From assembly GCA_020161615.1 (NCBI GenBank), contig JAIUPD010000008.1, forward strand, positions 124,001 to 188,000: a DNA stretch of 64,000 bases, given 5' to 3'. The position numbers and the translations under genes were made by a program. Under the pieces are notes generated by a model. It searched no databases and had not been told where the DNA came from. It worked only from the letters and a program-made list of their open reading frames with translations. The first letter of the stretch is position 1; each line of letters opens with the position of its first letter. Source of the stretch: Pseudomonadota bacterium (GTDB taxonomy: Bacteria > Pseudomonadota > Alphaproteobacteria > Rhodobacterales > Rhodobacteraceae). Shown here piece by piece: positions 1 to 64,000 of this stretch.

Positions 1-1
1 G

Positions 2-307
2 AAGCGGGTCACGACCGAGGCGCGCGACCTCTTCCGCCGGCCGCTGATGCCCGACGAGCTGAAACGCTTCGACGCCGTGGTCATCGACCCGCCGCGGGCC
101 GGCGCCGAGGCGCAGGTGGCCGAGTTGGCACAGGCCAGAGTGCCGGTCATCGCCCATGTGTCCTGCAACCCGGTGACCTTTGCCCGGGACGCGAAGGTGC
201 TGATCGGGGCGGGCTATCGGCTGGATTGGGTGCAGGTGGTGGATCAATTCCGCTGGTCCGCGCATGTGGAACTGGCGGCGCGGTTCTCGCAGCCCCATAT
301 GGCGTGA
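2..307 (+). CDS. Class I SAM-dependent RNA (uracil-5-) methyltransferase, C-terminal fragment
   Basis: The reading frame is open from the window edge, so only about the last 101 residues are present. Two hallmarks of the TrmA/RlmC/RlmD family are visible: DPPRAG, the loop following the SAM-binding core, and VSCNP, which carries the catalytic cysteine that attacks uracil C6. The fragment ends shortly after this motif, which is normal for the family. The enzyme would methylate uridine C5 in rRNA or tRNA. The substrate cannot be decided without the N-terminal half (TRAM domain and Fe-S cysteines). The stop lies 16 bp before the next gene. Confidence 0.85.
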
Positions 308-323
308 AAACCATGGGGTTATC

Positions 324-1097
324 ATGTCCTTGAACGAACGCATCCTGTCCTTTCTCGACCGTCCTGCCGTGCGCAACGGCATCATCGCGGTGATCCTGCT
401 GAACGCGGTTGTGCTGGGAATGGAGACATCGGACAGCCTCATGGCCTCCTTCGGCCCGCTGATCGTGGCGATCGACGCCGCGTGCCTCGCGGTCTTCGTG
501 GTCGAGCTGGGGCTGAAGCTGGTGGCGCTCAGGCTGTCCTTCTTCCGGTCGGGCTGGAACCTGTTCGATTTCGTCATCGTTGGCATCGCCATCGTGCCGG
601 GGGCGGGGAATTTCAGCGTCTTGCGCGCGCTGAGGGTGCTCAGGCTCTTGCGCGTGATCTCGGTCGCGCCGGCGCTGCGCCGGGTGGTTGAGGGCTTCGT
701 GCGGGCGATCCCCGGCATGGGCTCGGTCATCCTGCTGATGGGGATGATCTTCTACATCTCGGCGGTGCTGGCGACGCAGCTCTTTGGCGCGGGCTTCCCG
801 GAATGGTTCGGCGATCTCGGCGCCTCGACCTATTCGCTGTTCCAGATCATGACGCTGGAAAGCTGGTCGATGGGCATCGTCCGCCCGGTGATGGAGGTCT
901 ATCCCTATGCCTGGGCCTTCTTCGTGCCGTTCATCCTGGTCACCACCTTCGCGGTGGTGAACCTGCTGGTCGGCCTGATCGTCAATTCGATGCAGGACGC
1001 GCATAACGAGGAAAGCGACGCCCGGACCGACGAATACCGCGACGAGGTGCTGACGCGGCTGCGGGCCATCGAGGCCCGGCTGGAGCGCGGCGAGTAA
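324..1097 (+). CDS. Bacterial voltage-gated sodium channel (BacNav/NaChBac type)
   Basis: A 257-aa ion transport protein with one six-helix repeat, expected to form a homotetramer in the inner membrane. S1 is about residues 17-35. S4 is rich in arginines at three-residue spacing (R101, R104, R107, R110). The pore loop has TLESWSM at 177-183, the sodium-selective filter of the BacNav family, followed by S6 (about 197-224). The polar tail (225-257) looks like the coiled coil that stabilises these tetramers. I chose the ATG at 324 because it starts the conserved part; an in-frame upstream GTG-like start overlaps the preceding gene. In the family such channels affect motility and pH or osmotic responses; the role here is unknown. 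Confidence 0.9.
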   Translation: MSLNERILSFLDRPAVRNGIIAVILLNAVVLGMETSDSLMASFGPLIVAIDAACLAVFVVELGLKLVALRLSFFRSGWNLFDFVIVGIAIVPGAGNFSVLRALRVLRLLRVISVAPALRRVVEGFVRAIPGMGSVILLMGMIFYISAVLATQLFGAGFPEWFGDLGASTYSLFQIMTLESWSMGIVRPVMEVYPYAWAFFVPFILVTTFAVVNLLVGLIVNSMQDAHNEESDARTDEYRDEVLTRLRAIEARLERGE

Positions 1098-1106
1098 CGG
1101 CCAGCG

Positions 1107-2342
1107 TCAGGCGCCGGCGTTGTACTCATAGACCGCGCAGCTCATGTCGTCCGGGAAATCCTCGGACCCGTGCCAGCGCGAGAGTTCCCACATCAGGGCG
1201 TCGAGCAGCCGCGTGCCTTTCAGATCCGCAAGGTTGCGCAGGATCTCCGCCAGCCCCTCCTGCCCCAGTTCGATCCCCTCGGGGTTCGGGCATTCGGTGA
1301 TGCCATCGGACAGGATCAGCAGCCTTTCGCCGGGTTCGAGCCGGGTTTCGAAGCCGCTATAGGTCGCCTCGTCCAGCAGACCCACGGGCAGGCCGCCCTC
1401 GCCCAGCAGGCTGATCGACCCGTCACGATGCTGGACGACCGGATAGGGATGACCCGCCTGCACCATGCGGATATGGCCGTTGGTGCGGTTGATCTCGGCA
1501 TAGGCGAGGGTGGCGTAGCGTTCGGTCTGGATTTCGGAAAGCATGAGCCGATTCATGGCCGCCGCCACCTCGGCCGGGGGGCGGCCCATGGGGCCATCGG
1601 GGCCCATGGTCACCGCGATGTTCTGGTCGGGCGTGGCGCCCGAGAGCAGGCCGTAAAGCCGGGCGGTCAGCAGAGCCGAGGTCACGCCATGGCCCGAGAC
1701 GTCGATGCCGTAAAGCCCGGTCACGCCCGGCGAGACCTCGAAGAAACCGACCATATCGCCGCCGACATGACCCGAGGACCGCAGGATCAGGCTGACCTCA
1801 CCCTCGTCATAGCGGTGGTGGCGTTCGCGCAGCAGCGATTGCTGAAGGTTCCGCGCCTCGACCAGATCGCGGTCCAGCGCGGCATAGAGGGTGCGCAGCC
1901 GGTCCAGCGTTTCGCTCAGCAGCGCGTTATTGCCGCGCAGCGCGCGTTCCATGGCCAGCACCCGTTCCCCGGCGTTGATCCGCGCCCGCAATTCCCCCTG
2001 GTCGAGAGGCTTGGTCAGGAAGTCGTCGGCGCCGACATCCAGCCCCTCGGCCACGGCGCCCTTGTCGGATTTCGAGGTGAGCAGGATGAAATAGACGTAG
2101 CGGTCGCTGGGCAGGGCGCGCAAGGCGCGGCAGAATTCGATCCCGGTCATGCCCGGCATCATCCAGTCCGACAGCACCAGGTCGATGGTCTGGCGGCTGC
2201 AGAGGTCCAGCGCCGCGGCCCCGCAATCCGCGTGATGCACGATGAACCCATGGCCACGGAGACCGGCCTCGACGATCATGCGCTGGGCGCGCGAATCATC
2301 GACGATCAGAACATGCCGAATAGCCCGCTCTGACGACGCCAT
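1107..2342 (-). CDS. Response regulator with SpoIIE/PP2C-type serine phosphatase domain
   Basis: A 411-aa two-domain signalling protein. The receiver domain is residues 8-125, with acidic pair D15-D16, phospho-acceptor D59 (LVLSDWMMPG) and the conserved lysine of FLTKP. A helical linker (about 135-190) follows. The PP2C/SpoIIE phosphatase domain has metal-binding aspartates in HVGGDMV, GIDVSGHG, ILSDGITE and PDDMS. Proteins of this RsbU/RssB-like layout dephosphorylate anti-anti-sigma factors when the receiver is phosphorylated. The ATG at 2342 is chosen because a longer frame with a TTG start adds 32 residues unlike the family. It is divergent from an HPt protein, a plausible phospho-donor. 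The sigma-factor partner is not in the window. Confidence 0.88.
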   Translation of the reverse strand: MASSERAIRHVLIVDDSRAQRMIVEAGLRGHGFIVHHADCGAAALDLCSRQTIDLVLSDWMMPGMTGIEFCRALRALPSDRYVYFILLTSKSDKGAVAEGLDVGADDFLTKPLDQGELRARINAGERVLAMERALRGNNALLSETLDRLRTLYAALDRDLVEARNLQQSLLRERHHRYDEGEVSLILRSSGHVGGDMVGFFEVSPGVTGLYGIDVSGHGVTSALLTARLYGLLSGATPDQNIAVTMGPDGPMGRPPAEVAAAMNRLMLSEIQTERYATLAYAEINRTNGHIRMVQAGHPYPVVQHRDGSISLLGEGGLPVGLLDEATYSGFETRLEPGERLLILSDGITECPNPEGIELGQEGLAEILRNLADLKGTRLLDALMWELSRWHGSEDFPDDMSCAVYEYNAGA

Positions 2343-2533
2343 GCGCGTTGTCGGGGCCTCGGCCGGGGGGAACGCAATGGAAGACACAGAGCACCTTGGG
2401 TAGCCGTTGCGCCAGTTGAGCCGCAAATTGATTAACAACTATTAAACCGTCAGTTGTTTTTCCACCCTTTTCAGCGTTAGGATTTCCCTCAAGGGTTGTT
2501 ACCCACACTCAGACGATCGAATGGAGACAGGCC

Positions 2534-2860
2534 ATGATCGATTGGAATCAGGTTGATGAGTTGCGTTCCGACATGGGCGACGCTTTTGGCGAGGTCGTCG
2601 AGGTTTTCCTGCAGGAAGTCGATGACGCCTTGTTGCGCCTGAGCCAGCAGGAGGTGGGGCCAGCCATGGCCGCCGATCTTCATTTCCTGAAAGGGGCCGC
2701 GCTGAACCTGGGTTTCACCAGCTTCGCCGCGCTCTGTGCGGAAGGCGAGGATCTGGCGAACGGCGGCCGGGCAGAGCAGGTCAATCTGGCGCGCGTCAAT
2801 GCCAGCTACCGCGAGTCGCGGGACGCTTTCCTGACAGGGCTGGCCCGCCGCGCCGCCTGA
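2534..2860 (+). CDS. HPt-domain phosphotransfer protein
   Basis: A 108-aa single-domain protein with the HPt signature HFLKGAALNLG; H50 is the expected phosphorylated histidine. It is predicted to be an all-helical four-helix bundle with no membrane segment. A clear Shine-Dalgarno (GGAGAC) precedes the ATG. It is transcribed divergently from the receiver-phosphatase gene about 190 bp away, which suggests one phosphorelay in which HPt passes phosphate to, or drains it from, the receiver D59. The upstream sensor kinase is not encoded here. Confidence 0.88.
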   Translation: MIDWNQVDELRSDMGDAFGEVVEVFLQEVDDALLRLSQQEVGPAMAADLHFLKGAALNLGFTSFAALCAEGEDLANGGRAEQVNLARVNASYRESRDAFLTGLARRAA

Positions 2861-2888
2861 GTCGTTCGCCAGCACGCACCAATCCGGC

Positions 2889-4136
2889 CTAAAGCAGGAA
2901 ATTGGCCAGCGTCTCGTCGATCGTCACATCGCGGAAATCGAAACCGGCTGTTTCCATCCGCGCAAAAAGGCTGCGGATGTTCTCGGCCCGGGTGGTTTCG
3001 ATGCCGATCAGGACGGTGCCGAAGTTGCGCGCCGATTTCTTGAGGTATTCGAAACGGGCGATGTCATCCTCGGGGCCGAGGATTTCCAGGAAATCCCTGA
3101 GCGCGCCGGGCCGCTGCGGCAGGCGCAGGATGAAGTATTTCTTCGTGCCGGCGAAGCGCATGGCGCGCTCCTTGACTTCGGGCAGACGCTCGAAATCGAA
3201 ATTCCCGCCCGAGGTCAGGCAGACCACCGTCTTGCCCGCGATCTGGTCCTGAAGATCGGGCAGCGCGTCGATCGACAGCGCGCCCGCCGGTTCCAGCACG
3301 ATCCCTTCGACATTCAGCATGTCCAGCATGGTGACGCAGATCCGGTCCTCGGGCGCGAGCAGCACCTGCGCGGGATCGGCGTCCTCGAGCGTGGCGAAGG
3401 GCCGCGCGCCGATCCGCGCCACCGCCGCGCCATCGACGAAACTGTCAACGCGGGGCAGCGTCACCGGTTCACCGGCCTTGAGCGCGGCAGTCAGGCTGGC
3501 GCCGCCCAGCGGCTCGACATAGCGGAAGGCCGGCGGGGCGCCCAGCGCCTCGAAATAGCGCTTCACCCCGGCGGCGAGTCCGCCGCCGCCCACCGGCAGC
3601 ACCATCATGTCGGGCACCCGGCCCAGCTGCTCCATGATCTCGACGCCGATGCTGGCCTGACCCTCGATCACGTCATCGTCATCGAAGGGCGACAGGAAAT
3701 GCGCCCCCACCTCGGCGCAGAAGGCCTGCGCGGCGGCGAGCGACTGGTCGAAATAATCGCCGGTCAGCCGGATCTCGACCTGATCGCCGCCGAAGATGCG
3801 GGTCTTGTCGATCTTCTGCCGGGGCGTCGTCACCGGCATGAAGATCACGCCCTTGCGGCCGAAATGGCGGCAGGCATAGGCCACACCCTGCGCATGGTTC
3901 CCGGCCGAGGCACAGACGAAGACCTCCTGCTCCGGGGTGTCGTCCAGCACCCGGCGCATGGCGTTGAAGGCGCCGCGGATCTTGTAGCTGCGCACCGGCG
4001 TCAGATCCTCGCGCTTGAGCCAGATCTCGGCCCCGAAGCGGTTGGACAGATGGTCGTTGCGCTGCAGGGGCGTCGGCTCGAAGAGCTGGCGCAACTGGTC
4101 GGCGGCGGTGCGGGCAGAGGTGAGGATATCGCGCAT
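2889..4136 (-). CDS. ilvA: Threonine ammonia-lyase (threonine deaminase)
   Basis: A PLP-dependent enzyme of 415 aa that converts L-threonine to 2-oxobutanoate and ammonia, the first step of isoleucine synthesis. The PLP lysine is K52 in SYKIRGA. SAGNHAQGVA and the glycine-rich PVGGGGLAAG bind the cofactor phosphate. The C-terminal roughly 90 residues (from about 325, KKYFILRLPQRPGALRDF) match the single ACT-like regulatory domain of the shorter threonine deaminases, so isoleucine feedback control is likely. The ATG at 4136 is preceded by AAGGGGG at good spacing. It stands alone, convergent with the HPt gene. Confidence 0.93.
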   Translation of the reverse strand: MRDILTSARTAADQLRQLFEPTPLQRNDHLSNRFGAEIWLKREDLTPVRSYKIRGAFNAMRRVLDDTPEQEVFVCASAGNHAQGVAYACRHFGRKGVIFMPVTTPRQKIDKTRIFGGDQVEIRLTGDYFDQSLAAAQAFCAEVGAHFLSPFDDDDVIEGQASIGVEIMEQLGRVPDMMVLPVGGGGLAAGVKRYFEALGAPPAFRYVEPLGGASLTAALKAGEPVTLPRVDSFVDGAAVARIGARPFATLEDADPAQVLLAPEDRICVTMLDMLNVEGIVLEPAGALSIDALPDLQDQIAGKTVVCLTSGGNFDFERLPEVKERAMRFAGTKKYFILRLPQRPGALRDFLEILGPEDDIARFEYLKKSARNFGTVLIGIETTRAENIRSLFARMETAGFDFRDVTIDETLANFLL

Positions 4137-4249
4137 GTCCCCCCTTACTGTGCAACCCGTGCCACGGCCAAGCGAGAAGTGAACCGCGCCCGATGACGCG
4201 ATGCGCGGGCTCGTGTATCAAGGCGTGACGCTTCTCTCTGGACGACCCG

Positions 4250-5443
4250 ATGCGCCGTTTCCTGCCTGTCCTTCTGCTGCTGCTTGCTGCCTGTCAGGTA
4301 CGAGAGCAGGTCGATTTCCTGCAAGCCCCGGGCGAGGGCAATGCCTTGCGGCCGGTGCTGGTGGGCACAACGCGGGGCGCCGACCCGAATCAGCCGGTTC
4401 CCGGATGGGACCGCAGCCCGCAGGTCACCTATGGCCGCTATGTCGTCTCGATCCCGCCGGACCGCGAGATCGGCACCATCCCGCGCCAGCGGCCGCGGCA
4501 GGTGGCCGATCCCGAGCGTCATTTCATGCTGGCAGAATCGGTGCAGGAGACACCCTCGGAATTCGTGGCAGCGCTGCGGGCGGAGCTGGCCGAGCAGCCC
4601 AGCAACCAGCACGAGGCCGTGGTCTTCATCCATGGCTTCAACACCGCCTTCATCGAGGGGGTCTATCGCACGGCGCAGCTGGATTACGACCTGCGCATCC
4701 CGGGTGTGATGCTGCATTATTCCTGGCCCTCGCTGGGGGCGCCGCTGGCCTATGCCCATGACCGCGACAGCGCGCTCTTCGCCCGCGACGGGTTGATCGA
4801 CATGCTGCACCAGATCCGGCAGGCAGGGCCGCGGCGCATCATCCTGATGGCGCATTCCATGGGCTCGCATCTGCTGATGGAGACCCTGCGCCAGATGGCG
4901 CTGACCCACGATCCGACGCTGCGGCAGATCGGCGGGGTGATCCTGATCTCGCCCGATGTCGATGTCGAACTCTTCCGCCAGCAGGTCCGCACCATCGGCA
5001 CCCTGCCCGAACCCTTCCTGATCATCACCTCGCAGCGCGACCGGATCCTGGCGCTGTCCGCCAGCCTGACGGGCGAGCGGTCGCGCCTGGGCAACCTGCC
5101 CGACGCCACCGCGGTCGAGGGGCTGGGCGTCACGCTGGTCGATGTCAGCGCCTTCGGTCAGGGGGCGGGGCATTTCACCGCCGGCTCCTCGCCCGCGCTG
5201 ATCGGGCTTCTGGATCAGATGAACGCGCTGAACGTGGCGCTCGGGTCAGAGAATGCGGGTTCGGTGCCGCTGCTGCCGGCCACGATCCTGACGCTGCAAA
5301 GCACGACCGAGGTGATCCTGACCCCCTTCACCGAGATTTCGGGCGAGGTCACCGGCAACAACCGCAACCCGCGGGCGGTCATGCCCTGGTGGCTGCGCAA
5401 TTTCGTGGCCGGGGGCCGCGTCGTGCAGGATACCGCCCGCTAA
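4250..5443 (+). CDS. Alpha/beta-hydrolase lipoprotein (DUF900 type)
   Basis: A 397-aa protein with a lipoprotein signal: basic start MRRF, a leucine run and the lipobox LLAAC with the acylated cysteine at residue 15. It should therefore be anchored in the envelope. The hydrolase core contains VVFIHGFN, followed by the nucleophile elbow AHSMGS. This matches the DUF900 family of alpha/beta hydrolases, which are esterase-like and of unknown substrate. The last codons overlap the stop of the convergent smr gene by 4 bp. The C-terminal roughly 60 residues are less typical and may be a family-specific extension. Confidence 0.85.
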   Translation: MRRFLPVLLLLLAACQVREQVDFLQAPGEGNALRPVLVGTTRGADPNQPVPGWDRSPQVTYGRYVVSIPPDREIGTIPRQRPRQVADPERHFMLAESVQETPSEFVAALRAELAEQPSNQHEAVVFIHGFNTAFIEGVYRTAQLDYDLRIPGVMLHYSWPSLGAPLAYAHDRDSALFARDGLIDMLHQIRQAGPRRIILMAHSMGSHLLMETLRQMALTHDPTLRQIGGVILISPDVDVELFRQQVRTIGTLPEPFLIITSQRDRILALSASLTGERSRLGNLPDATAVEGLGVTLVDVSAFGQGAGHFTAGSSPALIGLLDQMNALNVALGSENAGSVPLLPATILTLQSTTEVILTPFTEISGEVTGNNRNPRAVMPWWLRNFVAGGRVVQDTAR

Positions 5444-6081
5444 CGGCGCTTGCGCAGATAGATGTAATAGGCGCCGGTCCCGCCGTGACTGCGGTGGGCC
5501 TCGCGCACCTCCATCACCAGCGCGTTGAGGGGCGGCAGGCGCAGCCAGTGCGGCACCTCGTGCTTGAGGATCCCGGCGCGGGCAGGCATCGGCGCGAAAT
5601 GGTCGGGGCCGGACTTCCGCCCCTTGCCGGTGATGACCAGCACCAGCCTGAGGCCGCGGGCATGGGCCGAGATGAGAAAGCCGTTCAGCGCCGAATGCGC
5701 CTCGGCCACCGTCATGCCGTGCAGGTCGATGCGGGATTCGGGCTCCAGCTTGCCACGGGTCATGGTGCGGTGCAGGTTGCGGTCCATCCGCACCGGCTCG
5801 CGCGCAAGACGGTCGCTGACGCTTTCGGCCAGATCCAGCCGCACGGGCGGCGGGCTGGCGCGGCTGGCCATCGCGGAAGGCGGGATCGGCAGGGCGCGCG
5901 GCGGGGCCTTGCCCTTTGCGGGCGGGGCCGGCGGATCGGAAAACGGCGCCCTGGGATCAGGCGCCGTGGCTGGGGGGGCGGTTTCCTCGGGCGGCTCGCC
6001 TGACAGGCTGAGCCGCCGGGCGCTGCGCGCCACACGCTGCCAGAGCGCGCGCTCGTCGTCGGTGAGGCGGCGGCGCGGCAC
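5440..6081 (-). CDS. Smr-domain protein (MutS2 C-terminal-like nuclease domain)
   Basis: 213 aa. The C-terminal half (from about residue 115) is a Smr domain with the two diagnostic motifs: DLHGMTVAEAH, and TGKGRKSG followed by the HGGTGAYYIYL segment. The N-terminal half is low-complexity, proline- and alanine-rich and probably disordered. Stand-alone Smr proteins are DNA- or RNA-binding endonuclease-like proteins, some of which act at collided ribosomes. The start is a GTG with a weak ribosome site. It lies 15 bp downstream of the Tim44-like gene, so the two are probably co-transcribed. In many Rhodobacterales mltA sits between them, but not here. Confidence 0.85.
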   Translation of the reverse strand: MPRRRLTDDERALWQRVARSARRLSLSGEPPEETAPPATAPDPRAPFSDPPAPPAKGKAPPRALPIPPSAMASRASPPPVRLDLAESVSDRLAREPVRMDRNLHRTMTRGKLEPESRIDLHGMTVAEAHSALNGFLISAHARGLRLVLVITGKGRKSGPDHFAPMPARAGILKHEVPHWLRLPPLNALVMEVREAHRSHGGTGAYYIYLRKRR

Positions 6082-6096
6082 GGCGCGGACCCGGGA

Positions 6097-6765
6097 TCAG
6101 TCGCCGGTGGCGACAAGCCGCCAGTTGGGATTGTCCGAGCCCATGGTGCGGGCAAAGGTCCAGAGGTCACGCTCCTGCTTCACGCGGTTCGGATCACCCT
6201 CGACGATATTGCCCTCGCGGTCGCGCACGACCGAGGTGATCTCGCCCACGAAGCGCACGCTGACCTCGGCTTCGCGCGTGGCCGGGTCGAAGCGGGCATC
6301 CGCCACGGCGATCTCGCGCAGGCCGACGAAGCTGGCCTCGACCCTCAGGCCCTCGCGCTCGCGGTGCTGCACCACCTCGTCGAAGCTTTCGAACACATCG
6401 CGCGACAGCAGCGGCACCAGATCGTCCAGCTCACCGCGCTCGAAGCCCATGAGGATCATCTCATAGGCACCCCGCGCGCCGCCCAGGAATTCCGTCAGAT
6501 TGAACGAGGGCTCGGCCCGTTTCATCCCGGCCAGGGCCTCGGCGGCCGGCGAGTTGGCGGGAACGTGATCGGTGATGTCGTGATCCTCGCCGCCCTCGAT
6601 CACCTCGAAGCCGCGTTTCGCCCGGGGACCGGGCGCAGCCGGGCCGGGCATCGGCTCGGGCGGGCGTTCATAGCCTTCGCGCGTTCCCAGCACGTTGCGC
6701 AGCTTCAGGATCAGGAAAACGGCGATGCCGGCGAGAACCAGAAGTTGTATCACAGCGGAATCCAT
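6097..6765 (-). CDS. Tim44/TimA-like membrane-associated protein
   Basis: 222 aa with a single N-terminal membrane helix (about residues 4-22), a basic/proline-rich linker and a C-terminal Tim44-like domain. The segment DDLVPLLSRDVFESF and the beta-rich end DREGNIVEGDPNRV are typical. Bacterial Tim44-like proteins resemble the mitochondrial import motor component and are thought to assist inner-membrane or periplasmic protein handling. Two ATGs occur in tandem; the second (6765) has better spacing from GAGGAC. It is divergent from fxsA and secB, an arrangement typical of Rhodobacterales. Confidence 0.85.
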   Translation of the reverse strand: MDSAVIQLLVLAGIAVFLILKLRNVLGTREGYERPPEPMPGPAAPGPRAKRGFEVIEGGEDHDITDHVPANSPAAEALAGMKRAEPSFNLTEFLGGARGAYEMILMGFERGELDDLVPLLSRDVFESFDEVVQHREREGLRVEASFVGLREIAVADARFDPATREAEVSVRFVGEITSVVRDREGNIVEGDPNRVKQERDLWTFARTMGSDNPNWRLVATGD

Positions 6766-6907
6766 CATGTCCTCGGGGGCGTGCGGCCTTGGTTTCATAC
6801 GTTCGTTGCTTATGTAGGGTGCGCCGGCCCCCGTGTCTACCGCACCGGACGCCGCATGATGCCTTGGTCACAGAAAGGGGCCCGGGTCACAGAAAGGGAA
6901 CATCCGC

Positions 6908-7357
6908 GTGCCTGTCTTGCTGCTTTTCATCCTGATGCCGCTGATCGAGATCGCGCTCTTCATCGCGGTCGGCGGGCAGATCGGCGTCGCCGCGACGCTG
7001 GCGCTGATCGTGCTGTCGACGCTGGCCGGTGTCGCCATCCTGCGCGGCCAGCAGACGCGGGCCCTGGCGATGATGCAGGGCGGCCTCAGGGTTCAGCCCG
7101 GCACCTTCCTGGCCGAGGGCGCGTTTCGCACCTTGTCGGGCATTCTGCTGATCCTTCCGGGCTTCCTGACCGATGCCATCGGCCTTGCCCTGCTGATCCC
7201 GCCCCTGCAGCGCGCCATCGTCCGCGGCATCGGCGCGCGGGCCGGTGTCGTCTCGGTGCGGACCTGGCGGCAGGACGACGTGGTCGAAGGCGACTATACC
7301 GTGCGGGAGCCCGATCCGCTGGGACCCGAGCGCCGTCTGGACGATGCGCGGCATTGA
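6908..7357 (+). CDS. fxsA: FxsA-family cytoplasmic membrane protein
   Basis: 149 aa. Three or four hydrophobic helices fill residues 1-105, with the family core LIEIALFIAVGGQIG near the start and LPGFLTDAIGLALLIPP near residue 85. The tail is soluble and charged. FxsA was first described in E. coli as a multicopy suppressor of F exclusion of phage T7, and its normal role is unclear. The start is a GTG at 6908. It lies 58 bp upstream of secB in the same direction and may share its transcript. Confidence 0.9.
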   Translation: MPVLLLFILMPLIEIALFIAVGGQIGVAATLALIVLSTLAGVAILRGQQTRALAMMQGGLRVQPGTFLAEGAFRTLSGILLILPGFLTDAIGLALLIPPLQRAIVRGIGARAGVVSVRTWRQDDVVEGDYTVREPDPLGPERRLDDARH

Positions 7358-7415
7358 GGCGACCGGACTCTGCTGCTAGAACCCCGACAAACCACAGGTC
7401 AAGCAGGAGAGTCTA

Positions 7416-7922
7416 ATGGCCGCTACTGGCAACGGCGCCGATCCGCAGGGGGCTGCCGCCCCGGGCACGCAGCCGCAGGTGAAATTCCAGGTTCTGGCGC
7501 AGTTCGTCCGCGACCTGTCCTTCGAGAACGCGGTGGTCCGCGGGGCGGGCGTGATGCCGCAGGGCCAGCCCGACATCCAGGTGCAGGTCAGCCTCGACGC
7601 TAAAAAGCGCGAGACCGACGGGCATTATGAGGTGATCTCGAAATACAAGGTCGAGTCCAAGATCAAGGACACCGGCCAGACGCTCTATCTGGTCGAGCTG
7701 GAATACGGCGGCATCTTCCTGATCGAGGGCCTGCCGCAGGATCAGATGCATCCTTTCCTGCTGATCGAATGCCCGCGCATCGTCTTCCCCTTCGCGCGCC
7801 GCATCATCGCCGATGTGACCCGCGACGGCGGCTTCCCGCCCCTGAACCTGGACATGATCGACTTCATGGGCATGTACCGCCAGCAGCTGATGCGCCAACC
7901 GGCCGCCGCACCACAGGCCTGA
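7416..7922 (+). CDS. secB: Protein-export chaperone SecB
   Basis: 168 aa, the usual size for alphaproteobacterial SecB. QVLAQFVRDLSFENA near residue 30, the central strand YLVELEYGGIF and the C-terminal PPLNLDMIDFMGMY are characteristic. SecB forms a tetramer that holds precursor proteins unfolded in the cytoplasm and delivers them to SecA. The start ATG follows GCAGGAGAG. A GC-rich hairpin with a T-rich tail follows the stop, so the transcript probably ends there. The usual divergent partner dnaQ is not adjacent; it lies near 32 kb. Confidence 0.95.
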   Translation: MAATGNGADPQGAAAPGTQPQVKFQVLAQFVRDLSFENAVVRGAGVMPQGQPDIQVQVSLDAKKRETDGHYEVISKYKVESKIKDTGQTLYLVELEYGGIFLIEGLPQDQMHPFLLIECPRIVFPFARRIIADVTRDGGFPPLNLDMIDFMGMYRQQLMRQPAAAPQA

Positions 7923-7943
7923 GCCGGCGTGAGCCATACGAAT

Positions 7944-7985
7944 ACGGCCGGGCCTGCGGGTCCGGCCGTTGCCGTTTCAGGGTTT
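7944..7985 (+). terminator. Probable terminator after secB
   Basis: An 8-bp perfect stem (ACGGCCGG at 7944-7951 pairs with CCGGCCGT at 7962-7969) with a 10-nt loop is followed by GTTTC and TTTCTT within 15 nt. This fits an imperfect rho-independent terminator. Confidence 0.6.
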
Positions 7986-8033
7986 CTTAACCTTTGTCTC
8001 GCAGGGTGGTCGCGAAACCGAGGACGCGCCCCG

Positions 8034-8708
8034 ATGCAGGACCATTCCGACACGATCAACCCCGAGGCCGGGCTTCCCCCGATCGACGCCGCCGAGCGGA
8101 TCCACCGCAACCGGCAGCAGCGGCTTGAACGTCAGGCGCGGGTGGGCATCCTGCGCAATCCGAAATCGCCGCCGCGCCCGCCTGCCCGCCGCGCGGCACT
8201 GATGGGCCGCTGGCCCAAGCTGCGCAGCTCGCGCCGCCCCCGTGACAGCGCGGTGGCAGAGGCCGCGCAATCCGTCGTCGCCTGGCTGGTGCCGGTGGCG
8301 GAAGGGACACGCGGCCCCCTGCCCGTCCGTCGGGACGCCGAGGGGCGCGTGCAGGCCATCGACCTCACGGAACTCATGGCCTCGGTCGAGGGGATCGGCA
8401 CCGCAGCGCCGGTCCGCACGCCCTTTGCCGCCTCGATCCGCGCCGATGGGCCGGAACCCGAGGCAGCCGCACAGGCGCCCGCCAAGCCGGCGATCCTGAC
8501 CCCCGCGGCCTGGATCGACGATCAGGACAACCCGGTCGAGGATCAGGATGCCCTGGGTCAGGCCTTTCGCGACGCCGCCGAGCCGCCCGGCACGCAGGGG
8601 GCTTCGTCCCTGCGCCGACGCGGCCTCTGGATCGTCGCCCTGGGGGTGCTGATCGCGCTGACCGTTCTGGTCATTCTGCCCGCCACCGGGGTCCTGCACA
8701 CGACTTGA
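8034..8708 (+). CDS. Hypothetical protein with one C-terminal membrane helix
   Basis: 224 aa that I do not recognise. The first 195 residues are hydrophilic, with an Arg/Pro-rich stretch (about 25-70) and long Ala/Pro linkers. The last 28 residues form a single hydrophobic helix (LWIVALGVLIALTVLVI), so it is probably tail-anchored with the bulk in the cytoplasm. The ATG at 8034, with AGGAC upstream, is preferred over an earlier start that would run through the secB terminator hairpin. It lies upstream of, and parallel to, the HD-domain gene. Confidence 0.65.
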   Translation: MQDHSDTINPEAGLPPIDAAERIHRNRQQRLERQARVGILRNPKSPPRPPARRAALMGRWPKLRSSRRPRDSAVAEAAQSVVAWLVPVAEGTRGPLPVRRDAEGRVQAIDLTELMASVEGIGTAAPVRTPFAASIRADGPEPEAAAQAPAKPAILTPAAWIDDQDNPVEDQDALGQAFRDAAEPPGTQGASSLRRRGLWIVALGVLIALTVLVILPATGVLHTT

Positions 8709-8760
8709 GCCCGCCCCGCGGTTTCGCTATCGACGGAACCGGAGCGAAGCGGGGATCGGG

Positions 8761-9357
8761 ATGAAACAGGCGCGCGCCTGGCAACGGATGCTTTCGGGGC
8801 GCAGGCTGGACCTGCTGGATCCGACACCGCTGGATATCGAGCTGGAGGATATCGCCCATGGGCTCGCCTTCGTGGCGCGCTGGAACGGGCAGACCACCGG
8901 CGACTGGCCCTATTCCGTGGCCGAGCATTCGCTGCTGGTGGAAACGTTGGTCACGCGGCTGGACCCGGGTTTCCCGCCGCGCTGGCGGCTGGCGGCACTG
9001 CTGCATGACGCGCCGGAATATGTGATCGGCGACATGATCTCGCCGGTGAAGGCGGCGGTCGGCCCGGGCTACGGCACGCTGGACGCGCGGCTCACGGCGG
9101 CGATCCACCTGCGCTTCGGCCTGCCGGCCGAGATCCCGAAAAGCGTGAAACGGCTGATCAAGCGCGCCGATACGCTGAGCGCCTGGCTGGAGGCGACGCA
9201 GATCGCCGGCTTCACCCGGGCCGAGGCGGACAAATACTTCGGCCGCCCCTCGCCCGAGGTCGCCGGGCTGAGCATCCACCCCCGCCCCCCGGCCGAGGTC
9301 CGCGCCGATTACATCGCCCGCCACGCCGAGATCCTGCGGCTGATTGACGGGCGGTAA
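8761..9357 (+). CDS. HD-domain phosphohydrolase (YfbR-like)
   Basis: 198 aa. The metal ligands of an HD hydrolase are visible: H56 in SVAEHS, H82-D83 in LLHDAPEYVIGD and D137 in KRADTLSAW. The SVAEHS and HDAPEYVIGD motifs are those of the YfbR-like group, which dephosphorylates deoxynucleoside monophosphates in E. coli. The nucleotide substrate here is inferred only. It ends 3 bp before the stop of the convergent thioesterase gene. Confidence 0.85.
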   Translation: MKQARAWQRMLSGRRLDLLDPTPLDIELEDIAHGLAFVARWNGQTTGDWPYSVAEHSLLVETLVTRLDPGFPPRWRLAALLHDAPEYVIGDMISPVKAAVGPGYGTLDARLTAAIHLRFGLPAEIPKSVKRLIKRADTLSAWLEATQIAGFTRAEADKYFGRPSPEVAGLSIHPRPPAEVRADYIARHAEILRLIDGR

Positions 9358-9360
9358 GCG

Positions 9361-9786
9361 CTATTCGGCGAGGAACGGCGCGAGCCGCAGGCGCACCGCC
9401 TCGGGCATGGGCGCCGAGCCGCGGGTCTTGGGGTCGAAGAACACCTCGGTCAGGTCATAGGTCGCGTGCAGCGCGCCGGTCTCGGCATGGATCATCCGCA
9501 GGTGGAAGGTCATCGACCGACCGCCCAGCCGCTTGACCGCGCCGTCGATGACGAAGCCGTCCCCCGCCTTCAACTCCTTGATGAAATTGGTTTCCGCCTT
9601 GGCTGAAACGATATGGACGCCATGTTCCTCCAGCATCCAGGAGATCGGAATGCCCAGCGCGGTGTACAGGAAGAACGAGGCATCGTCGAAGAAGGGCGCG
9701 TAATGGCGCACATTCATGTGGCCGAAGATGTCGTGGTGCCAGGGATGCACCACGCCGCGCAGAAGTTCCGGTCGTCCGTCAGGCAT
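9361..9786 (-). CDS. Acyl-CoA thioesterase, hot-dog fold
   Basis: 141 aa, single hot-dog domain. The N-terminal HPWHHDIFGHMNVRHY matches the 4-hydroxybenzoyl-CoA thioesterase/YbgC-like active-site helix, with an acidic residue and the conserved DxxGHMN-type pattern. The family hydrolyses acyl-CoA thioesters in the cytosol; specificity cannot be read from sequence. The start overlaps the 3' end of the upstream membrane-protein gene by 8 bp, so they form a two-gene operon. Confidence 0.83.
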   Translation of the reverse strand: MPDGRPELLRGVVHPWHHDIFGHMNVRHYAPFFDDASFFLYTALGIPISWMLEEHGVHIVSAKAETNFIKELKAGDGFVIDGAVKRLGGRSMTFHLRMIHAETGALHATYDLTEVFFDPKTRGSAPMPEAVRLRLAPFLAE

Positions 9787-10531
9787 TCAGCTCTCGTTTT
9801 TCGATGTAATGGCCGTAGAGGGTGGTCAGGATGCTGGCACCGACCAGAAAGGCCAGCCATTGCGCTACCGCCGACCAGATCAGCGCCAGAGGCAGGCTGA
9901 TCTGCGCCAGCGCCAGAACCGGCGCATCGAGCGCCCAGCCGGCCACAAGCGTGGTCAGCGCCAGCGTGACAAAGGTCCAGCCGCCGGTGGCGGTCTGATA
10001 CCAGGCCTCGCGCAGGGTCATCGGCCGGTCGGTGGCGGCACCCGGCAGCACCGGCGACAGGCGGTAGAAGACATAGGCCGCCGGCAGCAGCGTCACGACG
10101 AAGGCCAGCATTCCGACCGCCAGCCCGGGCGAGGCTGCATCGGCCCGGGCGCCCATCATCGGAAAGATCGCCAGCGCCACGATCAGCATCAACGGAATGA
10201 TCAGCAGGGCCAGGACCAGCCCCAGTTTGAAACTTGCCCTGAAATACGCCCAGATCGCCGCGCCGTTCCAGGCGGGCAGCATTGTGCCCGGCGTTTCCTC
10301 GATCAGGATGAAGCGATGCCAGGCGACTGCCACCCAGAGACCGACGATCATCAACGCGAGTGACAGGAGGAACGCGGCGGCCGACAGCGTGCCATCCGCG
10401 CGAGACCCGACCTCCTGGCTGAGGGTCAGCGCCACCATCACCGCCAGCGCCACGCCGCCAATGCGCAGGGTCTGGCCGAAGTTTCCGATAACCATGCGCA
10501 CCGCATGGATGAAGATCGCCAATCCCTGCAT
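9779..10531 (-). CDS. Hypothetical multi-pass inner-membrane protein
   Basis: 250 aa with about six hydrophobic helices (near residues 20-38, 50-70, 97-120, 133-158, 180-200 and 205-235). I recognise no catalytic motif. Sequences of this type occur as conserved unknowns in Rhodobacteraceae. It overlaps the thioesterase gene downstream, which suggests co-expression and possibly a membrane or lipid-related role, but this is only context. Confidence 0.75.
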   Translation of the reverse strand: MQGLAIFIHAVRMVIGNFGQTLRIGGVALAVMVALTLSQEVGSRADGTLSAAAFLLSLALMIVGLWVAVAWHRFILIEETPGTMLPAWNGAAIWAYFRASFKLGLVLALLIIPLMLIVALAIFPMMGARADAASPGLAVGMLAFVVTLLPAAYVFYRLSPVLPGAATDRPMTLREAWYQTATGGWTFVTLALTTLVAGWALDAPVLALAQISLPLALIWSAVAQWLAFLVGASILTTLYGHYIEKRELNA

Positions 10532-10669
10532 CGGCCCCCCTTCCGTTCGCGGCCAGTGTTCCCGCCCTGTCCCGGCGTGTCAATCTCGGTCCTTGGCCGT
10601 GCGGCGGGTGTTGCGCCCATCCGGCAAAGCCTGTAGCGAAGGCGCGGTCCATCCCGTGGGAGAATGCTC

Positions 10670-11899
10670 ATGTCCGCGCCCAAGAAAGTCGTGCTGGCCT
10701 ATTCCGGCGGGCTCGATACCTCGATCATCCTGAAATGGCTGCAAACCGAATACGGCTGCGAGGTGGTGACCTTCACCGCCGACCTCGGCCAGGGGGAAGA
10801 GCTTGAGCCGGCGCGCGAAAAGGCGCTGATGCTGGGGATCAAGGAAGAGAACATCCATATCGTCGACGTGCGCGAAGAATTCGTGAAGGATTTCGTCTTC
10901 CCGATGTTCCGCGCCAACGCGGTCTATGAAGGCCTCTACCTGCTGGGCACCTCGATCGCCCGGCCGCTGATCTCCAAGCACCTCGTCGAGCTGGCGCACA
11001 AACACGGCGCCGATGCCGTGGCCCATGGCGCCACCGGCAAGGGCAACGATCAGGTGCGGTTCGAGCTGTCGGCGCTGGCGCTCGACCCCTCGATCCAGGT
11101 GATCGCGCCCTGGCGGATCTGGGATCTGACCAGCCGCACGAAACTGCTGGAATTCGCCGAACAGAACCAGATCCCGATCGCCAAGAACAAGCGCGGCGAA
11201 GCGCCCTTCTCGGTCGATGCGAACCTGCTGCACACCTCGTCCGAGGGCACCGTGCTGGAGGATCCGGGTGTCGAGGCCCCCGATTACGTCGCCCAGCGCA
11301 TCGTCGCCGTCGAGGATGCGCCCGATACGCCCGAATTCATCGAAGTGACCTTCGAGCAGGGCGACGCCGTGGCCATCAACGGCGAGGCGATGTCGCCCGC
11401 CACGATCCTGACCAAGCTGAACGAATATGGCGCCAAGCACGGCATCGGCATGCTGGACTTCGTGGAAAACCGCTTCGTCGGCATGAAATCGCGCGGCGTC
11501 TACGAGACCCCCGGCGGCACGATCCTGCTGGAGGCCCATCGCGGCATCGAGCAGATCACCCTGGATGCGGGCGCCGGGCACCTGAAGGATTCGGTGATGC
11601 CCCGCTACGCCGAGCTGATCTACAACGGCTTCTGGTTCTCGCCCGAGCGCGAGGCGCTGCAAGCCCTGATCGACAAGACGCAGGAGCATGTCACCGGCAC
11701 GGTGAAGCTGAAGCTCTACAAGGGCGTGGCGCGGACCGTGGCCCGCTGGTCGGACCATTCGCTCTATTCCGAGAAGCACGTCACCTTCGAGGAAGACGCG
11801 GGCGCCTACGACCAGAAGGACGCCGCCGGCTTCATCCGCCTGAACGCGCTGCGCCTGAAACTGATCGCGACGCGGAATGCACGGGTGGCGGGGAAGTAA
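10670..11899 (+). CDS. argG: Argininosuccinate synthase
   Basis: 409 aa cytosolic enzyme joining citrulline and aspartate with ATP hydrolysis to AMP, the penultimate step of arginine synthesis. The N-type ATP pyrophosphatase P-loop AYSGGLDTS is at about residues 10-18. [13 protein letters not shown] and the C-terminal [13 protein letters not shown] are also diagnostic. Two ATGs lie 6 bp apart; the second (10670) has the better spacing from GGGAGA. It is a single gene, with a strong terminator following. Confidence 0.97.
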
Positions 11900-11926
11900 T
11901 CCCCGCCTTCACAATCGAAAAACGAA

Positions 11927-11959
11927 ACGGGCCGTCCCTTGGGGCGGCCCGTCCTTTTT
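11927..11959. terminator. Bidirectional terminator between argG and the small YegP-like gene
   Basis: A 26-bp hairpin (11927-11952) has an ACGGGCCG/CGGCCCGT stem that extends through TCCC/GGGG with one wobble pair. It is followed on the plus strand by CCTTTTTC and on the minus strand by TTTCGTTTTTC. It can therefore end both argG and the convergent small gene. An identical 26-bp copy lies at 12464-12489. Confidence 0.85.
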
Positions 11960-11966
11960 CTCCAGA

Positions 11967-12137
11967 TCAGACCTCGTGGATCGGGGCAGGCCCCGAGGAC
12001 TTCACCAGCTGTATCGCTGCCAACGCGTCGGACTTGTTGTAGTAACCTTCACCCGAGTTCGCGATCGTCCTGTAGTTCGCGGCCTTCAATCGCCAACGCC
12101 ATTGAGAGGCCGTGTCTTTGTAAAGCTCATAGAACAT
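11967..12137 (-). CDS. Small YegP-like (DUF1508) protein
   Basis: A 56-aa frame that is easily missed because of its size. The translation begins MFYELYKDTASQWRWRLKA and contains NSGEGYYNKSDALAAI. This matches the DUF1508/YegP repeat, in which a W-R-W-R/L strand precedes the NG/S-E-GY motif and the downstream helix. It has one repeat; E. coli YegP has two. A textbook Shine-Dalgarno, AAAGGAG, lies 6 nt before the ATG. Function is unknown in the family. It lies between two copies of the same hairpin. Confidence 0.8.
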   Translation of the reverse strand: MFYELYKDTASQWRWRLKAANYRTIANSGEGYYNKSDALAAIQLVKSSGPAPIHEV

Positions 12138-12517
12138 GGTTTTCTCCTTTCATGAGCATGTGTTGATCTTGCCCACTTCCGGCGGAAATGAGCTGTCGTC
12201 TAACCACGTGCTTGACGGGAGCGGGCCTATCCGCGATTCTTGCGGTGTGTTTATTCGACACGCTGCCCACGTGGCAGTTAGGGCGCCTGCATTGCCGTGC
12301 AGGCGCCCTTATTGATTCCAGAAAAGGAACAATGAGTCGAGTCCGAACGAAGAACATTCAGTGGGAGAGTCTGTGGATAACACCACATCTCGCCGAAATA
12401 ACCACCTGTAGGTATAAGGTTGGGTGCCCTACAACATCTCGATCAAGCGGCGGCGAAACAAGAACGGGCCGTCCCTTGGGGCGGCCCGTTCGCTTTGGAG
12501 TGCTGCTTACGAGGTCG
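12138..12517. other. Gene-free stretch with hairpin; possible small RNA
   Basis: 380 bp with visibly lower GC than its surroundings and no convincing gene. It holds a perfect 12-bp inverted repeat (12280-12291 with 12298-12309, loop TTGCCG), followed by TTATTGATT on the plus strand. A weak promoter-like TTGACG (12212-12217) with GATTCT 17 bp later could start a short RNA ending at this hairpin. A short frame from an ATG at 12332 with AAGGA upstream reads straight through the second terminator copy and looks spurious. The region therefore probably holds regulatory or small-RNA sequence for the flanking small genes. Confidence 0.4.
12463..12490. terminator. Second copy of the argG-type terminator hairpin
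   Basis: The 26-bp core at 12464-12489 is identical to that at 11927-11952. On the minus strand it lies 28 bp beyond the stop of the 46-aa peptide gene and is followed by TTCTTGTTT, so it most likely terminates that gene. Confidence 0.7.
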
Positions 12518-12658
12518 TCAGGTCAGAAGGGCGAAGAGGCCGACCCACATGAGGCCGCCCAGGATCACGGCAAGCACGATACCGGCGCCCGCGGGCAACG
12601 CGCCAGAGCGCGGGGGGGATGCCAGGAGCGCAATATCGGTTTCTGCCCGTGTGTTCAT
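12518..12658 (-). CDS. Small single-pass membrane protein (46 aa)
   Basis: A 46-aa frame starting MNTRAETDIALLASPPR and ending in one hydrophobic helix (GAGIVLAVILGGLMWVGLFALLT). The ATG has AAGGA about 8 nt upstream, and the stop is followed by a terminator hairpin on the same strand, which supports a real gene. I do not recognise the family. It resembles the many short membrane peptides that assist larger membrane complexes, but no partner is evident. Confidence 0.6.
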   Translation of the reverse strand: MNTRAETDIALLASPPRSGALPAGAGIVLAVILGGLMWVGLFALLT

Positions 12659-12757
12659 CGCCAAATCCTTCCGAATGGACCCAGAATGATCCTGATCCAT
12701 GAAGGAACCCTTAACGGGGGCGAAAATGTGGCGGTCTCGGGGCGATTCCGGGAGGGG

Positions 12758-13629
12758 TCAGCGGGCGAGCAGCGCCTCGACCTCGGCCCGCTCTGGCATC
12801 GCCGGAGCCGCGCCGGGCCGCGTGACCTGCAAAGCAGCGGCGGCAGCGGCATAGCGCAGGGCGTCGCGGGTCGTCTCGCCCCGGTCCAGCGCGGCGGCCA
12901 GCGACCCGGCAAAACAATCGCCCGCGCCGGTCGTATCCACCGGCGTGACGCTGAACGCCGGTTGAAAATCGGATGGCGTCCCGCCGGGAACGATCCATTC
13001 GGCGCCCGAGGCCCCATGCGTGACGATCACCGCCTCGACCGGCAGCGCGTCCAGCGCCGTGCCGGTGGCCTCGACCAAAGCCTTCCCCTCGCCCGCGTTG
13101 ACCAGCAGATGCGTCACTTGCGGCAGCACCGCCAGCAGCGGCTCCAGCGCGAAGGGGGCGGCGGAATAGAAGACCTTCATGCCCCGCTTGCGCGCGAGCG
13201 TCGCTGCCTCGACCTGATGCGAGGTTTCGTTTTGCAGAAGCAGGATGTCGCCCGCCTGCCCCTGCGCCAGCGCCGCCGCGATCAGGGCCGGATCCTGCGC
13301 CAGATTGGCACCGGAATAGATGATGATCTGGTTCTCGCCCCGATCGTCGACCGCGACGATCGCATGTCCGGTCGGCACCGGGACCGTTGTGATGCATCCC
13401 ATGCCGATTCCGTGCCGGGACAATGCCTCGGTGATCCACAGATCATCCTCGCCCACGGCCCCGATATGCACCACCGTCGCGCCGGCCCTCTTTGCCGCGA
13501 TGCTCTGGTTGATGCCCTTGCCGCCCAGCCCCGGCCGATAGTCGCGCGCCGACAGCGTCTCACCGGCCAGCGGCAACTCCGCCAGCCGATAGACGTGATC
13601 GATGTTGATCGAGCCCAGGCAGAAGACGG

Positions 13630-13633
<4 letters not shown>
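12758..13633 (-). CDS. rbsK: Ribokinase (PfkB-family sugar kinase)
   Basis: 291 aa. The N-terminal GLGGKGINQSIAAKRAGA and the C-terminal DTTGAGDCFAGSLAAAL are the PfkB signatures, with the catalytic aspartate in GAGD. Overall similarity favours ribokinase, which phosphorylates ribose at O5. Other sugars are possible because no ribose transporter is nearby. The ATG overlaps the maeB stop by 4 bp, so it is translationally coupled to that gene. Confidence 0.82.
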
Positions 13634-15900
<2,267 letters not shown>

Positions 15901-16017
15901 GGGGCCTCCTCGGTTCCGACTTCTGTAGCGCCTCGGATGGCGCCGAACAACGCGGGAATCGGGGTTTTCCCGGGGTAAGCGGTTTTGTAGGGTCGCGCGA
16001 AAATCAGGGAGCAGGAT

Positions 16018-18669
16018 GTGAGCGAGGCGGCTGCCGGCGTCACGCCGATGATGGCGCAATATCTGGAGATCAAGGGCCGGCATGCCGATGCGCTGCTGTT
16101 CTACCGGATGGGCGATTTCTACGAAATGTTCTTTGACGACGCCGTGGCGGCCGCGGCGGCGCTGGATATCGCGCTGACCAAGCGGGGCCTGCATCTGGGC
16201 GAGGAAATCCCGATGTGCGGCGTCCCGGTCCATGCCGCCGAGGGCTATCTGCTGACGCTGATCCGCAAGGGTTTCCGCGTCGCCATCGCCGAACAGATGG
16301 AGGACCCGGCCGAGGCGAAGAAGCGCGGCTCGAAATCGGTGGTGAAGCGCGACGTGGTGCGGCTGGTCACCCCCGGCACGCTGACCGAGGACGCGCTGCT
16401 GGAACCGCGGCGGCACAATTACCTGGCCTGTTGGGCCGATATCCGCGGCGAGGCGGCGCTGGCCTGGGCGGACATCTCGACCGGTGAACTGAGGGTCATG
16501 CCCTGCACCGGCGCCCGGCTGGCGCCCGAACTGTCGCGGCTGGGCGCGCGCGAGATGGTGGTGCCCGAGGATCTGGCCGAAGGGCTGAGGGATCTGGCCG
16601 CCGACATGGGGCTGGCGCTGGCCGAACGCGGCCGGGGATCCTTCGACAGCGCCGCCGGGGGCAAACGGCTGTGCGCGCTCTTCGGCGTGCAGACGCTGGA
16701 CGGGTTCGGCACTTTCGGCCGGGCCGAGATTTCCGCGCTGGGCGCGCTGGTCGATTACCTCGACCTGACGCAGAAGGGCCGCATGCCCCTGCTGCGCCCC
16801 CCGGTGCGCGAGAATGCGGGCGCGGCGATGCAGATCGACGGGGCGACCCGGCGCAATCTGGAACTGACGGCAGCGCTGGCGGGCGGGCGCGAGGGTTCGC
16901 TGCTGGCCGCGATCGACATGAGCGTAACCTCAGGCGGCGCGCGGCTGCTGGAGCGGCGGATCGCGGCGCCCTCCTGCGATCTGGCGGTGATCCGGGCGCG
17001 GCTGGAGGCGGTGGCGGCGCTGGTCGGCGATGACCTGCTGCGCGGCGACCTGCGGGCGGCCTTGCGGGTGGTGCCGGACATCGACCGGGCGCTGTCACGG
17101 CTGGCGCTGGACCGGGGCGGGCCGCGCGATCTGGCCATGCTGCGGGCGGGGCTGGCACAGGCCGGGCTTCTGGCCGGGCTTCTGGCCGACGACCTGCCCG
17201 AGGCGCTGGTGACAGCCCGCCGGGCTCTGGTCGGCCATGACGAGATCGCCGGGCTGCTCAGCGGCACGCTGGTCGAGGAGCCGCCCTTGCTGGCCCGGGA
17301 CGGGGGTTTCATCGCCAAGGGCGTCGATCCCGATCTGGACGCGGCGCGCGAGCTGCGCGACGAGGGGCGCAGCGTCATCGCCCGGATGCAGGCCGAGTAT
17401 ATCGCCGAGACCGGCATCAGCTCGTTGAAGATCAAGCATAACAACGTGCTTGGCTATTTCATCGAGACGACGGCGACCCATGCCGAGAAGATGCTGTCCG
17501 CACCGCTGAACGAGGTGTTCAAGCACCGGCAGACGACGGCCAATCAGGTGCGGTTCACCACCGTCCCCCTGTCCGAGATGGAGACCAAGATCCTGAACGC
17601 GGGTGCCCGGGCGCTGGAGATCGAACTGCGGATTTTCGGCGAGCTGAGGGCCGCGGTGCTGGAGTCCGCCGCCGCGATCCATGGCGCGGCGCGGGCGCTG
17701 GCCGAGGTCGATGTGACCGCCGGTTTCGCCGAACTGGCCCGGGTGCGCGACTGGGCGCGGCCCGTGGTCGACGACAGCCGCGCTTTCGAGGTCGAGGCCG
17801 GGCGGCATCCGGTGGTGGAGGCAGCGCTGGCCAAGGCGGGCCAACCCTTCGTCGCCAATTCGCTGGATCTGGAGCCGGGCGACAAGGGCGCAGCGATCTG
17901 GCTGGTCACCGGGCCGAACATGGCCGGTAAATCGACCTTCCTGCGGCAGAACGCGCTGATTGCCATCCTGGCGCAGGCGGGGGGCTATGTCCCGGCACGC
18001 TCGGCCCGGATCGGGCTGGTGGAACAGGTGTTCAGCCGGGTCGGGGCCTCGGACGATCTGGCGCGGGGGCGGTCGACCTTCATGGTCGAGATGGTGGAAA
18101 CCGCCGCCATCGTTAACCAGGCGGGGCCGCGCGCCTTCGTCATTCTGGATGAGATCGGGCGCGGGACGGCGACCTATGACGGGCTCTCGATCGCCTGGGC
18201 CGTGCTGGAGCATCTGCACAGCGTGAACCGCTGCCGGGCGCTCTTTGCCACGCATTACCACGAAATGGTGGGCCTGGCCGACAAGCTGGAGGGGGTGGAG
18301 AACGCCACCGTCGCCGTGCGCGAATGGGAGGGCGAGGTCGTCTTCCTGCACGAGGTGATCAAGGGCGCTGCCGACCGCTCCTATGGCGTGCAGGTGGCGC
18401 GGCTGGCGGGCCTGCCGGAGGCAGTGATCGCCCGGGCGCGCGAGGTGCTGGGCCTCTTGGAGCAGGGCGAGAGCGGGCAGAAGGGCGCCAGGGCGCTGAT
18501 CGACGATCTGCCGCTCTTCGCCATGGCGCCCCCTGCCCCGACGCGCAAGCCCGAGGCGCCGAAAGTGTCCGCGGTGGAGGAGCGGGTGCGCGGCGTGCAT
18601 CCCGACGCCCTGACCCCGCGCGAGGCGCTGGCGCTGCTCTATGAGTTGCGGGATATGTTGGAGCCCTGA
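16018..18669 (+). CDS. mutS: DNA mismatch repair protein MutS
   Basis: 883 aa. The mismatch-reading Phe-X-Glu motif is F34-Y35-E36 in GDFYEMF. The ATPase domain has Walker [10 protein letters not shown] near residues 631-639, then STFMVEM and the DEIGRGT Walker B. The C-terminal helix-turn-helix dimerisation end ([13 protein letters not shown]) is complete. MutS recognises mispairs and recruits MutL. The start is a GTG at 16018 with an AGCAGGA ribosome site. It is divergent from maeB and convergent with grpE across a palindromic repeat pair. Confidence 0.97.
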
Positions 18670-18729
18670 CCTGGCACGGCCCGTGCGAGCACCCACCCTA
18701 CGGGCGGTGGGGGCGAGGGCGTGAAAAAA

Positions 18730-18799
18730 GGGTGGGATGAAATCCCACCCTACCGGTGTCGCGCGTGAGGGGGCCGTAGGGTGGGATTTCATCCCACCC
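18730..18799. repeat. Inverted pair of 24-bp palindromic elements between mutS and grpE
   Basis: Copies at 18730-18753 and 18776-18799 are exact reverse complements of each other. Each contains a 9-bp stem (GGGTGGGAT/ATCCCACCC) with a 3-nt loop, plus a TAC/GTA flank. A related degenerate stretch lies at about 18690-18711. The location between convergent genes suggests bidirectional termination or a REP/BIME-type element. Related copies recur near 55.9-56.1 kb. Confidence 0.85.
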
Positions 18800-18806
18800 C
18801 GCGCTC

Positions 18807-19352
18807 TCAGCCGGGGGTCGAGCTTACACCCACCTGCGCCGGGCGCAGCAGATGCTCGTGCAGGCGGAACCCTTCCGAGATGACCTGGATGATCTGCCCG
18901 GCCTTGGTGCCCGGCACCGGGGCCTCGAACATCGCCTCGTGGAAATGCGGGTCGAATTGCTCGCCGACCTGCGGCGCGACCAGCTCGATCCCGTGCCGCT
19001 GGAAGATGTTGCCCAGATCGCGCAGGGTCAGGTCCAGCCCCTCGGCGAGGCCCTTCTGCTGCTCGCGCAGACTGTCGTCCATCAGCGCCAGCGCCCGGTT
19101 CAGGTTGTCATAAACCGAGAGCATGTCCCGGGCGAGCTTCTGCCCGCCATAGATCGCCGCCTCGCGCCGATCTTTCTCGGCCCGTTTGCGAATATTCTCC
19201 AGATCCGCCAGCGAACGCATCAGCCGGTCGCGCATCTCGGCACGCTCGACCTCGAAGGCCGCGTGGATCGCGTCCAGATCGGGGGTGGGGTCGCCCTGCT
19301 CGTTCGGGGCGGCGGTCGTTTCGTCGACCGGCTTTTCCTGGGGTTCAGCCAT
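18807..19352 (-). CDS. grpE: Nucleotide exchange factor GrpE
   Basis: 181 aa. It has an acidic, flexible N-terminus, the long helix (about 30-110) with [15 protein letters not shown], and a C-terminal beta domain with [25 protein letters not shown]. This is the standard GrpE layout. It releases ADP from DnaK. It lies 12 bp downstream of hrcA, as in many alphaproteobacteria, so the pair is probably a heat-shock operon. I see no obvious CIRCE element upstream of hrcA. Confidence 0.95.
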
Positions 19353-19364
19353 AGAATCCTCGTC

Positions 19365-20432
19365 TCAATCGGAACCCAGATCGGTCAGCATGCGGCCGAC
19401 GAGCTGGGCGGTGTAATCCACGATCGGGACGATGCGGCCGTAGTTGAGCCGGGTCGGGCCAATCACCCCGACCGCACCGACGATCTTGCTGTCGGCGTTC
19501 ATATATGGAGAAACCACCAGAGTGGAACCCGTCAAAGAAAAGAGTTTGTTTTCCGCGCCGATGAAAATGCGCACCCCTTCGCCGCGTTCGGTGTGTTCCA
19601 GCACCTCGGCGATGTCGCGCTTGCGTTCGAGGTCGTCGAACAATTCGCGGATCCGCTGCAGGCTGTCGGCATCGGCCTGATCCAGCAGGTTCGCCCTGCC
19701 CCGCACAATCAGCCGCTCATGCCGCTCGCCCTCGTTTTCCCACAGCGCCATGCCGCGGGTGATGAGGTCGGTGGCGAGCGAATCGATTTCCTGCCGCCGG
19801 GCGGTGATCTCGGTCCTGAGGCGGCCGCGAAGCCCGGTAAGGGTGAGGCCGGCGGCGAAGGCGTTGATGAAATTCACCGCCTCGCGCAGGGCCGAAGGCA
19901 TCAGGCCGGGTGGCGGGGTGAACACGCGATTCTCGACATGGCCATCGGCGAAGACCAGCACCACAAGCGCCCGGTCATTGGCGATGGGGACGAATTCGAT
20001 ATGCTTGATCGCCGCTTCATGCTTGGGCGCCAGCACCAGCGAGGCGCCGCGCGTGATGCCCGACAGCGCGTTGCCCACCCGGTCCAGCATCGCCGTGACG
20101 TCGCGGTCATTCGACTGGCGCGTGGCCTCCAGCCGCTCGCGGTCGGTGGCGGTGACCGGATCGACCTCGAGCAGGGCATCGACGAAAAGCCGCAGACCTT
20201 GCTGGGTCGGCACCCGCCCGGCCGAGACATGGGGACTCTCCAGAAGGCCCATGTATTCCAGATCCTGCATGACGTTGCGGATCGTCGCCGGCGACAGGCG
20301 TTCGTGGAAATCGCGGGTGATGGTGCGCGAGCCGACCGGGGCGCCGGTCTGCAGATAGCTGTCGACAACACGCCGGAAGACCTCGCGCGCGCGGTCGTTC
20401 AGATCGTTGAAGGCTTTGTTTTCAGCACTCAT
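19365..20432 (-). CDS. hrcA: Heat-inducible transcription repressor HrcA
   Basis: 355 aa. The N-terminal winged helix includes [17 protein letters not shown] and [31 protein letters not shown], the classic HrcA signature. The C-terminal GAF-like part ends with the conserved [21 protein letters not shown] region. HrcA represses groE and other chaperone genes by binding CIRCE. The ATG at 20432 is chosen because the conserved domain begins there; upstream in-frame sequence is not conserved-looking. It is divergent from rph. Confidence 0.95.
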
Positions 20433-20537
20433 GTCGGTCAGAATTCGGCAGGTCCAGGGGCGCGGCGGCCCGTCAATCCGGTTGCAAGGCGGGTCGCCCG
20501 CCCGTATCTGAGAGCCGCAGCAGGAAAGGATCATGTC

Positions 20538-21248
20538 ATGCGCCCATCGGGTAGGAAACTAGATGAAATGCGGCTGGTTTCAATCGAAACCGGCGTGATG
20601 CGGCATGCCGAGGGCTCGTGCCTGATCAAGGTGGGCAACACGCATGTGCTCTGCACCGCCTCGGTCGAGGATCGGACGCCGCCTTTCCTGAAGAACACCG
20701 GGCTGGGCTGGGTCACCGCCGAATACGGCATGCTGCCCCGCGCCACCAACACCCGCAACCGGCGCGAGGCCGCGACCGGCAAGCAGGGCGGAAGAACTGT
20801 TGAAATTCAACGCCTTATCGGGAGGGCGCTGCGTGCAGGCGTTGATCGATCCGCGCTGGGCGAGCGGCAGATCGTCATCGATTGCGACGTGATCCAGGCC
20901 GACGGCGGCACGCGCTGCGCCTCGATTACCGGCGCCTGGGTGGCGCTGCGCCTGGCGGTGGACAAGCTGATGAAGGCCGGGCAGATCGTCTCGGATCCGA
21001 TGATCGGCCATGTCGCGGCCGTCTCCTGCGGGATCTATGCCGGACAGCCGGTGCTGGACCTCGATTACGATGAGGACAGCGCCGCCGGTGTGGACGGCAA
21101 TTTCGTCATGCTGGGCGACGGGCGGCTGATCGAAGTGCAGATGTCGGGTGAGGGGGCGGTCTTTGCCCGCTCGCAGATGGATCAGCTGCTGACCCTGGCC
21201 GAGAAGGGCGTGAGCGCGCTGGTCGCGGCGCAAAAGGCGGCGCTGTGA
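20538..21248 (+). CDS. rph: Ribonuclease PH
   Basis: 236 aa phosphorolytic 3'-5' exoribonuclease that trims tRNA 3' ends. It starts [12 protein letters not shown]. It contains the phosphate-binding [15 protein letters not shown] region and the [19 protein letters not shown] core. A ribosome site CAGGAAAGGA precedes the second of two nearby ATGs (20538). The rdgB gene starts within its last codon (GTGA), giving an rph-rdgB-hemW operon. Confidence 0.96.
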
Positions 21249-21844
21249 CCGAGCTGGGCGAGGTGCTGCTCTTTGCCACGCATAACGCGGGCAAGGTGGA
21301 GGAGATGCAGCAGATGCTGGCGCCTTACGGGGTGCGCGTGATCTCGGCCCGTGATCGGGACCTGCCCGAGCCCGAGGAAACCGAAGACACTTTCGTCGGC
21401 AATGCCCGGATCAAGGCCCATGCCGCCGCCCGGGCGACGGGACTTGTGGCTTTGGCTGACGATTCCGGCCTGTGTGTCGATGCTCTGGACGGCGACCCGG
21501 GTGTTCGGACCGCCGATTGGGCCGAAGGGCCCGGCGGCCGGGATTTCCTGCGCGCCATGGAACGGACCCGCACCGCCCTGGGCAACGCGCCAGAACCTTG
21601 GCGGGCAGAGTTCCGCTCGACCCTCGTTCTCGCCTGGCCGGATGGACGGGATGAGGTCTATGAGGGCGCCGTGCGCGGGCACCTGGTCTGGCCCATCCGC
21701 GGCGCGCTGGGGCATGGCTACGATCCGATGTTCGTGCCGGACGGCGAGACGCGGACCTTCGCCGAAATGACGGCGGCGGAGAAGAACGCGCTGTCGCACC
21801 GGGCCCGGGCGCTGGCGGCGCTCCTCAAGGCGCGTTTCACGTGA
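21245..21844 (+). CDS. rdgB: Non-canonical purine NTP pyrophosphatase (RdgB/HAM1)
   Basis: 199 aa. Substrate motifs [12 protein letters not shown] and [25 protein letters not shown], plus the C-terminal LSHRARAL, are typical of Ham1/RdgB. It hydrolyses XTP, ITP and dITP to monophosphates, keeping deaminated purines out of nucleic acids. The start is a GTG overlapping the rph stop. Its last codons contain the left half of a parS palindrome shared with the hemW start. Confidence 0.95.
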
Positions 21845-21848
21845 AACA
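21833..21848. promoter_or_regulatory. parS site (15/16) at the rdgB/hemW junction
   Basis: The sequence CGTTTCACGTGAAACA matches the alphaproteobacterial parS consensus TGTTTCACGTGAAACA with one mismatch at the first base. The inner 14 bp (21834-21847) form a perfect palindrome. The hemW GTG start lies in the right half. It is the most distant of the three clear sites from the proposed origin. Confidence 0.8.
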
Positions 21849-23004
21849 TTCCGGCCCCGAGGATTGGCGGAACGGCGGCTTTGCACTTTACGTGCATTGG
21901 CCGTTCTGCGCCTCGAAATGCCCCTATTGCGACTTCAACAGCCATGTGTCGCAGCGCATTTCGCACGAAGACTGGCGCCAGGCCTATCTGGCGGAGATTC
22001 GGCGCTGGGGTGACCGGACCCCGGGGCGCGTGCTCACGTCGATCTTCTTCGGCGGCGGCACCCCGTCGCTGATGGATCCCGAAACTGTGGCGGCGGTGAT
22101 CGACACGGCGCGGAGCGTCTGGCTGCCGTCCAACGACATCGAGATCACGCTGGAGGCCAATCCGACCTCTGTCGAACGCGCCAAGTTCCAGGCCTTTGCC
22201 GATGCCGGCGTCAACCGTGTCTCGCTGGGCGTCCAGGCGCTGGACGATGAGGCGCTGCGGCTGTTGGGTCGGCGCCACAGCGCGGCGGAGGCGATGAAAG
22301 CCTGGGATGTGGCGAATGCTGTCTTCGCGCGGACCAGCCTGGACCTGATCTACGCCCGGCAGTTCCAGACCCAGGAGCAATGGTGGCAGGAGCTGACACG
22401 GGCGCTGTCCCTGGGCCCGAAGCATCTGTCGCTCTACCAACTCACCATCGAAGAAGGCACCGCCTTTGGCGACCGCTATTCGTTGGGCAAGCTGCCCGGC
22501 CTGCCGAGCGAGGATCGTGGCGCCGACTTGTGGTCCTTGACGCAGGAGCTCTGCGAAACCGCCGGGCTTCCCGCCTATGAAGTCTCTAACCACGCCGAAA
22601 CAGGCATGGAATCACGCCATAACCAGGTCTATTGGCGCTATGGCGATTATGTCGGAATCGGTCCCGGCGCCCATGGTCGCGTCACCGAATCCGGTGTCAG
22701 ACGGGCGACCGAAGCCATGCGGGCCCCTGCCCCGTGGCTTGAGTCGATCAGCCGCAACGCCCCCGCGGTCACCGAGGAGGCGCTGACCGGCCCCGAAGCA
22801 TCGGCCGAGATGCTGATGATGGGGATGCGACTGCGGGAAGGCATCGATCTGGCGCGCTACACCTCGCTCGCCGGTAGCCCGTTGCCCGAGGCCGCGCTGC
22901 GGGATCTGCTGGATCTGGGGCTGATCTGGCAAGCCGAGGGTCGAATCGGTACCACCGACGCCGGTCGCCCCTTGCTCAACAGCGTGTTGCGCACCCTGCT
23001 CTGA
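21841..23004 (+). CDS. hemW: Radical SAM heme chaperone HemW
   Basis: 387 aa, HemN-like. The radical-SAM cysteines are C23, C27 and C30 (CASKCPYC), followed by FFGGGTPSL. HemW members have this CxxxCxxC pattern but lack coproporphyrinogen oxidase activity; they bind heme and insert it into membrane respiratory enzymes. The start is a GTG that overlaps the rdgB stop by 4 bp and lies inside a parS-like palindrome. It ends 3 bp before the stop of convergent parB. Confidence 0.93.
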   Translation: MKHSGPEDWRNGGFALYVHWPFCASKCPYCDFNSHVSQRISHEDWRQAYLAEIRRWGDRTPGRVLTSIFFGGGTPSLMDPETVAAVIDTARSVWLPSNDIEITLEANPTSVERAKFQAFADAGVNRVSLGVQALDDEALRLLGRRHSAAEAMKAWDVANAVFARTSLDLIYARQFQTQEQWWQELTRALSLGPKHLSLYQLTIEEGTAFGDRYSLGKLPGLPSEDRGADLWSLTQELCETAGLPAYEVSNHAETGMESRHNQVYWRYGDYVGIGPGAHGRVTESGVRRATEAMRAPAPWLESISRNAPAVTEEALTGPEASAEMLMMGMRLREGIDLARYTSLAGSPLPEAALRDLLDLGLIWQAEGRIGTTDAGRPLLNSVLRTLL

Positions 23005-23007
23005 CGC

Positions 23008-23910
23008 CTACCGGACAGAAGACAGCAACTGGCAAAGCTGATCCAGCTGGTCGAGCGATTGATAACGGATCGTCACCTGCCCTTCGCCGCCAGCCCGGTG
23101 GTCGATGACAACGCTCATGCCCAGATTGGCCGAGAGGTCCTCTTCCAGCGCCCGTGTGTCGGCATCCTTCTGCCGGGCCGCCCTCGCCGCGCCCGGCAGC
23201 GGCTTGGTCGAGACGCGGCGCGCCAGGTCCTCGGTCTCGCGCACCGAAAGCCCTTCGCCGGCGACCTTCAGCGCCAGCGCCACGGGATCTTCGGCGGTGA
23301 CCAGCGCCCGGGCGTGGCCCGCGCTGATGGTGCCGGCGACGACCATGTTCTGCACGTCCTGAGGCAGGTTCAGCAGCCGGAGCAGATTGGCGATATGGCT
23401 GCGGCTCTTGCCCAGGGCTTCGGCGACCTTCTCTTGCGTATGGCCGAAACGATCGATCAATTGCCGATAGCCTGCGGCCTCTTCGATGGCATTGAGGCCC
23501 TCGCGCTGAATGTTCTCGATGATCGCGACTTCAAGAACTTCCTGATCGTCGAAATCCCGGACCAGAACCGGCACGCTGGACAGCTGCGCCAGCTGTGCCG
23601 CCCGCCACCGCCGCTCGCCAGCCACGATCTCATAGGTCCCGGCCTCGGCCAGCGGGCGCACAACCAGCGGCTGGACGATGCCCTTGGTGCGGATCGATTC
23701 CGCCAGTTCGTTCAGCGCGCGCTCATCGAATTTGCGACGGGGCTGATCTGGGTTGGCGCGAATCGTCTCGATCGGCAGGATTTCGAGTCCGCTGCGGCGC
23801 GAGTCCGGCGCAGCGATGGGATCGTTAACACCGGCATCGACGCCAATATCGGCCATCAAGGCAGACAGGCCGCGGCCCAGACCACGCCGTTCGGGCTTTC
23901 GTTCGCTCAT
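23008..23910 (-). CDS. parB: Chromosome-partitioning protein ParB
   Basis: 300 aa. The N-terminal RGLGRGLSALM is the ParA-interacting motif. The ParB/Srx core contains the CTP-binding GERRWRAAQ (about residues 98-106), followed by the central helix-turn-helix (KVAEALGKSRSHIANLLRLL) and a C-terminal dimerisation segment. ParB loads at parS, spreads as a CTP-dependent clamp and is moved by ParA. The ATG at 23910 has GAGGAGG upstream. One nucleotide separates it from the parA stop. Three parS-like sites occur within 4 kb. Confidence 0.97.
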   Translation of the reverse strand: MSERKPERRGLGRGLSALMADIGVDAGVNDPIAAPDSRRSGLEILPIETIRANPDQPRRKFDERALNELAESIRTKGIVQPLVVRPLAEAGTYEIVAGERRWRAAQLAQLSSVPVLVRDFDDQEVLEVAIIENIQREGLNAIEEAAGYRQLIDRFGHTQEKVAEALGKSRSHIANLLRLLNLPQDVQNMVVAGTISAGHARALVTAEDPVALALKVAGEGLSVRETEDLARRVSTKPLPGAARAARQKDADTRALEEDLSANLGMSVVIDHRAGGEGQVTIRYQSLDQLDQLCQLLSSVR

Positions 23911-23911
23911 C

Positions 23912-24700
23912 TCAGGCCTCCTCACGCAGGTCGTTGTTGTTCTTCAGAAACTCTCGCGAGAAGGCGCGATAGGCCTGCGATCCTTTCGAGGTCGGATCAT
24001 AGGCCAGAACCGGGACCGCGAAGGACGGCGCCTCGCTGAGGCGAACGTTGCGCGGAATGACGGTCTGGTAAACCAGCGCGCCGAGGGTCTCGCGCGCGTC
24101 CCGCTCCACCTGTTGCGACAGGTTGTTGCGCTGATCGTGCATCGTCAACAACACGCCTTCGACCCTGAGCGCCGGATTGGCGGTCTGCCGGATCTCCCGT
24201 ATCGTCAGCATCAATTGCGACAGGCCTTCGAGTGCGAAGAACTCGCTCTGCAGCGGGATCAGCACCGAATGCGCGGCGACCAATGCATTGACCGTCAGCA
24301 GGTTCAGCGACGGCGGGCAGTCGATCAACACGTAATCGAGCCCCAGATCGGCCAGGGACGGACTTGCCAGGGCATCTCGCAACAGGAAGCTGCGTTTGTT
24401 GACATTATAGAGCTGCACGTCGGACGAGGAGAGCTCGGTTGTCGACGGAATCAGGCGGACGTTCTCGGTCCCCGTTTCCATCACCACGGCGCGCGGATCG
24501 GCATCGCCCAGCAGCAGGTCATAGATGGTCAGCCGCCGCTGATCGAGCCCGACACCGAAACCGGTCGACGCATTGCCCTGGGGGTCCATGTCGACAACCA
24601 GCACCTTGCGGCCCAACTCCGCAAGGCTGGCGGCAAGGTTGATGGCCGTCGTCGTCTTGGCGACGCCACCCTTCTGGTTGGCAATGGCGATGGTTTTCAT
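23912..24700 (-). CDS. parA: Chromosome-partitioning ATPase ParA
   Basis: 262 aa. The deviant Walker A KGGVAKTT is at residues 10-17, with [11 protein letters not shown] (Walker A') and [13 protein letters not shown] (Walker B). ParA binds nucleoid DNA when ATP-bound and pulls ParB-parS complexes. The start MKTIAIANQ at 24700 overlaps the rsmG stop by 4 bp. It is part of the mnmE-mnmG-rsmG-parA-parB series. Confidence 0.97.
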
Positions 24701-25338
24701 CGGGTTCCGTCCAAGGGCCGCAGGTTTCGAAGCACCAGGATCGCGCCTTCCGGATCGGCACGGCTGGGCGTTATCTCCAGATCGAAGTGCCACGATTGCC
24801 GGGCGTCTTCAACCTCCTGCGCGGCATTTCGACCCTTGGGCAGCAGCGCCATGCCCTGTGGGTCAAGATGCCGATGCGCGTAGTCCAGAAGCAGGGGCAA
24901 AGCGGCCAGAGCGCGTGCCGACAGGATATCGGCACGCTGCGGCGCCACCTTCTCGATCCGGTCGCGCAGGACCGTGACGGCGAGATCCAGTTGCCGCGCT
25001 GCCGTCGCAAGAAAGGCAGCCTTGCGCGCATCGGATTCGACAAGCGTGATCCGGGCGCCGGGGTTAGCCTCGGTGGTCAGGCAGGCGATGACCAGACCAG
25101 GAAGCCCGCCCCCGGCCCCGAGATCGCACCAATGCCGGAAATCGGTTGGGGCCAAGGGATAAAGCTGCGCTGAATCGAGAATATGGCGCGACCAGCTCTC
25201 CGACCGGGTAGCCTTGGCGATCAGGTTGATCGCCGAGGACCATTTCAGCAAAGCCGCGTCAAAGGCCTCCAGCCTCTCGAGTGTTTCACGTGAAACACTC
25301 CGGCCGAGCACATGCTCAAGATCAGCCGTTCGCGACAC
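24697..25338 (-). CDS. rsmG: 16S rRNA (guanine527-N7) methyltransferase RsmG
   Basis: 213 aa. The SAM-binding motif [12 protein letters not shown] and the following [11 protein letters not shown] are those of RsmG/GidB. The start is a GTG at 25338 that overlaps the mnmG 3' end by 17 bp. Residues 14-19, SVSRET, are encoded by a perfect parS palindrome, so this part of the protein is constrained by the DNA site. It overlaps parA by 4 bp. Confidence 0.95.
25279..25300. promoter_or_regulatory. parS site, perfect consensus, inside rsmG
   Basis: TGTTTCACGTGAAACA at 25282-25297 matches the alphaproteobacterial parS consensus exactly. The perfect dyad extends to 22 bp (25279-25300). It lies in codons 13-20 of rsmG, about 4.5 kb from the proposed origin. 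Confidence 0.92.
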
Positions 25339-27193
25339 GCGAGGCCTGCTGCAGCAATCGGATATGGGCGAGAATGGCCGTCAAGGCTGCCGGAGTCATC
25401 CCTTCGATACGGCCGGCTTCGCCCAAAGTCGTGGGGCGACTTGCCGCGAGCTTGAGCCGCAACTCATTGGAAAGAGACGATATCCTGGAGAAATCGAGAT
25501 CCACGGGAATCGTCACGCCGCCTTCCCGCCGAAGCTGGTCCGCCTCTCGTGCCTGCCGCGCCACATAGGGCTCGTAGAAGGTCTCCCGCGCAACCTGGGT
25601 CAGGTCATCGACCCGCAGGTCAGGAAAGTAAGATACCACGCCCCCGACATCGCCCTGCAGCCCGAGCAGGTGGCCGGCCACAAAGCGCCAGCTCCGACGC
25701 TGGCCATCCTTCGGCACGGCGATGCCGAGCGCATCCAGCTCCGAGGCAGACGCCGACCGCGCGTCGAGCGCTTGGGATGCGATCTCCATACGCTCCTGCT
25801 TTTCTTCGAAAGCCGCCCTCCGCTTGTCCGAAACCAGATCAAGCGCGGCACCGATCGGCGTCAGGCGCTGATCGGCGTTGTCGGCCCGCAACGTCAGGCG
25901 ATATTCCGCCCGCGAGGTGAACATCCGGTAAGGCTCGCTGACCCCGCGCGTCACCAGATCGTCAATCATGACGCCGATATAGCTGTCGAAACGCGACAGC
26001 GTGAGGGGCTCCATCCCCAGCGCCGCTGCGGCAGCATTCGCTCCGGCAAGCAGGCCCTGGGCCCCGGCTTCTTCATACCCGGTCGTCCCGTTGATCTGAC
26101 CCGCCAGGAACAGGCCGGGCATGGCCTGAACTTCCAGGCGCGGCGTCAAGCCGCGAGGATCCAGATAATCGTATTCGATGGCATAGCCATAATGCAGGAT
26201 CCCGACCTGTTCGAGCCCAGCGATGGACTTAAGGAACGCTTCCTGCACCTCACGCGGCAGCGAGGTCGAGATGCCGTTCGGATAAATCGTGTCGTCATCG
26301 AGGCCCTCAGGCTCCAGAAACACGTTATGCGAGGTCTTGTCGGCAAAACGGGTCACCTTATCCTCGACCGAGGGGCAATAGCGCGGCCCGACCCCGGTGA
26401 TATTCCCCGACCGCATCGCCGAAAGATGCAGGTTCCGCTCGATGATCTCATGGGTTCGGGGATTGGTCTCGGTCACGCCGCAAGCGATCTGCGCTGCCTC
26501 GGGCTTATGATTCAGGAAAGACATCATCACCGGCTCGGCATCGCCCTCTTGCCGACCCACCCGATCCCAGTCGATGGTCCGCCCATCCAGCCGCGCCGGC
26601 GTTCCGGTCTTCAGTCGCCCGATTCCGGTTGCCATCTCCCGCAGCCGCGCCCCCAGACGATCGGCCGCGGCGGCCCCGCGGCGGCCGGCCGACTGACGCT
26701 CGGTACCGATATGGATTTCGCCGCGCAGAAATGTGCCGGTGGTCAGGACCACGGCCCGCGCCGACAGCGTCACCTCATTCGCCAATACCACGCCGGCAAT
26801 CCGCCCCGCCTCGATCCGGAAATCGACGACTTCGCCTTCCAGCACGCTCAGCCGCTCCTGCCCCGCCACATAGCGCTGCGCGAACGCCGCGTAGCGCCGG
26901 CGGTCCGCCTGAACCCTTGGTCCCTGCACGGCTGGTCCACGCGACCTGTTCAGCAGGCGGTACTGGATCCCGGCGTGATCCGCGGCCAGTCCCATCATCC
27001 CGTCCAGCGCGTCGATCTCCCGCACCAGATGCCCCTTACCGATCCCGCCAATCGCGGGATTACAGGACATGATGCCCAGATCGCCCGCCCGGAACGTCAC
27101 CAAGGCAGTCTGCGCACCCCGCCGGGCCGCGGCCAACGCTGCCTCGATACCGGCGTGACCGCCGCCCACCACGATGACGTCGAAATGTTTCAC
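25322..27193 (-). CDS. mnmG: tRNA uridine-5-carboxymethylaminomethyl synthesis enzyme MnmG
   Basis: 623 aa FAD protein that, with MnmE, modifies the wobble uridine of certain tRNAs. The FAD Rossmann motif VVGGGHAGIEAALAA begins at residue 8. SCNPAIGGIGKGHLVREIDALDG and the C-terminal TPAALTAILAHIR region are characteristic. The start is a GTG at 27193 placed in a parS half-site. It is 12 bp downstream of mnmE. Confidence 0.97.
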   Translation of the reverse strand: MKHFDVIVVGGGHAGIEAALAAARRGAQTALVTFRAGDLGIMSCNPAIGGIGKGHLVREIDALDGMMGLAADHAGIQYRLLNRSRGPAVQGPRVQADRRRYAAFAQRYVAGQERLSVLEGEVVDFRIEAGRIAGVVLANEVTLSARAVVLTTGTFLRGEIHIGTERQSAGRRGAAAADRLGARLREMATGIGRLKTGTPARLDGRTIDWDRVGRQEGDAEPVMMSFLNHKPEAAQIACGVTETNPRTHEIIERNLHLSAMRSGNITGVGPRYCPSVEDKVTRFADKTSHNVFLEPEGLDDDTIYPNGISTSLPREVQEAFLKSIAGLEQVGILHYGYAIEYDYLDPRGLTPRLEVQAMPGLFLAGQINGTTGYEEAGAQGLLAGANAAAAALGMEPLTLSRFDSYIGVMIDDLVTRGVSEPYRMFTSRAEYRLTLRADNADQRLTPIGAALDLVSDKRRAAFEEKQERMEIASQALDARSASASELDALGIAVPKDGQRRSWRFVAGHLLGLQGDVGGVVSYFPDLRVDDLTQVARETFYEPYVARQAREADQLRREGGVTIPVDLDFSRISSLSNELRLKLAASRPTTLGEAGRIEGMTPAALTAILAHIRLLQQASRVANG

Positions 27194-27201
27194 GTGAAAC
27201 G
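27186..27201. promoter_or_regulatory. parS site (15/16) at the mnmG start
   Basis: TGTTTCACGTGAAACG matches the parS consensus at 15 of 16 positions; the inner 14 bp are a perfect palindrome. It spans the mnmG GTG start and the short mnmE-mnmG gap. It lies about 2.6 kb from the proposed origin. Confidence 0.85.
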
Positions 27202-27205
27202 AGCC

Positions 27206-28483
27206 TCATTTCCCGATGCAGAAGGACGAAAAGATTCGCCCGAGCACCTCTTCTACATCGACCCGGCCGATGATGCCATCCAGGGCACGGATCGCGGCCT
27301 TCACATCTTCCCCGACCAGGTCCCACCCATGGCCGCCGGACAGACCCGACAACGCGGCCTCAACGGAATCCGCCGCCCGCGCGAGCTTGTCGAAATGCCG
27401 CTCGCGGGTGAAGACCGACGAATGCGCCACGCGCTGCTGCAAGACGCCGGCAATCCGCTCGATCAGCGCGCCGATCCCCTCTCCAGTCATGGCCGAGATC
27501 CCGGGCTGCCCCCAGAAATCCGCCTTCGACAGCACGACAATATCCTCGGGCCCGACCCCCTCCGCCACCTCGTCTGGTGCACCCAGCAGATAAACCCGCA
27601 GGTCGGCCGCCGCCGCCCGGGCGCGTCCCCGTTCGATCCCCAGTCGCTCGATCTCGTCCTCGGCCTCGCGCAACCCTGCCGTATCGATCAGCGTCACGGC
27701 GAGTCCGGCAATCTCCATCCGAACCTCGATCACATCGCGGGTGGTGCCCGCCCGGGATGAGGTGATCGCCGCCTCCCGTCCCGCCAAGGCATTGAGAAGG
27801 GTGGATTTTCCGGCATTGACCGGGCCGATGAGCGCCACCTCGAACCCGCTGCGCACCGCTTCCGAAGCCTTGCGCCCGGCGATCTGCGCGCCCAGCGTGT
27901 CGCGCACCCGCAACAGGGGCGCCATCACATGCGCGGTCAGATCGGCCGGCAACTCCTCGTCGGCAAAATCGAGCGCGGCCTCCAGCATCGCCAGCGATTG
28001 CAGCAGATCCTCGCGCCAGCCTTCGATCACCCGCGCCGCCGAACCCTCCATCACGCTCAGCGCCTGGCTTCGCTGCACCTCGGTTTCCGCGTCGATCAGA
28101 TCAGCCAGCGCCTCGACCTCGGTCAGGTCCATCCGCCCGCCCAGAAAGGCCCGCCGGGTGAACTCTCCGGCCTCGGCCGCCCGCACCCCTTCGCAGGCCA
28201 GACAGGCGCGCAGCAGCGCCCCCACCACGGCGATGCTGCCATGGACCTGAAACTCGCAGACCTTCTCGCCTGTGAAACTGGCGCCCTCGGCAAAGCACAG
28301 CACCAGCCCGCTGTCGATCAGCCCCCCCTTGGCGTCGCGCAGCCGGGCCAGACGCGCCTCGCGCGCCGGCGGGATGAAACCGGCCAGTGCCTCGCAGACT
28401 GTCCAGGCTGCAGGACCCGAGACGCGGATGATGGCGACACCGGCGCGGCCCTGCGCCGAGGCGAGGGCAACGATCGTGTCCAT
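27206..28483 (-). CDS. mnmE: tRNA modification GTPase MnmE
   Basis: 425 aa, slightly shorter than E. coli MnmE. The N-terminal tetrahydrofolate-binding domain is about residues 1-115. A helical domain is split around a G domain with G1 GPVNAGKST, G3 DTAGL and the usual C-terminal CIGK, whose cysteine is required for catalysis. It partners MnmG, encoded just downstream. It is 9 bp downstream of rho. Confidence 0.96.
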   Translation of the reverse strand: MDTIVALASAQGRAGVAIIRVSGPAAWTVCEALAGFIPPAREARLARLRDAKGGLIDSGLVLCFAEGASFTGEKVCEFQVHGSIAVVGALLRACLACEGVRAAEAGEFTRRAFLGGRMDLTEVEALADLIDAETEVQRSQALSVMEGSAARVIEGWREDLLQSLAMLEAALDFADEELPADLTAHVMAPLLRVRDTLGAQIAGRKASEAVRSGFEVALIGPVNAGKSTLLNALAGREAAITSSRAGTTRDVIEVRMEIAGLAVTLIDTAGLREAEDEIERLGIERGRARAAAADLRVYLLGAPDEVAEGVGPEDIVVLSKADFWGQPGISAMTGEGIGALIERIAGVLQQRVAHSSVFTRERHFDKLARAADSVEAALSGLSGGHGWDLVGEDVKAAIRALDGIIGRVDVEEVLGRIFSSFCIGK

Positions 28484-28492
28484 CGCCCCGCC

Positions 28493-29764
28493 TTACGAAT
28501 TCATCGATTCGAAGAATTCGCCATTGGTCTTGGTCTGTTTCAGCTTGGAAATCAGGAACTCGATGGCATCCGTGGTTCCCATCGGGTTCAGGATGCGGCG
28601 CAGCACGAAGGTCTTTTGCAGGTTGTTGCGATCGACCAGCAGCTCTTCCTTCCGGGTCCCGGACTTGAGAATGTCCATCGCCGGGAAAACCCGCTTGTCG
28701 GCAACCTTGCGGTCCAGCACGATCTCGCTGTTACCCGTGCCCTTGAACTCCTCGAAGATCACCTCGTCCATGCGCGAGCCGGTGTCGATCAGCGCGGTGG
28801 CGATGATGGTCAGCGAGCCGCCCTCCTCGATGTTCCGCGCCGCCCCGAAGAAGCGCTTCGGCCGCTGCAGCGCATTAGCATCCACACCGCCGGTCAGAAC
28901 CTTGCCAGAACTCGGCACCACGGTGTTGAAAGCCCGGCCCAGACGGGTGATCGAATCGAGCAGGATCACCACGTCGCGCTTGTGCTCGACCAGCCGCTTG
29001 GCCTTCTCGATCACCATCTCGGCCACGGCGACGTGTCGCGTCGCCGGTTCGTCGAAGGTCGAGGACACGACCTCGCCCTTCACCGAGCGTTGCATGTCGG
29101 TGACTTCCTCCGGCCGTTCGTCGATGAGCAGAACGATCAGATAGCACTCGGGATGGTTCGAGGCGATGGAATGGGCGATGTTCTGCATCAGCACGGTCTT
29201 ACCCGTGCGCGGCGGCGCCACGATCAGGGCCCGCTGACCCTTGCCCAGCGGCGCCACGATGTCGATGATCCGCGCCGAGCGGTCCTTGATCGTCGGATCC
29301 TCGATTTCCATTTTCAGCCGCTCGTCGGGATAAAGCGGCGTCAGGTTGTCGAAATGGACCTTGTGGCGGGCCTTTTCGGGATCGTCGAAGTTGATCCGCG
29401 TGACCCGGGTCAGAGCGAAATATTTCTCGTTCTCGCCCGGGGCGACGATCACGCCCTCGATCGTGTCGCCGGTGCGCAGCGAAAACTGGCGGATCATCTC
29501 GGGCGAGACATAGATGTCATCGGGACCGGGCAGATAGTTGGCCTCGGTCGAGCGCAGGAAGCCGAAGCCGTCCTGCAGCACCTCCAGCACGCCGTCGCCA
29601 CCGATTTCCCAGCCATCTTCGGCGCGCTCTTTCAGGATCGAGAACATCATCTCGCCCTTGCGCATCGAGGGGGCGTTCTCGATCTCCAGCTCCTCGGCCA
29701 GCGCGAGCAGCGCGGCGGGGGTCTGCGCCTTCAGATCGGACAGGTTCAAACGGTCTTCGGCCAT
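28493..29764 (-). CDS. rho: Transcription termination factor Rho
   Basis: 423 aa. The N-terminal helical and cold-shock-like RNA-binding domain (about 1-120) includes GFGFLRS. The ATPase core has Walker A PPRTGKT, Walker [14 protein letters not shown] and the R-loop region [21 protein letters not shown]. Rho is a hexameric helicase ending transcription at C-rich sites. The ATG at 29764 has GGAGGG 6 nt upstream. It is the first leftward gene from the proposed origin; no hemE or hemJ precedes it, unlike in several relatives. Confidence 0.97.
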
Positions 29765-30268
29765 GGTCAGCCCTCCAGGAGGCCCCCCGCATCCGGGCTC
29801 GGCATCCATTCATCGCAAATGTCATCGGGAAACACGGGTACCGGACGGTCCCGCTTCGCCCCCGGATCTAGGCGAATTTCCGGGTCAAGTCAATCACGGG
29901 GGGTCGGGCCCCTTCGGTCGGGTTCGTCAGGCCCTCTAAAATAAGAAAAGAATAAGGAAAGGTTGATGATGTAGTAAGGGCTGGGGACAAGGTGAATTCC
30001 GGCTTTTCCCCCCAAACCATCCACAGGCGGATGGCGTTGCCGGAGTTCGTTGTAACAGTGGCAATCCCTTGATTCAATGGAGAAAAACAGGGATTCCGGC
30101 CTGCTGCCCTGCCCCGCGTCACAAAGCGTTCACACCCTGTGCACCGGACTTCTCCCGTGTGGAGAACCCGGTTCGGCGCCTTGACACGGACGGGGGTAAC
30201 CGGCGATCACACGGCCAAAGCCCGCCTTACCCCCGTTCCGCCCCCGGCCGCCGCACAGACTTATCCCC
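29765..30268. other. Putative chromosomal replication origin (oriC) between rho and maf
   Basis: A gene-free 504 bp between divergent rho and maf. It contains an AT-rich, purine-skewed stretch (29934-29978) unlike the GC-rich surroundings, which could serve as the unwinding element. Four DnaA-box-like nonamers are visible: TTATCCCCA at 30261-30269 (8/9 to TTATCCACA, running one base into maf), TGTGGAGAA at 30158-30166 (8/9, reverse), CCATCCACA at 30017-30025 (7/9) and TGGGGACAA at 29982-29990 (7/9, reverse). Two GANTC CcrM methylation sites are at 30071-30075 and 30092-30096. maf-aroE-coaE-dnaQ on one side and the rho-to-parB block on the other is the origin-flanking order of alphaproteobacteria such as Caulobacter. 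The promoters of rho and maf must also lie here. Confidence 0.6.
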
Positions 30269-30865
30269 ATGTCTATCCTCACCCTTGCGTCCGCTTCGAC
30301 GATCCGCGCCACGCTCTTGCGCAACGCGGGGCTGGAGGTTGAGGTCCGTCCGGCCCGAATCGATGAGGAAAATCTGCGCGAGTCGCTTCTGGCCGAGGGG
30401 GCGACGCCGCATGATCTGGCCGATGCCCTGGCCGAGCATAAGGCACTGAAGATCGCCGCCCGCGACCCCGGCGCGCTAGTCCTGGGCTGCGACCAGATCC
30501 TCGAATGCGAGGGGCAGCTCTATGCCAAGCCCGCCTCGCCCGAGGATGCTATCGCCCAGCTGACCCGCCTGCGGGGCAAGACCCATCGCCTGCACACCGC
30601 CGCCGTCCTCTATGCCAAGGGCGAGCCCGTCTGGCGCCATGTCGCGACCCCCCGGATGACCATGCGCGATTTCTCCGACGCCTACCGCGATGCCTATGTC
30701 GCCCGGCATTGGGACGAGATCCGCCATTGCGTCGGCTGCTATCAGATCGAGGGCGCGGGCGTGCGGCTGTTCCAGCGGATCGAGGGCGATCTGTTCAGCG
30801 TGCAGGGTCTGCCGCTGCTGGAACTGCTCACCATCCTCACCCAGCGCAAGGACATCGACGGATGA
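30269..30865 (+). CDS. maf: Maf-family nucleoside triphosphate pyrophosphatase
   Basis: 198 aa. The N-terminal LASASTIRATLLRNAGL and the mid-region GCDQILE and LRGKTHRLHTA fit Maf/YhdE/YceF proteins, cytosolic pyrophosphatases acting on modified or canonical NTPs. GCYQIEGAGVRLF is the conserved C-terminal motif. It opens an operon with aroE, coaE and dnaQ, all joined by short overlaps (4, 4 and 8 bp). Confidence 0.92.
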   Translation: MSILTLASASTIRATLLRNAGLEVEVRPARIDEENLRESLLAEGATPHDLADALAEHKALKIAARDPGALVLGCDQILECEGQLYAKPASPEDAIAQLTRLRGKTHRLHTAAVLYAKGEPVWRHVATPRMTMRDFSDAYRDAYVARHWDEIRHCVGCYQIEGAGVRLFQRIEGDLFSVQGLPLLELLTILTQRKDIDG

Positions 30866-31683
30866 AGACTGCTCTCCGCCTGGCCGGGGTGATCGGCGAT
30901 CCCGTCGCCCACAGCCGCTCGCCCCGCCTGCACGGCCATTGGCTGGCCCGCTACGGGATCGAGGGGCATTACGTCCCGCTGCATGTCCGGCCGGAGGATC
31001 TGCGCGACACGCTGCGCCTCTTGCCGAAGCTGGGTTTCGTCGGCCTCAACGTCACCATCCCGCACAAGCATGACGCCCTGGCGCTGGCCGACCGGGTCAC
31101 GCCGCTGGCCGACCGGATCGGCGCGGCGAACACGCTCCTTTTCACCGAGAATGGGATCGAGGCCGACAATACCGACGCCTATGGCTTCACCCAGAATATC
31201 CTCGACGCGCAGCCGGGCTGGGCGCCCCGTACGGTGGCGCTGGTCGGCGCGGGCGGGGCCTCGCGCGCGGTGATCGTGGCGCTGCTGGATCAGGGCGCGA
31301 CCGAGATCCGGCTCACCAACCGCACCCAGGCCCGGGCCGAGGAGCTGACCGGCGATTTCGGCGCGGCGGTCAAGATTGTGCCCTGGGACCAGCGCGCCGC
31401 CATGCTGGACGGCTGCGACACGCTGATCAACGGCACCGCCATGGGGATGACCGGCAACCCGCCGCTGGACCTGCCGCTCGACGCCTTGCCGCAGGCCGCC
31501 ATCGTCACCGATCTGGTCTATGCGCCGCTGGAAACGCCGCTGCTGGCCGCCGCCCGCGCCCGGGGCAATCCCTGCGTCGACGGGCTGGGCATGCTGCTGC
31601 ATCAGGCCGCGCCCGGGTTCGAACGCTGGTTCGGCGTCCGGCCCGAGGTGGACGCCACGCTACGCCGGGCGGTTCTGGGATGA
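30862..31683 (+). CDS. aroE: Shikimate dehydrogenase (NADP)
   Basis: 273 aa. The substrate motif GDPVAHSRSPRLH at residues 12-24, catalytic lysine in NVTIPHK, NADP fold LVGAGGASRAV and NRT loop are all present. It reduces 3-dehydroshikimate to shikimate in aromatic amino acid synthesis. The ATG overlaps the maf stop (ATGA). Confidence 0.95.
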   Translation: MKTALRLAGVIGDPVAHSRSPRLHGHWLARYGIEGHYVPLHVRPEDLRDTLRLLPKLGFVGLNVTIPHKHDALALADRVTPLADRIGAANTLLFTENGIEADNTDAYGFTQNILDAQPGWAPRTVALVGAGGASRAVIVALLDQGATEIRLTNRTQARAEELTGDFGAAVKIVPWDQRAAMLDGCDTLINGTAMGMTGNPPLDLPLDALPQAAIVTDLVYAPLETPLLAAARARGNPCVDGLGMLLHQAAPGFERWFGVRPEVDATLRRAVLG

Positions 31684-32276
31684 GCCTGGTCCTCGGCCTC
31701 ACTGGCTCCATCGGCATGGGCAAATCCACCACCGCCGGCTTTTTCCGCGAGGCTGGCGTGCCGGTCTGGGATGCCGATGCCGAGGTGCATGCGCTCTACG
31801 CAAAGGGCGGCGCTGCCGTCGCGCCGATTGCCGCGCTGCACGCCGCCGCGGTCAGGGACGGCGCCATCGACCGTGCCGCGCTGCGCGACTGGATCGCCGC
31901 CGATGCCAGTGCGCTGAAACGGATCGAGGGCGTGGTTCACCCGCTCGTCGGCCAGTCCCGCGCCGATTTCATCGCCGCGCATGCGGACAAGCCCCTCGTC
32001 GTGGTCGATGTGCCGCTGCTGTTCGAGACGGGCGGCGAGCGATATGTCGACCGCACCCTCGTCGTCAGCGCCCCGCCCGAGGTGCAGCGCGCCCGGGTCC
32101 TGGCCCGGCCCGGCATGACCGAGGCGCATTTGCAGACGATCCTGTCCAAGCAGATGCCCGATGCCGAGAAACGCGCCCGCGCCGATCATGTCATCGAGAC
32201 GCTGACCCTCGACCAGACCCGCGCGGCGGTGCAAGGTCTGATTGCCGAGCTGACCGGAGGCAGAAGCGATGCGTGA
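31680..32276 (+). CDS. coaE: Dephospho-CoA kinase
   Basis: 198 aa. P-loop GLTGSIGMGKST starts at residue 5, followed by DADAEVHALY and the lid-region VDVPLLFETG. It phosphorylates the 3'-hydroxyl of dephospho-CoA, the last step of CoA synthesis. It is the third gene of the maf operon and overlaps aroE by 4 bp. Confidence 0.95.
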   Translation: MSLVLGLTGSIGMGKSTTAGFFREAGVPVWDADAEVHALYAKGGAAVAPIAALHAAAVRDGAIDRAALRDWIAADASALKRIEGVVHPLVGQSRADFIAAHADKPLVVVDVPLLFETGGERYVDRTLVVSAPPEVQRARVLARPGMTEAHLQTILSKQMPDAEKRARADHVIETLTLDQTRAAVQGLIAELTGGRSDA

Positions 32277-32961
32277 AATCGTCCTCGACACCGAAACCAC
32301 CGGCTTCGAGCCCTCCGAAGGCCACCGTCTGGTCGAGATCGGGGCGGTCGAACTCTTCAACCACATGCCGACCGGGCAGCATTACCACCAATACATCAAC
32401 CCCGAGCGCGACATGCCGGAGGAAGCCTTCAACGTGCATGGGCTCTCCGAGGAATTCCTGCGCCCGCAGCCGAAATTCGCCGAGGTGGGGCGCGCGTTCC
32501 TCGACTTCGTGGACGGCGCCAAGCTGGTGATCCACAACGCCGCCTTCGACATGAAATTCCTGAATTTCGAATTGGAGCGGGCCGGTTTTCCGCGTCTGAA
32601 GGTCGAGGTGGTCGATACGCTGGCCATCGCCCGGCGCAAATATCCGGGTTCTCCCGCCTCGCTCGACGCGCTCTGCCGGCGCTTCGGCATCGACAATTCG
32701 GCCCGGACGCTGCACGGCGCGCTTCTCGACTCGCAGATCCTGGCCGAGGTCTATCTGGAACTGATGGGCGGCCGTCAGCCCGATTTCGGCTTGGCCACCA
32801 GCGGCGGCGGGCGCAATGCGGGGCCGGTGGATACCGCCTGGCGGGCCCGGCCGCGGCCGACCCCCCTGCCCCCGCGGTTGACCGAGGCCGAGGCCGCCGC
32901 CCATGCCGCCTTCGTTGCCGGGATGGGCGAGGCGGCGATCTGGAAGCGGTATGAAAGCTGA
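32269..32961 (+). CDS. dnaQ: DNA polymerase III epsilon subunit (proofreading exonuclease)
   Basis: 230 aa. Exo I motif with D7 and E9 (LDTETTGFE), Exo II in IHNAAFDMKFL and Exo III-epsilon with HGALLDSQ complete a DEDDh 3'-5' exonuclease. The C-terminal part (about 185-230) is the segment that binds the polymerase alpha subunit. It overlaps coaE by 8 bp and the following flavoprotein gene by 11 bp. Confidence 0.95.
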   Translation: MREIVLDTETTGFEPSEGHRLVEIGAVELFNHMPTGQHYHQYINPERDMPEEAFNVHGLSEEFLRPQPKFAEVGRAFLDFVDGAKLVIHNAAFDMKFLNFELERAGFPRLKVEVVDTLAIARRKYPGSPASLDALCRRFGIDNSARTLHGALLDSQILAEVYLELMGGRQPDFGLATSGGGRNAGPVDTAWRARPRPTPLPPRLTEAEAAAHAAFVAGMGEAAIWKRYES

Positions 32962-34123
32962 CGCGCTGGTCATCGGCGCCGGTCCCGCCGGGCTGATGGC
33001 CGCCGATCGCCTGCTGGCCGCCGGATGCTCCGTGCTGCTGGCCGAGGCCAAGCCCTCCCCCGCGCGAAAGCTGCTGATGGCGGGGAAGTCCGGCCTCAAC
33101 ATCACCAAGGACGAGGGATTTGAGGCGTTCCTCGCCGCCTATGCCGAGGCCGCCGACTGGCTGCGCCCGATGCTGGCGGCTTTCGGCCCGGCCGAGGTTC
33201 AGGACTGGATGCGCGGCCATGGGCAGGCGGTGTTCACCGGCTCGTCAGGCCGGGTGTTCCCCAAGGCGATGAAGGCCTCGCCCCTGTTGCGCGCCTGGCT
33301 CGGGGATCTGTCGGGGCGCGGCCTCGACCTGCGGGCGCGCTGGCGCTGGACCGGGGCGGGCTTCGACACGCCGGAGGGGCCGGTCCGCGTGACGGCCAAG
33401 GCCACCGTGCTCGCGCTGGGGGGCGCCAGCTGGGCGCGGCTGGGGTCCGACGGGGGCTGGGCGCCGGTTCTGGCCGTGCGCGGCGTCGCGCTGGCGCCGT
33501 TCCAGCCAGCGAATATGGGGTTCCGGGTCGCATGGTCGGCGCATATGGCCCGGCATTTCGGCCAGCCGCTGAAGAACATCGCCCTGATCGCCGGCGCCCA
33601 ACGGGTGCGGGGCGAGGCGGTGATCTCGGCCAAGGGGCTGGAGGGCGGCGGGATCTATGCCGTGAGCCGCGCCCTGCGTGAGGGGGCGGCGCTCAGGATC
33701 GACCTCTTGCCCGACCTCGACGCGGCGGCGCTGGTGGAGCGCTTGGCGAAGCGGCCGAAGGGTGAGACGGCGGCCAATACCCTGCGCAAGCTCGGCCTGT
33801 CCGATGCCCGGCTGGCGCTGGTGCAAGAATGTGCCCGGCCCCTGCCTTCGGGGCCCGAGGAGCGTGCGGCGCTGCTGAAAGCCCTGCCGGTGCCCCTGCA
33901 AGGGCCGCGGCCGATGGATGAGGCGATCTCGACCGCCGGCGGCATTCCCCGGTCGGAGCTGACCGAAGACCTGATGCTGACACGCGTGCCCGGCTGGTTC
34001 GCGGCGGGCGAGATGCTGGATTGGGAGGCGCCCACGGGCGGCTATCTGCTCACCGCCTGCCTCGCGACCGGGCGCTGGGCGGGCAACGCTGCGGCGCGGT
34101 TCATCCAATCCCGGTCAGGATGA
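32951..34123 (+). CDS. FAD-dependent oxidoreductase, HI0933/YhiN (TIGR03862) family
   Basis: 390 aa. The N-terminal dinucleotide-binding motif is VIGAGPAGLMAADRLLAAG. KPSPARKLLMAGKSGLNIT and the C-terminal GEMLDWEAPTGGYLLTACLATG are the signatures of the HI0933-like flavoproteins (the PP_4765-type subgroup). The reaction is unknown. The ATG lies 11 bp inside dnaQ, suggesting coupled translation. The 3' end overlaps the convergent phosphopantetheinyl transferase gene by 23 bp. Confidence 0.85.
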   Translation: MKADALVIGAGPAGLMAADRLLAAGCSVLLAEAKPSPARKLLMAGKSGLNITKDEGFEAFLAAYAEAADWLRPMLAAFGPAEVQDWMRGHGQAVFTGSSGRVFPKAMKASPLLRAWLGDLSGRGLDLRARWRWTGAGFDTPEGPVRVTAKATVLALGGASWARLGSDGGWAPVLAVRGVALAPFQPANMGFRVAWSAHMARHFGQPLKNIALIAGAQRVRGEAVISAKGLEGGGIYAVSRALREGAALRIDLLPDLDAAALVERLAKRPKGETAANTLRKLGLSDARLALVQECARPLPSGPEERAALLKALPVPLQGPRPMDEAISTAGGIPRSELTEDLMLTRVPGWFAAGEMLDWEAPTGGYLLTACLATGRWAGNAAARFIQSRSG

Positions 34124-34721
34124 AGCCCGCGCCGATGGCGAAGCGCCCTTCCAAGGCCTGACCGGCGCGGAAGGGGCCGACATCGCGCTGCCAGACCGCC
34201 CGGAACACGCCATCGCCCAGCTCGATGGCGAAAGTCTCGAAGCCGAAAAGCTGTTTCGTGACAGGGTATTGTGCCTTGTAGGCGCATTCCTTGGCGCTGA
34301 AGATCAGCCGCGCTGTCCGTCCCTCTACGCCGAGTTTGTCGGGCAACAGCACCGTTTCTCGGACCTCCTCCGGCAGATCCTCATCCAGCTCCAGATCTAC
34401 CCCGACCAGCCCCGGCCCGGTCACGGCCAAGGCCCAGCCGCCCGCATGCGTGATTGACCCCCGCACGCCCTCGGGCCAGACCGGCGCCCGGTCCGGCCCC
34501 ATTGGCAGCGCCACATCGCGGCTCAAAGCCATTCGCGCCGCTGCCCGCCCGGCCGAGAATTCGGCCCGCCGCGCGGGGACCGCCCCGGCCAGCGCGGCCT
34601 CTTCTTCAGGTTTCAAGGAAACACCATCGACCGGCGCGATCCCCAGGGGCACCCCCGGAAACACCGACGCCGCCAGCCCGAGGAGCTGGCGGCGCAGGAA
34701 AGGATCGCCGGGCGCGCTCAC
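34101..34721 (-). CDS. 4'-phosphopantetheinyl transferase (EntD/Sfp type)
   Basis: 206 aa. GVDLELDED carries the magnesium-binding aspartate, and FSAKECAYKAQ the glutamate and lysine of the EntD-type active site. The upstream EFSAGRAAARMAL also matches EntD. It transfers phosphopantetheine from CoA to the serine of carrier domains. It is the last gene of the NRPS/PKS operon; its GTG start overlaps the NRPS stop by 4 bp. It is therefore the likely dedicated activator of S1422 of the NRPS and S1776 of the PKS. Confidence 0.92.
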   Translation of the reverse strand: MSAPGDPFLRRQLLGLAASVFPGVPLGIAPVDGVSLKPEEEAALAGAVPARRAEFSAGRAAARMALSRDVALPMGPDRAPVWPEGVRGSITHAGGWALAVTGPGLVGVDLELDEDLPEEVRETVLLPDKLGVEGRTARLIFSAKECAYKAQYPVTKQLFGFETFAIELGDGVFRAVWQRDVGPFRAGQALEGRFAIGAGFILTGIG

Positions 34722-37700
34722 CCCAGCTTGCTCAGCCGTTCCGCCCGCATCGCCCGGCGCTTGGACATCGCGTCCAGCCGCCCGCGCGCGGCCTCGGCCT
34801 CGACCGCCGGTTCGGGTGCTGCGGCCGGGGCGGCCACCGGCTTCAGCTTGCCGTCGATATGCCCGGCCAGCGCCGAGAGGACCGGGAAGCGGAAGACATC
34901 GGTGATCGACAGGCCGGGCAGCGACAGGCCCTCACGGATCTCGCGATGCGCCTGCACCGCCAGCAGCGAATGGCCGCCCAGCTGGAAGAAATTGTCCGAT
35001 GGCTTCACCTCGGCCACGCCCAGCACCCGCTGCCAGATCGCCGCGATCCGGGCCTGCGTGTCCCCGGCATTGGCCGCGACGGGCGCGGCGATCACCGCCG
35101 GGCGCACCAGCCCGGGCGCGGGCAGCGCCTTGCGGTCAATCTTCTTGTTCGGCGTCAGCGGGAAGCTCTCCAGCCGCACCACGGCCGAGGGGACCATATG
35201 CGCCGGCAGCACCCCGGCCAGCTGCGCCTTCAGCCCGACGGGATCGGCATGACCCAGCACATAGGCCACCAGCCGCACGTCGCCCGGCTGATCCTCGCGC
35301 GCCATGACCACCGATTGCGTGACCCCGGGCAGGGCATCGAGCTGCGTCTCGATCTCGCCTAGCTCGATCCGGTAGCCGCGGATCTTCACCTGATGATCGG
35401 CCCGGCCGAGGAAATCGACCCCGCCATCGGCCCTGAGCCGCACCAGATCGCCGGTGCGATAAAGCCGCTCGCCGCCGATCTCCACGAAGCGTTCCGCCGT
35501 CAGCGCCTCGCGCCGCCAATAGCCGCGCGTGACCCCGGCGCCGCCGATCCAGAGCTCCCCTTCCTGCCCGAGCGGTACGGGGCGTTGGTCCTGATCCAGC
35601 ACATGCAGCGTGGTATTGGCGATGGGCGTGCCGATGCCGACCACCCCCTCGCCACCCTTCGACAGCGCGGTCGTGGACCAGATCGTCGTCTCAGTCGGGC
35701 CGTACATGTTCTGCACCGGCCCGTCGACAATCCCGGCCAGATCGGCCGCCAGCGCGCCCGGCAGCGCCTCGCCGCCCACCATCAGATGTTTCACGTGCGA
35801 CAGCGTGGCGCGGGCCTCGTCATTGCTGGCCAGCATGCGCGCCATCGACGGGGTGCACTGCAGATGCGTCACGCCATGGCGCTGGATCTGCGCGGCCAGC
35901 GAGAAATCGTCCGCCGCCAGCTGTGCCGGCGCGTTCGAGCGCTTCAGGACCTCGGCCAGCGGCCAGAGCCCTTCCAGCACCTGCGACGTGGGGATGCCGT
36001 AATCGATCAGGCAGCCGATCTCGCCCACGCCGATCTTCTTCAGCTGCTCGACCCGGCGCAGGCAATCCTCGACCGTGCCGAACAGGCCGCTGTCTTCGAA
36101 ATAGCGGTTGAACGCATACTCCAGGATCCCGTCCACCTCGTCCTGGCTGAGCGAGCCGAGGTCGATGTCCATCGGGTTGCTGACGCCCTGCGGCTTCTTG
36201 AACGCGGGGAAGGCCCAGGCGTATTGCTTGACCAGCCCGGCGGCGGACAGAAGGTAGCTCTTCATCGGTCCGCGCGCGGTTTCCCGCGCCAGCTCCCGCG
36301 TCCGCGCCACATAGGTGTGCAGCATCAGGGTGACGGTGAAATCCTTGGGATCATGCCCCGCCTTGCGCAGGGCCTCGTGATAGATCCGGATCTTGCCCGC
36401 CACCTCGTCGATGGTCTGGCCCAGCAGATGGGTCAGCACATTGGCGCCGATCTCGCCCGCCTCGCGCCATGTATCGGGGTTGCCGGCGATGGTCAGCCAC
36501 AGCGGCAGTTCCTTCGACACCGGGCGCGGCAGCGATTGCACGGCGCGCATCGTGCCGTTGTGGTCGAATTCCACCGCCTCGCCGCGCCAGAGCTTGCGCA
36601 GCTTGTCGATCGTGTCGAACATCGCCGCCTTGTTGTTCGGAACCGAGTTCTCGGGCCTCAGCACGAAATCGACCGGATGCCAGCCCGAGGCCATGCCCAG
36701 CCCCGCGCGGCCATTGGTCAGGTTGTCGATCACCGCCCATTCCTCGGCGATCCTCAGCGGATGATGCAGCGGCGCCACGCAGGAGCCCGAGCGGACGTCG
36801 ATGTTCTTCGTCACCGCCGCCACCGCCGCTCCGGTCACCGAGGGGTTCGGATAAGGCCCGCCGAAGGCGTGGAAATGGCGTTCCGGCGTCCAGACGGCGC
36901 GGAAGCCGTGCGTATCGGCGAATTTCGCGCCTTCCAGCAGCAATTCGTATTTCTGCGGCCCGGGGCCGTCGTCATTGCCCCAGTAGAACAGGCTGAAATC
37001 CATCTTCTGGTCGAGGATCGGCAGCGAACCGCCCGAGACCATCATCCGGTCCTCGTCCGAGGTCAGCACCAGCTTGAAGCCGCGCGAGAGGGTCCAGAAC
37101 AGTTCCAGCACCGAAATGTCGAAGCTGAGCGAGGTGACGGCCAGCCAGACGCCCGGAGGCTGATGCTGGATTCGGTCATCCATCCCGGCGAAGAAATTCG
37201 CCACATTGCGGTGTTCGACCATCACGCCCTTGGGCAGGCCGGTCGAGCCGGACGTATAGATCAGATAGGCGAGGTTTTCGGGCGCGGCGCCGGTTGCCGG
37301 GTTCGCCTCCGGGGCCGTGGCCAGCCGGGTGTCGGTGTCCAGTACCAGCAATTCGGCGGCATGCGCGGGCAGGGCGTCGATCAGCCCCGATTGCGTGACG
37401 ATCACCGGCGCGCCGCTGTCGGTCAGGAAATGCTGCAAGCGGTCGGCGGGATAGGCGGGATCCATCGGCACATAGGCGCCGCCCGCCTTGAGGATGCCCA
37501 GCGCGCCGATCAGCAGCTCGGGCGAGCGGCGGGTGCAGAGGGCGACCGGCGTATCGGGCGCGATGCCGAGGCCCTGCAGCACATGCGCGACCTTGTTGGC
37601 GCGGGCGTTGAGCTGGGCATAGGTCAGGCTGATCCCTTCAAACACCAGCGCCACGGCATCCGGCGTGCGGGCGGCCTGCGCTTCGAACAGGCGGCTGAGG

Positions 37701-39232
37701 GTCTGGCTGTCGAAATCGCGGGCGGTGGCGTTCAGGCGATCCATGACCGTCCGTTCCGGCGCGCCAATCAGGTCGAGCGCGGCCAGCGGGGCCTCCGTCC
37801 CGGCCAGATGCGCGATCCGCGCGGCGAATAGGTCCAGCGTCGCTTCGTCCATGCGGCCCAGATCGGCCGACAGGACCAACCCCTCGGGTCCCGCGACCAG
37901 GCACAGCGCCGTGCCCTCGATCCGCTCGCCGGTCTCCGACAGGCCCAGTGCCGGGAGGGCCAGTGGCGCCAGCGCCGGGTCGCGGCCGATCAGGTCGCGG
38001 GCATAGGCGGGATGCGTCACCGCCACGGCCATGAGATCCAGGACCGAGGTCTCCAGCGCGCCCAGGCTCTCACCCTCGGGCATCATCGGCAGCCAGCCGG
38101 CGATATAGGCGGGGGCCTGGGCCTGCGCTTCAGCCGTGGCCCGGCCGCGATAGGCCCAGCCGCCCGGCACATAGGCGGCGATCACCGCCGCCGCCCGCGC
38201 CGCCGAAACCTCCGTCAGGGCGCGGGTGGCGATCCCCTGTCCCTGCGCCTTGGCGGCCAGTTCCGAGGGCGCGAAGCCGGTCAGGGCCTTGCGCCACCGT
38301 GCCTCGCCGGGTGCGAGCCGCGCCAAGGCCTCGGTCAGCGTCGGCGCGGGCAGGGGCAGAACCTCGCCCAGCGCCACGACCTCGCGTTCGGGCAAGCCGC
38401 CCAGACAGGTGATCCCGCCCAGACGGACCGCACCGGTGCCGCAGGCGATGACCGGCTCGTCACCGGCCTCCAACACCAGACCCGGCGCACCCTGACCCTC
38501 CACCGCCTCGGCCAGACCCACGGCGAAAACGCCCTTCGCGGTCTCGATCTTCGGCAGGGCCAGCGGGTTCCAATAGCCGCCGTGATCCAGCGCGCGCACC
38601 AGCAGCGCAACCTCAGCCGCCGGTCGCGAGAAATCGAGCCGCGCGGCCAGGGCCGGCCGGTCGTCGCGCTTGCAAAGCGTACGCTGGCTCAGATCCTGCG
38701 CGCGACGGCCGGGGATCCCGGCCTCCAGCGCGCCGACGACGAAGGGGAAACTCTCGATCGCGGCGGCATAGCACCGGGCGTTCAGCGAAATGGCAGTGTC
38801 GTCCGGCGCGATGTCGAACAGCGCCTGTTCGACGATATCGCCCTCATCCACGCCGCCCTCGATCAGATGCCAGGTAATCCCGTGCCGCGCCTCGCCTGCC
38901 ATCAGCGCCCAGACCGGAGCATTGAGCCCGGCATAGCGCGGCAGCGGGCCGTCGTGGAAATTGACCGCGCCCTTGGCCGCGCGGGAAAGCAGCGCCTCGG
39001 GCAGGACCGAGAGGTTGGCGATGGACAGCAGCCAGTCGAACCCGGCCGTCACCCGATCCTCGATCCCCTTGCCGGGGGCGACGACCGGGATGCCCGCGCC
39101 GGTGGCCCAGGCGATGACCTCAGGGTTGCGGCTGGCCACCGTGACGATCCGGTGTCCGCGGCCGGTCAGAACCTTGGCGCATTGCACCAACAGGGATTCG
39201 TTGCCCACCAGGACACATGAAAACGGCGTCAT
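34718..39232 (-). CDS. NRPS: formyltransferase - partial C - A interrupted by LLM - PCP
   Basis: 1504 aa. Order: formyltransferase domain (about 1-300) with N91, H93 (NFHDGPLPRY) and D129 (GGVDEGD), the catalytic triad of methionyl-tRNA-formyltransferase-like enzymes; a roughly 170-aa segment resembling the C-terminal half of a condensation domain, without HHxxxDG; adenylation domain, first part (about 500-735), with YTSGSTGLPKG at about 659; luciferase-like FMN monooxygenase of the MupA/Atu3671 type (about 744-1098); the rest of the A domain with MYGPTETTIW near 1177; and PCP with S1422 in LGGHSL. There is no thioesterase. By hand alignment to GrsA the specificity residues are D-I-L-Q-M-G-M-I-W-K, close to the glycine code. 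The ATG at 39232 has GGAG upstream; a TTG 18 bp earlier is less likely. One nucleotide separates it from the GT2 gene. Confidence 0.9.
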   Translation of the reverse strand: MTPFSCVLVGNESLLVQCAKVLTGRGHRIVTVASRNPEVIAWATGAGIPVVAPGKGIEDRVTAGFDWLLSIANLSVLPEALLSRAAKGAVNFHDGPLPRYAGLNAPVWALMAGEARHGITWHLIEGGVDEGDIVEQALFDIAPDDTAISLNARCYAAAIESFPFVVGALEAGIPGRRAQDLSQRTLCKRDDRPALAARLDFSRPAAEVALLVRALDHGGYWNPLALPKIETAKGVFAVGLAEAVEGQGAPGLVLEAGDEPVIACGTGAVRLGGITCLGGLPEREVVALGEVLPLPAPTLTEALARLAPGEARWRKALTGFAPSELAAKAQGQGIATRALTEVSAARAAAVIAAYVPGGWAYRGRATAEAQAQAPAYIAGWLPMMPEGESLGALETSVLDLMAVAVTHPAYARDLIGRDPALAPLALPALGLSETGERIEGTALCLVAGPEGLVLSADLGRMDEATLDLFAARIAHLAGTEAPLAALDLIGAPERTVMDRLNATARDFDSQTLSRLFEAQAARTPDAVALVFEGISLTYAQLNARANKVAHVLQGLGIAPDTPVALCTRRSPELLIGALGILKAGGAYVPMDPAYPADRLQHFLTDSGAPVIVTQSGLIDALPAHAAELLVLDTDTRLATAPEANPATGAAPENLAYLIYTSGSTGLPKGVMVEHRNVANFFAGMDDRIQHQPPGVWLAVTSLSFDISVLELFWTLSRGFKLVLTSDEDRMMVSGGSLPILDQKMDFSLFYWGNDDGPGPQKYELLLEGAKFADTHGFRAVWTPERHFHAFGGPYPNPSVTGAAVAAVTKNIDVRSGSCVAPLHHPLRIAEEWAVIDNLTNGRAGLGMASGWHPVDFVLRPENSVPNNKAAMFDTIDKLRKLWRGEAVEFDHNGTMRAVQSLPRPVSKELPLWLTIAGNPDTWREAGEIGANVLTHLLGQTIDEVAGKIRIYHEALRKAGHDPKDFTVTLMLHTYVARTRELARETARGPMKSYLLSAAGLVKQYAWAFPAFKKPQGVSNPMDIDLGSLSQDEVDGILEYAFNRYFEDSGLFGTVEDCLRRVEQLKKIGVGEIGCLIDYGIPTSQVLEGLWPLAEVLKRSNAPAQLAADDFSLAAQIQRHGVTHLQCTPSMARMLASNDEARATLSHVKHLMVGGEALPGALAADLAGIVDGPVQNMYGPTETTIWSTTALSKGGEGVVGIGTPIANTTLHVLDQDQRPVPLGQEGELWIGGAGVTRGYWRREALTAERFVEIGGERLYRTGDLVRLRADGGVDFLGRADHQVKIRGYRIELGEIETQLDALPGVTQSVVMAREDQPGDVRLVAYVLGHADPVGLKAQLAGVLPAHMVPSAVVRLESFPLTPNKKIDRKALPAPGLVRPAVIAAPVAANAGDTQARIAAIWQRVLGVAEVKPSDNFFQLGGHSLLAVQAHREIREGLSLPGLSITDVFRFPVLSALAGHIDGKLKPVAAPAAAPEPAVEAEAARGRLDAMSKRRAMRAERLSKLG

Positions 39233-39233
39233 C

Positions 39234-40190
39234 TCAACTCTCCTGCACAAGCCTTTTCGCGGGGCGCGATCCGAAGCTGTGTTTCAGAAGATCGCGGAGA
39301 AAATATGGCGGATTAACCTTGGGTTTGCGTTGCACGAGGACCCGGGCGCCATAGATCCCCAGCCCCGCCACATGCGCCAGCGTCGCCGCCATCGCATAGA
39401 GCCGCCCGTGGTTCTTTTCAAAATAGTACCGGCGTGAGCGGAACCAATACTCGGGCACCCGCCGCCATTCCTTCATCCCCGTGGACACCGAGCCCAGATG
39501 CATGACCCGGCTTTCCACCACATAGACCGTGGGCCAGCCCGCCATCGCCGCCCGGCGGCAGAGGTCGGTTTCCTCGAAGTAGAGGAAGAATGTCTCATCA
39601 AAGAGGCCAATCTGATCCAGGACCTTTTGCCGCATCAGGACCGACGCCCCCGCCAGCCAGTCCACCCGGGTCGTCTGCGTCGGCAGCGGCGGCGCGACGA
39701 TGGCGTTTTTCAGCAGTTTCGACACCGGACCGGTCTTCGCCGCCCCCTCCAACTCGCTGGCGATCGAGGGGAAGCGGAAGGCCGTGGTATGTGGCGCGCC
39801 ATCCTCGCCATGGATATGGCTGCCGGCAAAACCGACCTTGGGGTGGCTGTCCAGATACGCCACCAAGGCGCGGATCGCATCGGGCGCCGGGAAGGCGTCC
39901 GAGTTCAGGATATAGACGTAATCGGGTTTAGACCCGTCCGGCAGCCCGGCCTTGATCCCGACATTGTTGCCCGCGCCATAGCCGCCGTTGCGCCCTGACT
40001 GGATCACCCGCACCCGGAGCCAGTCGCGCGCCGCCTCGCTCATCGCCTCGAAACTGCCGTCCTGGCTGTCGTTGTCGACGATGGTGATGGCGCCCGGGAT
40101 CCCCTCCATGGCGATCAAGGCAGCTTCGGTGGCTTTCAGCGTCATCTCCGCCGTCCGCCAGTTCAGGATCACGCAGAGCACGCTTTTCAT
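39234..40190 (-). CDS. Family 2 glycosyltransferase (rhamnosyltransferase-like)
   Basis: 318 aa. The GT-A nucleotide-binding strand VILNWRTAEM, TIVDNDSQDGSF, the metal site ILNSDAF and the acceptor-side YFEETDLCRRA match the WcaE/RfbF-type GT2 proteins that add rhamnose or other sugars in polysaccharide or glycolipid synthesis. A C-terminal amphipathic stretch may attach it to the membrane. It lies between the PKS (4-bp overlap) and the NRPS (1-bp gap), so it is translated with them. That is unusual and suggests its acceptor is linked to the assembly-line product. Confidence 0.88.
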   Translation of the reverse strand: MKSVLCVILNWRTAEMTLKATEAALIAMEGIPGAITIVDNDSQDGSFEAMSEAARDWLRVRVIQSGRNGGYGAGNNVGIKAGLPDGSKPDYVYILNSDAFPAPDAIRALVAYLDSHPKVGFAGSHIHGEDGAPHTTAFRFPSIASELEGAAKTGPVSKLLKNAIVAPPLPTQTTRVDWLAGASVLMRQKVLDQIGLFDETFFLYFEETDLCRRAAMAGWPTVYVVESRVMHLGSVSTGMKEWRRVPEYWFRSRRYYFEKNHGRLYAMAATLAHVAGLGIYGARVLVQRKPKVNPPYFLRDLLKHSFGSRPAKRLVQES

Positions 40191-43100
40191 GCCTCGGCCT
40201 CCGCGATCAGGGCTTTCAGTTTTGCCGCCATCACCCGCACATTCGGCTCCAGCACCATGCTGTCATGGTCGCCCGGCACCTCATGGACCGAGAGTTTCGG
40301 CATGAAGCGCGACCAGTCGTTGTCATCATAGACGTATTCCTTGGCCCGGCTGACCCAGCGCCCGCCGGTCACCTTCCAGTGCCGGTCCAGCGGCGGGCGG
40401 AACAGGGCGACCGGCGCGTCGTAGGTTTCCAGCGCGACAAAGGGCAGCGCCTCGCGGAACGCGGCCTCGATGGCGCGGTTGTGGAAACCGCTGTCGGCCT
40501 CGCCCGCCGCTTCATAGGCCATGCGCGCCTGCTCCCGCTGCCAGCGCCTCCGCTCGGCCAGCCATTCGCCCAGATAGGCCGGGCCCTTGCGGCGGAATTC
40601 GGCCAGCTTGATCATCGCCTTGTCGGCGCGGCTGAGCCAGGGCCGTTCCGGCAGCGGCGTGTCCAGCAGCGTGAGCAGCCGGACGTCCTCGCCTTCGGCC
40701 CTGAGTTGCCTGGCCATTTCCAGCGCGGTCAGACCCCCGCCCGAGAAGCCGCCCAGCAGATAGGGGCCATGGGGTTGCACCTGCCGGACCTCGGCCAAGT
40801 AGTCGCGCGCGGCTTCATCCAGCCGCCGGTGCGGTTCGGCGCCGCCCAGCAGACCCCGGGCCTGTAGTCCGTAGAAGGGCCGGTCCTTGCCCAGCAATTG
40901 CGCCAGATGCCGCAGGTTCAGCACGTTGCCGAACATGCCCGCCACCAGGAAGAACGGGGTTTTCGTCCCGCCCTCGCCCTCGTGCATCGGCACCAGGAAT
41001 TCGTAGCGCTTGACCGGGGCGGCGACGGCAGGCGCCTCGCCCGTCTCGCTGATCCCGGCGATTTCGGCGACGCGGGCGGCGATCTTTTCCACCGTCGGCG
41101 CCTCGAACAGGACCGAGATCGGGAAATCCACGCTCCACGTCTTCTTGACCCGGGCAAAGAGGCGCACGGCGATCAGCGAATGGCCGCCCAGATCGAAGAA
41201 ACTGTCTTCGACGCCGACGCCCTCGACCCCCAGCAATTCCTCCCACATCGCCACCAGCATCCGCTCCACATCGTTGCGCGGCGCGACATAGGCGCTGTCG
41301 AGGTTCGGACGCTCGAACTTCTGCCCGTCGCCGGTCTCGGCCTCCAGCGGTTGCGCGGCCTCGGCGATCAATTCCGGCAGCGTCAGAGATGAAATCACCA
41401 CTTGCGACCGGCCGGTGCCCAGCGCCCGGAGGAAGGCCTCGCCCCCCTCGGCGGGCGTGATCCCCTGCGCCAGATTACGGGCCAGACGCGCCTCGCCCGG
41501 GCTGAGCGCGCGGTCATCGCCCGCGTCGCTGAACGCGACCTCGGAGGGCAACAGCGGCGCGGGCGTGCCGAAGCCGCCTTCCAGCCGCTTGATGGTAAAG
41601 CGCCGGATCTCGGCGCAGACCTGCCCCTCGGGCGTGGCCAGCGTCACGTCGAAACTGGCGAAACCGGGCTCGGCGGGGGCGATGCGGATATGGCTGACGA
41701 TCTGCGCGGGCAGCGCGGAATAGACCCTCACATTGCCATAACTGACCGGCACCCAGAGCGCGCGGCCCTGATAACCGGGGATCAGCTCCATCGCCCAACC
41801 GGTCGCCAAATCCATCAGCGCCGGATGCAGGACATAACCCTGCTCCAGATCGGCGCGGAAGGCCTCCGGCAGCGACAGCCGGGCGATCCCCTCGCCCTGG
41901 CCATAGGCCACGCGGTTCAGCACCCGCCAGCGGGGGCCGAAATTCAGGTGATGCTCCTGCCCCGTGGCGATGCCGCCTGCATCCTCGCGAATGCCGGTCA
42001 GGCAGCGCGCTTCAAGCGCGGCCACGTCCAGCGTCCCGGCCGCAGGAATCGCCCCCATGGTCACCCGGGCCGAGGCGTTCAGGACAAAGCCCTTCCGGCC
42101 GCGCAGGCTGACCTCGGATCGCAGCGCGAAATCGTAGCCGGCGTCGGAGCGGGTCAGCACCACCTCCACCGCTTTCGGCTGATCCACCTCCACCGCGCGG
42201 AAGAAGGTCAGGTCGGCAATCTCGAAAGGCTCGACCTCGCCCTGCCCGTGCAGCGATTGCACGGCGATTTCCAGCATGCCGGTGCCGGGGACCAGCGCCT
42301 TGCCGTCCCTGGTCCGGTGTTCGTCCAGCAGCCACATGTCGGTCGAATAGGTCGCGGTGAAGCGCCGGTTCATCGCCGCGTCGAAACCCACGCGGTCCAG
42401 CAACGGCACCGTTGCGGGCGCGTCGGGCAAGGCGGGCGCCTTGCCGCTGCGGGCCGCCATCGCCTCGGCCGCCATGCCGACCTCAGCCCAGATCCCCCAA
42501 TCGATGGCGGTGACTTTCGTCTTCCCGCTGCGGGCCTTGGCCCAGGCGTTCAGGTATTCGTTGGCGGCGACGTAATCGACCTGCCCGGCCGGGGCGGTGA
42601 GGGTCGAGGTCGAGGAGAAGACCACGATCCGCTCCACTGCGCCATCGGGCAGCAACGTGTCCAGCACCCGCGTGCCGTGGACCTTGGGCGCGAAGACCGA
42701 TTCCACGCTGCCGACCGTCTTGGCGGCGAGCGGGGCGTCGTCGATGGCCCCGGCGGCGTGGATGATTCCGTGGATCGCCCCGAAGCGGGCCTTCGCCGCC
42801 TCCAGCGCGCGGCGCATGTCATCGATGTTGCAGACATCGGCCGCGGCGGTCATCACCTCGGCGCCGAGCGATTCCAGTCTCTCCACCTGCAGAATCCGGC
42901 GCAAGGCGGGACCGCCCTGGGCCTTCACCGCCTCCCATGCCGAACGGGGCGGCAGGGCGGTGCGGGCCAGCAGCACGATCTTGGCTCGCGAGCGCTGGAT
43001 CAGTGCCTCGGCCACCGTCTGCCCGATCCCGCCGAAGCCGCCGGTGATGACCCAGACCCCACCCTGCGGCAGATCGGGAAGGGCGTCCAGCGGCTGCGGG

Positions 43101-46100
43101 CGCAGCCGCTGTTCGTAGCGCTTGCCGTCCCTCTGTGCTGCAACAGCGACCGAGGGCGTCGCCAGCAATTCTTCCAGCAACCCCGCGCTCTGATCCGGGC
43201 CGCGCTTGCGAGTCCGGGGCTCGATATCCAGCGTGGAAACGGTGATCCCCGGCATTTCATGCGGCATGACCCGGGCGGGACCGGCGATCAGCGCCTTTTC
43301 CGGCCAGCGCAAAACCTCGTCTCGGACCTGCGCCGCGCCGGCTGTGATCACAGTGGTATGGATCGGACCCGCCAGCCCTTCGGCGGCGATGGCCTGGCCG
43401 AGGAACAGCAGCGAATAGAACCCCTGTTCAACATGGGCCTGGAACGCGCTCGACCCCGGGCGGAAATGTTCCTCACCGCTCGCCAGCCAGAAATGGGCAA
43501 TCCTTGTGGGGACCGTGCCGCGATGCACCAGATCCTGCATCAGCTGGTCATAGCCCTCGCGCCCGCGTTCGGGCGGCAGGCTATAGGCACTGTCGCCCCG
43601 GCGGCGGAAGGTGTCGCCGGCCTGAACCTCGATCACCTTCTGACCCCCGGCGCGCAACCGGGCGATGACCGGGGCGGCGATGCCGTCCTGATCGGCGAAG
43701 ATGAGCCAGGTTTCGGCCATCGAGGCCAGCGCGGCATCCAGATCCGCCTCCACCTCGGCCGAGCGGGCGACCCAGGCGAGCCTTGTGCCCATCTGCGTGA
43801 CGTCCTCGATCCGGGCGGGCAGCGCGACGGCGGTCTCCGCGACGGGTTTGGCGGGGGCGATGAAGTAGTCGCGGCGCTCGAAGGGATAGGTCGGCAGCGG
43901 CAGTTTCACCCGCCGCGCCTCACCCCAGATCTGGCTCCAGTCGAAGGTCCCGCCCAGCGCCCAGATCCGGCCCAAGAGGCCCATGTGGTAAAGGTCGTCG
44001 GCGATCGCTTCCTCAGGGTGGCGCAGGACGGCGAGAACCTGCTGACCGGGGACCGCGCCGTGCATCCGAGTGAGCGAGGAGAGCGCCTTGCCCGGCCCCA
44101 CCTCGATCCAGATGCGATTGGGGTTTTCGGCAAGGTGAGAGACGCATTCGGCAAACAGTACCGTGTTGCGCAGGTGCTGCGTCCAATAGTCCGGGCTGGT
44201 CGCCTGCTCGGCGGTCAAGGGCTGGCCGGTGCGGTTCGAGATGATCGGCAGGCGCGGCGCCTGCAGCGGGATGGAGGCGAGGAAGGCGCGGAACTGGCCG
44301 AGGATCGGCTCCAGCATCCGGGAATGCGCGGCGATGTCGATGGCGATGCGCTGGGTGTCGATCCCATCCGCCGAGAGCCGCGCAGCCAGATCGACCAGCG
44401 CCGCATCGGGGCCGGAGACGACCGTCAGCTCCGGCGCGTTCACGGACGCGATGTCCAGATCGCCCAGATAAGGCGTGAGCGCCGCGACCGACAGCGGCAC
44501 CGACAGCATCCCGCCCGCAGGCACCGTGTCGAAGAGCGAGCCCCGCAGATGCACCAGCGCGATGCAATCCTCAAATGACAGCACCCCGGCCAGACAGGCG
44601 GCGGTATTCTCGCCCATGGAATGGCCGACCAGCGCGGCGGGCTGGACACCCCATGCCATCAGCATCTGCGCCAGCGCGTATTCGGTGATCATGATCAGCG
44701 GCAACTGGACGGACGGCTGTTTCAGCGTCTCGTCGGCCGCAGCCTCGGCCCCCTTTTCGGGCAGCCACAGCGCGCGGATGTCGTAGGAGAGGCGCGGTTG
44801 CAGGATCTCCAGCCCCCGGTCCATCCATTCGGCGAAGACCGGCTCTGTCTCGTAGAGGTCGCGCGACATACCGGCGTATTGCGCGCCGCCCCCGGGGAAC
44901 AGGAACACCACATCGGGATTGTCCAGCGCGGTATGGGTAAAGACCCGGCGCGGGTTGTCGGTCTCCAGAAGGTCCGCGGCTTCCTCGGCCGTTTCCGCCA
45001 CCACCACCCGGCGCTTGTCAAAGGCGCGGCGGCCCTTGTGCAGGGTCCAGGCGGTATCAGCCAGGTCGATCCCCGGGTTGGCGCGTAGATGGGCCGCCAG
45101 CCCCTTGGCCTGCGCGTCGAGCGCGGATTTCGAGCGGGCGGAGAGGGTGAACAGCTGGAAGGGCCAGTCGGAGTCCTCGGAGGGGGCGCGGGCGGGCGCT
45201 TCCTCCAGGATTGCATGGGCATTGGTGCCGCCGACGCCCAGCGAGTTGATGCCGGCGCGGCGGGCATGGCCGCGCTGTTCCCAAGGCGTGAGCGCCGCGT
45301 TGACGGCGAAGGGGGAGGTGGCGAAATCAATCGTCGGGTTCGGCGCCTCATAGCCCAGGGAGGGCGGAATCTCGCGGTGATGCAGCGACAGCGCCACTTT
45401 GATCAGGCTGGCGACCCCGGCGGCGGTGTCCAGATGCCCGATGTTGGTCTTGACCGAGCCGATCTTGCAGAATTGCACGGCGTCGGTCTGGTCGCGGAAG
45501 GCTTGCGTCATGGCCGCGACCTCGATGGGATCGCCCAGATAGGTGCCGGTGCCGTGGCATTCGATGTAGTCGATGGTCTCGGCCGGGACATCCGCCACCG
45601 CCTGCGCCTCGGCCACGCAGCGCGCCTGCCCTTCGACCGAGGGCGCCAGATAGCCTGCCTTCTGCGCCCCGTCGTTGTTGATGGCCGAGCCCTTCAGCAC
45701 AGCCCAGATGTGGTCGCCGTCCCTGACCGCATCGGCCAGCCGCTTCAGCACCACGCAACCGGCGCCGGAGCCGAAGACGGTCCCCTGCGCGCGGTGGTCG
45801 AAGGCGTGGCATTCGCCGTCCGGGCTGAGGATCTCGTTTTCCTTGTAGAGATAGCCGCGCATCTGCGGCAGCTCGATGGTCACGCCACCGGCCAGCGCCA
45901 TGTCGCATTCGCCGCTCAGCAGGGCCTGCGCCGCGTAATGCAGCGCCACCAGCGAGGTGGAGCAGGCGGTCTGCACATTCACCGAGGGGCCGCGCAGGTC
46001 GAAGATGTGGCTGACGCGGGTTGACAGGAAATCCTTGTCATTGCCGGTGTGGCGCAACAGGAAGGCGCCCACGTCCCGCACCAGATCGCGGTTCGAGTTG

Positions 46101-46504
46101 ATGTTGACCCAGTAATAGGTCCCCTGCCCGCAGCCCGCATAAACACCGATATTGCCCTCGAAATCCTCGGGCACCGTGCCGGAATCCTCCAGCGCCTCCC
46201 AGGCGACCTCAAGGAATTGCCGGTGCTGGGGGTCGAGGATCGCGGCCTCTTTCGGCGAGAAACCGAAGAAATCGGCGTCGAAACTGGCGAAATCCTTCAG
46301 CGGCGCGGCGAAGGGCACGTAATTCGGCAGGCGCATGACGGCAGGGTCTTCGCCCGCGGCCAGAAGCTCGTCCTCGGACAGACGGCGGATCGCGCGCAGG
46401 CCGCCCCGCAGCATCGCCCAATAGTCGCGGACCGATTCTGCCCCCGGAAGATGCGCGGCCATGCCGGTGATGGCGATATCGGTATCAGAAATTTCAACGG
46501 ACAT
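40187..46504 (-). CDS. Type I modular polyketide synthase: KS-AT-KR-DH-ACP-TE
   Basis: 2105 aa. Ketosynthase with C181 (TACSTSL), H317 (ECHGTGT) and H357 (NIGHLD). Acyltransferase with S629 (GHSMGE) and a non-standard AAHS specificity motif, so malonyl is likely but not certain. Ketoreductase with GGFGGIG near 1150 and Y1311. Dehydratase after, not before, the KR, with H1396 (DEHRTRDG) and D1565 (HPALMD). Carrier domain with S1776. Type I thioesterase with S1921 (GFSGGG). There is no enoylreductase. One round of extension, ketone reduction and dehydration is predicted, then release. The ATG at 46504 lies 90 bp downstream of the polymerase gene. With the NRPS it forms a hybrid line in which the PCP presumably feeds the KS. 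Confidence 0.93.
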   Translation of the reverse strand: MSVEISDTDIAITGMAAHLPGAESVRDYWAMLRGGLRAIRRLSEDELLAAGEDPAVMRLPNYVPFAAPLKDFASFDADFFGFSPKEAAILDPQHRQFLEVAWEALEDSGTVPEDFEGNIGVYAGCGQGTYYWVNINSNRDLVRDVGAFLLRHTGNDKDFLSTRVSHIFDLRGPSVNVQTACSTSLVALHYAAQALLSGECDMALAGGVTIELPQMRGYLYKENEILSPDGECHAFDHRAQGTVFGSGAGCVVLKRLADAVRDGDHIWAVLKGSAINNDGAQKAGYLAPSVEGQARCVAEAQAVADVPAETIDYIECHGTGTYLGDPIEVAAMTQAFRDQTDAVQFCKIGSVKTNIGHLDTAAGVASLIKVALSLHHREIPPSLGYEAPNPTIDFATSPFAVNAALTPWEQRGHARRAGINSLGVGGTNAHAILEEAPARAPSEDSDWPFQLFTLSARSKSALDAQAKGLAAHLRANPGIDLADTAWTLHKGRRAFDKRRVVVAETAEEAADLLETDNPRRVFTHTALDNPDVVFLFPGGGAQYAGMSRDLYETEPVFAEWMDRGLEILQPRLSYDIRALWLPEKGAEAAADETLKQPSVQLPLIMITEYALAQMLMAWGVQPAALVGHSMGENTAACLAGVLSFEDCIALVHLRGSLFDTVPAGGMLSVPLSVAALTPYLGDLDIASVNAPELTVVSGPDAALVDLAARLSADGIDTQRIAIDIAAHSRMLEPILGQFRAFLASIPLQAPRLPIISNRTGQPLTAEQATSPDYWTQHLRNTVLFAECVSHLAENPNRIWIEVGPGKALSSLTRMHGAVPGQQVLAVLRHPEEAIADDLYHMGLLGRIWALGGTFDWSQIWGEARRVKLPLPTYPFERRDYFIAPAKPVAETAVALPARIEDVTQMGTRLAWVARSAEVEADLDAALASMAETWLIFADQDGIAAPVIARLRAGGQKVIEVQAGDTFRRRGDSAYSLPPERGREGYDQLMQDLVHRGTVPTRIAHFWLASGEEHFRPGSSAFQAHVEQGFYSLLFLGQAIAAEGLAGPIHTTVITAGAAQVRDEVLRWPEKALIAGPARVMPHEMPGITVSTLDIEPRTRKRGPDQSAGLLEELLATPSVAVAAQRDGKRYEQRLRPQPLDALPDLPQGGVWVITGGFGGIGQTVAEALIQRSRAKIVLLARTALPPRSAWEAVKAQGGPALRRILQVERLESLGAEVMTAAADVCNIDDMRRALEAAKARFGAIHGIIHAAGAIDDAPLAAKTVGSVESVFAPKVHGTRVLDTLLPDGAVERIVVFSSTSTLTAPAGQVDYVAANEYLNAWAKARSGKTKVTAIDWGIWAEVGMAAEAMAARSGKAPALPDAPATVPLLDRVGFDAAMNRRFTATYSTDMWLLDEHRTRDGKALVPGTGMLEIAVQSLHGQGEVEPFEIADLTFFRAVEVDQPKAVEVVLTRSDAGYDFALRSEVSLRGRKGFVLNASARVTMGAIPAAGTLDVAALEARCLTGIREDAGGIATGQEHHLNFGPRWRVLNRVAYGQGEGIARLSLPEAFRADLEQGYVLHPALMDLATGWAMELIPGYQGRALWVPVSYGNVRVYSALPAQIVSHIRIAPAEPGFASFDVTLATPEGQVCAEIRRFTIKRLEGGFGTPAPLLPSEVAFSDAGDDRALSPGEARLARNLAQGITPAEGGEAFLRALGTGRSQVVISSLTLPELIAEAAQPLEAETGDGQKFERPNLDSAYVAPRNDVERMLVAMWEELLGVEGVGVEDSFFDLGGHSLIAVRLFARVKKTWSVDFPISVLFEAPTVEKIAARVAEIAGISETGEAPAVAAPVKRYEFLVPMHEGEGGTKTPFFLVAGMFGNVLNLRHLAQLLGKDRPFYGLQARGLLGGAEPHRRLDEAARDYLAEVRQVQPHGPYLLGGFSGGGLTALEMARQLRAEGEDVRLLTLLDTPLPERPWLSRADKAMIKLAEFRRKGPAYLGEWLAERRRWQREQARMAYEAAGEADSGFHNRAIEAAFREALPFVALETYDAPVALFRPPLDRHWKVTGGRWVSRAKEYVYDDNDWSRFMPKLSVHEVPGDHDSMVLEPNVRVMAAKLKALIAEAEA

Positions 46505-46561
46505 GGCAGGCCTGCGCAGGGATATTTACCACGAAACACTGGCGTTTCTTTGGGGCGAGAG

Positions 46562-46580
46562 TGGCCCGCCAATCGGGCCA
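46562..46580 (-). other. Small hairpin in the polymerase-PKS gap
   Basis: A 7-bp stem with a 5-nt loop (TGGCCCG ... CGGGCCA) sits in the 90-bp gap between the Wzy-like stop and the PKS start. There is no T-run after it on the coding strand, so it is more likely an RNA-stability or attenuation element than a full terminator. Confidence 0.4.
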
Positions 46581-46594
46581 AACGGTGGCGGGGG

Positions 46595-48124
46595 TCACAG
46601 CAGCGTCCGCGGTCCGCGGGCTCCGCTCGGACCGCGCGGCGGGGCCTCGGCCGGGCGCAGGCCCAGCACGACCCCGCCATGCGCCCGCCGCAACGAGTCG
46701 CGCTGCACGGCGTCAGTGGCGCGTTTCATCGCTTCGGCATAACCCAGAAGCGCCCCGGCGATGAGCCAGGTGAAAGGGATCAGCGTGGCGTTGGGCAGCA
46801 TGTCCAGCATGTTCACCGCCAGGATCAGCGTCAGCGTACTGGCTTCGACGGGCAGGGGCGCGGCGCCTTTTCGTCGCGCCTGCCAGGTCAGGGACAGGAC
46901 CGGCAGCGCCATCAGCCCGAACAGCGCCAGATACCCCAGCCAGCCGTAATGGCCGATGGTGATGATCCACTGGCCGTCCACCACGCTCTGACTTTCGCCG
47001 GTCGCCGGGTCGTAGACCGCGAACCGGCCCCAGCCGCCCCAGCCGAAGAGCGGCTTCTCCGCCACATGGTCGAGGATCCGCTGTTCGTTGGTGAAGCGGT
47101 ATTCCAGCGATTCCCGCCGCTCCTCGCTGATCGTGGATACCTGGTCCAGGATCGCCCGCGTCGGCACCAGACCCGCGCCCCGCAGCAGCGGATAGGTGAT
47201 CACCAGAAGCACGATCAGGCTGGAGATCGCCAGATGCAGGCGCGGCTTCACGATCAGCACCAGCGGCACGAAGATAAGCGTGTAAAGCAGCGGCCCCATG
47301 GATTTGGTCAGAATCACCAGGCCGAAACCGGCCAGCACCAGCAGCAGTTTCAGGCCCGACCGGCTGTCGGCCCCCCGCGCGGCGCGCAGCCGGGCGGCGG
47401 CGGCCATGGTGACCATGAAGGCGAAGAACGCGACCCAGAGCCCGTGCGGCATGAAGACGAAGGGCCGGTAGCCCCCCTGTCGGATCGCCTGGTTGAAATC
47501 GTGCTGGAAAAAGCCGTAGAGCCTGGTGTGCAGTTGCGGCGACATCCGCACCTCGTAGAGCATCGGCAGGGTATAGATCGCCCCGGCGATGACCAGTGCC
47601 AGCAGGATCTCGCGTAGGCCCTCGTCGGTCTTCAGCACCTCGCGCGCCAGGAAGAAGGGCAGCGCGAAGAAGATCTGCTGCACCAGCACCGAGGCGGAAT
47701 CGTAGATCCTGAGTCCCGGCAGGCCCCAGATCTCCAGCGCGTTGGGATCGACCAGCCGCATGGTTCCGAAGGTATCGATGCCAAAGCGGATGGGATCGGT
47801 ATTCGTGACCACGGTGACGACCGGGCTGATCAGGAACATGACCAGCAGCACCCGGCCGATCCAGGCCCGGGGCAACGGGTTCGGCATCTTGCCCCAGTAG
47901 GAAAGGCAGACGGCAAAGGCCATCAGGTTGGGGATGCTCTCCTTGTTCAGGGGCGGGATCAGCGGCAGGTCGATGGCGCTGATCTGCGGCAGCAGCATAT
48001 AGGCGCCCAGGATCGACCAGATCAGCGCCCGGGTCTGCGGCATGACGCGGAAGAACCAGACGATCACCACCGGCCAGCCCAGCAGCGCCAGCAACGCAAC
48101 GATATTGCCGATCTGGATCAACAT
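46595..48124 (-). CDS. O-antigen ligase/polymerase-like (Wzy/WaaL) membrane protein
   Basis: 509 aa with roughly a dozen hydrophobic helices. A large loop near residues 340-400 carries the family-typical GWGGWGRF and the following DGQWIITIGHYGWLGYLALF, as in O-antigen ligase/polymerase (Wzy_C) proteins. Such proteins polymerise repeat units or ligate glycans in the periplasm. The last 30 residues are Arg/Pro/Gly-rich. It is the first gene of the leftward NRPS/PKS operon and is divergent from the WecG-type gene. This ties the assembly line to glycan export. Confidence 0.85.
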   Translation of the reverse strand: MLIQIGNIVALLALLGWPVVIVWFFRVMPQTRALIWSILGAYMLLPQISAIDLPLIPPLNKESIPNLMAFAVCLSYWGKMPNPLPRAWIGRVLLVMFLISPVVTVVTNTDPIRFGIDTFGTMRLVDPNALEIWGLPGLRIYDSASVLVQQIFFALPFFLAREVLKTDEGLREILLALVIAGAIYTLPMLYEVRMSPQLHTRLYGFFQHDFNQAIRQGGYRPFVFMPHGLWVAFFAFMVTMAAAARLRAARGADSRSGLKLLLVLAGFGLVILTKSMGPLLYTLIFVPLVLIVKPRLHLAISSLIVLLVITYPLLRGAGLVPTRAILDQVSTISEERRESLEYRFTNEQRILDHVAEKPLFGWGGWGRFAVYDPATGESQSVVDGQWIITIGHYGWLGYLALFGLMALPVLSLTWQARRKGAAPLPVEASTLTLILAVNMLDMLPNATLIPFTWLIAGALLGYAEAMKRATDAVQRDSLRRAHGGVVLGLRPAEAPPRGPSGARGPRTLL

Positions 48125-48288
48125 GCCCGGTCACCCGTCAGGCGTTTCCGCCGCGTTCTTCCCACCATCATCTGCCCCGAGTACCGCCCCATTCTTGCCC
48201 TCTTGCGGGGCTATTCCGGCGGCGTCGTGGTGAATATACCCGCGACAGGCCGCCCTGTCTGCCCGAACCCGGGTAATCTGGCGGTGAA

Positions 48289-49065
48289 ATGCGTCCAGAC
48301 TATGGGGGTTTCGTGGAGTTTTCCTTTCCGCCCTGCACCGTCGCGGTGACCATGCCGGATGCCGGCGCGCTTCTGTCCGAGGTGAAGACCCGATTGCGGG
48401 CGGGCGAGGGTTTCGCGCTGGCGACCATCAACCTCGACCATCTGGTGAAACTGGCCCGGGACCCGTCCTTTCGCCCGGTCTATGCCGCGCAGGATCTGGT
48501 CTGCGCCGATGGCAATCCGATTGTCTGGCTGTCGAAACTGGCCCGCAGGCCCGTCTCGTTGGTGCCGGGCTCGGACATGGTGGTGCCGCTGGCGAGCCTC
48601 GCCGCGCGCGAAGGGGCGCCGGTTGCGCTGATGGGCTCCACCGCCGAGGCGCTGGCCGAGGCGGCCGAGGCGTTGAAGACCCGGGTCCCCGGGTTGCGCG
48701 TCGCGGCACAGATTGCCCCGCCCATGGGATTCGACCCGACGGGGGCCGAGGCCCGGCGGATCCTGCTGGACATCGCCGCCTCGGGCGCGCGGCTTACCTT
48801 CATCGCGCTGGGCGCCCCCAAGCAGGAGATGTTCGCCGCCTTCGGCCGCGAGGTGACGCCGCATATGGGCTTTGCCTCGATCGGGGCGGGGCTGGATTTC
48901 CTGGCCGGACGGCAGCAGCGGGCGCCGGAATGGGTGCGGGCCATCGCCATGGAATGGGCCTGGCGGATGCTGTCGAACCCCAGGCGGTTGGCCAAGCGCT
49001 ATCTCGATTGCGCGCTGATCCTGCCCGGCGAGGCGATCAAGGCCTGGCGGCTGCGCGGGTCCTGA
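48289..49065 (+). CDS. WecG/TagA/CpsF-family glycosyltransferase
   Basis: 258 aa. ATINLDHLVKLARDPSF, VCADGNPIVW and FIALGAPKQEMF are the landmarks of GT26 enzymes, which add N-acetylmannosamine(uronic acid)-type sugars to lipid-linked intermediates on the inner face of the membrane. The ATG at 48289 is used; a GTG eight codons later has a better ribosome site and could be the real start. The 164 bp separating it from the polymerase gene must contain divergent promoters, including a TATATT near 48235. Confidence 0.9.
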   Translation: MRPDYGGFVEFSFPPCTVAVTMPDAGALLSEVKTRLRAGEGFALATINLDHLVKLARDPSFRPVYAAQDLVCADGNPIVWLSKLARRPVSLVPGSDMVVPLASLAAREGAPVALMGSTAEALAEAAEALKTRVPGLRVAAQIAPPMGFDPTGAEARRILLDIAASGARLTFIALGAPKQEMFAAFGREVTPHMGFASIGAGLDFLAGRQQRAPEWVRAIAMEWAWRMLSNPRRLAKRYLDCALILPGEAIKAWRLRGS

Positions 49066-49148
49066 CCCGCAGGCTTCCCCCCGTTTGAGATTGCATCCGC
49101 GCCCCTCGCCGGGCATGGTGACGCAACTTTTTCAACCGGGAGGAAATG

Positions 49149-50257
<1,109 letters not shown>

Positions 50258-50258
<1 letters not shown>

Positions 50259-51088
50259 TGGAGAGGATCAACCGCTGGCGCTCGCACGGCGGCTGGCAGG
50301 AAGTCTGGCGCCACGACAGCGCCGAGACGGGAACGCCGATGGAATTCTCGATCTTCCTGCCGGATGGGGAAGGGCCGATGCCGGTTGTCTGGTATCTGTC
50401 CGGCCTGACCTGCTCTTGGGCCAATGTGACCGAAAAGGGCGAGTTTCGCACGGCCTGCGCGCGTCACGGGCTGATCTTCGTCGCCCCCGATACCTCGCCC
50501 CGCGGCGAGGGCGTGCCGGACGATGCCCAGGGCGCCTATGATTTCGGTCTTGGCGCCGGGTTCTACGTCGATGCGACCGAGGAGCCCTTCGCCCGGAACT
50601 ACCGGATGCGCAGCTACCTGGAAAAGGAACTGCCCGCGCTGCTGGCCGGGCATTTCTCGGTCGATCTGGCCCGGCAGTCGATCACCGGCCATTCGATGGG
50701 CGGCCACGGCGCGCTGACGCTGGCGCTGCGCAATCCGGGGCGGTTTCGCTCGGTTTCCGCCTTCGCGCCGATCGTCGCGCCCTCGTCCTGCCCCTGGGGG
50801 CAGAAGGCGCTGGGGGGCTATCTGGGGCCGGATACGGCGGGCTGGGCCGAATACGACGCGGTGCGGCTGATCGAGGGCGGCGCGCGGGTGCCGGCGCTGA
50901 AGGTCGATCAGGGCGCGGCGGACGGGTTCCTGGACGGGCAACTGATGCCCGAGCGCCTGCTCGCCGCCTGCGAGGCCGCCGGGCAGCCGCTCGAATACGG
51001 GCTGCACGAAGGCTACGACCATTCCTATTACTTCATCTCGAGTTTCCTGAGCGACCACCTCGACTGGCACGCCCGGCATCTGGGCTGA
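50258..51088 (+). CDS. fghA: S-formylglutathione hydrolase
   Basis: 276 aa esterase-D-like alpha/beta hydrolase. The nucleophile elbow is GHSMGGHGAL. The N-terminal VVWYLSGLTCSWANVTEKGEF and the C-terminal GYDHSYYFISSFL, with the catalytic histidine, are typical. It hydrolyses S-formylglutathione to formate and glutathione, completing formaldehyde detoxification with the preceding dehydrogenase. Its start overlaps the dehydrogenase stop by one base. Confidence 0.95.
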
Positions 51089-51120
51089 GGGGTTTCGCCC
51101 TCGTTCCTCGGGCGACCAAG

Positions 51121-51225
51121 GCGGGGGGCCAGCCCCCCGCACCCCCCGCCAAAGGGGGTTTTCCACCCCCTTTGGATACCCCCGAGGATATTTGACGCGC
51201 AAAGATGACAGGGGCTTCGGCCCCT
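51121..51225. repeat. Palindrome-rich intergenic element between fghA and a GT2 gene
   Basis: Three hairpins lie in a row: GCGGGGGG/CCCCCCGC (51121-51140), CAAAGGGGG/CCCCCTTTG (51150-51174) and AGGGGC-TTCG-GCCCCT (51210-51225). The last has a stable UUCG-type loop and overlaps the GT2 stop. GAGGATATTTGACGCGCAAAG between them resembles a short intergenic element frequent in Rhodobacteraceae. The convergent setting suggests bidirectional termination. Confidence 0.65.
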
Positions 51226-52189
51226 ATTTGTATTCGATGAGCCGGGATTGCGACCGGGTCAGGCGGCGGGCGTGGTAGCGCAGCGCGCCGACAGCCTCGG
51301 GGAATTTGCCGAGCGTGTTGAAGAAGGCGCCGGCCCAGCCCAGCCGGGGTTTGAGGCGCAGCACCTGCAGCGGGTAGACCAGCACCAGAAGCAGCGCCGC
51401 CGGGTGGATCAGCGAGCCGAGGAGCGCCAGAAGCGGGATCGCCACGCCCCAGAGCCAGATCCGCCGCACCTCGGCCCGCCAATGCGGCGTCTGGGGCGTG
51501 GAAAAGCGCGCCGCCCCCTCGGCGAAGGCATGGCCGGCGCGTTCGCTGCGTTTCCACCACTGGCCGAAGCGGGTGATACCGGCGTCATGCCAGGTCATCT
51601 CGGCCTCGATCCGCCAGATAGTCCAGCCGCGGGCGCGGAGCCGGAGGCAAAGCTCGGGCTCCTCGCCGGCGATCAGATCCTCGCGGTAGCCGTTCACCGC
51701 GCTCACCGCCTGATAGCGCATCAGCGCATCGCCGCCGCAGGCCCGCGCCTCGCCCACCGGGGTGTCCCATTCGTGGTCGATGAGGGTGTTGTAGACGCTG
51801 GCCTCGGGGTGGCGCTCGCGGCGGCGGCCGCAGACCACCGCGGCGCGCAGGTTGTCCGACAGGAACTTCACCGCCCGCGGCATCCAGCCCTCGCGCAACA
51901 CGCAATCGCCGTCGATGAACTGGACGTAATCGGGCGGGTCGGCTTTCAGCGCCTTCAGCCCGGCGTTGCGGGCCCTTGCGGCGGTAAAGGGGCGCGTCAG
52001 GTCGAGGTCGATCACCGTGGCGCCCATCGCCCGCGCCTCGGCCACCGAGCCGTCGGTCGAGCCCGAATCGACATAGATCACGCGGCGCACCTGGCCTTCC
52101 AGCGACTCGAGGCAGGCGATCAGCCGGGCGCCTTCGTTGCGTCCGATCACCACCGCATCGACTGTCGGCCCCCGTTTCGCCCGCGCCAT
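51224..52189 (-). CDS. Family 2 glycosyltransferase
   Basis: 321 aa. The GT-A features are VVIGRNEGARLIACLESL, DSGSTDGSVAEA and the DxD-like QFIDGDCVL. Two hydrophobic helices near residues 240-275 (LWGVAIPLLALLGSLIHPAALLLVL) suggest membrane attachment at the inner face. It is monocistronic and close to the polysaccharide genes, so a role in exopolysaccharide assembly is likely. Donor and acceptor are unknown. Confidence 0.87.
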   Translation of the reverse strand: MARAKRGPTVDAVVIGRNEGARLIACLESLEGQVRRVIYVDSGSTDGSVAEARAMGATVIDLDLTRPFTAARARNAGLKALKADPPDYVQFIDGDCVLREGWMPRAVKFLSDNLRAAVVCGRRRERHPEASVYNTLIDHEWDTPVGEARACGGDALMRYQAVSAVNGYREDLIAGEEPELCLRLRARGWTIWRIEAEMTWHDAGITRFGQWWKRSERAGHAFAEGAARFSTPQTPHWRAEVRRIWLWGVAIPLLALLGSLIHPAALLLVLVYPLQVLRLKPRLGWAGAFFNTLGKFPEAVGALRYHARRLTRSQSRLIEYK

Positions 52190-52307
52190 CTTTCACCCCC
52201 GCTGCCGGGATTATGGGGGCGGGCCGGGTCCTGTCCAGCGTGCAGGTTTTTCTGGGCAAAGGCACCGCGATGTGTTGCATTCCTGCCTAACCAGAGGAGG
52301 AAAGACC

Positions 52308-53477
52308 ATGCCCCGCGCGCAGATCGTCGGCTGGAGCCATTCGCAGTTCGGGAAGGCCGAGGAGCCCGATACCGAGAGCCTGATTGCCGGGATCCTGGCG
52401 CCCGCGCTGGCCCATGCCGGGATCGGGGCCGAGGATGTGGACGGCATCTTCGTCGGCGTTTTCAACGCGGGTTTCAGCCGGCAGGATTTCCAGGCGGCGC
52501 TGGTGGCGCTGGCCGATGACAGGCTTCGCCATGTCCCGGCGATCCGTTACGAGAATGCCTGTGCCACCGGCTCGGCGGCGCTTTACGGCGGCATGGATTT
52601 CATCGAATCGGGCCGGGGGCGGATCGCGCTGGTGGTCGGCGCCGAAAAGATGACGGCGACGCCCACGGCCGAGGTGGGGGATATCCTGCTCGGCGCCTCC
52701 TATGTGAAGGAGGAGGCGGAAGTGCCGGCCGGTTTCGCGGGCCTTTTCGGCCAGATCACCCAGAATTATTTCCAGCGCTATGGCGATCAGTCCGACGCGC
52801 TGGCGATGATCGCGGCCAAGAACCATGCGAACGGGGTGCTGAACCCCTATGCCCATATGCGCAAGGATTTCGGTTTCGACTTCTGCAACACGGTGACCGA
52901 GAAGAATCCGCACGTGGCCGGGCCCTTGCGGCGTACCGATTGCTCGCTGGTCAGCGACGGGGCGGCGATCCTGGTGCTGGCGGATGAGGAGACGGCGAAG
53001 TCGCTGAACCGCGCCATCGCCTTCCGCGCCCGGGTTCAGGCCAATGATTTCCTGCCGATGTCGAAGCGCGACGTGCTGGAGATGGCGGGCGCGCGCAAGG
53101 CCTGGGCGGGGGCGCTGGATCAGGCGGGGATGGGGCTGGAGGACCTGTCCTTCGTCGAGACCCATGATTGCTTTACCGTGGCCGAGATGCTGGAATACGA
53201 GGCGATGGGTCTGGCCGAACGCGGGCAGGGCCACCGGGTGATCCGCGAGGGGGTGACGCGCAAGGACGGGCGGCTGCCGGTCAACCCCTCGGGCGGGCTG
53301 AAATCGAAGGGCCATCCGATCGGCGCCACCGGGGTTTCCATGCACGTGATGGCCGCGATGCAGTTGGCCGGGGAAGCGGGCGAGATGGCGGTCCGGGATC
53401 CACGCATCGCCGGGGTCTTCAACATGGGCGGCGTGGCGGTGGCCAATTACTGCTCGATCCTCGAGCGGGTGAAATGA
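52308..53477 (+). CDS. Thiolase-family protein, SCP2-thiolase type
   Basis: 389 aa. The nucleophilic cysteine lies in ENACATGSAALYG near residue 85. HDCF in VETHDCFTVAEML (about 286) and GHPIGATG are present. The usual second cysteine motif CxG is replaced by NMGGVAVAN, as in SCP2-type thiolases, where the HDCF cysteine takes that role. It probably cleaves or forms a 3-ketoacyl-CoA. A strong ribosome site, GAGGAGG, precedes the ATG. It is the first gene of a three-gene operon with 4-bp overlaps. Confidence 0.88.
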   Translation: MPRAQIVGWSHSQFGKAEEPDTESLIAGILAPALAHAGIGAEDVDGIFVGVFNAGFSRQDFQAALVALADDRLRHVPAIRYENACATGSAALYGGMDFIESGRGRIALVVGAEKMTATPTAEVGDILLGASYVKEEAEVPAGFAGLFGQITQNYFQRYGDQSDALAMIAAKNHANGVLNPYAHMRKDFGFDFCNTVTEKNPHVAGPLRRTDCSLVSDGAAILVLADEETAKSLNRAIAFRARVQANDFLPMSKRDVLEMAGARKAWAGALDQAGMGLEDLSFVETHDCFTVAEMLEYEAMGLAERGQGHRVIREGVTRKDGRLPVNPSGGLKSKGHPIGATGVSMHVMAAMQLAGEAGEMAVRDPRIAGVFNMGGVAVANYCSILERVK

Positions 53478-55072
53478 GACTGGATTTGTCGGCGGGGATC
53501 GCCCCGGTTTCCACCCGGGTGATGAATCTGGCGACCTTGCTGACCGAGGCGGCGCGGCGGCATCCGCAGGCGCCGGGGTTCCTGTGGGGCGAAAGATCGT
53601 GGCGCTGGGCCGAGATGGAGGCACGCTCTGCCGCCTTTGCCGAGGTGCTGGTCGAGCGTTTCGGCGTGCAGAAGGGCGACCGCATCTTGGTGCAATCCGC
53701 CAACAACAACCAGATGTTCGAGGCGATGTTCGGCTGCTGGCGGGTGGGGGCCATTTGGGTGCCCGCGAACTTCCGCCAGACGCCCGAGGATGTCGCCTGG
53801 CTTGCCGCCTCCGCCCAGGCCAAGGGTCTGCTGGTCGGGGCCGAGTTCGCTGCCCATGCCGCCGCCTGCGCCCCGCATGTCGATTTCACCATCGCCATCG
53901 GCGAAAGCACGTTCGCCGAGGATTACGAGGCGGTGATCGCCCCCTATCTGGGCCGGTCGCGCCCGGCCGTCGCTGTCCAGCGCGACGATCCCTGCTGGTT
54001 CTTCTTCACCTCGGGCACTACGGGGCGGCCCAAGGCGGCGGTCCTGACCCATGGGCAGATGGGTTTCGTGGTGACCAATCACCTCTGCGACCTGATGCCG
54101 GGAACCGGGCCGGATTGGGGCGGGCAGGATGCCTCGCTGGTGGTGGCGCCGCTCAGCCATGGTGCCGGCATTCACCAATTGGCGCAGGTGGCCCATGCCG
54201 TGCCGACGATCCTGACCACGGGCGCGAAGCTGGACCCGGCCGAAGTCTGGTCGCTGGTCGAACGCCACCGCGTGACGAACATGTTCACCGTGCCGACCAT
54301 CGTGAAGCTGCTGGTGGAGCATCCGGCGGTGGACCAGCACGACCATTCCAGTCTGCGCTATGTGATCTATGCGGGGGCGCCGATGTACCGCGCCGACCAG
54401 ATCACCGCGCTGGAGAAACTCGGCCCGGTGCTGGTGCAGTATTTCGGGCTGGGCGAGGTCACGGGCAACATCACCGTCCTGCCCCCGGTGCATCATTCCG
54501 CCAGCGAGATGAAGTTGGGCACCTGCGGCTTCGCGCGGACCGGCATGCAGGTCATGGTCCAGCGCGAGGATGGCAGCGAATGCGCGCCGCTGGAAACGGG
54601 CGAGATCTGCGCCACCGGCCCCGCCGTCTTTGCCGGTTATTTCAACAACCCCGAGGCCAATGCGAAATCCTTCCGCGACGGCTGGTTCCGCACCGGCGAT
54701 CTGGGCCACAAGGATGCGGAGGGCTTCGTCTATCTGACGGGGCGCTCGTCCGACATGTACATCTCCGGCGGGTCGAACATCTATCCGCGCGAGATCGAGG
54801 AGAAGATCCTGCTGCATCCCGCCATTTCCGAGGTCGCGGTTCTGGGCGTGCCCAGTGCGAAATGGGGCGAGGTGGGGATGGCCGTGTGCGTGGCGGGGGC
54901 CGGGGTCACGGGGGCCGAGCTGCTGGCCTGGCTGGGCGACAAGCTGGCCCGCTACAAGCTGCCGCAGCATGTGGTCTTCTGGGACGAGATGCCGAAATCG
55001 GCCTATGGCAAGATCACCAAGAAGATGATCCGCGAGGAATTGGAGCGCCGGGGCGAGGTGCCGCCTGCATGA
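53474..55072 (+). CDS. Acyl-CoA synthetase (AMP-forming)
   Basis: 532 aa, ANL superfamily. A3 motif FFTSGTTGRPKAAVLTHG, A5-like YFGLGEVTG, A7/A8 GWFRTGDLGHKD and the catalytic lysine in SAYGKITKKM are all intact. It activates a carboxylic acid to acyl-CoA. The chain length or aromatic nature cannot be told. Its ATG overlaps the thiolase stop by 4 bp, suggesting a short degradative or activation pathway. Confidence 0.9.
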   Translation: MRLDLSAGIAPVSTRVMNLATLLTEAARRHPQAPGFLWGERSWRWAEMEARSAAFAEVLVERFGVQKGDRILVQSANNNQMFEAMFGCWRVGAIWVPANFRQTPEDVAWLAASAQAKGLLVGAEFAAHAAACAPHVDFTIAIGESTFAEDYEAVIAPYLGRSRPAVAVQRDDPCWFFFTSGTTGRPKAAVLTHGQMGFVVTNHLCDLMPGTGPDWGGQDASLVVAPLSHGAGIHQLAQVAHAVPTILTTGAKLDPAEVWSLVERHRVTNMFTVPTIVKLLVEHPAVDQHDHSSLRYVIYAGAPMYRADQITALEKLGPVLVQYFGLGEVTGNITVLPPVHHSASEMKLGTCGFARTGMQVMVQREDGSECAPLETGEICATGPAVFAGYFNNPEANAKSFRDGWFRTGDLGHKDAEGFVYLTGRSSDMYISGGSNIYPREIEEKILLHPAISEVAVLGVPSAKWGEVGMAVCVAGAGVTGAELLAWLGDKLARYKLPQHVVFWDEMPKSAYGKITKKMIREELERRGEVPPA

Positions 55073-55905
55073 TCGAGCGGCTGGTTCATCCCGGCCCAGC
55101 CCCTTCCCGGCGCTGGGCGATTGCCTCGTGCCATGCCGAGCCGGTCGAGCTGGTTCTGCCGGTGGCGGAGCGGTTGGCGGAGTCGGTGGCGCTGGGTCTT
55201 GCGGATTATGACGGCGGTTGGCTGGTCATCGAGGAAGCGCCGCTCGCCGCCCTCGATTTCGTCATCCCGGGCGAAGATCCGACCGGCGCCCATGCCGCCT
55301 GGTACGCCGGCCCCTATCGGATGGGCGCGGGGCGGATCGTGCATCTGGGCCTGCATGCAGGGCGGAAGCAGGGTGGCGCCTGGCTGCATGGCCATGGCAG
55401 CTTCGCGGCGCCCGGGTGGGAGGGGCCGGATTTCGGCCATATCCTGCCGGTCGAGAGCCGTCTGGCGCAGCCGGTGCGGGCCCGCGGCTGGGGGCTGCGC
55501 GGCGCGCGGCTGGAGGTGACGCCCGATACCGAGACGCATTTCCCGCTGTTCCATCCGGTGGCGCTGGGCGGCGGGGGGAACGCGGCGCTGGTGACGCTGC
55601 GGCCCAATCAGGACCTGACCGAGGCGCTGGAGGCCGCCCTGGCCGAGGCGGGGATCACGGATGCCCAGGTCTTCGGCCTGGGGTCGGTGGTGCGGCCGAA
55701 GCTGGAGGGTCAGCCCCGGATCGACAGTTATGCGACGGAACTGCTGTTGACCGAGGGTGTGATCCGCCGCGGCCGCGCTCGGCTGGGGGTCGAGGTGGTG
55801 ACCCTGCAGGGCAGCCGCCACCGGGGGGTGCTGGAGCGCGGGGAGAATGGCGTTTGCATCACGGCGGAGTTGCTGGTGGTGGCGGAGCCGGGGAAGGTGG
55901 GGTGA
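55069..55905 (+). CDS. DUF296 (PPC/PCC-domain) protein
   Basis: 278 aa. Two copies of a PPC-like fold are suggested by GRIVHLGLHAGRKQGGAWLHG in the first half and AGITDAQVFGLGSVVRP in the second. Similar proteins are annotated as DUF296 domain proteins and may bind small ligands; no enzyme activity is established. The ATG overlaps the acyl-CoA synthetase stop by 4 bp, so it probably serves the same pathway. The last codons and stop lie in a palindromic repeat. Confidence 0.7.
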   Translation: MIERLVHPGPAPSRRWAIASCHAEPVELVLPVAERLAESVALGLADYDGGWLVIEEAPLAALDFVIPGEDPTGAHAAWYAGPYRMGAGRIVHLGLHAGRKQGGAWLHGHGSFAAPGWEGPDFGHILPVESRLAQPVRARGWGLRGARLEVTPDTETHFPLFHPVALGGGGNAALVTLRPNQDLTEALEAALAEAGITDAQVFGLGSVVRPKLEGQPRIDSYATELLLTEGVIRRGRARLGVEVVTLQGSRHRGVLERGENGVCITAELLVVAEPGKVG

Positions 55906-56115
55906 AACCCCACCCTACCGCTCGGCGATGGGTGCCCGGGCGCTGGCACCCTGCGAACAACGGGAACCGGCCATCCCGTAGGGTGGGGTTTCACCCCACC
56001 GGGCGCCTTCGCGGAAGGAGGGGCGCGAATGTCACCTCATCAGGTGACCACGGGTCCGGCACGGCGGCGCAAGCGCAGGATCGGAGAGATCGGTAGGGTG
56101 GGGTTCCACCCCACC
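55896..56115. repeat. Three palindromic repeat copies between the DUF296 gene and idi
   Basis: Copies at 55896-55918 and 55978-56000 are exact reverse complements (GGTGGGGT/ACCCCACC stem, 3-nt loop, GTA/TAC flank). A third, slightly altered copy is at 56093-56115. They are the GGGG variant of the mutS-grpE repeats at 18.7 kb. The first copy supplies the final codons and stop of the upstream gene. The 280-bp gap holds no gene that I can see. Confidence 0.85.
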
Positions 56116-56185
56116 CCATTTAGCCGCCGGAGGAACGGAGCGGCATTTTCCCGCAGGGTGCGTGCTCGCGCGCACCGTCCCCGGA

Positions 56186-56707
56186 TCAGAACCCCGCCAG
56201 CACCAGATCCGCATGGTCGGCCAGATAGACCCGCAGCCAGGGCGTGAACGCCTCCGGCCTCGTCGCGATCTCGGCGTGCAGGGCCTCGGTGTCGACCCAG
56301 CGGATCGCGGCGACTTCCTCGGGGTCGGGGGTGACCACGGGAGGCACGTTGCAGACACCGAGAAACAGATCGACCACCTCGTGCTCGATCATCCCGCCGC
56401 CCACCTCGGCGCGGTATTCGACCACGCCCCGATGCTCCAGCGCGACACCCCGGATCCCCAGCTCCTGCGCCAGCCGCCGCTCGGCGCAGGCCAAGGGCGA
56501 CTCGCCCCAATGGGGATGCGTGCAGCAGGTATTCGCCCAGAGACCCGGCGTGTGATACTTCGCCAGCGCCCGCTGCTGGATCAGCAGCTTCCCCCCGGCC
56601 ACCACGAAGACCGACACCGCCGGGTGCCTGAGCCCGCGGCGGTGTACCTCCAGCTTGTCCATCGGCCGCAAGGCGCCGTCGATCCAGGCGGGAATATCCT
56701 GCGCCAT
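56186..56707 (-). CDS. idi: Isopentenyl-diphosphate delta-isomerase, type 1
   Basis: 173 aa Nudix-fold enzyme interconverting IPP and DMAPP. The catalytic cysteine region ANTCCTHPHW, the Nudix-like CAERRLAQELGI and the downstream IEHEVVDLFLG are characteristic. The ATG at 56707 is chosen because GGGGG precedes it; an ATG four codons earlier lacks a ribosome site. It stands alone, without carotenoid genes nearby, although in related bacteria idi often accompanies them. Confidence 0.94.
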   Translation of the reverse strand: MAQDIPAWIDGALRPMDKLEVHRRGLRHPAVSVFVVAGGKLLIQQRALAKYHTPGLWANTCCTHPHWGESPLACAERRLAQELGIRGVALEHRGVVEYRAEVGGGMIEHEVVDLFLGVCNVPPVVTPDPEEVAAIRWVDTEALHAEIATRPEAFTPWLRVYLADHADLVLAGF

Positions 56708-56762
56708 GCTGACCCCCATCGTTTGCGCGCTTCTAGCGCCAAGCAGGGCAAAGGGGAAAGGG

Positions 56763-58067
56763 TCAGATGAACCCGAGTTGCAGGGCCGCAGCCAGCGCCA
56801 GTGCGATCAGCACCAATCCGCCCAGGCCCCAGATCAACACCCGCCGCCGTCTTTCCCGCACGCTCATCGTGAAGGGGATGGAGATCACCGGCCTGAGTTG
56901 CAGATCGCGCTCCATCCGGGCGGCGGTACGCATCACCGGCTGCATCCATTCCAGCCCATAGGCCAGCATCAGCCCCAGCATCAGCCCGGCGACGACGCCC
57001 ATGGCGGCAACCACCTTGCGGCTGCGCGACACCGGGTATTCCGGCACCAGGGCGCGTTCCAGAAGTTCGAAGCGTTCGGCCTGCTGGTCATCCTCGATCC
57101 GGGCGCTCAACTCGGCCTCGCGGCGGCGGTCGGCGGCGGCGGTCAGCTGTGCCTGAAGCTGTTCCATCCGCCGGTTCATCGCCAGAACCTGCTGCTCGTA
57201 TCCGGGCGAGCGGGTGAGGATGTCCTGGATCTCGGCGATGCGGGCGCGCATCTCGCTTTCCTGCTGGGTCAGCTGATCGACCGTGTCGCGCAGCGACGCC
57301 ACCTGCCGCTGCACGACAGTCCGGGTCGAGGTCTCGTCCAGCGTGTCCAGCTCGCTCTGCCGGGCGCTGAGATCGGCCTGAAGATCGCGCAGACCGTCGA
57401 TCAGCCGCGCCCGCTCGGCCCGCCGCAGGGCGACCGAATCGGACAGGAAGGCCTCGTTCTGCGAGCGGAAATCGGCGATGTCCTGTTCCAGAGTGGCGAT
57501 GCTCTCTTCGAGCCGGGCCTCCTCGGCGCGGAAGAAATCCAGCGCCTGCTGGGCGTTCGACTGCCGCGCATCGACCGAGCGCTGGACAAGCTGCCCGGCC
57601 AGTTCATTGGCGATATCGGCCGCGGTCTGCGGGTTGTCGGCATCGGCCGAGACCACCAGCGCCGACAGCGAACCGTCGCGGGAAAAGCCCTGCTGCGCGG
57701 CGGCAATCGAGGTGATGGTGAAACTGCGGCGCATTTGCGCGACCTGCTCGGACGGGTTCAGGGGCATTCCTTCGAACAGGCGATGGCGCTGGGCCAGGGC
57801 CAGAAGCGCGTCGCGCGACATGAGTTGCTGTTCGATAACCTGCACACGGCGGGTGACGTCGGTGCTGGCAGCGCCGGTTCCATCCTCGCTGGCGGCGACG
57901 ATCACCGGGTTGATGACCTGGATCACGGCGCTGGCGGTATAGACGCGGTCGGTGTTCATGGCCAGGATCACGCCGGCCAGCGCGCCCAGCAGGGTCGTCA
58001 GCGCCATCAGGCGCCAGCGCCGGCGCAGCCAGCTGAGGATCTCGTGCAGGTTCTGGATCGGTCCCAT
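56763..58067 (-). CDS. Wzz/GumC-type polysaccharide chain-length determinant
   Basis: 434 aa. An N-terminal membrane helix (about 20-38) is followed by a Wzz domain (DRVYTASAVIQV...), a long periplasmic coiled coil (about 170-330), a second membrane helix (about 350-372) and an extra C-terminal helix pair near 408-434. The conserved proline-rich PEYPVSRSRK precedes TM2. Such proteins set chain length and couple polymerisation to export. It is co-transcribed with the ATPase gene 12 bp upstream. Confidence 0.9.
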   Translation of the reverse strand: MGPIQNLHEILSWLRRRWRLMALTTLLGALAGVILAMNTDRVYTASAVIQVINPVIVAASEDGTGAASTDVTRRVQVIEQQLMSRDALLALAQRHRLFEGMPLNPSEQVAQMRRSFTITSIAAAQQGFSRDGSLSALVVSADADNPQTAADIANELAGQLVQRSVDARQSNAQQALDFFRAEEARLEESIATLEQDIADFRSQNEAFLSDSVALRRAERARLIDGLRDLQADLSARQSELDTLDETSTRTVVQRQVASLRDTVDQLTQQESEMRARIAEIQDILTRSPGYEQQVLAMNRRMEQLQAQLTAAADRRREAELSARIEDDQQAERFELLERALVPEYPVSRSRKVVAAMGVVAGLMLGLMLAYGLEWMQPVMRTAARMERDLQLRPVISIPFTMSVRERRRRVLIWGLGGLVLIALALAAALQLGFI

Positions 58068-58079
58068 GGTCGCCCCCCC

Positions 58080-58976
58080 TCAGCCCTTGCGCCGTACCGC
58101 ACGCGGGTCGCGGTCTTCGGACTTGTTCAGGATCACGCCCAGAAGCGGCACCTGACCTTCCAGCACGCGCTCGCATTCCAGCACATCCTGCGCCGTGGTG
58201 CGCAGCCCGTCGGCCACCAGGATCACCGCGTCGAGCTGCGGCAGCAGTGCGGGCAGGACCGGGTCCTTCAGGACCGGCGGCAGATCGTGGATCACCACAT
58301 CGGGGCCGATGCAATCGATCAGGCCGCGCAGGGCCTGCACGGCCTCGGGCGCCATCATCCGCTCGGCGGCCTGCGGCAGGCGCGAATCGTTCAGGGCCAG
58401 CGCCAGGCAGCCGCCCACACGGCGCAGATGCGCCTCGGGCGGGGTCATGCCGTCCAGCACCATCTCCAGCGGGCCGGGGGCGTCGAGGCCCAGCAGATCG
58501 GCCAGGCCCGGCGCGTCCAGGTCGCTGTCCAGCAACAGGACGCGCAGCGTCTCCAGCCGGGCGATGCTGGCGGCGAGGCCCGCGGCGATGAAGCTGCGTC
58601 CGGCGCCGCGCGTGGCCGAGGTGACGCCGATCCGGCGCCAGCCCTTTTCGGCGGTGATGCGCAGCAGCTGGCTGCGCAGTTGGTCCATCGCCGCCCCGGC
58701 GGGCGTATCGCGGGCGATCGACGGCGCGCGGCCGGTCACTTTCAGGCGGTTCACATCCTCCCGAATGACCGCGATGGCCTCCCAGGTCTCCTCGATCTCC
58801 GGGCGGCGATGCGTCCGAACCGGCGCGTTGCGACGTCCCGGTTCCTGGGCGGCGGCATCGACCCGGCCCTGCAGGATCGGCTGATGGGCGATCCGGCGCG
58901 AGGGCGGGGTTGGCGCCTCGCCCTCCTCTGCCGAGCGCCAGCCCAACCGTTGTTCAAGTATACGCGTATTGACCAT
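58080..58976 (-). CDS. BY-kinase-like (CpsD/ExoP) ATPase with altered P-loop
   Basis: 298 aa. The C-terminal two thirds have the MinD/BY-kinase fold: P-loop TSATRGAGRSF, Walker A' VLLLDSDLDAPGLADLLG and Walker B VVIHDLPPV. The P-loop lysine is arginine, and the protein contains no tyrosine at all, so it cannot autophosphorylate like true BY-kinases. It presumably regulates its Wzz-like partner downstream by nucleotide binding or as a scaffold. The ATG at 58976 has GAAGGG upstream. Confidence 0.85.
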   Translation of the reverse strand: MVNTRILEQRLGWRSAEEGEAPTPPSRRIAHQPILQGRVDAAAQEPGRRNAPVRTHRRPEIEETWEAIAVIREDVNRLKVTGRAPSIARDTPAGAAMDQLRSQLLRITAEKGWRRIGVTSATRGAGRSFIAAGLAASIARLETLRVLLLDSDLDAPGLADLLGLDAPGPLEMVLDGMTPPEAHLRRVGGCLALALNDSRLPQAAERMMAPEAVQALRGLIDCIGPDVVIHDLPPVLKDPVLPALLPQLDAVILVADGLRTTAQDVLECERVLEGQVPLLGVILNKSEDRDPRAVRRKG

Positions 58977-59096
58977 AACCGACCCTTCGCGACGGCCTGC
59001 GGAGCGTCCGCGCCCCGCCATTTAACCCTCTGTTGACGGGAAAGCCTGTCACAAATAGGGCAGAAGCATGGTCATTGTCGATGAAACCGGCGCGAG

Positions 59097-60464
59097 TCAG
59101 AGGCCGAAGATGACCGACAGCTGGTCGCCATGGACCGACAGCACCACGGTCAGCAACACCAGCGCCACGGCGGCCATCACCGCGTCATGCAGCGCGTCCC
59201 AGGCGCCGTATTTGCGCGCCAGCCGCACCTGCAGCGGGTAGCTGAGCAGCGCGGTCGAGGCCATGGCGATCGGCGCGCCGGGGATGCCCAGCATCGGCAC
59301 CAGGATCAAGAGCAGCGTCACCAGAAGCGCGGCCCGCGTGGCGTTCAGCGTGAAGAAACCGCGCGAATCGCCCGAGGCCAGCGTCACCTGGTCATAGGTC
59401 AGCCCCAGCATCTGCGGCAGCAGCGCCATGGACACCATGACCGTCACCGCGCCCGAGGCGGCATAGCGCGAATCATAGAGCAGATCGACGATATAGACCC
59501 CGCCCAGGGCCAGGGGTGCGACCCCCGCGATCAACAGACCGGACAGCATGAAGCGGATGCGGCGCAGATGCAGGAAATTCTCGCGCGATTCGGAGGGCGG
59601 CGACGAGCGGTAGATCGGGATCATCAGCCGCTGCACCAGCAATTGCCCCAGCATCAGCGGGAAGCCGGCCAGGAAGAAGCCGATGTTGTAAAGGCCCAGC
59701 TGCTCCATCGACAGGAAACCGCCAAGGATCAGCTTGTCCGATTGCAGGACCAGAAAGCCCGCCACGGTGGAAAAGAAGATCCAGCGCCCGTAATGGATGA
59801 GTTCACGCGCGCAGTCGCGGTCCAGCTGGATCCGGTTCACGATGCCGGGCAGAATGACCCAGGCCAGGCCCGCGCGGGCGGCGGCGGCGACCAGGTTGCC
59901 GATGACCAGCGCCCAGATGGATTGCGTGGCCCAGGCCAGGATCAGCATGGCGGTGATGCTGATGACCTGCGCCGTCACCTCCAGCAGGGTCAGACGACCC
60001 AGCAGCATATGGCGCGAGGCGGTCTCGGCCCGGGTCGGCTCCAGCGCCAGCAGCGGCAGGCTCAGCGCGGCGACCGGGATCAGCTGCGACAGGATCGGTT
60101 CCTCGTAGAACCACGCCACCGGCCAGGCCAGGGCGCAGGCGGCGGCGAACAGGATCCCGGCGCGGATCATGTTCAGCGTCCAGGCGGTGTTCAGGAACGC
60201 CGGATCGTCGCCGCGCCTGGACGATTGGATCGCGGGCTGGATGCCAAGGTCCGACAACATGGTCAGACCGACCAGCAGCACCGTGACCAGCGCCATGGTC
60301 CCGAAGGCCTCGGGGAACAGCAGCCGCGCCAGCACCAGGTTCGAGCCGAAGCGGATCGCCTGCTGCAGACCGAAGCCCATGATGGTAAACATCGACGACC
60401 GCATGATGCGGCTGGTCAGGCTGTTCCGGGGCTTTTCGATCATCATCGCGGCAGCATGGGACAC
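59097..60464 (-). CDS. Wzx-like polysaccharide flippase
   Basis: 455 aa with about 12-14 hydrophobic helices across the whole length. The N-terminal FGLQQAIRFGSNLVLARLLFPEAFGTMALV is split between TM1 and TM2 as in the polysaccharide transporter (PST/RfbX) family, which flips lipid-linked oligosaccharides to the periplasm. The start GTG at 60464 has GGAG at good spacing. Two ATGs six or seven codons later are alternatives. It is separated by 120 bp from the ATPase gene downstream, room for a second promoter. Confidence 0.88.
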   Translation of the reverse strand: MSHAAAMMIEKPRNSLTSRIMRSSMFTIMGFGLQQAIRFGSNLVLARLLFPEAFGTMALVTVLLVGLTMLSDLGIQPAIQSSRRGDDPAFLNTAWTLNMIRAGILFAAACALAWPVAWFYEEPILSQLIPVAALSLPLLALEPTRAETASRHMLLGRLTLLEVTAQVISITAMLILAWATQSIWALVIGNLVAAAARAGLAWVILPGIVNRIQLDRDCARELIHYGRWIFFSTVAGFLVLQSDKLILGGFLSMEQLGLYNIGFFLAGFPLMLGQLLVQRLMIPIYRSSPPSESRENFLHLRRIRFMLSGLLIAGVAPLALGGVYIVDLLYDSRYAASGAVTVMVSMALLPQMLGLTYDQVTLASGDSRGFFTLNATRAALLVTLLLILVPMLGIPGAPIAMASTALLSYPLQVRLARKYGAWDALHDAVMAAVALVLLTVVLSVHGDQLSVIFGL

Positions 60465-60696
60465 GTCTACACTCCGAAAAAGTGGGTACTTTCAGGTCGC
60501 CGCTTCAAGGAGGGCCTCTAACATTCAACGCAATGAAGGTTAATTAGGGCGGCAGTGTGGCGCGGTCTCCTGAATTGCGGCGAAAATGAGGCAAGCGCCC
60601 CGGCGCGCCATCGCCGCGTCAATTCCCTCAGCATTTCTTGAATTTGCCTGAATTGACGCCTAGCCCGGGGGCCAACCAGACAGCCAAGGTGACGGC

Positions 60697-61917
60697 GTGA
60701 AGATCGGCTACATCCTTAACACTTACCCCTCGCCCTCACAGAGCTTCATCCGCCGCGAGATGCGCGCGCTGGAGCGTCGGGGGGTGGCCGTGCAGCGTTT
60801 CGCGATGCGGCCCTTCGACGGCGATCTACCCGATCCCGCCGACCGGGATGAAAAGAAGGCGACCGAATACGTGCTGGCCCGCGGTCTGCCGGTGCTGCTC
60901 TGGGCGGTGTTCGTGATGGGTTTGCAGGCGCCCTTGCGGATCTACAAGGCGCTGTTCCTGGCACTGAAGGCCAGTCGCGGGTCCGAGGCGGGGCTGGTCA
61001 AGCATCTGATCTATTTCCTGGAAGCGGCCTATGTTGCCCGCCGTTTGGGTGAGTTGCAGATCGACCGCCTGCACGCACATTTCGGCACCAATTCGGCGAC
61101 CGTGGCCATGCTGGCGGCCGAGATCAGCGGCAAGCCCTTCTCCTTCACCGTCCATGGACCCGAGGAATTCGACAAGCCCGCCGCCATTGCCCTGCCGCTG
61201 AAGCTGCAGAAGGCGGAATTTGCGGTGGCCATCTCGTCCTTCGGGCGCAGCCAATTATGCCGGCTGGTCGATTACCGGGTCTGGCCGCGCATCAAGGTCG
61301 TGCATTGCGGGATCGAGCCGCAGCATTACGACGCCGCCCGCCCGATGCCGGTGACACGGCCGATGACCATGGTAAACATCGGCCGCTTCGTCGAACAGAA
61401 GGGCCAGCTCATCCTGATCGAGGCCCTGGCCGAGGTCACGCGCCGCGGCGTCGATGTGAAGCTGGTGCTGGTCGGCGACGGCCCGATGCGCCGCCCGATC
61501 GAACGCGCCATCGCCCAGTCGGGCCTGGGTCACCGGGTCGAGATCACCGGCTGGCTGGATGAGGCCGGTGTCCGGCGCCAGATCGACAATTCGCATGCGC
61601 TCGTACTGTCCTCCTTCGCCGAGGGGCTGCCGATGGTGGTGATGGAGGCAATGGTCTCGGCCCGGCCGGTCATTGCCACCTGGATCGCCGGCGTGCCGGA
61701 ACTGGTGCAGGACGGCCGCACCGGCTGGATGGTGCCTGCGGGCGATGCGCAGGCGCTGGCCGAGGCGATCACCCAATTGGCCACCAGCCCCGACGACAAG
61801 CTGCGCCGCATGGGCACCACTGCCCGGGCCCGGGTCATGGTGCGCCACAACATCGATACCGAGGCCGCCAAACTGGCCGCGCATTTCTGTCAGCGACCGC
61901 GCACCCAGCCGGTCTGA
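60697..61917 (+). CDS. Family 4 glycosyltransferase
   Basis: 406 aa, GT-B fold. The N-terminal SPSQSFIRREMRALERRG, central VNIGRFVEQKGQ and the donor-binding EX7E motif in FAEGLPMVVMEAM are typical of GT4 enzymes. The RLHAHFGTNSA motif is common in exopolysaccharide GT4 members. It transfers a sugar from a nucleotide donor to a lipid-linked chain in the cytoplasm. The start is a GTG with AAGGTG upstream. The 3' end overlaps the convergent GT2 gene by 28 bp. Confidence 0.9.
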   Translation: MKIGYILNTYPSPSQSFIRREMRALERRGVAVQRFAMRPFDGDLPDPADRDEKKATEYVLARGLPVLLWAVFVMGLQAPLRIYKALFLALKASRGSEAGLVKHLIYFLEAAYVARRLGELQIDRLHAHFGTNSATVAMLAAEISGKPFSFTVHGPEEFDKPAAIALPLKLQKAEFAVAISSFGRSQLCRLVDYRVWPRIKVVHCGIEPQHYDAARPMPVTRPMTMVNIGRFVEQKGQLILIEALAEVTRRGVDVKLVLVGDGPMRRPIERAIAQSGLGHRVEITGWLDEAGVRRQIDNSHALVLSSFAEGLPMVVMEAMVSARPVIATWIAGVPELVQDGRTGWMVPAGDAQALAEAITQLATSPDDKLRRMGTTARARVMVRHNIDTEAAKLAAHFCQRPRTQPV

Positions 61918-62714
61918 TTGCCCCAGCCCGCGCGCACCGCGATCTTCACCGCGGCATAGACGCCGAAGGCCACGGGATCGGCCAGCGCCCGGCGGATCAG
62001 CCAGCCCTTGCCGGGGGCATCCTTGCCCTCGTTCGCCATCAGCGCGGGTTCCAGCGCCATCAATTCGCTGACCCCCTGATCCTGCCGCCGGCGGACCCTG
62101 ACCAGCCGGTCGAAACCCTCGACCAGTGGCCAGCGATAGGTGGCGGGAACCTTCACCCGTTCAGCGGGCGTGAACAGCACGCGGATATAGGTGTCGTCGC
62201 TGATGATGCGGGGAAAGGTCCCCCAGCGCGCCCGCCCTGCCCCGTTCACCGCGTAAAGGCCGAAGCCCGGCACGCCCTCGGCCACGAAGGGCAGCCGGGT
62301 CCAGAACCGGGCGAAGGCGCGCGTGACCCAGCTTTCCGCCGTCACCACCGGTGTGCCCGAGGCATAGCGCGCCCCCTCGCCCGCCAGCGCCTCGGCGATC
62401 TGGCCCATGAGGGGCGGCGAGACCAGGACATCGGCGTCCAGGTAGACCCGCGCCGGAAAATCCGCCATCGCCTCGCCCGCGTCCAGCGCCCCCATCTTGC
62501 CCAGCGCCGGCAAGTCCATCACCGACAGGCTCCAGCCCCGCGCGGCGAAGGCCGTGGCATGCGACAGCGCCCGGGACACGGTGTCGTCGGTGCAGCCATT
62601 GGCGGCGACGATGACCTGCGCGCGCTCCGGCCCTGTCGAGGCCAGCAGCGCAGAGAGGCAGGCATCGATATAGCCGGCCTCGTTGCAGGCGGGGATGACG
62701 ATGGACAGGCTCAC
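61890..62714 (-). CDS. Family 2 glycosyltransferase
   Basis: 274 aa. IVIPACNEAGYIDACLSAL, ANGCTDDTVS and the metal-binding VYLDADVLV define a GT2 enzyme. There is no clear membrane helix. Downstream IISDDTYIRVLF may carry the catalytic base (ED/DD motif). The start is a GTG overlapping the upstream gene stop by 4 bp, so it is co-transcribed with the putative glycoside hydrolase. Confidence 0.87.
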   Translation of the reverse strand: MSLSIVIPACNEAGYIDACLSALLASTGPERAQVIVAANGCTDDTVSRALSHATAFAARGWSLSVMDLPALGKMGALDAGEAMADFPARVYLDADVLVSPPLMGQIAEALAGEGARYASGTPVVTAESWVTRAFARFWTRLPFVAEGVPGFGLYAVNGAGRARWGTFPRIISDDTYIRVLFTPAERVKVPATYRWPLVEGFDRLVRVRRRQDQGVSELMALEPALMANEGKDAPGKGWLIRRALADPVAFGVYAAVKIAVRAGWGNQTGWVRGR

Positions 62715-64000
62715 CGGGCCGAAGCCTCCATCAGCGCATCCCAGCGCGGCGTGGAATCGTCGAGGTGGCGCAGATGACCCCAGGAGCCCCAGACGCTGGG
62801 CCGCGAGACATCGTTGAAGGCGACGAAGGGCGCGGGGGTCAGGGCCTGCCAGCCGCGGATCAACTCGCGGTAAAGGTCGCCCATCTGCGGCGAATAGTTC
62901 AGCGCCTCGAAGAAGGCGATCCGCTCGTCGTCCTGATGGTCGCGGGGATGCGTCACCACATGCGTGCCGCCCTCGTACATGACCAGCGCCATGCCGTGAT
63001 CGGCTGCCACCTGCGCGTGATGGACAAGCGTGCGGTCCAGAAGGTCGCGCACCGAATTGTCCGGCCGGCCCGAGACCGAGCCATCCCGCAATTCCTGCGC
63101 CGCCCAGTCGATGGCGCGGTCGAAGCGATGGGCCTCGACATACTCGGCCAGCGCCCTTGCGCCGAGGCCCTGCGCCCGGCCCTGCGCCTCGGCGGCGGCG
63201 CGGCTGTCGGCCAGCCAGCGCCCCACCAGATCGGATTTGGATTCCGCCTGCAACTCGCCGCTGAAATAACCGGTGACGGCCAGCACATCGAAGAATTCAT
63301 GCGGCGGGCGATGATTGGCGGGATCCTCGGCCATGAAATCGGGGGCGTCCAGCATCACGCCCTCCAGCCCGAGCCAGGCAGTGAACAGGCCCAGCACCCG
63401 GACCCGCCGCGCCTCGTCGCCCTGATAGATACCGTCGATCAGCCGCATGACCTCGGCCGCCCGGACGGCGCCATACTGGACCCAGGCGGAATCGACGTTC
63501 CAGCGCCCGCGTCCTGTCTGGTCGGCCCAATGCGCCTGATCGAACTGCCAGTTCCAGATCTCGTTCGAGAATTCGTACCAGGCGCGCAGATCGGGGCGGA
63601 GGCCGTCATGCACCATCTGCGCGAACTGGCCGACGAAATCGTCATCAGCCAAATGCGGCAGGGTGAACCAGGGTTCGGCGCCGGTCTGGTTGGCGAGTTG
63701 CAGCATGATCTCCAGCGGCACCCCCCGGCGCGACCAGGAGTAATCGCTGACCTGCGGCCGGTCCTGCCAGCGGCTCAGCGTGGAATGGTTGGTCAGCATC
63801 CAGTCCATGAAGCGCAGGATCTCCATATCGCCCACCAGCGCCAGCCAGTCGGGGTTGAAGACCTCGCCCCGCGCCGCAGGCTCGAGGTTGCGCTCATGCA
63901 CGATCCGCAGATTGCGCAGGGTGCCGCGGTTGAACTGGATCAGCACGCCCCCCTGCCCCGGTGTATAGTCGAAGGTCGCGCTGTTCTCGCCATAGCGCAC
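62711..64000 (-). CDS. Putative glycoside hydrolase (clan GH-A-like), N-terminus outside window
   Basis: 429 residues are visible, and the frame runs off the right edge. I cannot assign a family by name. A clan GH-A arrangement is suggested by WYEFSNEIWN (Asn-Glu, acid/base) near visible residue 143 and VMYEGGTHV (nucleophile Glu) near 342. Trp- and Tyr-rich surroundings fit a carbohydrate cleft. Genes of this kind in export clusters often encode secreted hydrolases acting on the polymer. A signal peptide would lie beyond the window. It overlaps the GT2 gene downstream by 4 bp. Confidence 0.6.
   Translation of the reverse strand: MRYGENSATFDYTPGQGGVLIQFNRGTLRNLRIVHERNLEPAARGEVFNPDWLALVGDMEILRFMDWMLTNHSTLSRWQDRPQVSDYSWSRRGVPLEIMLQLANQTGAEPWFTLPHLADDDFVGQFAQMVHDGLRPDLRAWYEFSNEIWNWQFDQAHWADQTGRGRWNVDSAWVQYGAVRAAEVMRLIDGIYQGDEARRVRVLGLFTAWLGLEGVMLDAPDFMAEDPANHRPPHEFFDVLAVTGYFSGELQAESKSDLVGRWLADSRAAAEAQGRAQGLGARALAEYVEAHRFDRAIDWAAQELRDGSVSGRPDNSVRDLLDRTLVHHAQVAADHGMALVMYEGGTHVVTHPRDHQDDERIAFFEALNYSPQMGDLYRELIRGWQALTPAPFVAFNDVSRPSVWGSWGHLRHLDDSTPRWDALMEASAR

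Follow-up and report, generated by a model that had tools for sequence, protein, structure and literature searches.

The glycine modules of the myxothiazol and melithiazol assembly lines are named MtaG and MelG. As described in the available excerpts of the source papers, their glycine adenylation domain holds a monooxygenase between A4 and A5. The modules stand at the chain end, with a thioesterase (TE) after them, and set free an amide. The linear gramicidin initiation module, LgrA (F-A-PCP), has an N-terminal formyltransferase followed by adenylation (A) and peptidyl carrier (PCP) domains. Solanimycin SolF, again as excerpted, is a glycine module that carries a flavin monooxygenase and belongs to a PKS/NRPS system, but there the insertion lies between a8 and a9, the system is multi-module and the text of the paper does not contain the word formyl (0 occurrences). 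WcbR and RkpA are type I PKSs embedded among capsule polysaccharide genes and set a precedent for PKS genes in capsule clusters; the excerpts name no NRPS partner for them, and we liken them to the locus described here by gene setting, not by sequence. T1PKS/NRPS-like hybrids have been reported from Roseibaca, Tritonibacter, Sulfitobacter and Youngimonas, and PKS/NRPS genes from Phaeobacter inhibens. The excerpted open-licence PMC literature states no product or polysaccharide link for such hybrids, and that literature yielded no polysaccharide structure or mutant for the present locus (PMC4062626, PMC10584327, PMC10204066, PMC8739492, PMC12971057, PMC12283262, PMC3908369, PMC11225332, PMC10221251, PMC12735020; all consulted as excerpts).

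We analysed a 64,000-nucleotide stretch of alphaproteobacterial DNA (the window) in which five leftward genes had been predicted to combine a polymerase, a PKS, a glycosyltransferase, an NRPS and a PPTase. All five were recovered at the predicted positions and on the minus strand, each with a family match in profile searches:

46595..48124, minus strand: WZY, Wzy/O-antigen-ligase-like membrane polymerase (PF04932, 32.8 bits against a cut-off of 31.7)
40187..46504, minus strand: type I PKS module KS-AT-KR-DH-ACP-TE, 2105 aa (Pfam/NCBIfam)
39234..40190, minus strand: GT2 glycosyltransferase, between PKS and NRPS (PF13641, PF00535)
34718..39250, minus strand: NRPS-like protein FT-C'-A(monooxygenase)-PCP (Pfam/NCBIfam profiles, residue checks)
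34101..34721, minus strand: Sfp/EntD-type phosphopantetheinyl transferase (PPTase; PF17837, PF01648)

The gap from Wzy to PKS is 90 bp, and 4 bp overlaps join PKS to GT2 and NRPS to PPTase; the likelier NRPS start is the ATG at 39232, 1 bp past GT2. GC3 is of coding type in four of the five genes, the PPTase having missed the filter. A, PCP, KS, AT, ACP and TE domains are all present with their catalytic residues, together with the PPTase, as expected of a hybrid NRPS-PKS system. The core domain set of the original prediction thus stood, except that a functional condensation domain is not recognisable in the NRPS, where two other domains had been overlooked: a formyltransferase at the N-terminus and, within the adenylation domain, a luciferase-like monooxygenase. 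The domains that matter most for what follows are:

38381..39232, minus strand: formyltransferase domain, N97/H99/D135 (PF00551; residues kept in 81/81)
37706..38353, minus strand: condensation domain remnant lacking HHxxxDG (profile comparison)
35948..36997, minus strand: luciferase-like FMN monooxygenase, in the adenylation domain between A4 and A5 (TIGR04020, PF00296)
34856..35050, minus strand: peptidyl carrier domain (PF00550; GGHS in 81/81)
34721..34813, minus strand: basic C-terminal tail (loose R-rich pattern, 79/81 homologues)
40187..40951, minus strand: PKS thioesterase domain, S1921/D1948/H2080 (PF00975; triad in 71/71)

The active sites had been called intact, and the catalytic residues checked are indeed invariant across 81 NRPS sequences and across 71 PKS sequences (70 long ORFs plus the window's, after 8 short ones were dropped from 78 PKS ORFs). 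Within the PKS the KR lies ahead of the DH, and no ER was matched in the single module by profile search. This domain set agrees with the predicted course of one C2 extension, reduction and dehydration followed by TE release.

The NRPS-like protein shares features with two of the described types. When the whole protein is compared with PDB sequences, LgrA ranks first and, as in LgrA, an N-terminal formyltransferase with Asn-His-Asp precedes the A and PCP domains. The formyltransferase part by itself, however, is closer to Met-tRNA formyltransferase and ArnA (its best PDB matches by both sequence and fold) than to LgrA, and the protein differs from LgrA in that a monooxygenase is inserted and the next module is a PKS. 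The insert scores 470.9 bits against TIGR04020 (cut-off 244.45) and occupies residues 752-1101, between residues 707-719 and 1181-1191, which we take to be the A4 and A5 motifs. With code positions assigned by reference to PheA, the adenylation code of the window's NRPS reads DILQMGMIWK, and DILQ[M/L]GMIWK is found in 78/81 homologues. The code reported, in excerpted text, for four glycine domains with an inserted monooxygenase is DILQLGMIWK, identical at 9/10 positions to that of the window and at 10/10 in 24/81 homologues. Judged by its code, which points strongly to glycine, the adenylation domain very likely takes this substrate, in keeping with the original claim that the NRPS loads one amino acid. 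The insert suggests that a step of alpha-carbon oxidation is built into the module. Although the monooxygenase position and the code are those of the myxothiazol type, a condensation domain before the module and a TE after it are not found here. Instead, a formyltransferase and a condensation remnant come first, no TE was matched on the NRPS by profile search (the PKS has one) and the module appears to load the PKS. HHxxxDG is absent from residues 250-560 in all 81 homologues (0/81), no condensation-domain profile matched the NRPS at E 0.001, and the remnant profile aligns with NRPS condensation domains at their C-terminal end and with the linker, and nowhere else. The basic tail may possibly be a docking element.

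The layout had been thought unusual. On the contrary, of 292 genomes sampled across the order, 125 (43%) carry the NRPS, and these fall into 50/112 genera. In excerpts of genome papers, T1PKS/NRPS-like hybrids, or PKS and NRPS genes, are already on record for the group; these reported loci are probably in part the same locus. Every one of the 125 NRPS-bearing genomes has the PKS, and three further genomes gave PKS matches that were only partial (39%). PKS and NRPS matches fell on separate contigs in G082, G203 and G231, perhaps through assembly breaks. Among the 80 best database loci the order PKS-GT2-NRPS recurs in 78 and PKS-GT2-NRPS-PPTase in 76, far above chance; the exceptions are L024 and L046, which are short contigs, L020, where the PPTase was not found, and L026, which reads GT2-PKS-NRPS.

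Further polysaccharide genes follow in the window, with the number of the 80 loci in which each is clustered:

48289..49065, plus strand: WECG, WecG/TagA/CpsF glycosyltransferase (PF03808; 38/80)
51224..52189, minus strand: GT2b, GT2 glycosyltransferase (PF00535; 33/80)
56763..58067, minus strand: Wzz-type chain-length protein (PF02706; 39/80)
58080..59021, minus strand: BYK, tyrosine-autokinase-like ATPase (PF10609; TIGR03018 under cut-off; 29/80)
59097..60464, minus strand: Wzx-type flippase (PF13440; 29/80)
60697..61917, plus strand: GT4 glycosyltransferase (nearest NCBIfam model EpsE, under cut-off; 28/80)
61890..62714, minus strand: GT2c, GT2 glycosyltransferase (with the NRPS in 120/292 genomes)
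62711..64000, continuing beyond the window, minus strand: X, glycosidase-like, with a signal-like N-terminus (with the NRPS in 106/292 genomes)

With a flippase, a polymerase, a chain-length protein and a tyrosine kinase beside its glycosyltransferases, the cluster has the gene set of a Wzx/Wzy-dependent system. The window's genome has four PF02397 genes for an initiating sugar transferase, all on other contigs; genes of this kind are annotated next to relatives from Ruegeria (two), Paracoccus, Parasedimentitalea and Shinella. The full X ORF (568 aa, L089:2711-4417) had no match among Pfam or PDB sequences; its structure model (pLDDT 87.7) resembles GH10, GH5 and GH1 enzymes with TM-scores of at most about 0.5, so that X looks glycosidase-like.

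The predicted link between the assembly line and the polysaccharide genes is borne out by co-occurrence and linkage. In raw genome counts that ignore phylogeny, the 292 genomes comprise, beside those with both genes, 5 with NRPS only, 10 with GT2c only and 157 with neither, and for X 19, 10 and 157, respectively. The 5 NRPS genomes without GT2c and the 19 without X are a counter-point to a decorating role. X lies on the NRPS contig in 90/106 genomes, always within 100 kb and in 83 within 25 kb, and on another contig in 16/106. All 63 of the 80 loci that span at least 23 kb carry at least one further cluster gene and 50 of them at least three; with queries from the window, 13/63 have fewer than three. 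After 28 more polysaccharide queries, L059 still showed no more than its own GT2 and an SGNH-type protein, and for L026 nothing appeared beyond a weak additional glycosyltransferase match. Across the 80 loci gene orders around the module vary and the gene set is kept. Plain neighbour synteny was rejected as the cause of the linkage, because gene orders differ while the set stays and the associations, counted with phylogeny ignored, hold genome-wide. The ten GT2c-only genomes contain sibling clusters without the PKS-NRPS module, which therefore behaves like an add-on; some siblings carry a different AMP-binding carrier protein, which raises the possibility of modular decoration cassettes. Three of the ten X-only genomes were inspected (X alone in two, PPTase and X in one), and two X-only genomes, G020 and G075, also belong to the sibling-cluster set.

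Amid polysaccharide genes, the PKS-NRPS pair is also found on plasmids of Hyphomicrobiales (Aminobacter, Shinella, Rhizobium, Neorhizobium) and in one distant family (genome G526); among nine records besides the window, residues were checked for the NRPS in 5/9 and for the PKS in 7/9. No GT2 intervenes in Aminobacter, Shinella or G526, where the spacing is about 310, 330 and 20 bp, respectively, and in G526 the NRPS lies upstream of the PKS. Glycosylation of the product by GT2 is thereby weakened as a general mechanism. The original proposal that the product is glycosylated or attached to a polysaccharide thus keeps its polysaccharide link, while direct glycosylation by this GT2 is not required.

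Retention of the assembly line with the polysaccharide cluster in so many relatives suggests polysaccharide decoration rather than a free drug-like molecule. We propose, at roughly even odds, that the locus is an optional dedicated thiotemplated module that supplies a Wzx/Wzy-type polysaccharide with a formamido-C4 acyl group. The PPTase would arm both carrier domains and the adenylation domain would place glycine on the PCP, where the formyltransferase probably N-formylates it; the embedded monooxygenase may hydroxylate the alpha carbon, always or sometimes. The condensation remnant would make no bond, which would leave the NRPS-like protein as a loading module, and the order from NRPS to PKS is strongly indicated. 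The KS would then accept the formyl-glycyl starter and add one malonyl-type C2 unit, which KR and DH would reduce and dehydrate, and the TE would release or transfer a small N-formyl C4 acyl, conceivably of the 4-formamido-but-2-enoyl type. This group would most likely decorate a sugar in the polysaccharide that the neighbouring glycosyltransferases, flippase and polymerase produce, an attachment in which we have moderate confidence. Acyl_transf_3, a single family, occurs in 7/80 loci, and no acyltransferase conserved throughout the 80 loci was found among the incompletely annotated neighbour families; the TE or an outside enzyme would thus have to move the acyl group. An SGNH-type hydrolase (cluster 13) is present in 25/80 loci and is weakened as an obligate transfer enzyme, since a search of the window and of the stretch adjoining it (L089, L090) for it or for the SGNH-like part of X returned no relative with a meaningful E-value (best E 0.3). 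X at the window's locus has no SGNH-like part, and the ORF at L089:4451-5365 was rejected as a candidate since it looks non-coding.

A free exported small metabolite, possibly GT2-glycosylated, which rides with the polysaccharide island because both serve surface life, seems unlikely: the TE domain and the GT2 adjoining the PKS would suit it, and excerpted papers treat such hybrids as metabolite clusters, but GT2 is not universal, the linkage survives rearranged gene orders and extends to other orders and families, and no exporter besides the flippase appears among the neighbour families, whose annotation is incomplete. A role as lipid-like anchor, primer or cap has been proposed for the products of PKSs of the rkpA/wcbR type. 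That the product here is such an anchor, a primer or a cap rather than a repeat-unit decoration we consider rather improbable, since a single ER-less, amino-acid-loaded module would give a short polar acid unless it is iterative, even though capsule clusters with PKS genes are known from excerpted reports. The monooxygenase could instead cleave glycine. Myxothiazol-like cleavage of N-formyl-hydroxyglycine, with formamide lost and a glyoxylyl thioester left as PKS starter, would fit the A4-A5 position and the glycine code of the cleaving type as excerpted, yet adding a formyl only to discard it is costly and solanimycin B, per its excerpt, retains hydroxyglycine, so we find it quite improbable. 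A signal controlling the polysaccharide cluster is hardly credible, with co-inheritance in its favour and no receptor or regulator among the incompletely annotated neighbour families.

Under the decoration reading, and more tentatively, the locus may define a widespread class of bacterial polysaccharides in which a hybrid NRPS-PKS covalently decorates the sugars with a formylated, alpha-oxidised glycine that is extended by a single polyketide unit. In the boldest form, the acyl group would be reactive (an enamide, a hydroxylactam or, after glycine cleavage, an aldehyde) and would cross-link or adhere the matrix. PKS/NRPS hybrid loci are usually taken to yield bioactive compounds in free form; in the present case, an assembly line that is strongly conserved in an order rich in marine bacteria is tied to polysaccharide genes. 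Should it decorate a matrix polysaccharide, clusters of a type that several genome papers list would acquire a function, and a way for thiotemplated chemistry to reach the bacterial surface could be tested in tractable laboratory strains.

We found the five minus-strand genes (Wzy-like polymerase, PKS, GT2, NRPS-like protein and PPTase) where the original prediction of a glyco-assembly-line had put them, in a window spanning 124001-188000 of contig 8 of a 4.87 Mb genome. The PKS and GT2 genes overlap by 4 bp, as do the NRPS and PPTase genes; the GT2 and NRPS genes are 1 bp apart, provided that the ATG at 39232 is the NRPS start, and the gap from Wzy to PKS is 90 bp. Over the best segment, the NRPS-like protein shares 91% identity with its Pararhodobacter aggregans counterpart (L010), which places the window's genome near Pararhodobacter (Rhodobacterales). 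The prediction was confirmed as an observation; its interpretation is supported in part and extended here.

In the NRPS-like protein, Pfam and NCBIfam searches identified a formyltransferase, then an adenylation domain interrupted by a monooxygenase of the luciferase-like type (TIGR04020; 470.9 bits against a cut-off of 244.45), then a carrier domain. No condensation domain was matched in these searches, and the HHxxxDG motif is missing from all 81 NRPS sequences. The best matches for a structure model of residues 8-525 (mean pLDDT 93.6) are Met-tRNA formyltransferase and ArnA, in agreement with sequence comparison, and the interval between the formyltransferase and adenylation domains matches solely the C-terminal end of NRPS condensation domains. 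Because of this truncated match and the absent motif, the protein is read as a putative loading module rather than an elongating one. At the specificity-code positions mapped from PheA, DILQMGMIWK occurs in 54 of the 81 sequences, DILQLGMIWK in 24 and three other codes once each. The monooxygenase lies between motifs A4 and A5. This A4-A5 insertion is common to the myxothiazol and melithiazol modules, where glycine is reported to be hydroxylated at the alpha carbon and then cleaved; a survey gives DILQLGMIWK for four Gly domains bearing a monooxygenase insertion. A basic C-terminal tail, which fits a loose pattern in 79/81 sequences, may dock to the PKS.

The PKS has the domain order KS-AT-KR-DH-ACP-TE. 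The intact active sites claimed for it were borne out, in that the catalytic residues (KS Cys-His-His, AT Ser, KR Ser-Tyr-Asn, DH His and Asp, ACP Ser and TE Ser-Asp-His) do not vary across 71/71 sequences. In the AT of the same 71, GHSMGE is fully conserved and IAAHS almost fully (last residue 70/71), a combination that differs from the textbook motif pair; the extender is assumed to be malonyl-CoA. On established domain chemistry, Gly would be loaded first, N-formylated by analogy to LgrA, a precedent for this reaction, and possibly alpha-hydroxylated. A single KS extension followed by KR and DH action would then precede release or transfer of the product by the TE. The acyl acceptor may be a sugar, by analogy with the Pks13 TE, which passes an acyl group to trehalose. 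No acyltransferase conserved throughout was annotated among the neighbour families of the best 80 of 429 loci.

These loci come from a pattern search of genome contigs that hit 429 stretches carrying some relative, of which the best 80 were retained. Neighbour clustering of the 80 recovered the module itself (NRPS 80, PKS 75, GT2 67, PPTase 59) together with the polysaccharide families WZY (50), WZZ (39), WECG (38), GT2b (33), the tyrosine-autokinase-like BYK (29), WZX (29), GT4 (28) and GT2c (26), the glycosidase-like protein X (27) and an SGNH-like protein (25); the next family reached 10 loci, and all counts are lower bounds with flanks of at most 10 kb per side. With 17 short loci left aside, 63 span 23 kb or more: all 63 have at least one further cluster gene, 50 at least three and 30 at least five. 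The other 13 fall below three, and 8 of them keep Wzy plus WecG or Wzz. Twenty-eight extra polysaccharide queries added a glycosyltransferase in L080, an epimerase in L056, a weak glycosyltransferase match in L026 and no gene in L059. Gene order varies between loci; examples are GT2b-WecG-Wzy-PKS-GT2-NRPS-PPT-SGNH-X-GT2c-GT4-Wzx-Wzz-BYK in 12 loci, BYK-Wzz-Wzy-PKS-GT2-NRPS-PPT in five and X-GT2c-Wzx-PKS-GT2-NRPS-PPT-Wzz-BYK-GT2b-GT4 in four. Going by titles, 78 of the best 80 are Rhodobacterales; the exceptions, L026 (Curvibacter MAG) and L069 (Nocardioides), may be misplaced.

An order-level sample comprised 292 genomes of at least 90% completeness from 112 genera. The NRPS was found in 125 (50 genera), with a single match per genome and, among the matches listed, always in the family to which the window belongs. 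Matches are incomplete in G203 and G231, where roughly the first quarter is missing, and in G044, G159, G273 and G286, where they stop near residue 1400; G265, G273 and G276 carry an in-frame stop. All 125 genomes have the PKS, and three further genomes without NRPS have partial PKS matches at 39% identity. In G082, G203 and G231 the PKS match is on a different contig from the NRPS match; gene adjacency was scored in the best 80 of 429 loci only. A class-wide sample of 289 genomes gave six NRPS matches, five again in the window's family and one outside it (G526), at 46%. In the 292 genomes, NRPS and X occur together in 106, NRPS alone in 19, X alone in 10 and neither in 157; for GT2c the corresponding numbers are 120, 5, 10 and 157 (odds ratios 88 and 377, respectively, without phylogenetic correction). 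X is on the NRPS contig in 90 of the 106 genomes, within 100 kb in all 90 and within 25 kb in 83, and on another contig in 16.

At the thresholds used, neither an NRPS nor a full PKS was found anywhere in the ten GT2c-only genomes. Near GT2c they carry homologues of GT4 (10/10), GT2b (8/10), WZY (8, two partial) and WecG (6, two at ~30%), and four have AMP-binding genes. That of G102 is an ordinary ligase with no carrier domain, while G090 and G282 encode a large protein with AMP-binding and carrier domains and G130 an AMP-binding protein of similar size:
L120:1018-3627, minus strand, AMP-binding protein
L125:8003-10978, plus strand, AMP-binding protein
19502-22159 of L121+L122 (G130), AMP-binding protein
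These proteins of 869-991 aa (carrier domain in 2/2 tested), whose C-terminal part gave no family match, may act as decoration enzymes in its place. The polysaccharide system can occur with no PKS/NRPS, whereas the PKS/NRPS loci examined nearly always adjoin polysaccharide genes; because of this asymmetry we interpret the assembly line as an optional cassette that serves the polysaccharide.

Polysaccharide genes also adjoin the module in other settings. In G526 the NRPS precedes the PKS amid Wzz/kinase-like, Wzy-like, glycosyltransferase, epimerase and UDP-sugar dehydrogenase genes, and in G003, which has NRPS without GT2c and X, Wzz, BYK and GT-like genes still adjoin the operon. Sugar-transferase, flippase or glycosyltransferase genes stand beside PKS and NRPS on plasmids of Ruegeria (two), Paracoccus, Parasedimentitalea, Aminobacter and Shinella, and the Rhizobium and Neorhizobium records, which carried no gene annotation, each gave tblastn matches to PKS, NRPS, PPTase, WecG-like and Wzx-like genes. 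This sample covers 8 of the 15 plasmid matches listed, with 14 further records beyond the listing. In nine such records the residues checked (5 NRPS, 7 PKS) are identical but for one code position. The PKS of Rhizobium sp. BG6 (L105) aligns as two overlapping pieces, possibly a frameshift or sequencing error.

Further genes were noted in the window and in related loci:
window 62711-64000, minus strand, running past the window end (L089:2711-4417), X
window 49146-51088, plus strand, S-(hydroxymethyl)glutathione dehydrogenase and S-formylglutathione hydrolase (formaldehyde oxidation), amid polysaccharide genes
window 52137-55072, plus strand, tandem thiolase-family protein and acyl-CoA synthetase, within the polysaccharide region
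L037:17512-18483 and the N-terminal part of L037:18486-21002, plus strand, two SGNH-like proteins (GHSL...D-IH-N motif by eye; the second a weak GDSL match)
X has no Pfam or PDB match by sequence. Nearly all of the 27 best PDB matches to its structure model (pLDDT 87.7) are glycoside hydrolases, mainly from families 10, 5 and 1, at low TM-score. X would likely cut polysaccharide, and may represent an undescribed glycosidase family co-occurring with the NRPS. At G162:C1 near 2521577, X adjoins a PPTase without PKS or NRPS, perhaps a remnant of a lost cluster. The SGNH-like pair, which follows the PPTase in many relatives, are candidates for removing or transferring acyl groups on the polysaccharide. 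The formaldehyde-oxidation pair also occurs in the close relatives L005, L007, L010 and L015; its placement may be coincidental, although the formyltransferase does require one-carbon units. Among the best 80 of 429 loci, the thiolase was seen only in L041.

T1PKS/NRPS-like hybrids have been reported in Tritonibacter, Sulfitobacter, Youngimonas and, in 18/37 species of one study, in Roseibaca and relatives; for Phaeobacter, PKS/NRPS genes are on record. The open-access text consulted contained no polysaccharide link for any of these. There is also precedent for a PKS within capsule clusters. Judged within the open-access literature, the link between thiotemplated biosynthesis and polysaccharide is unusual and testable.
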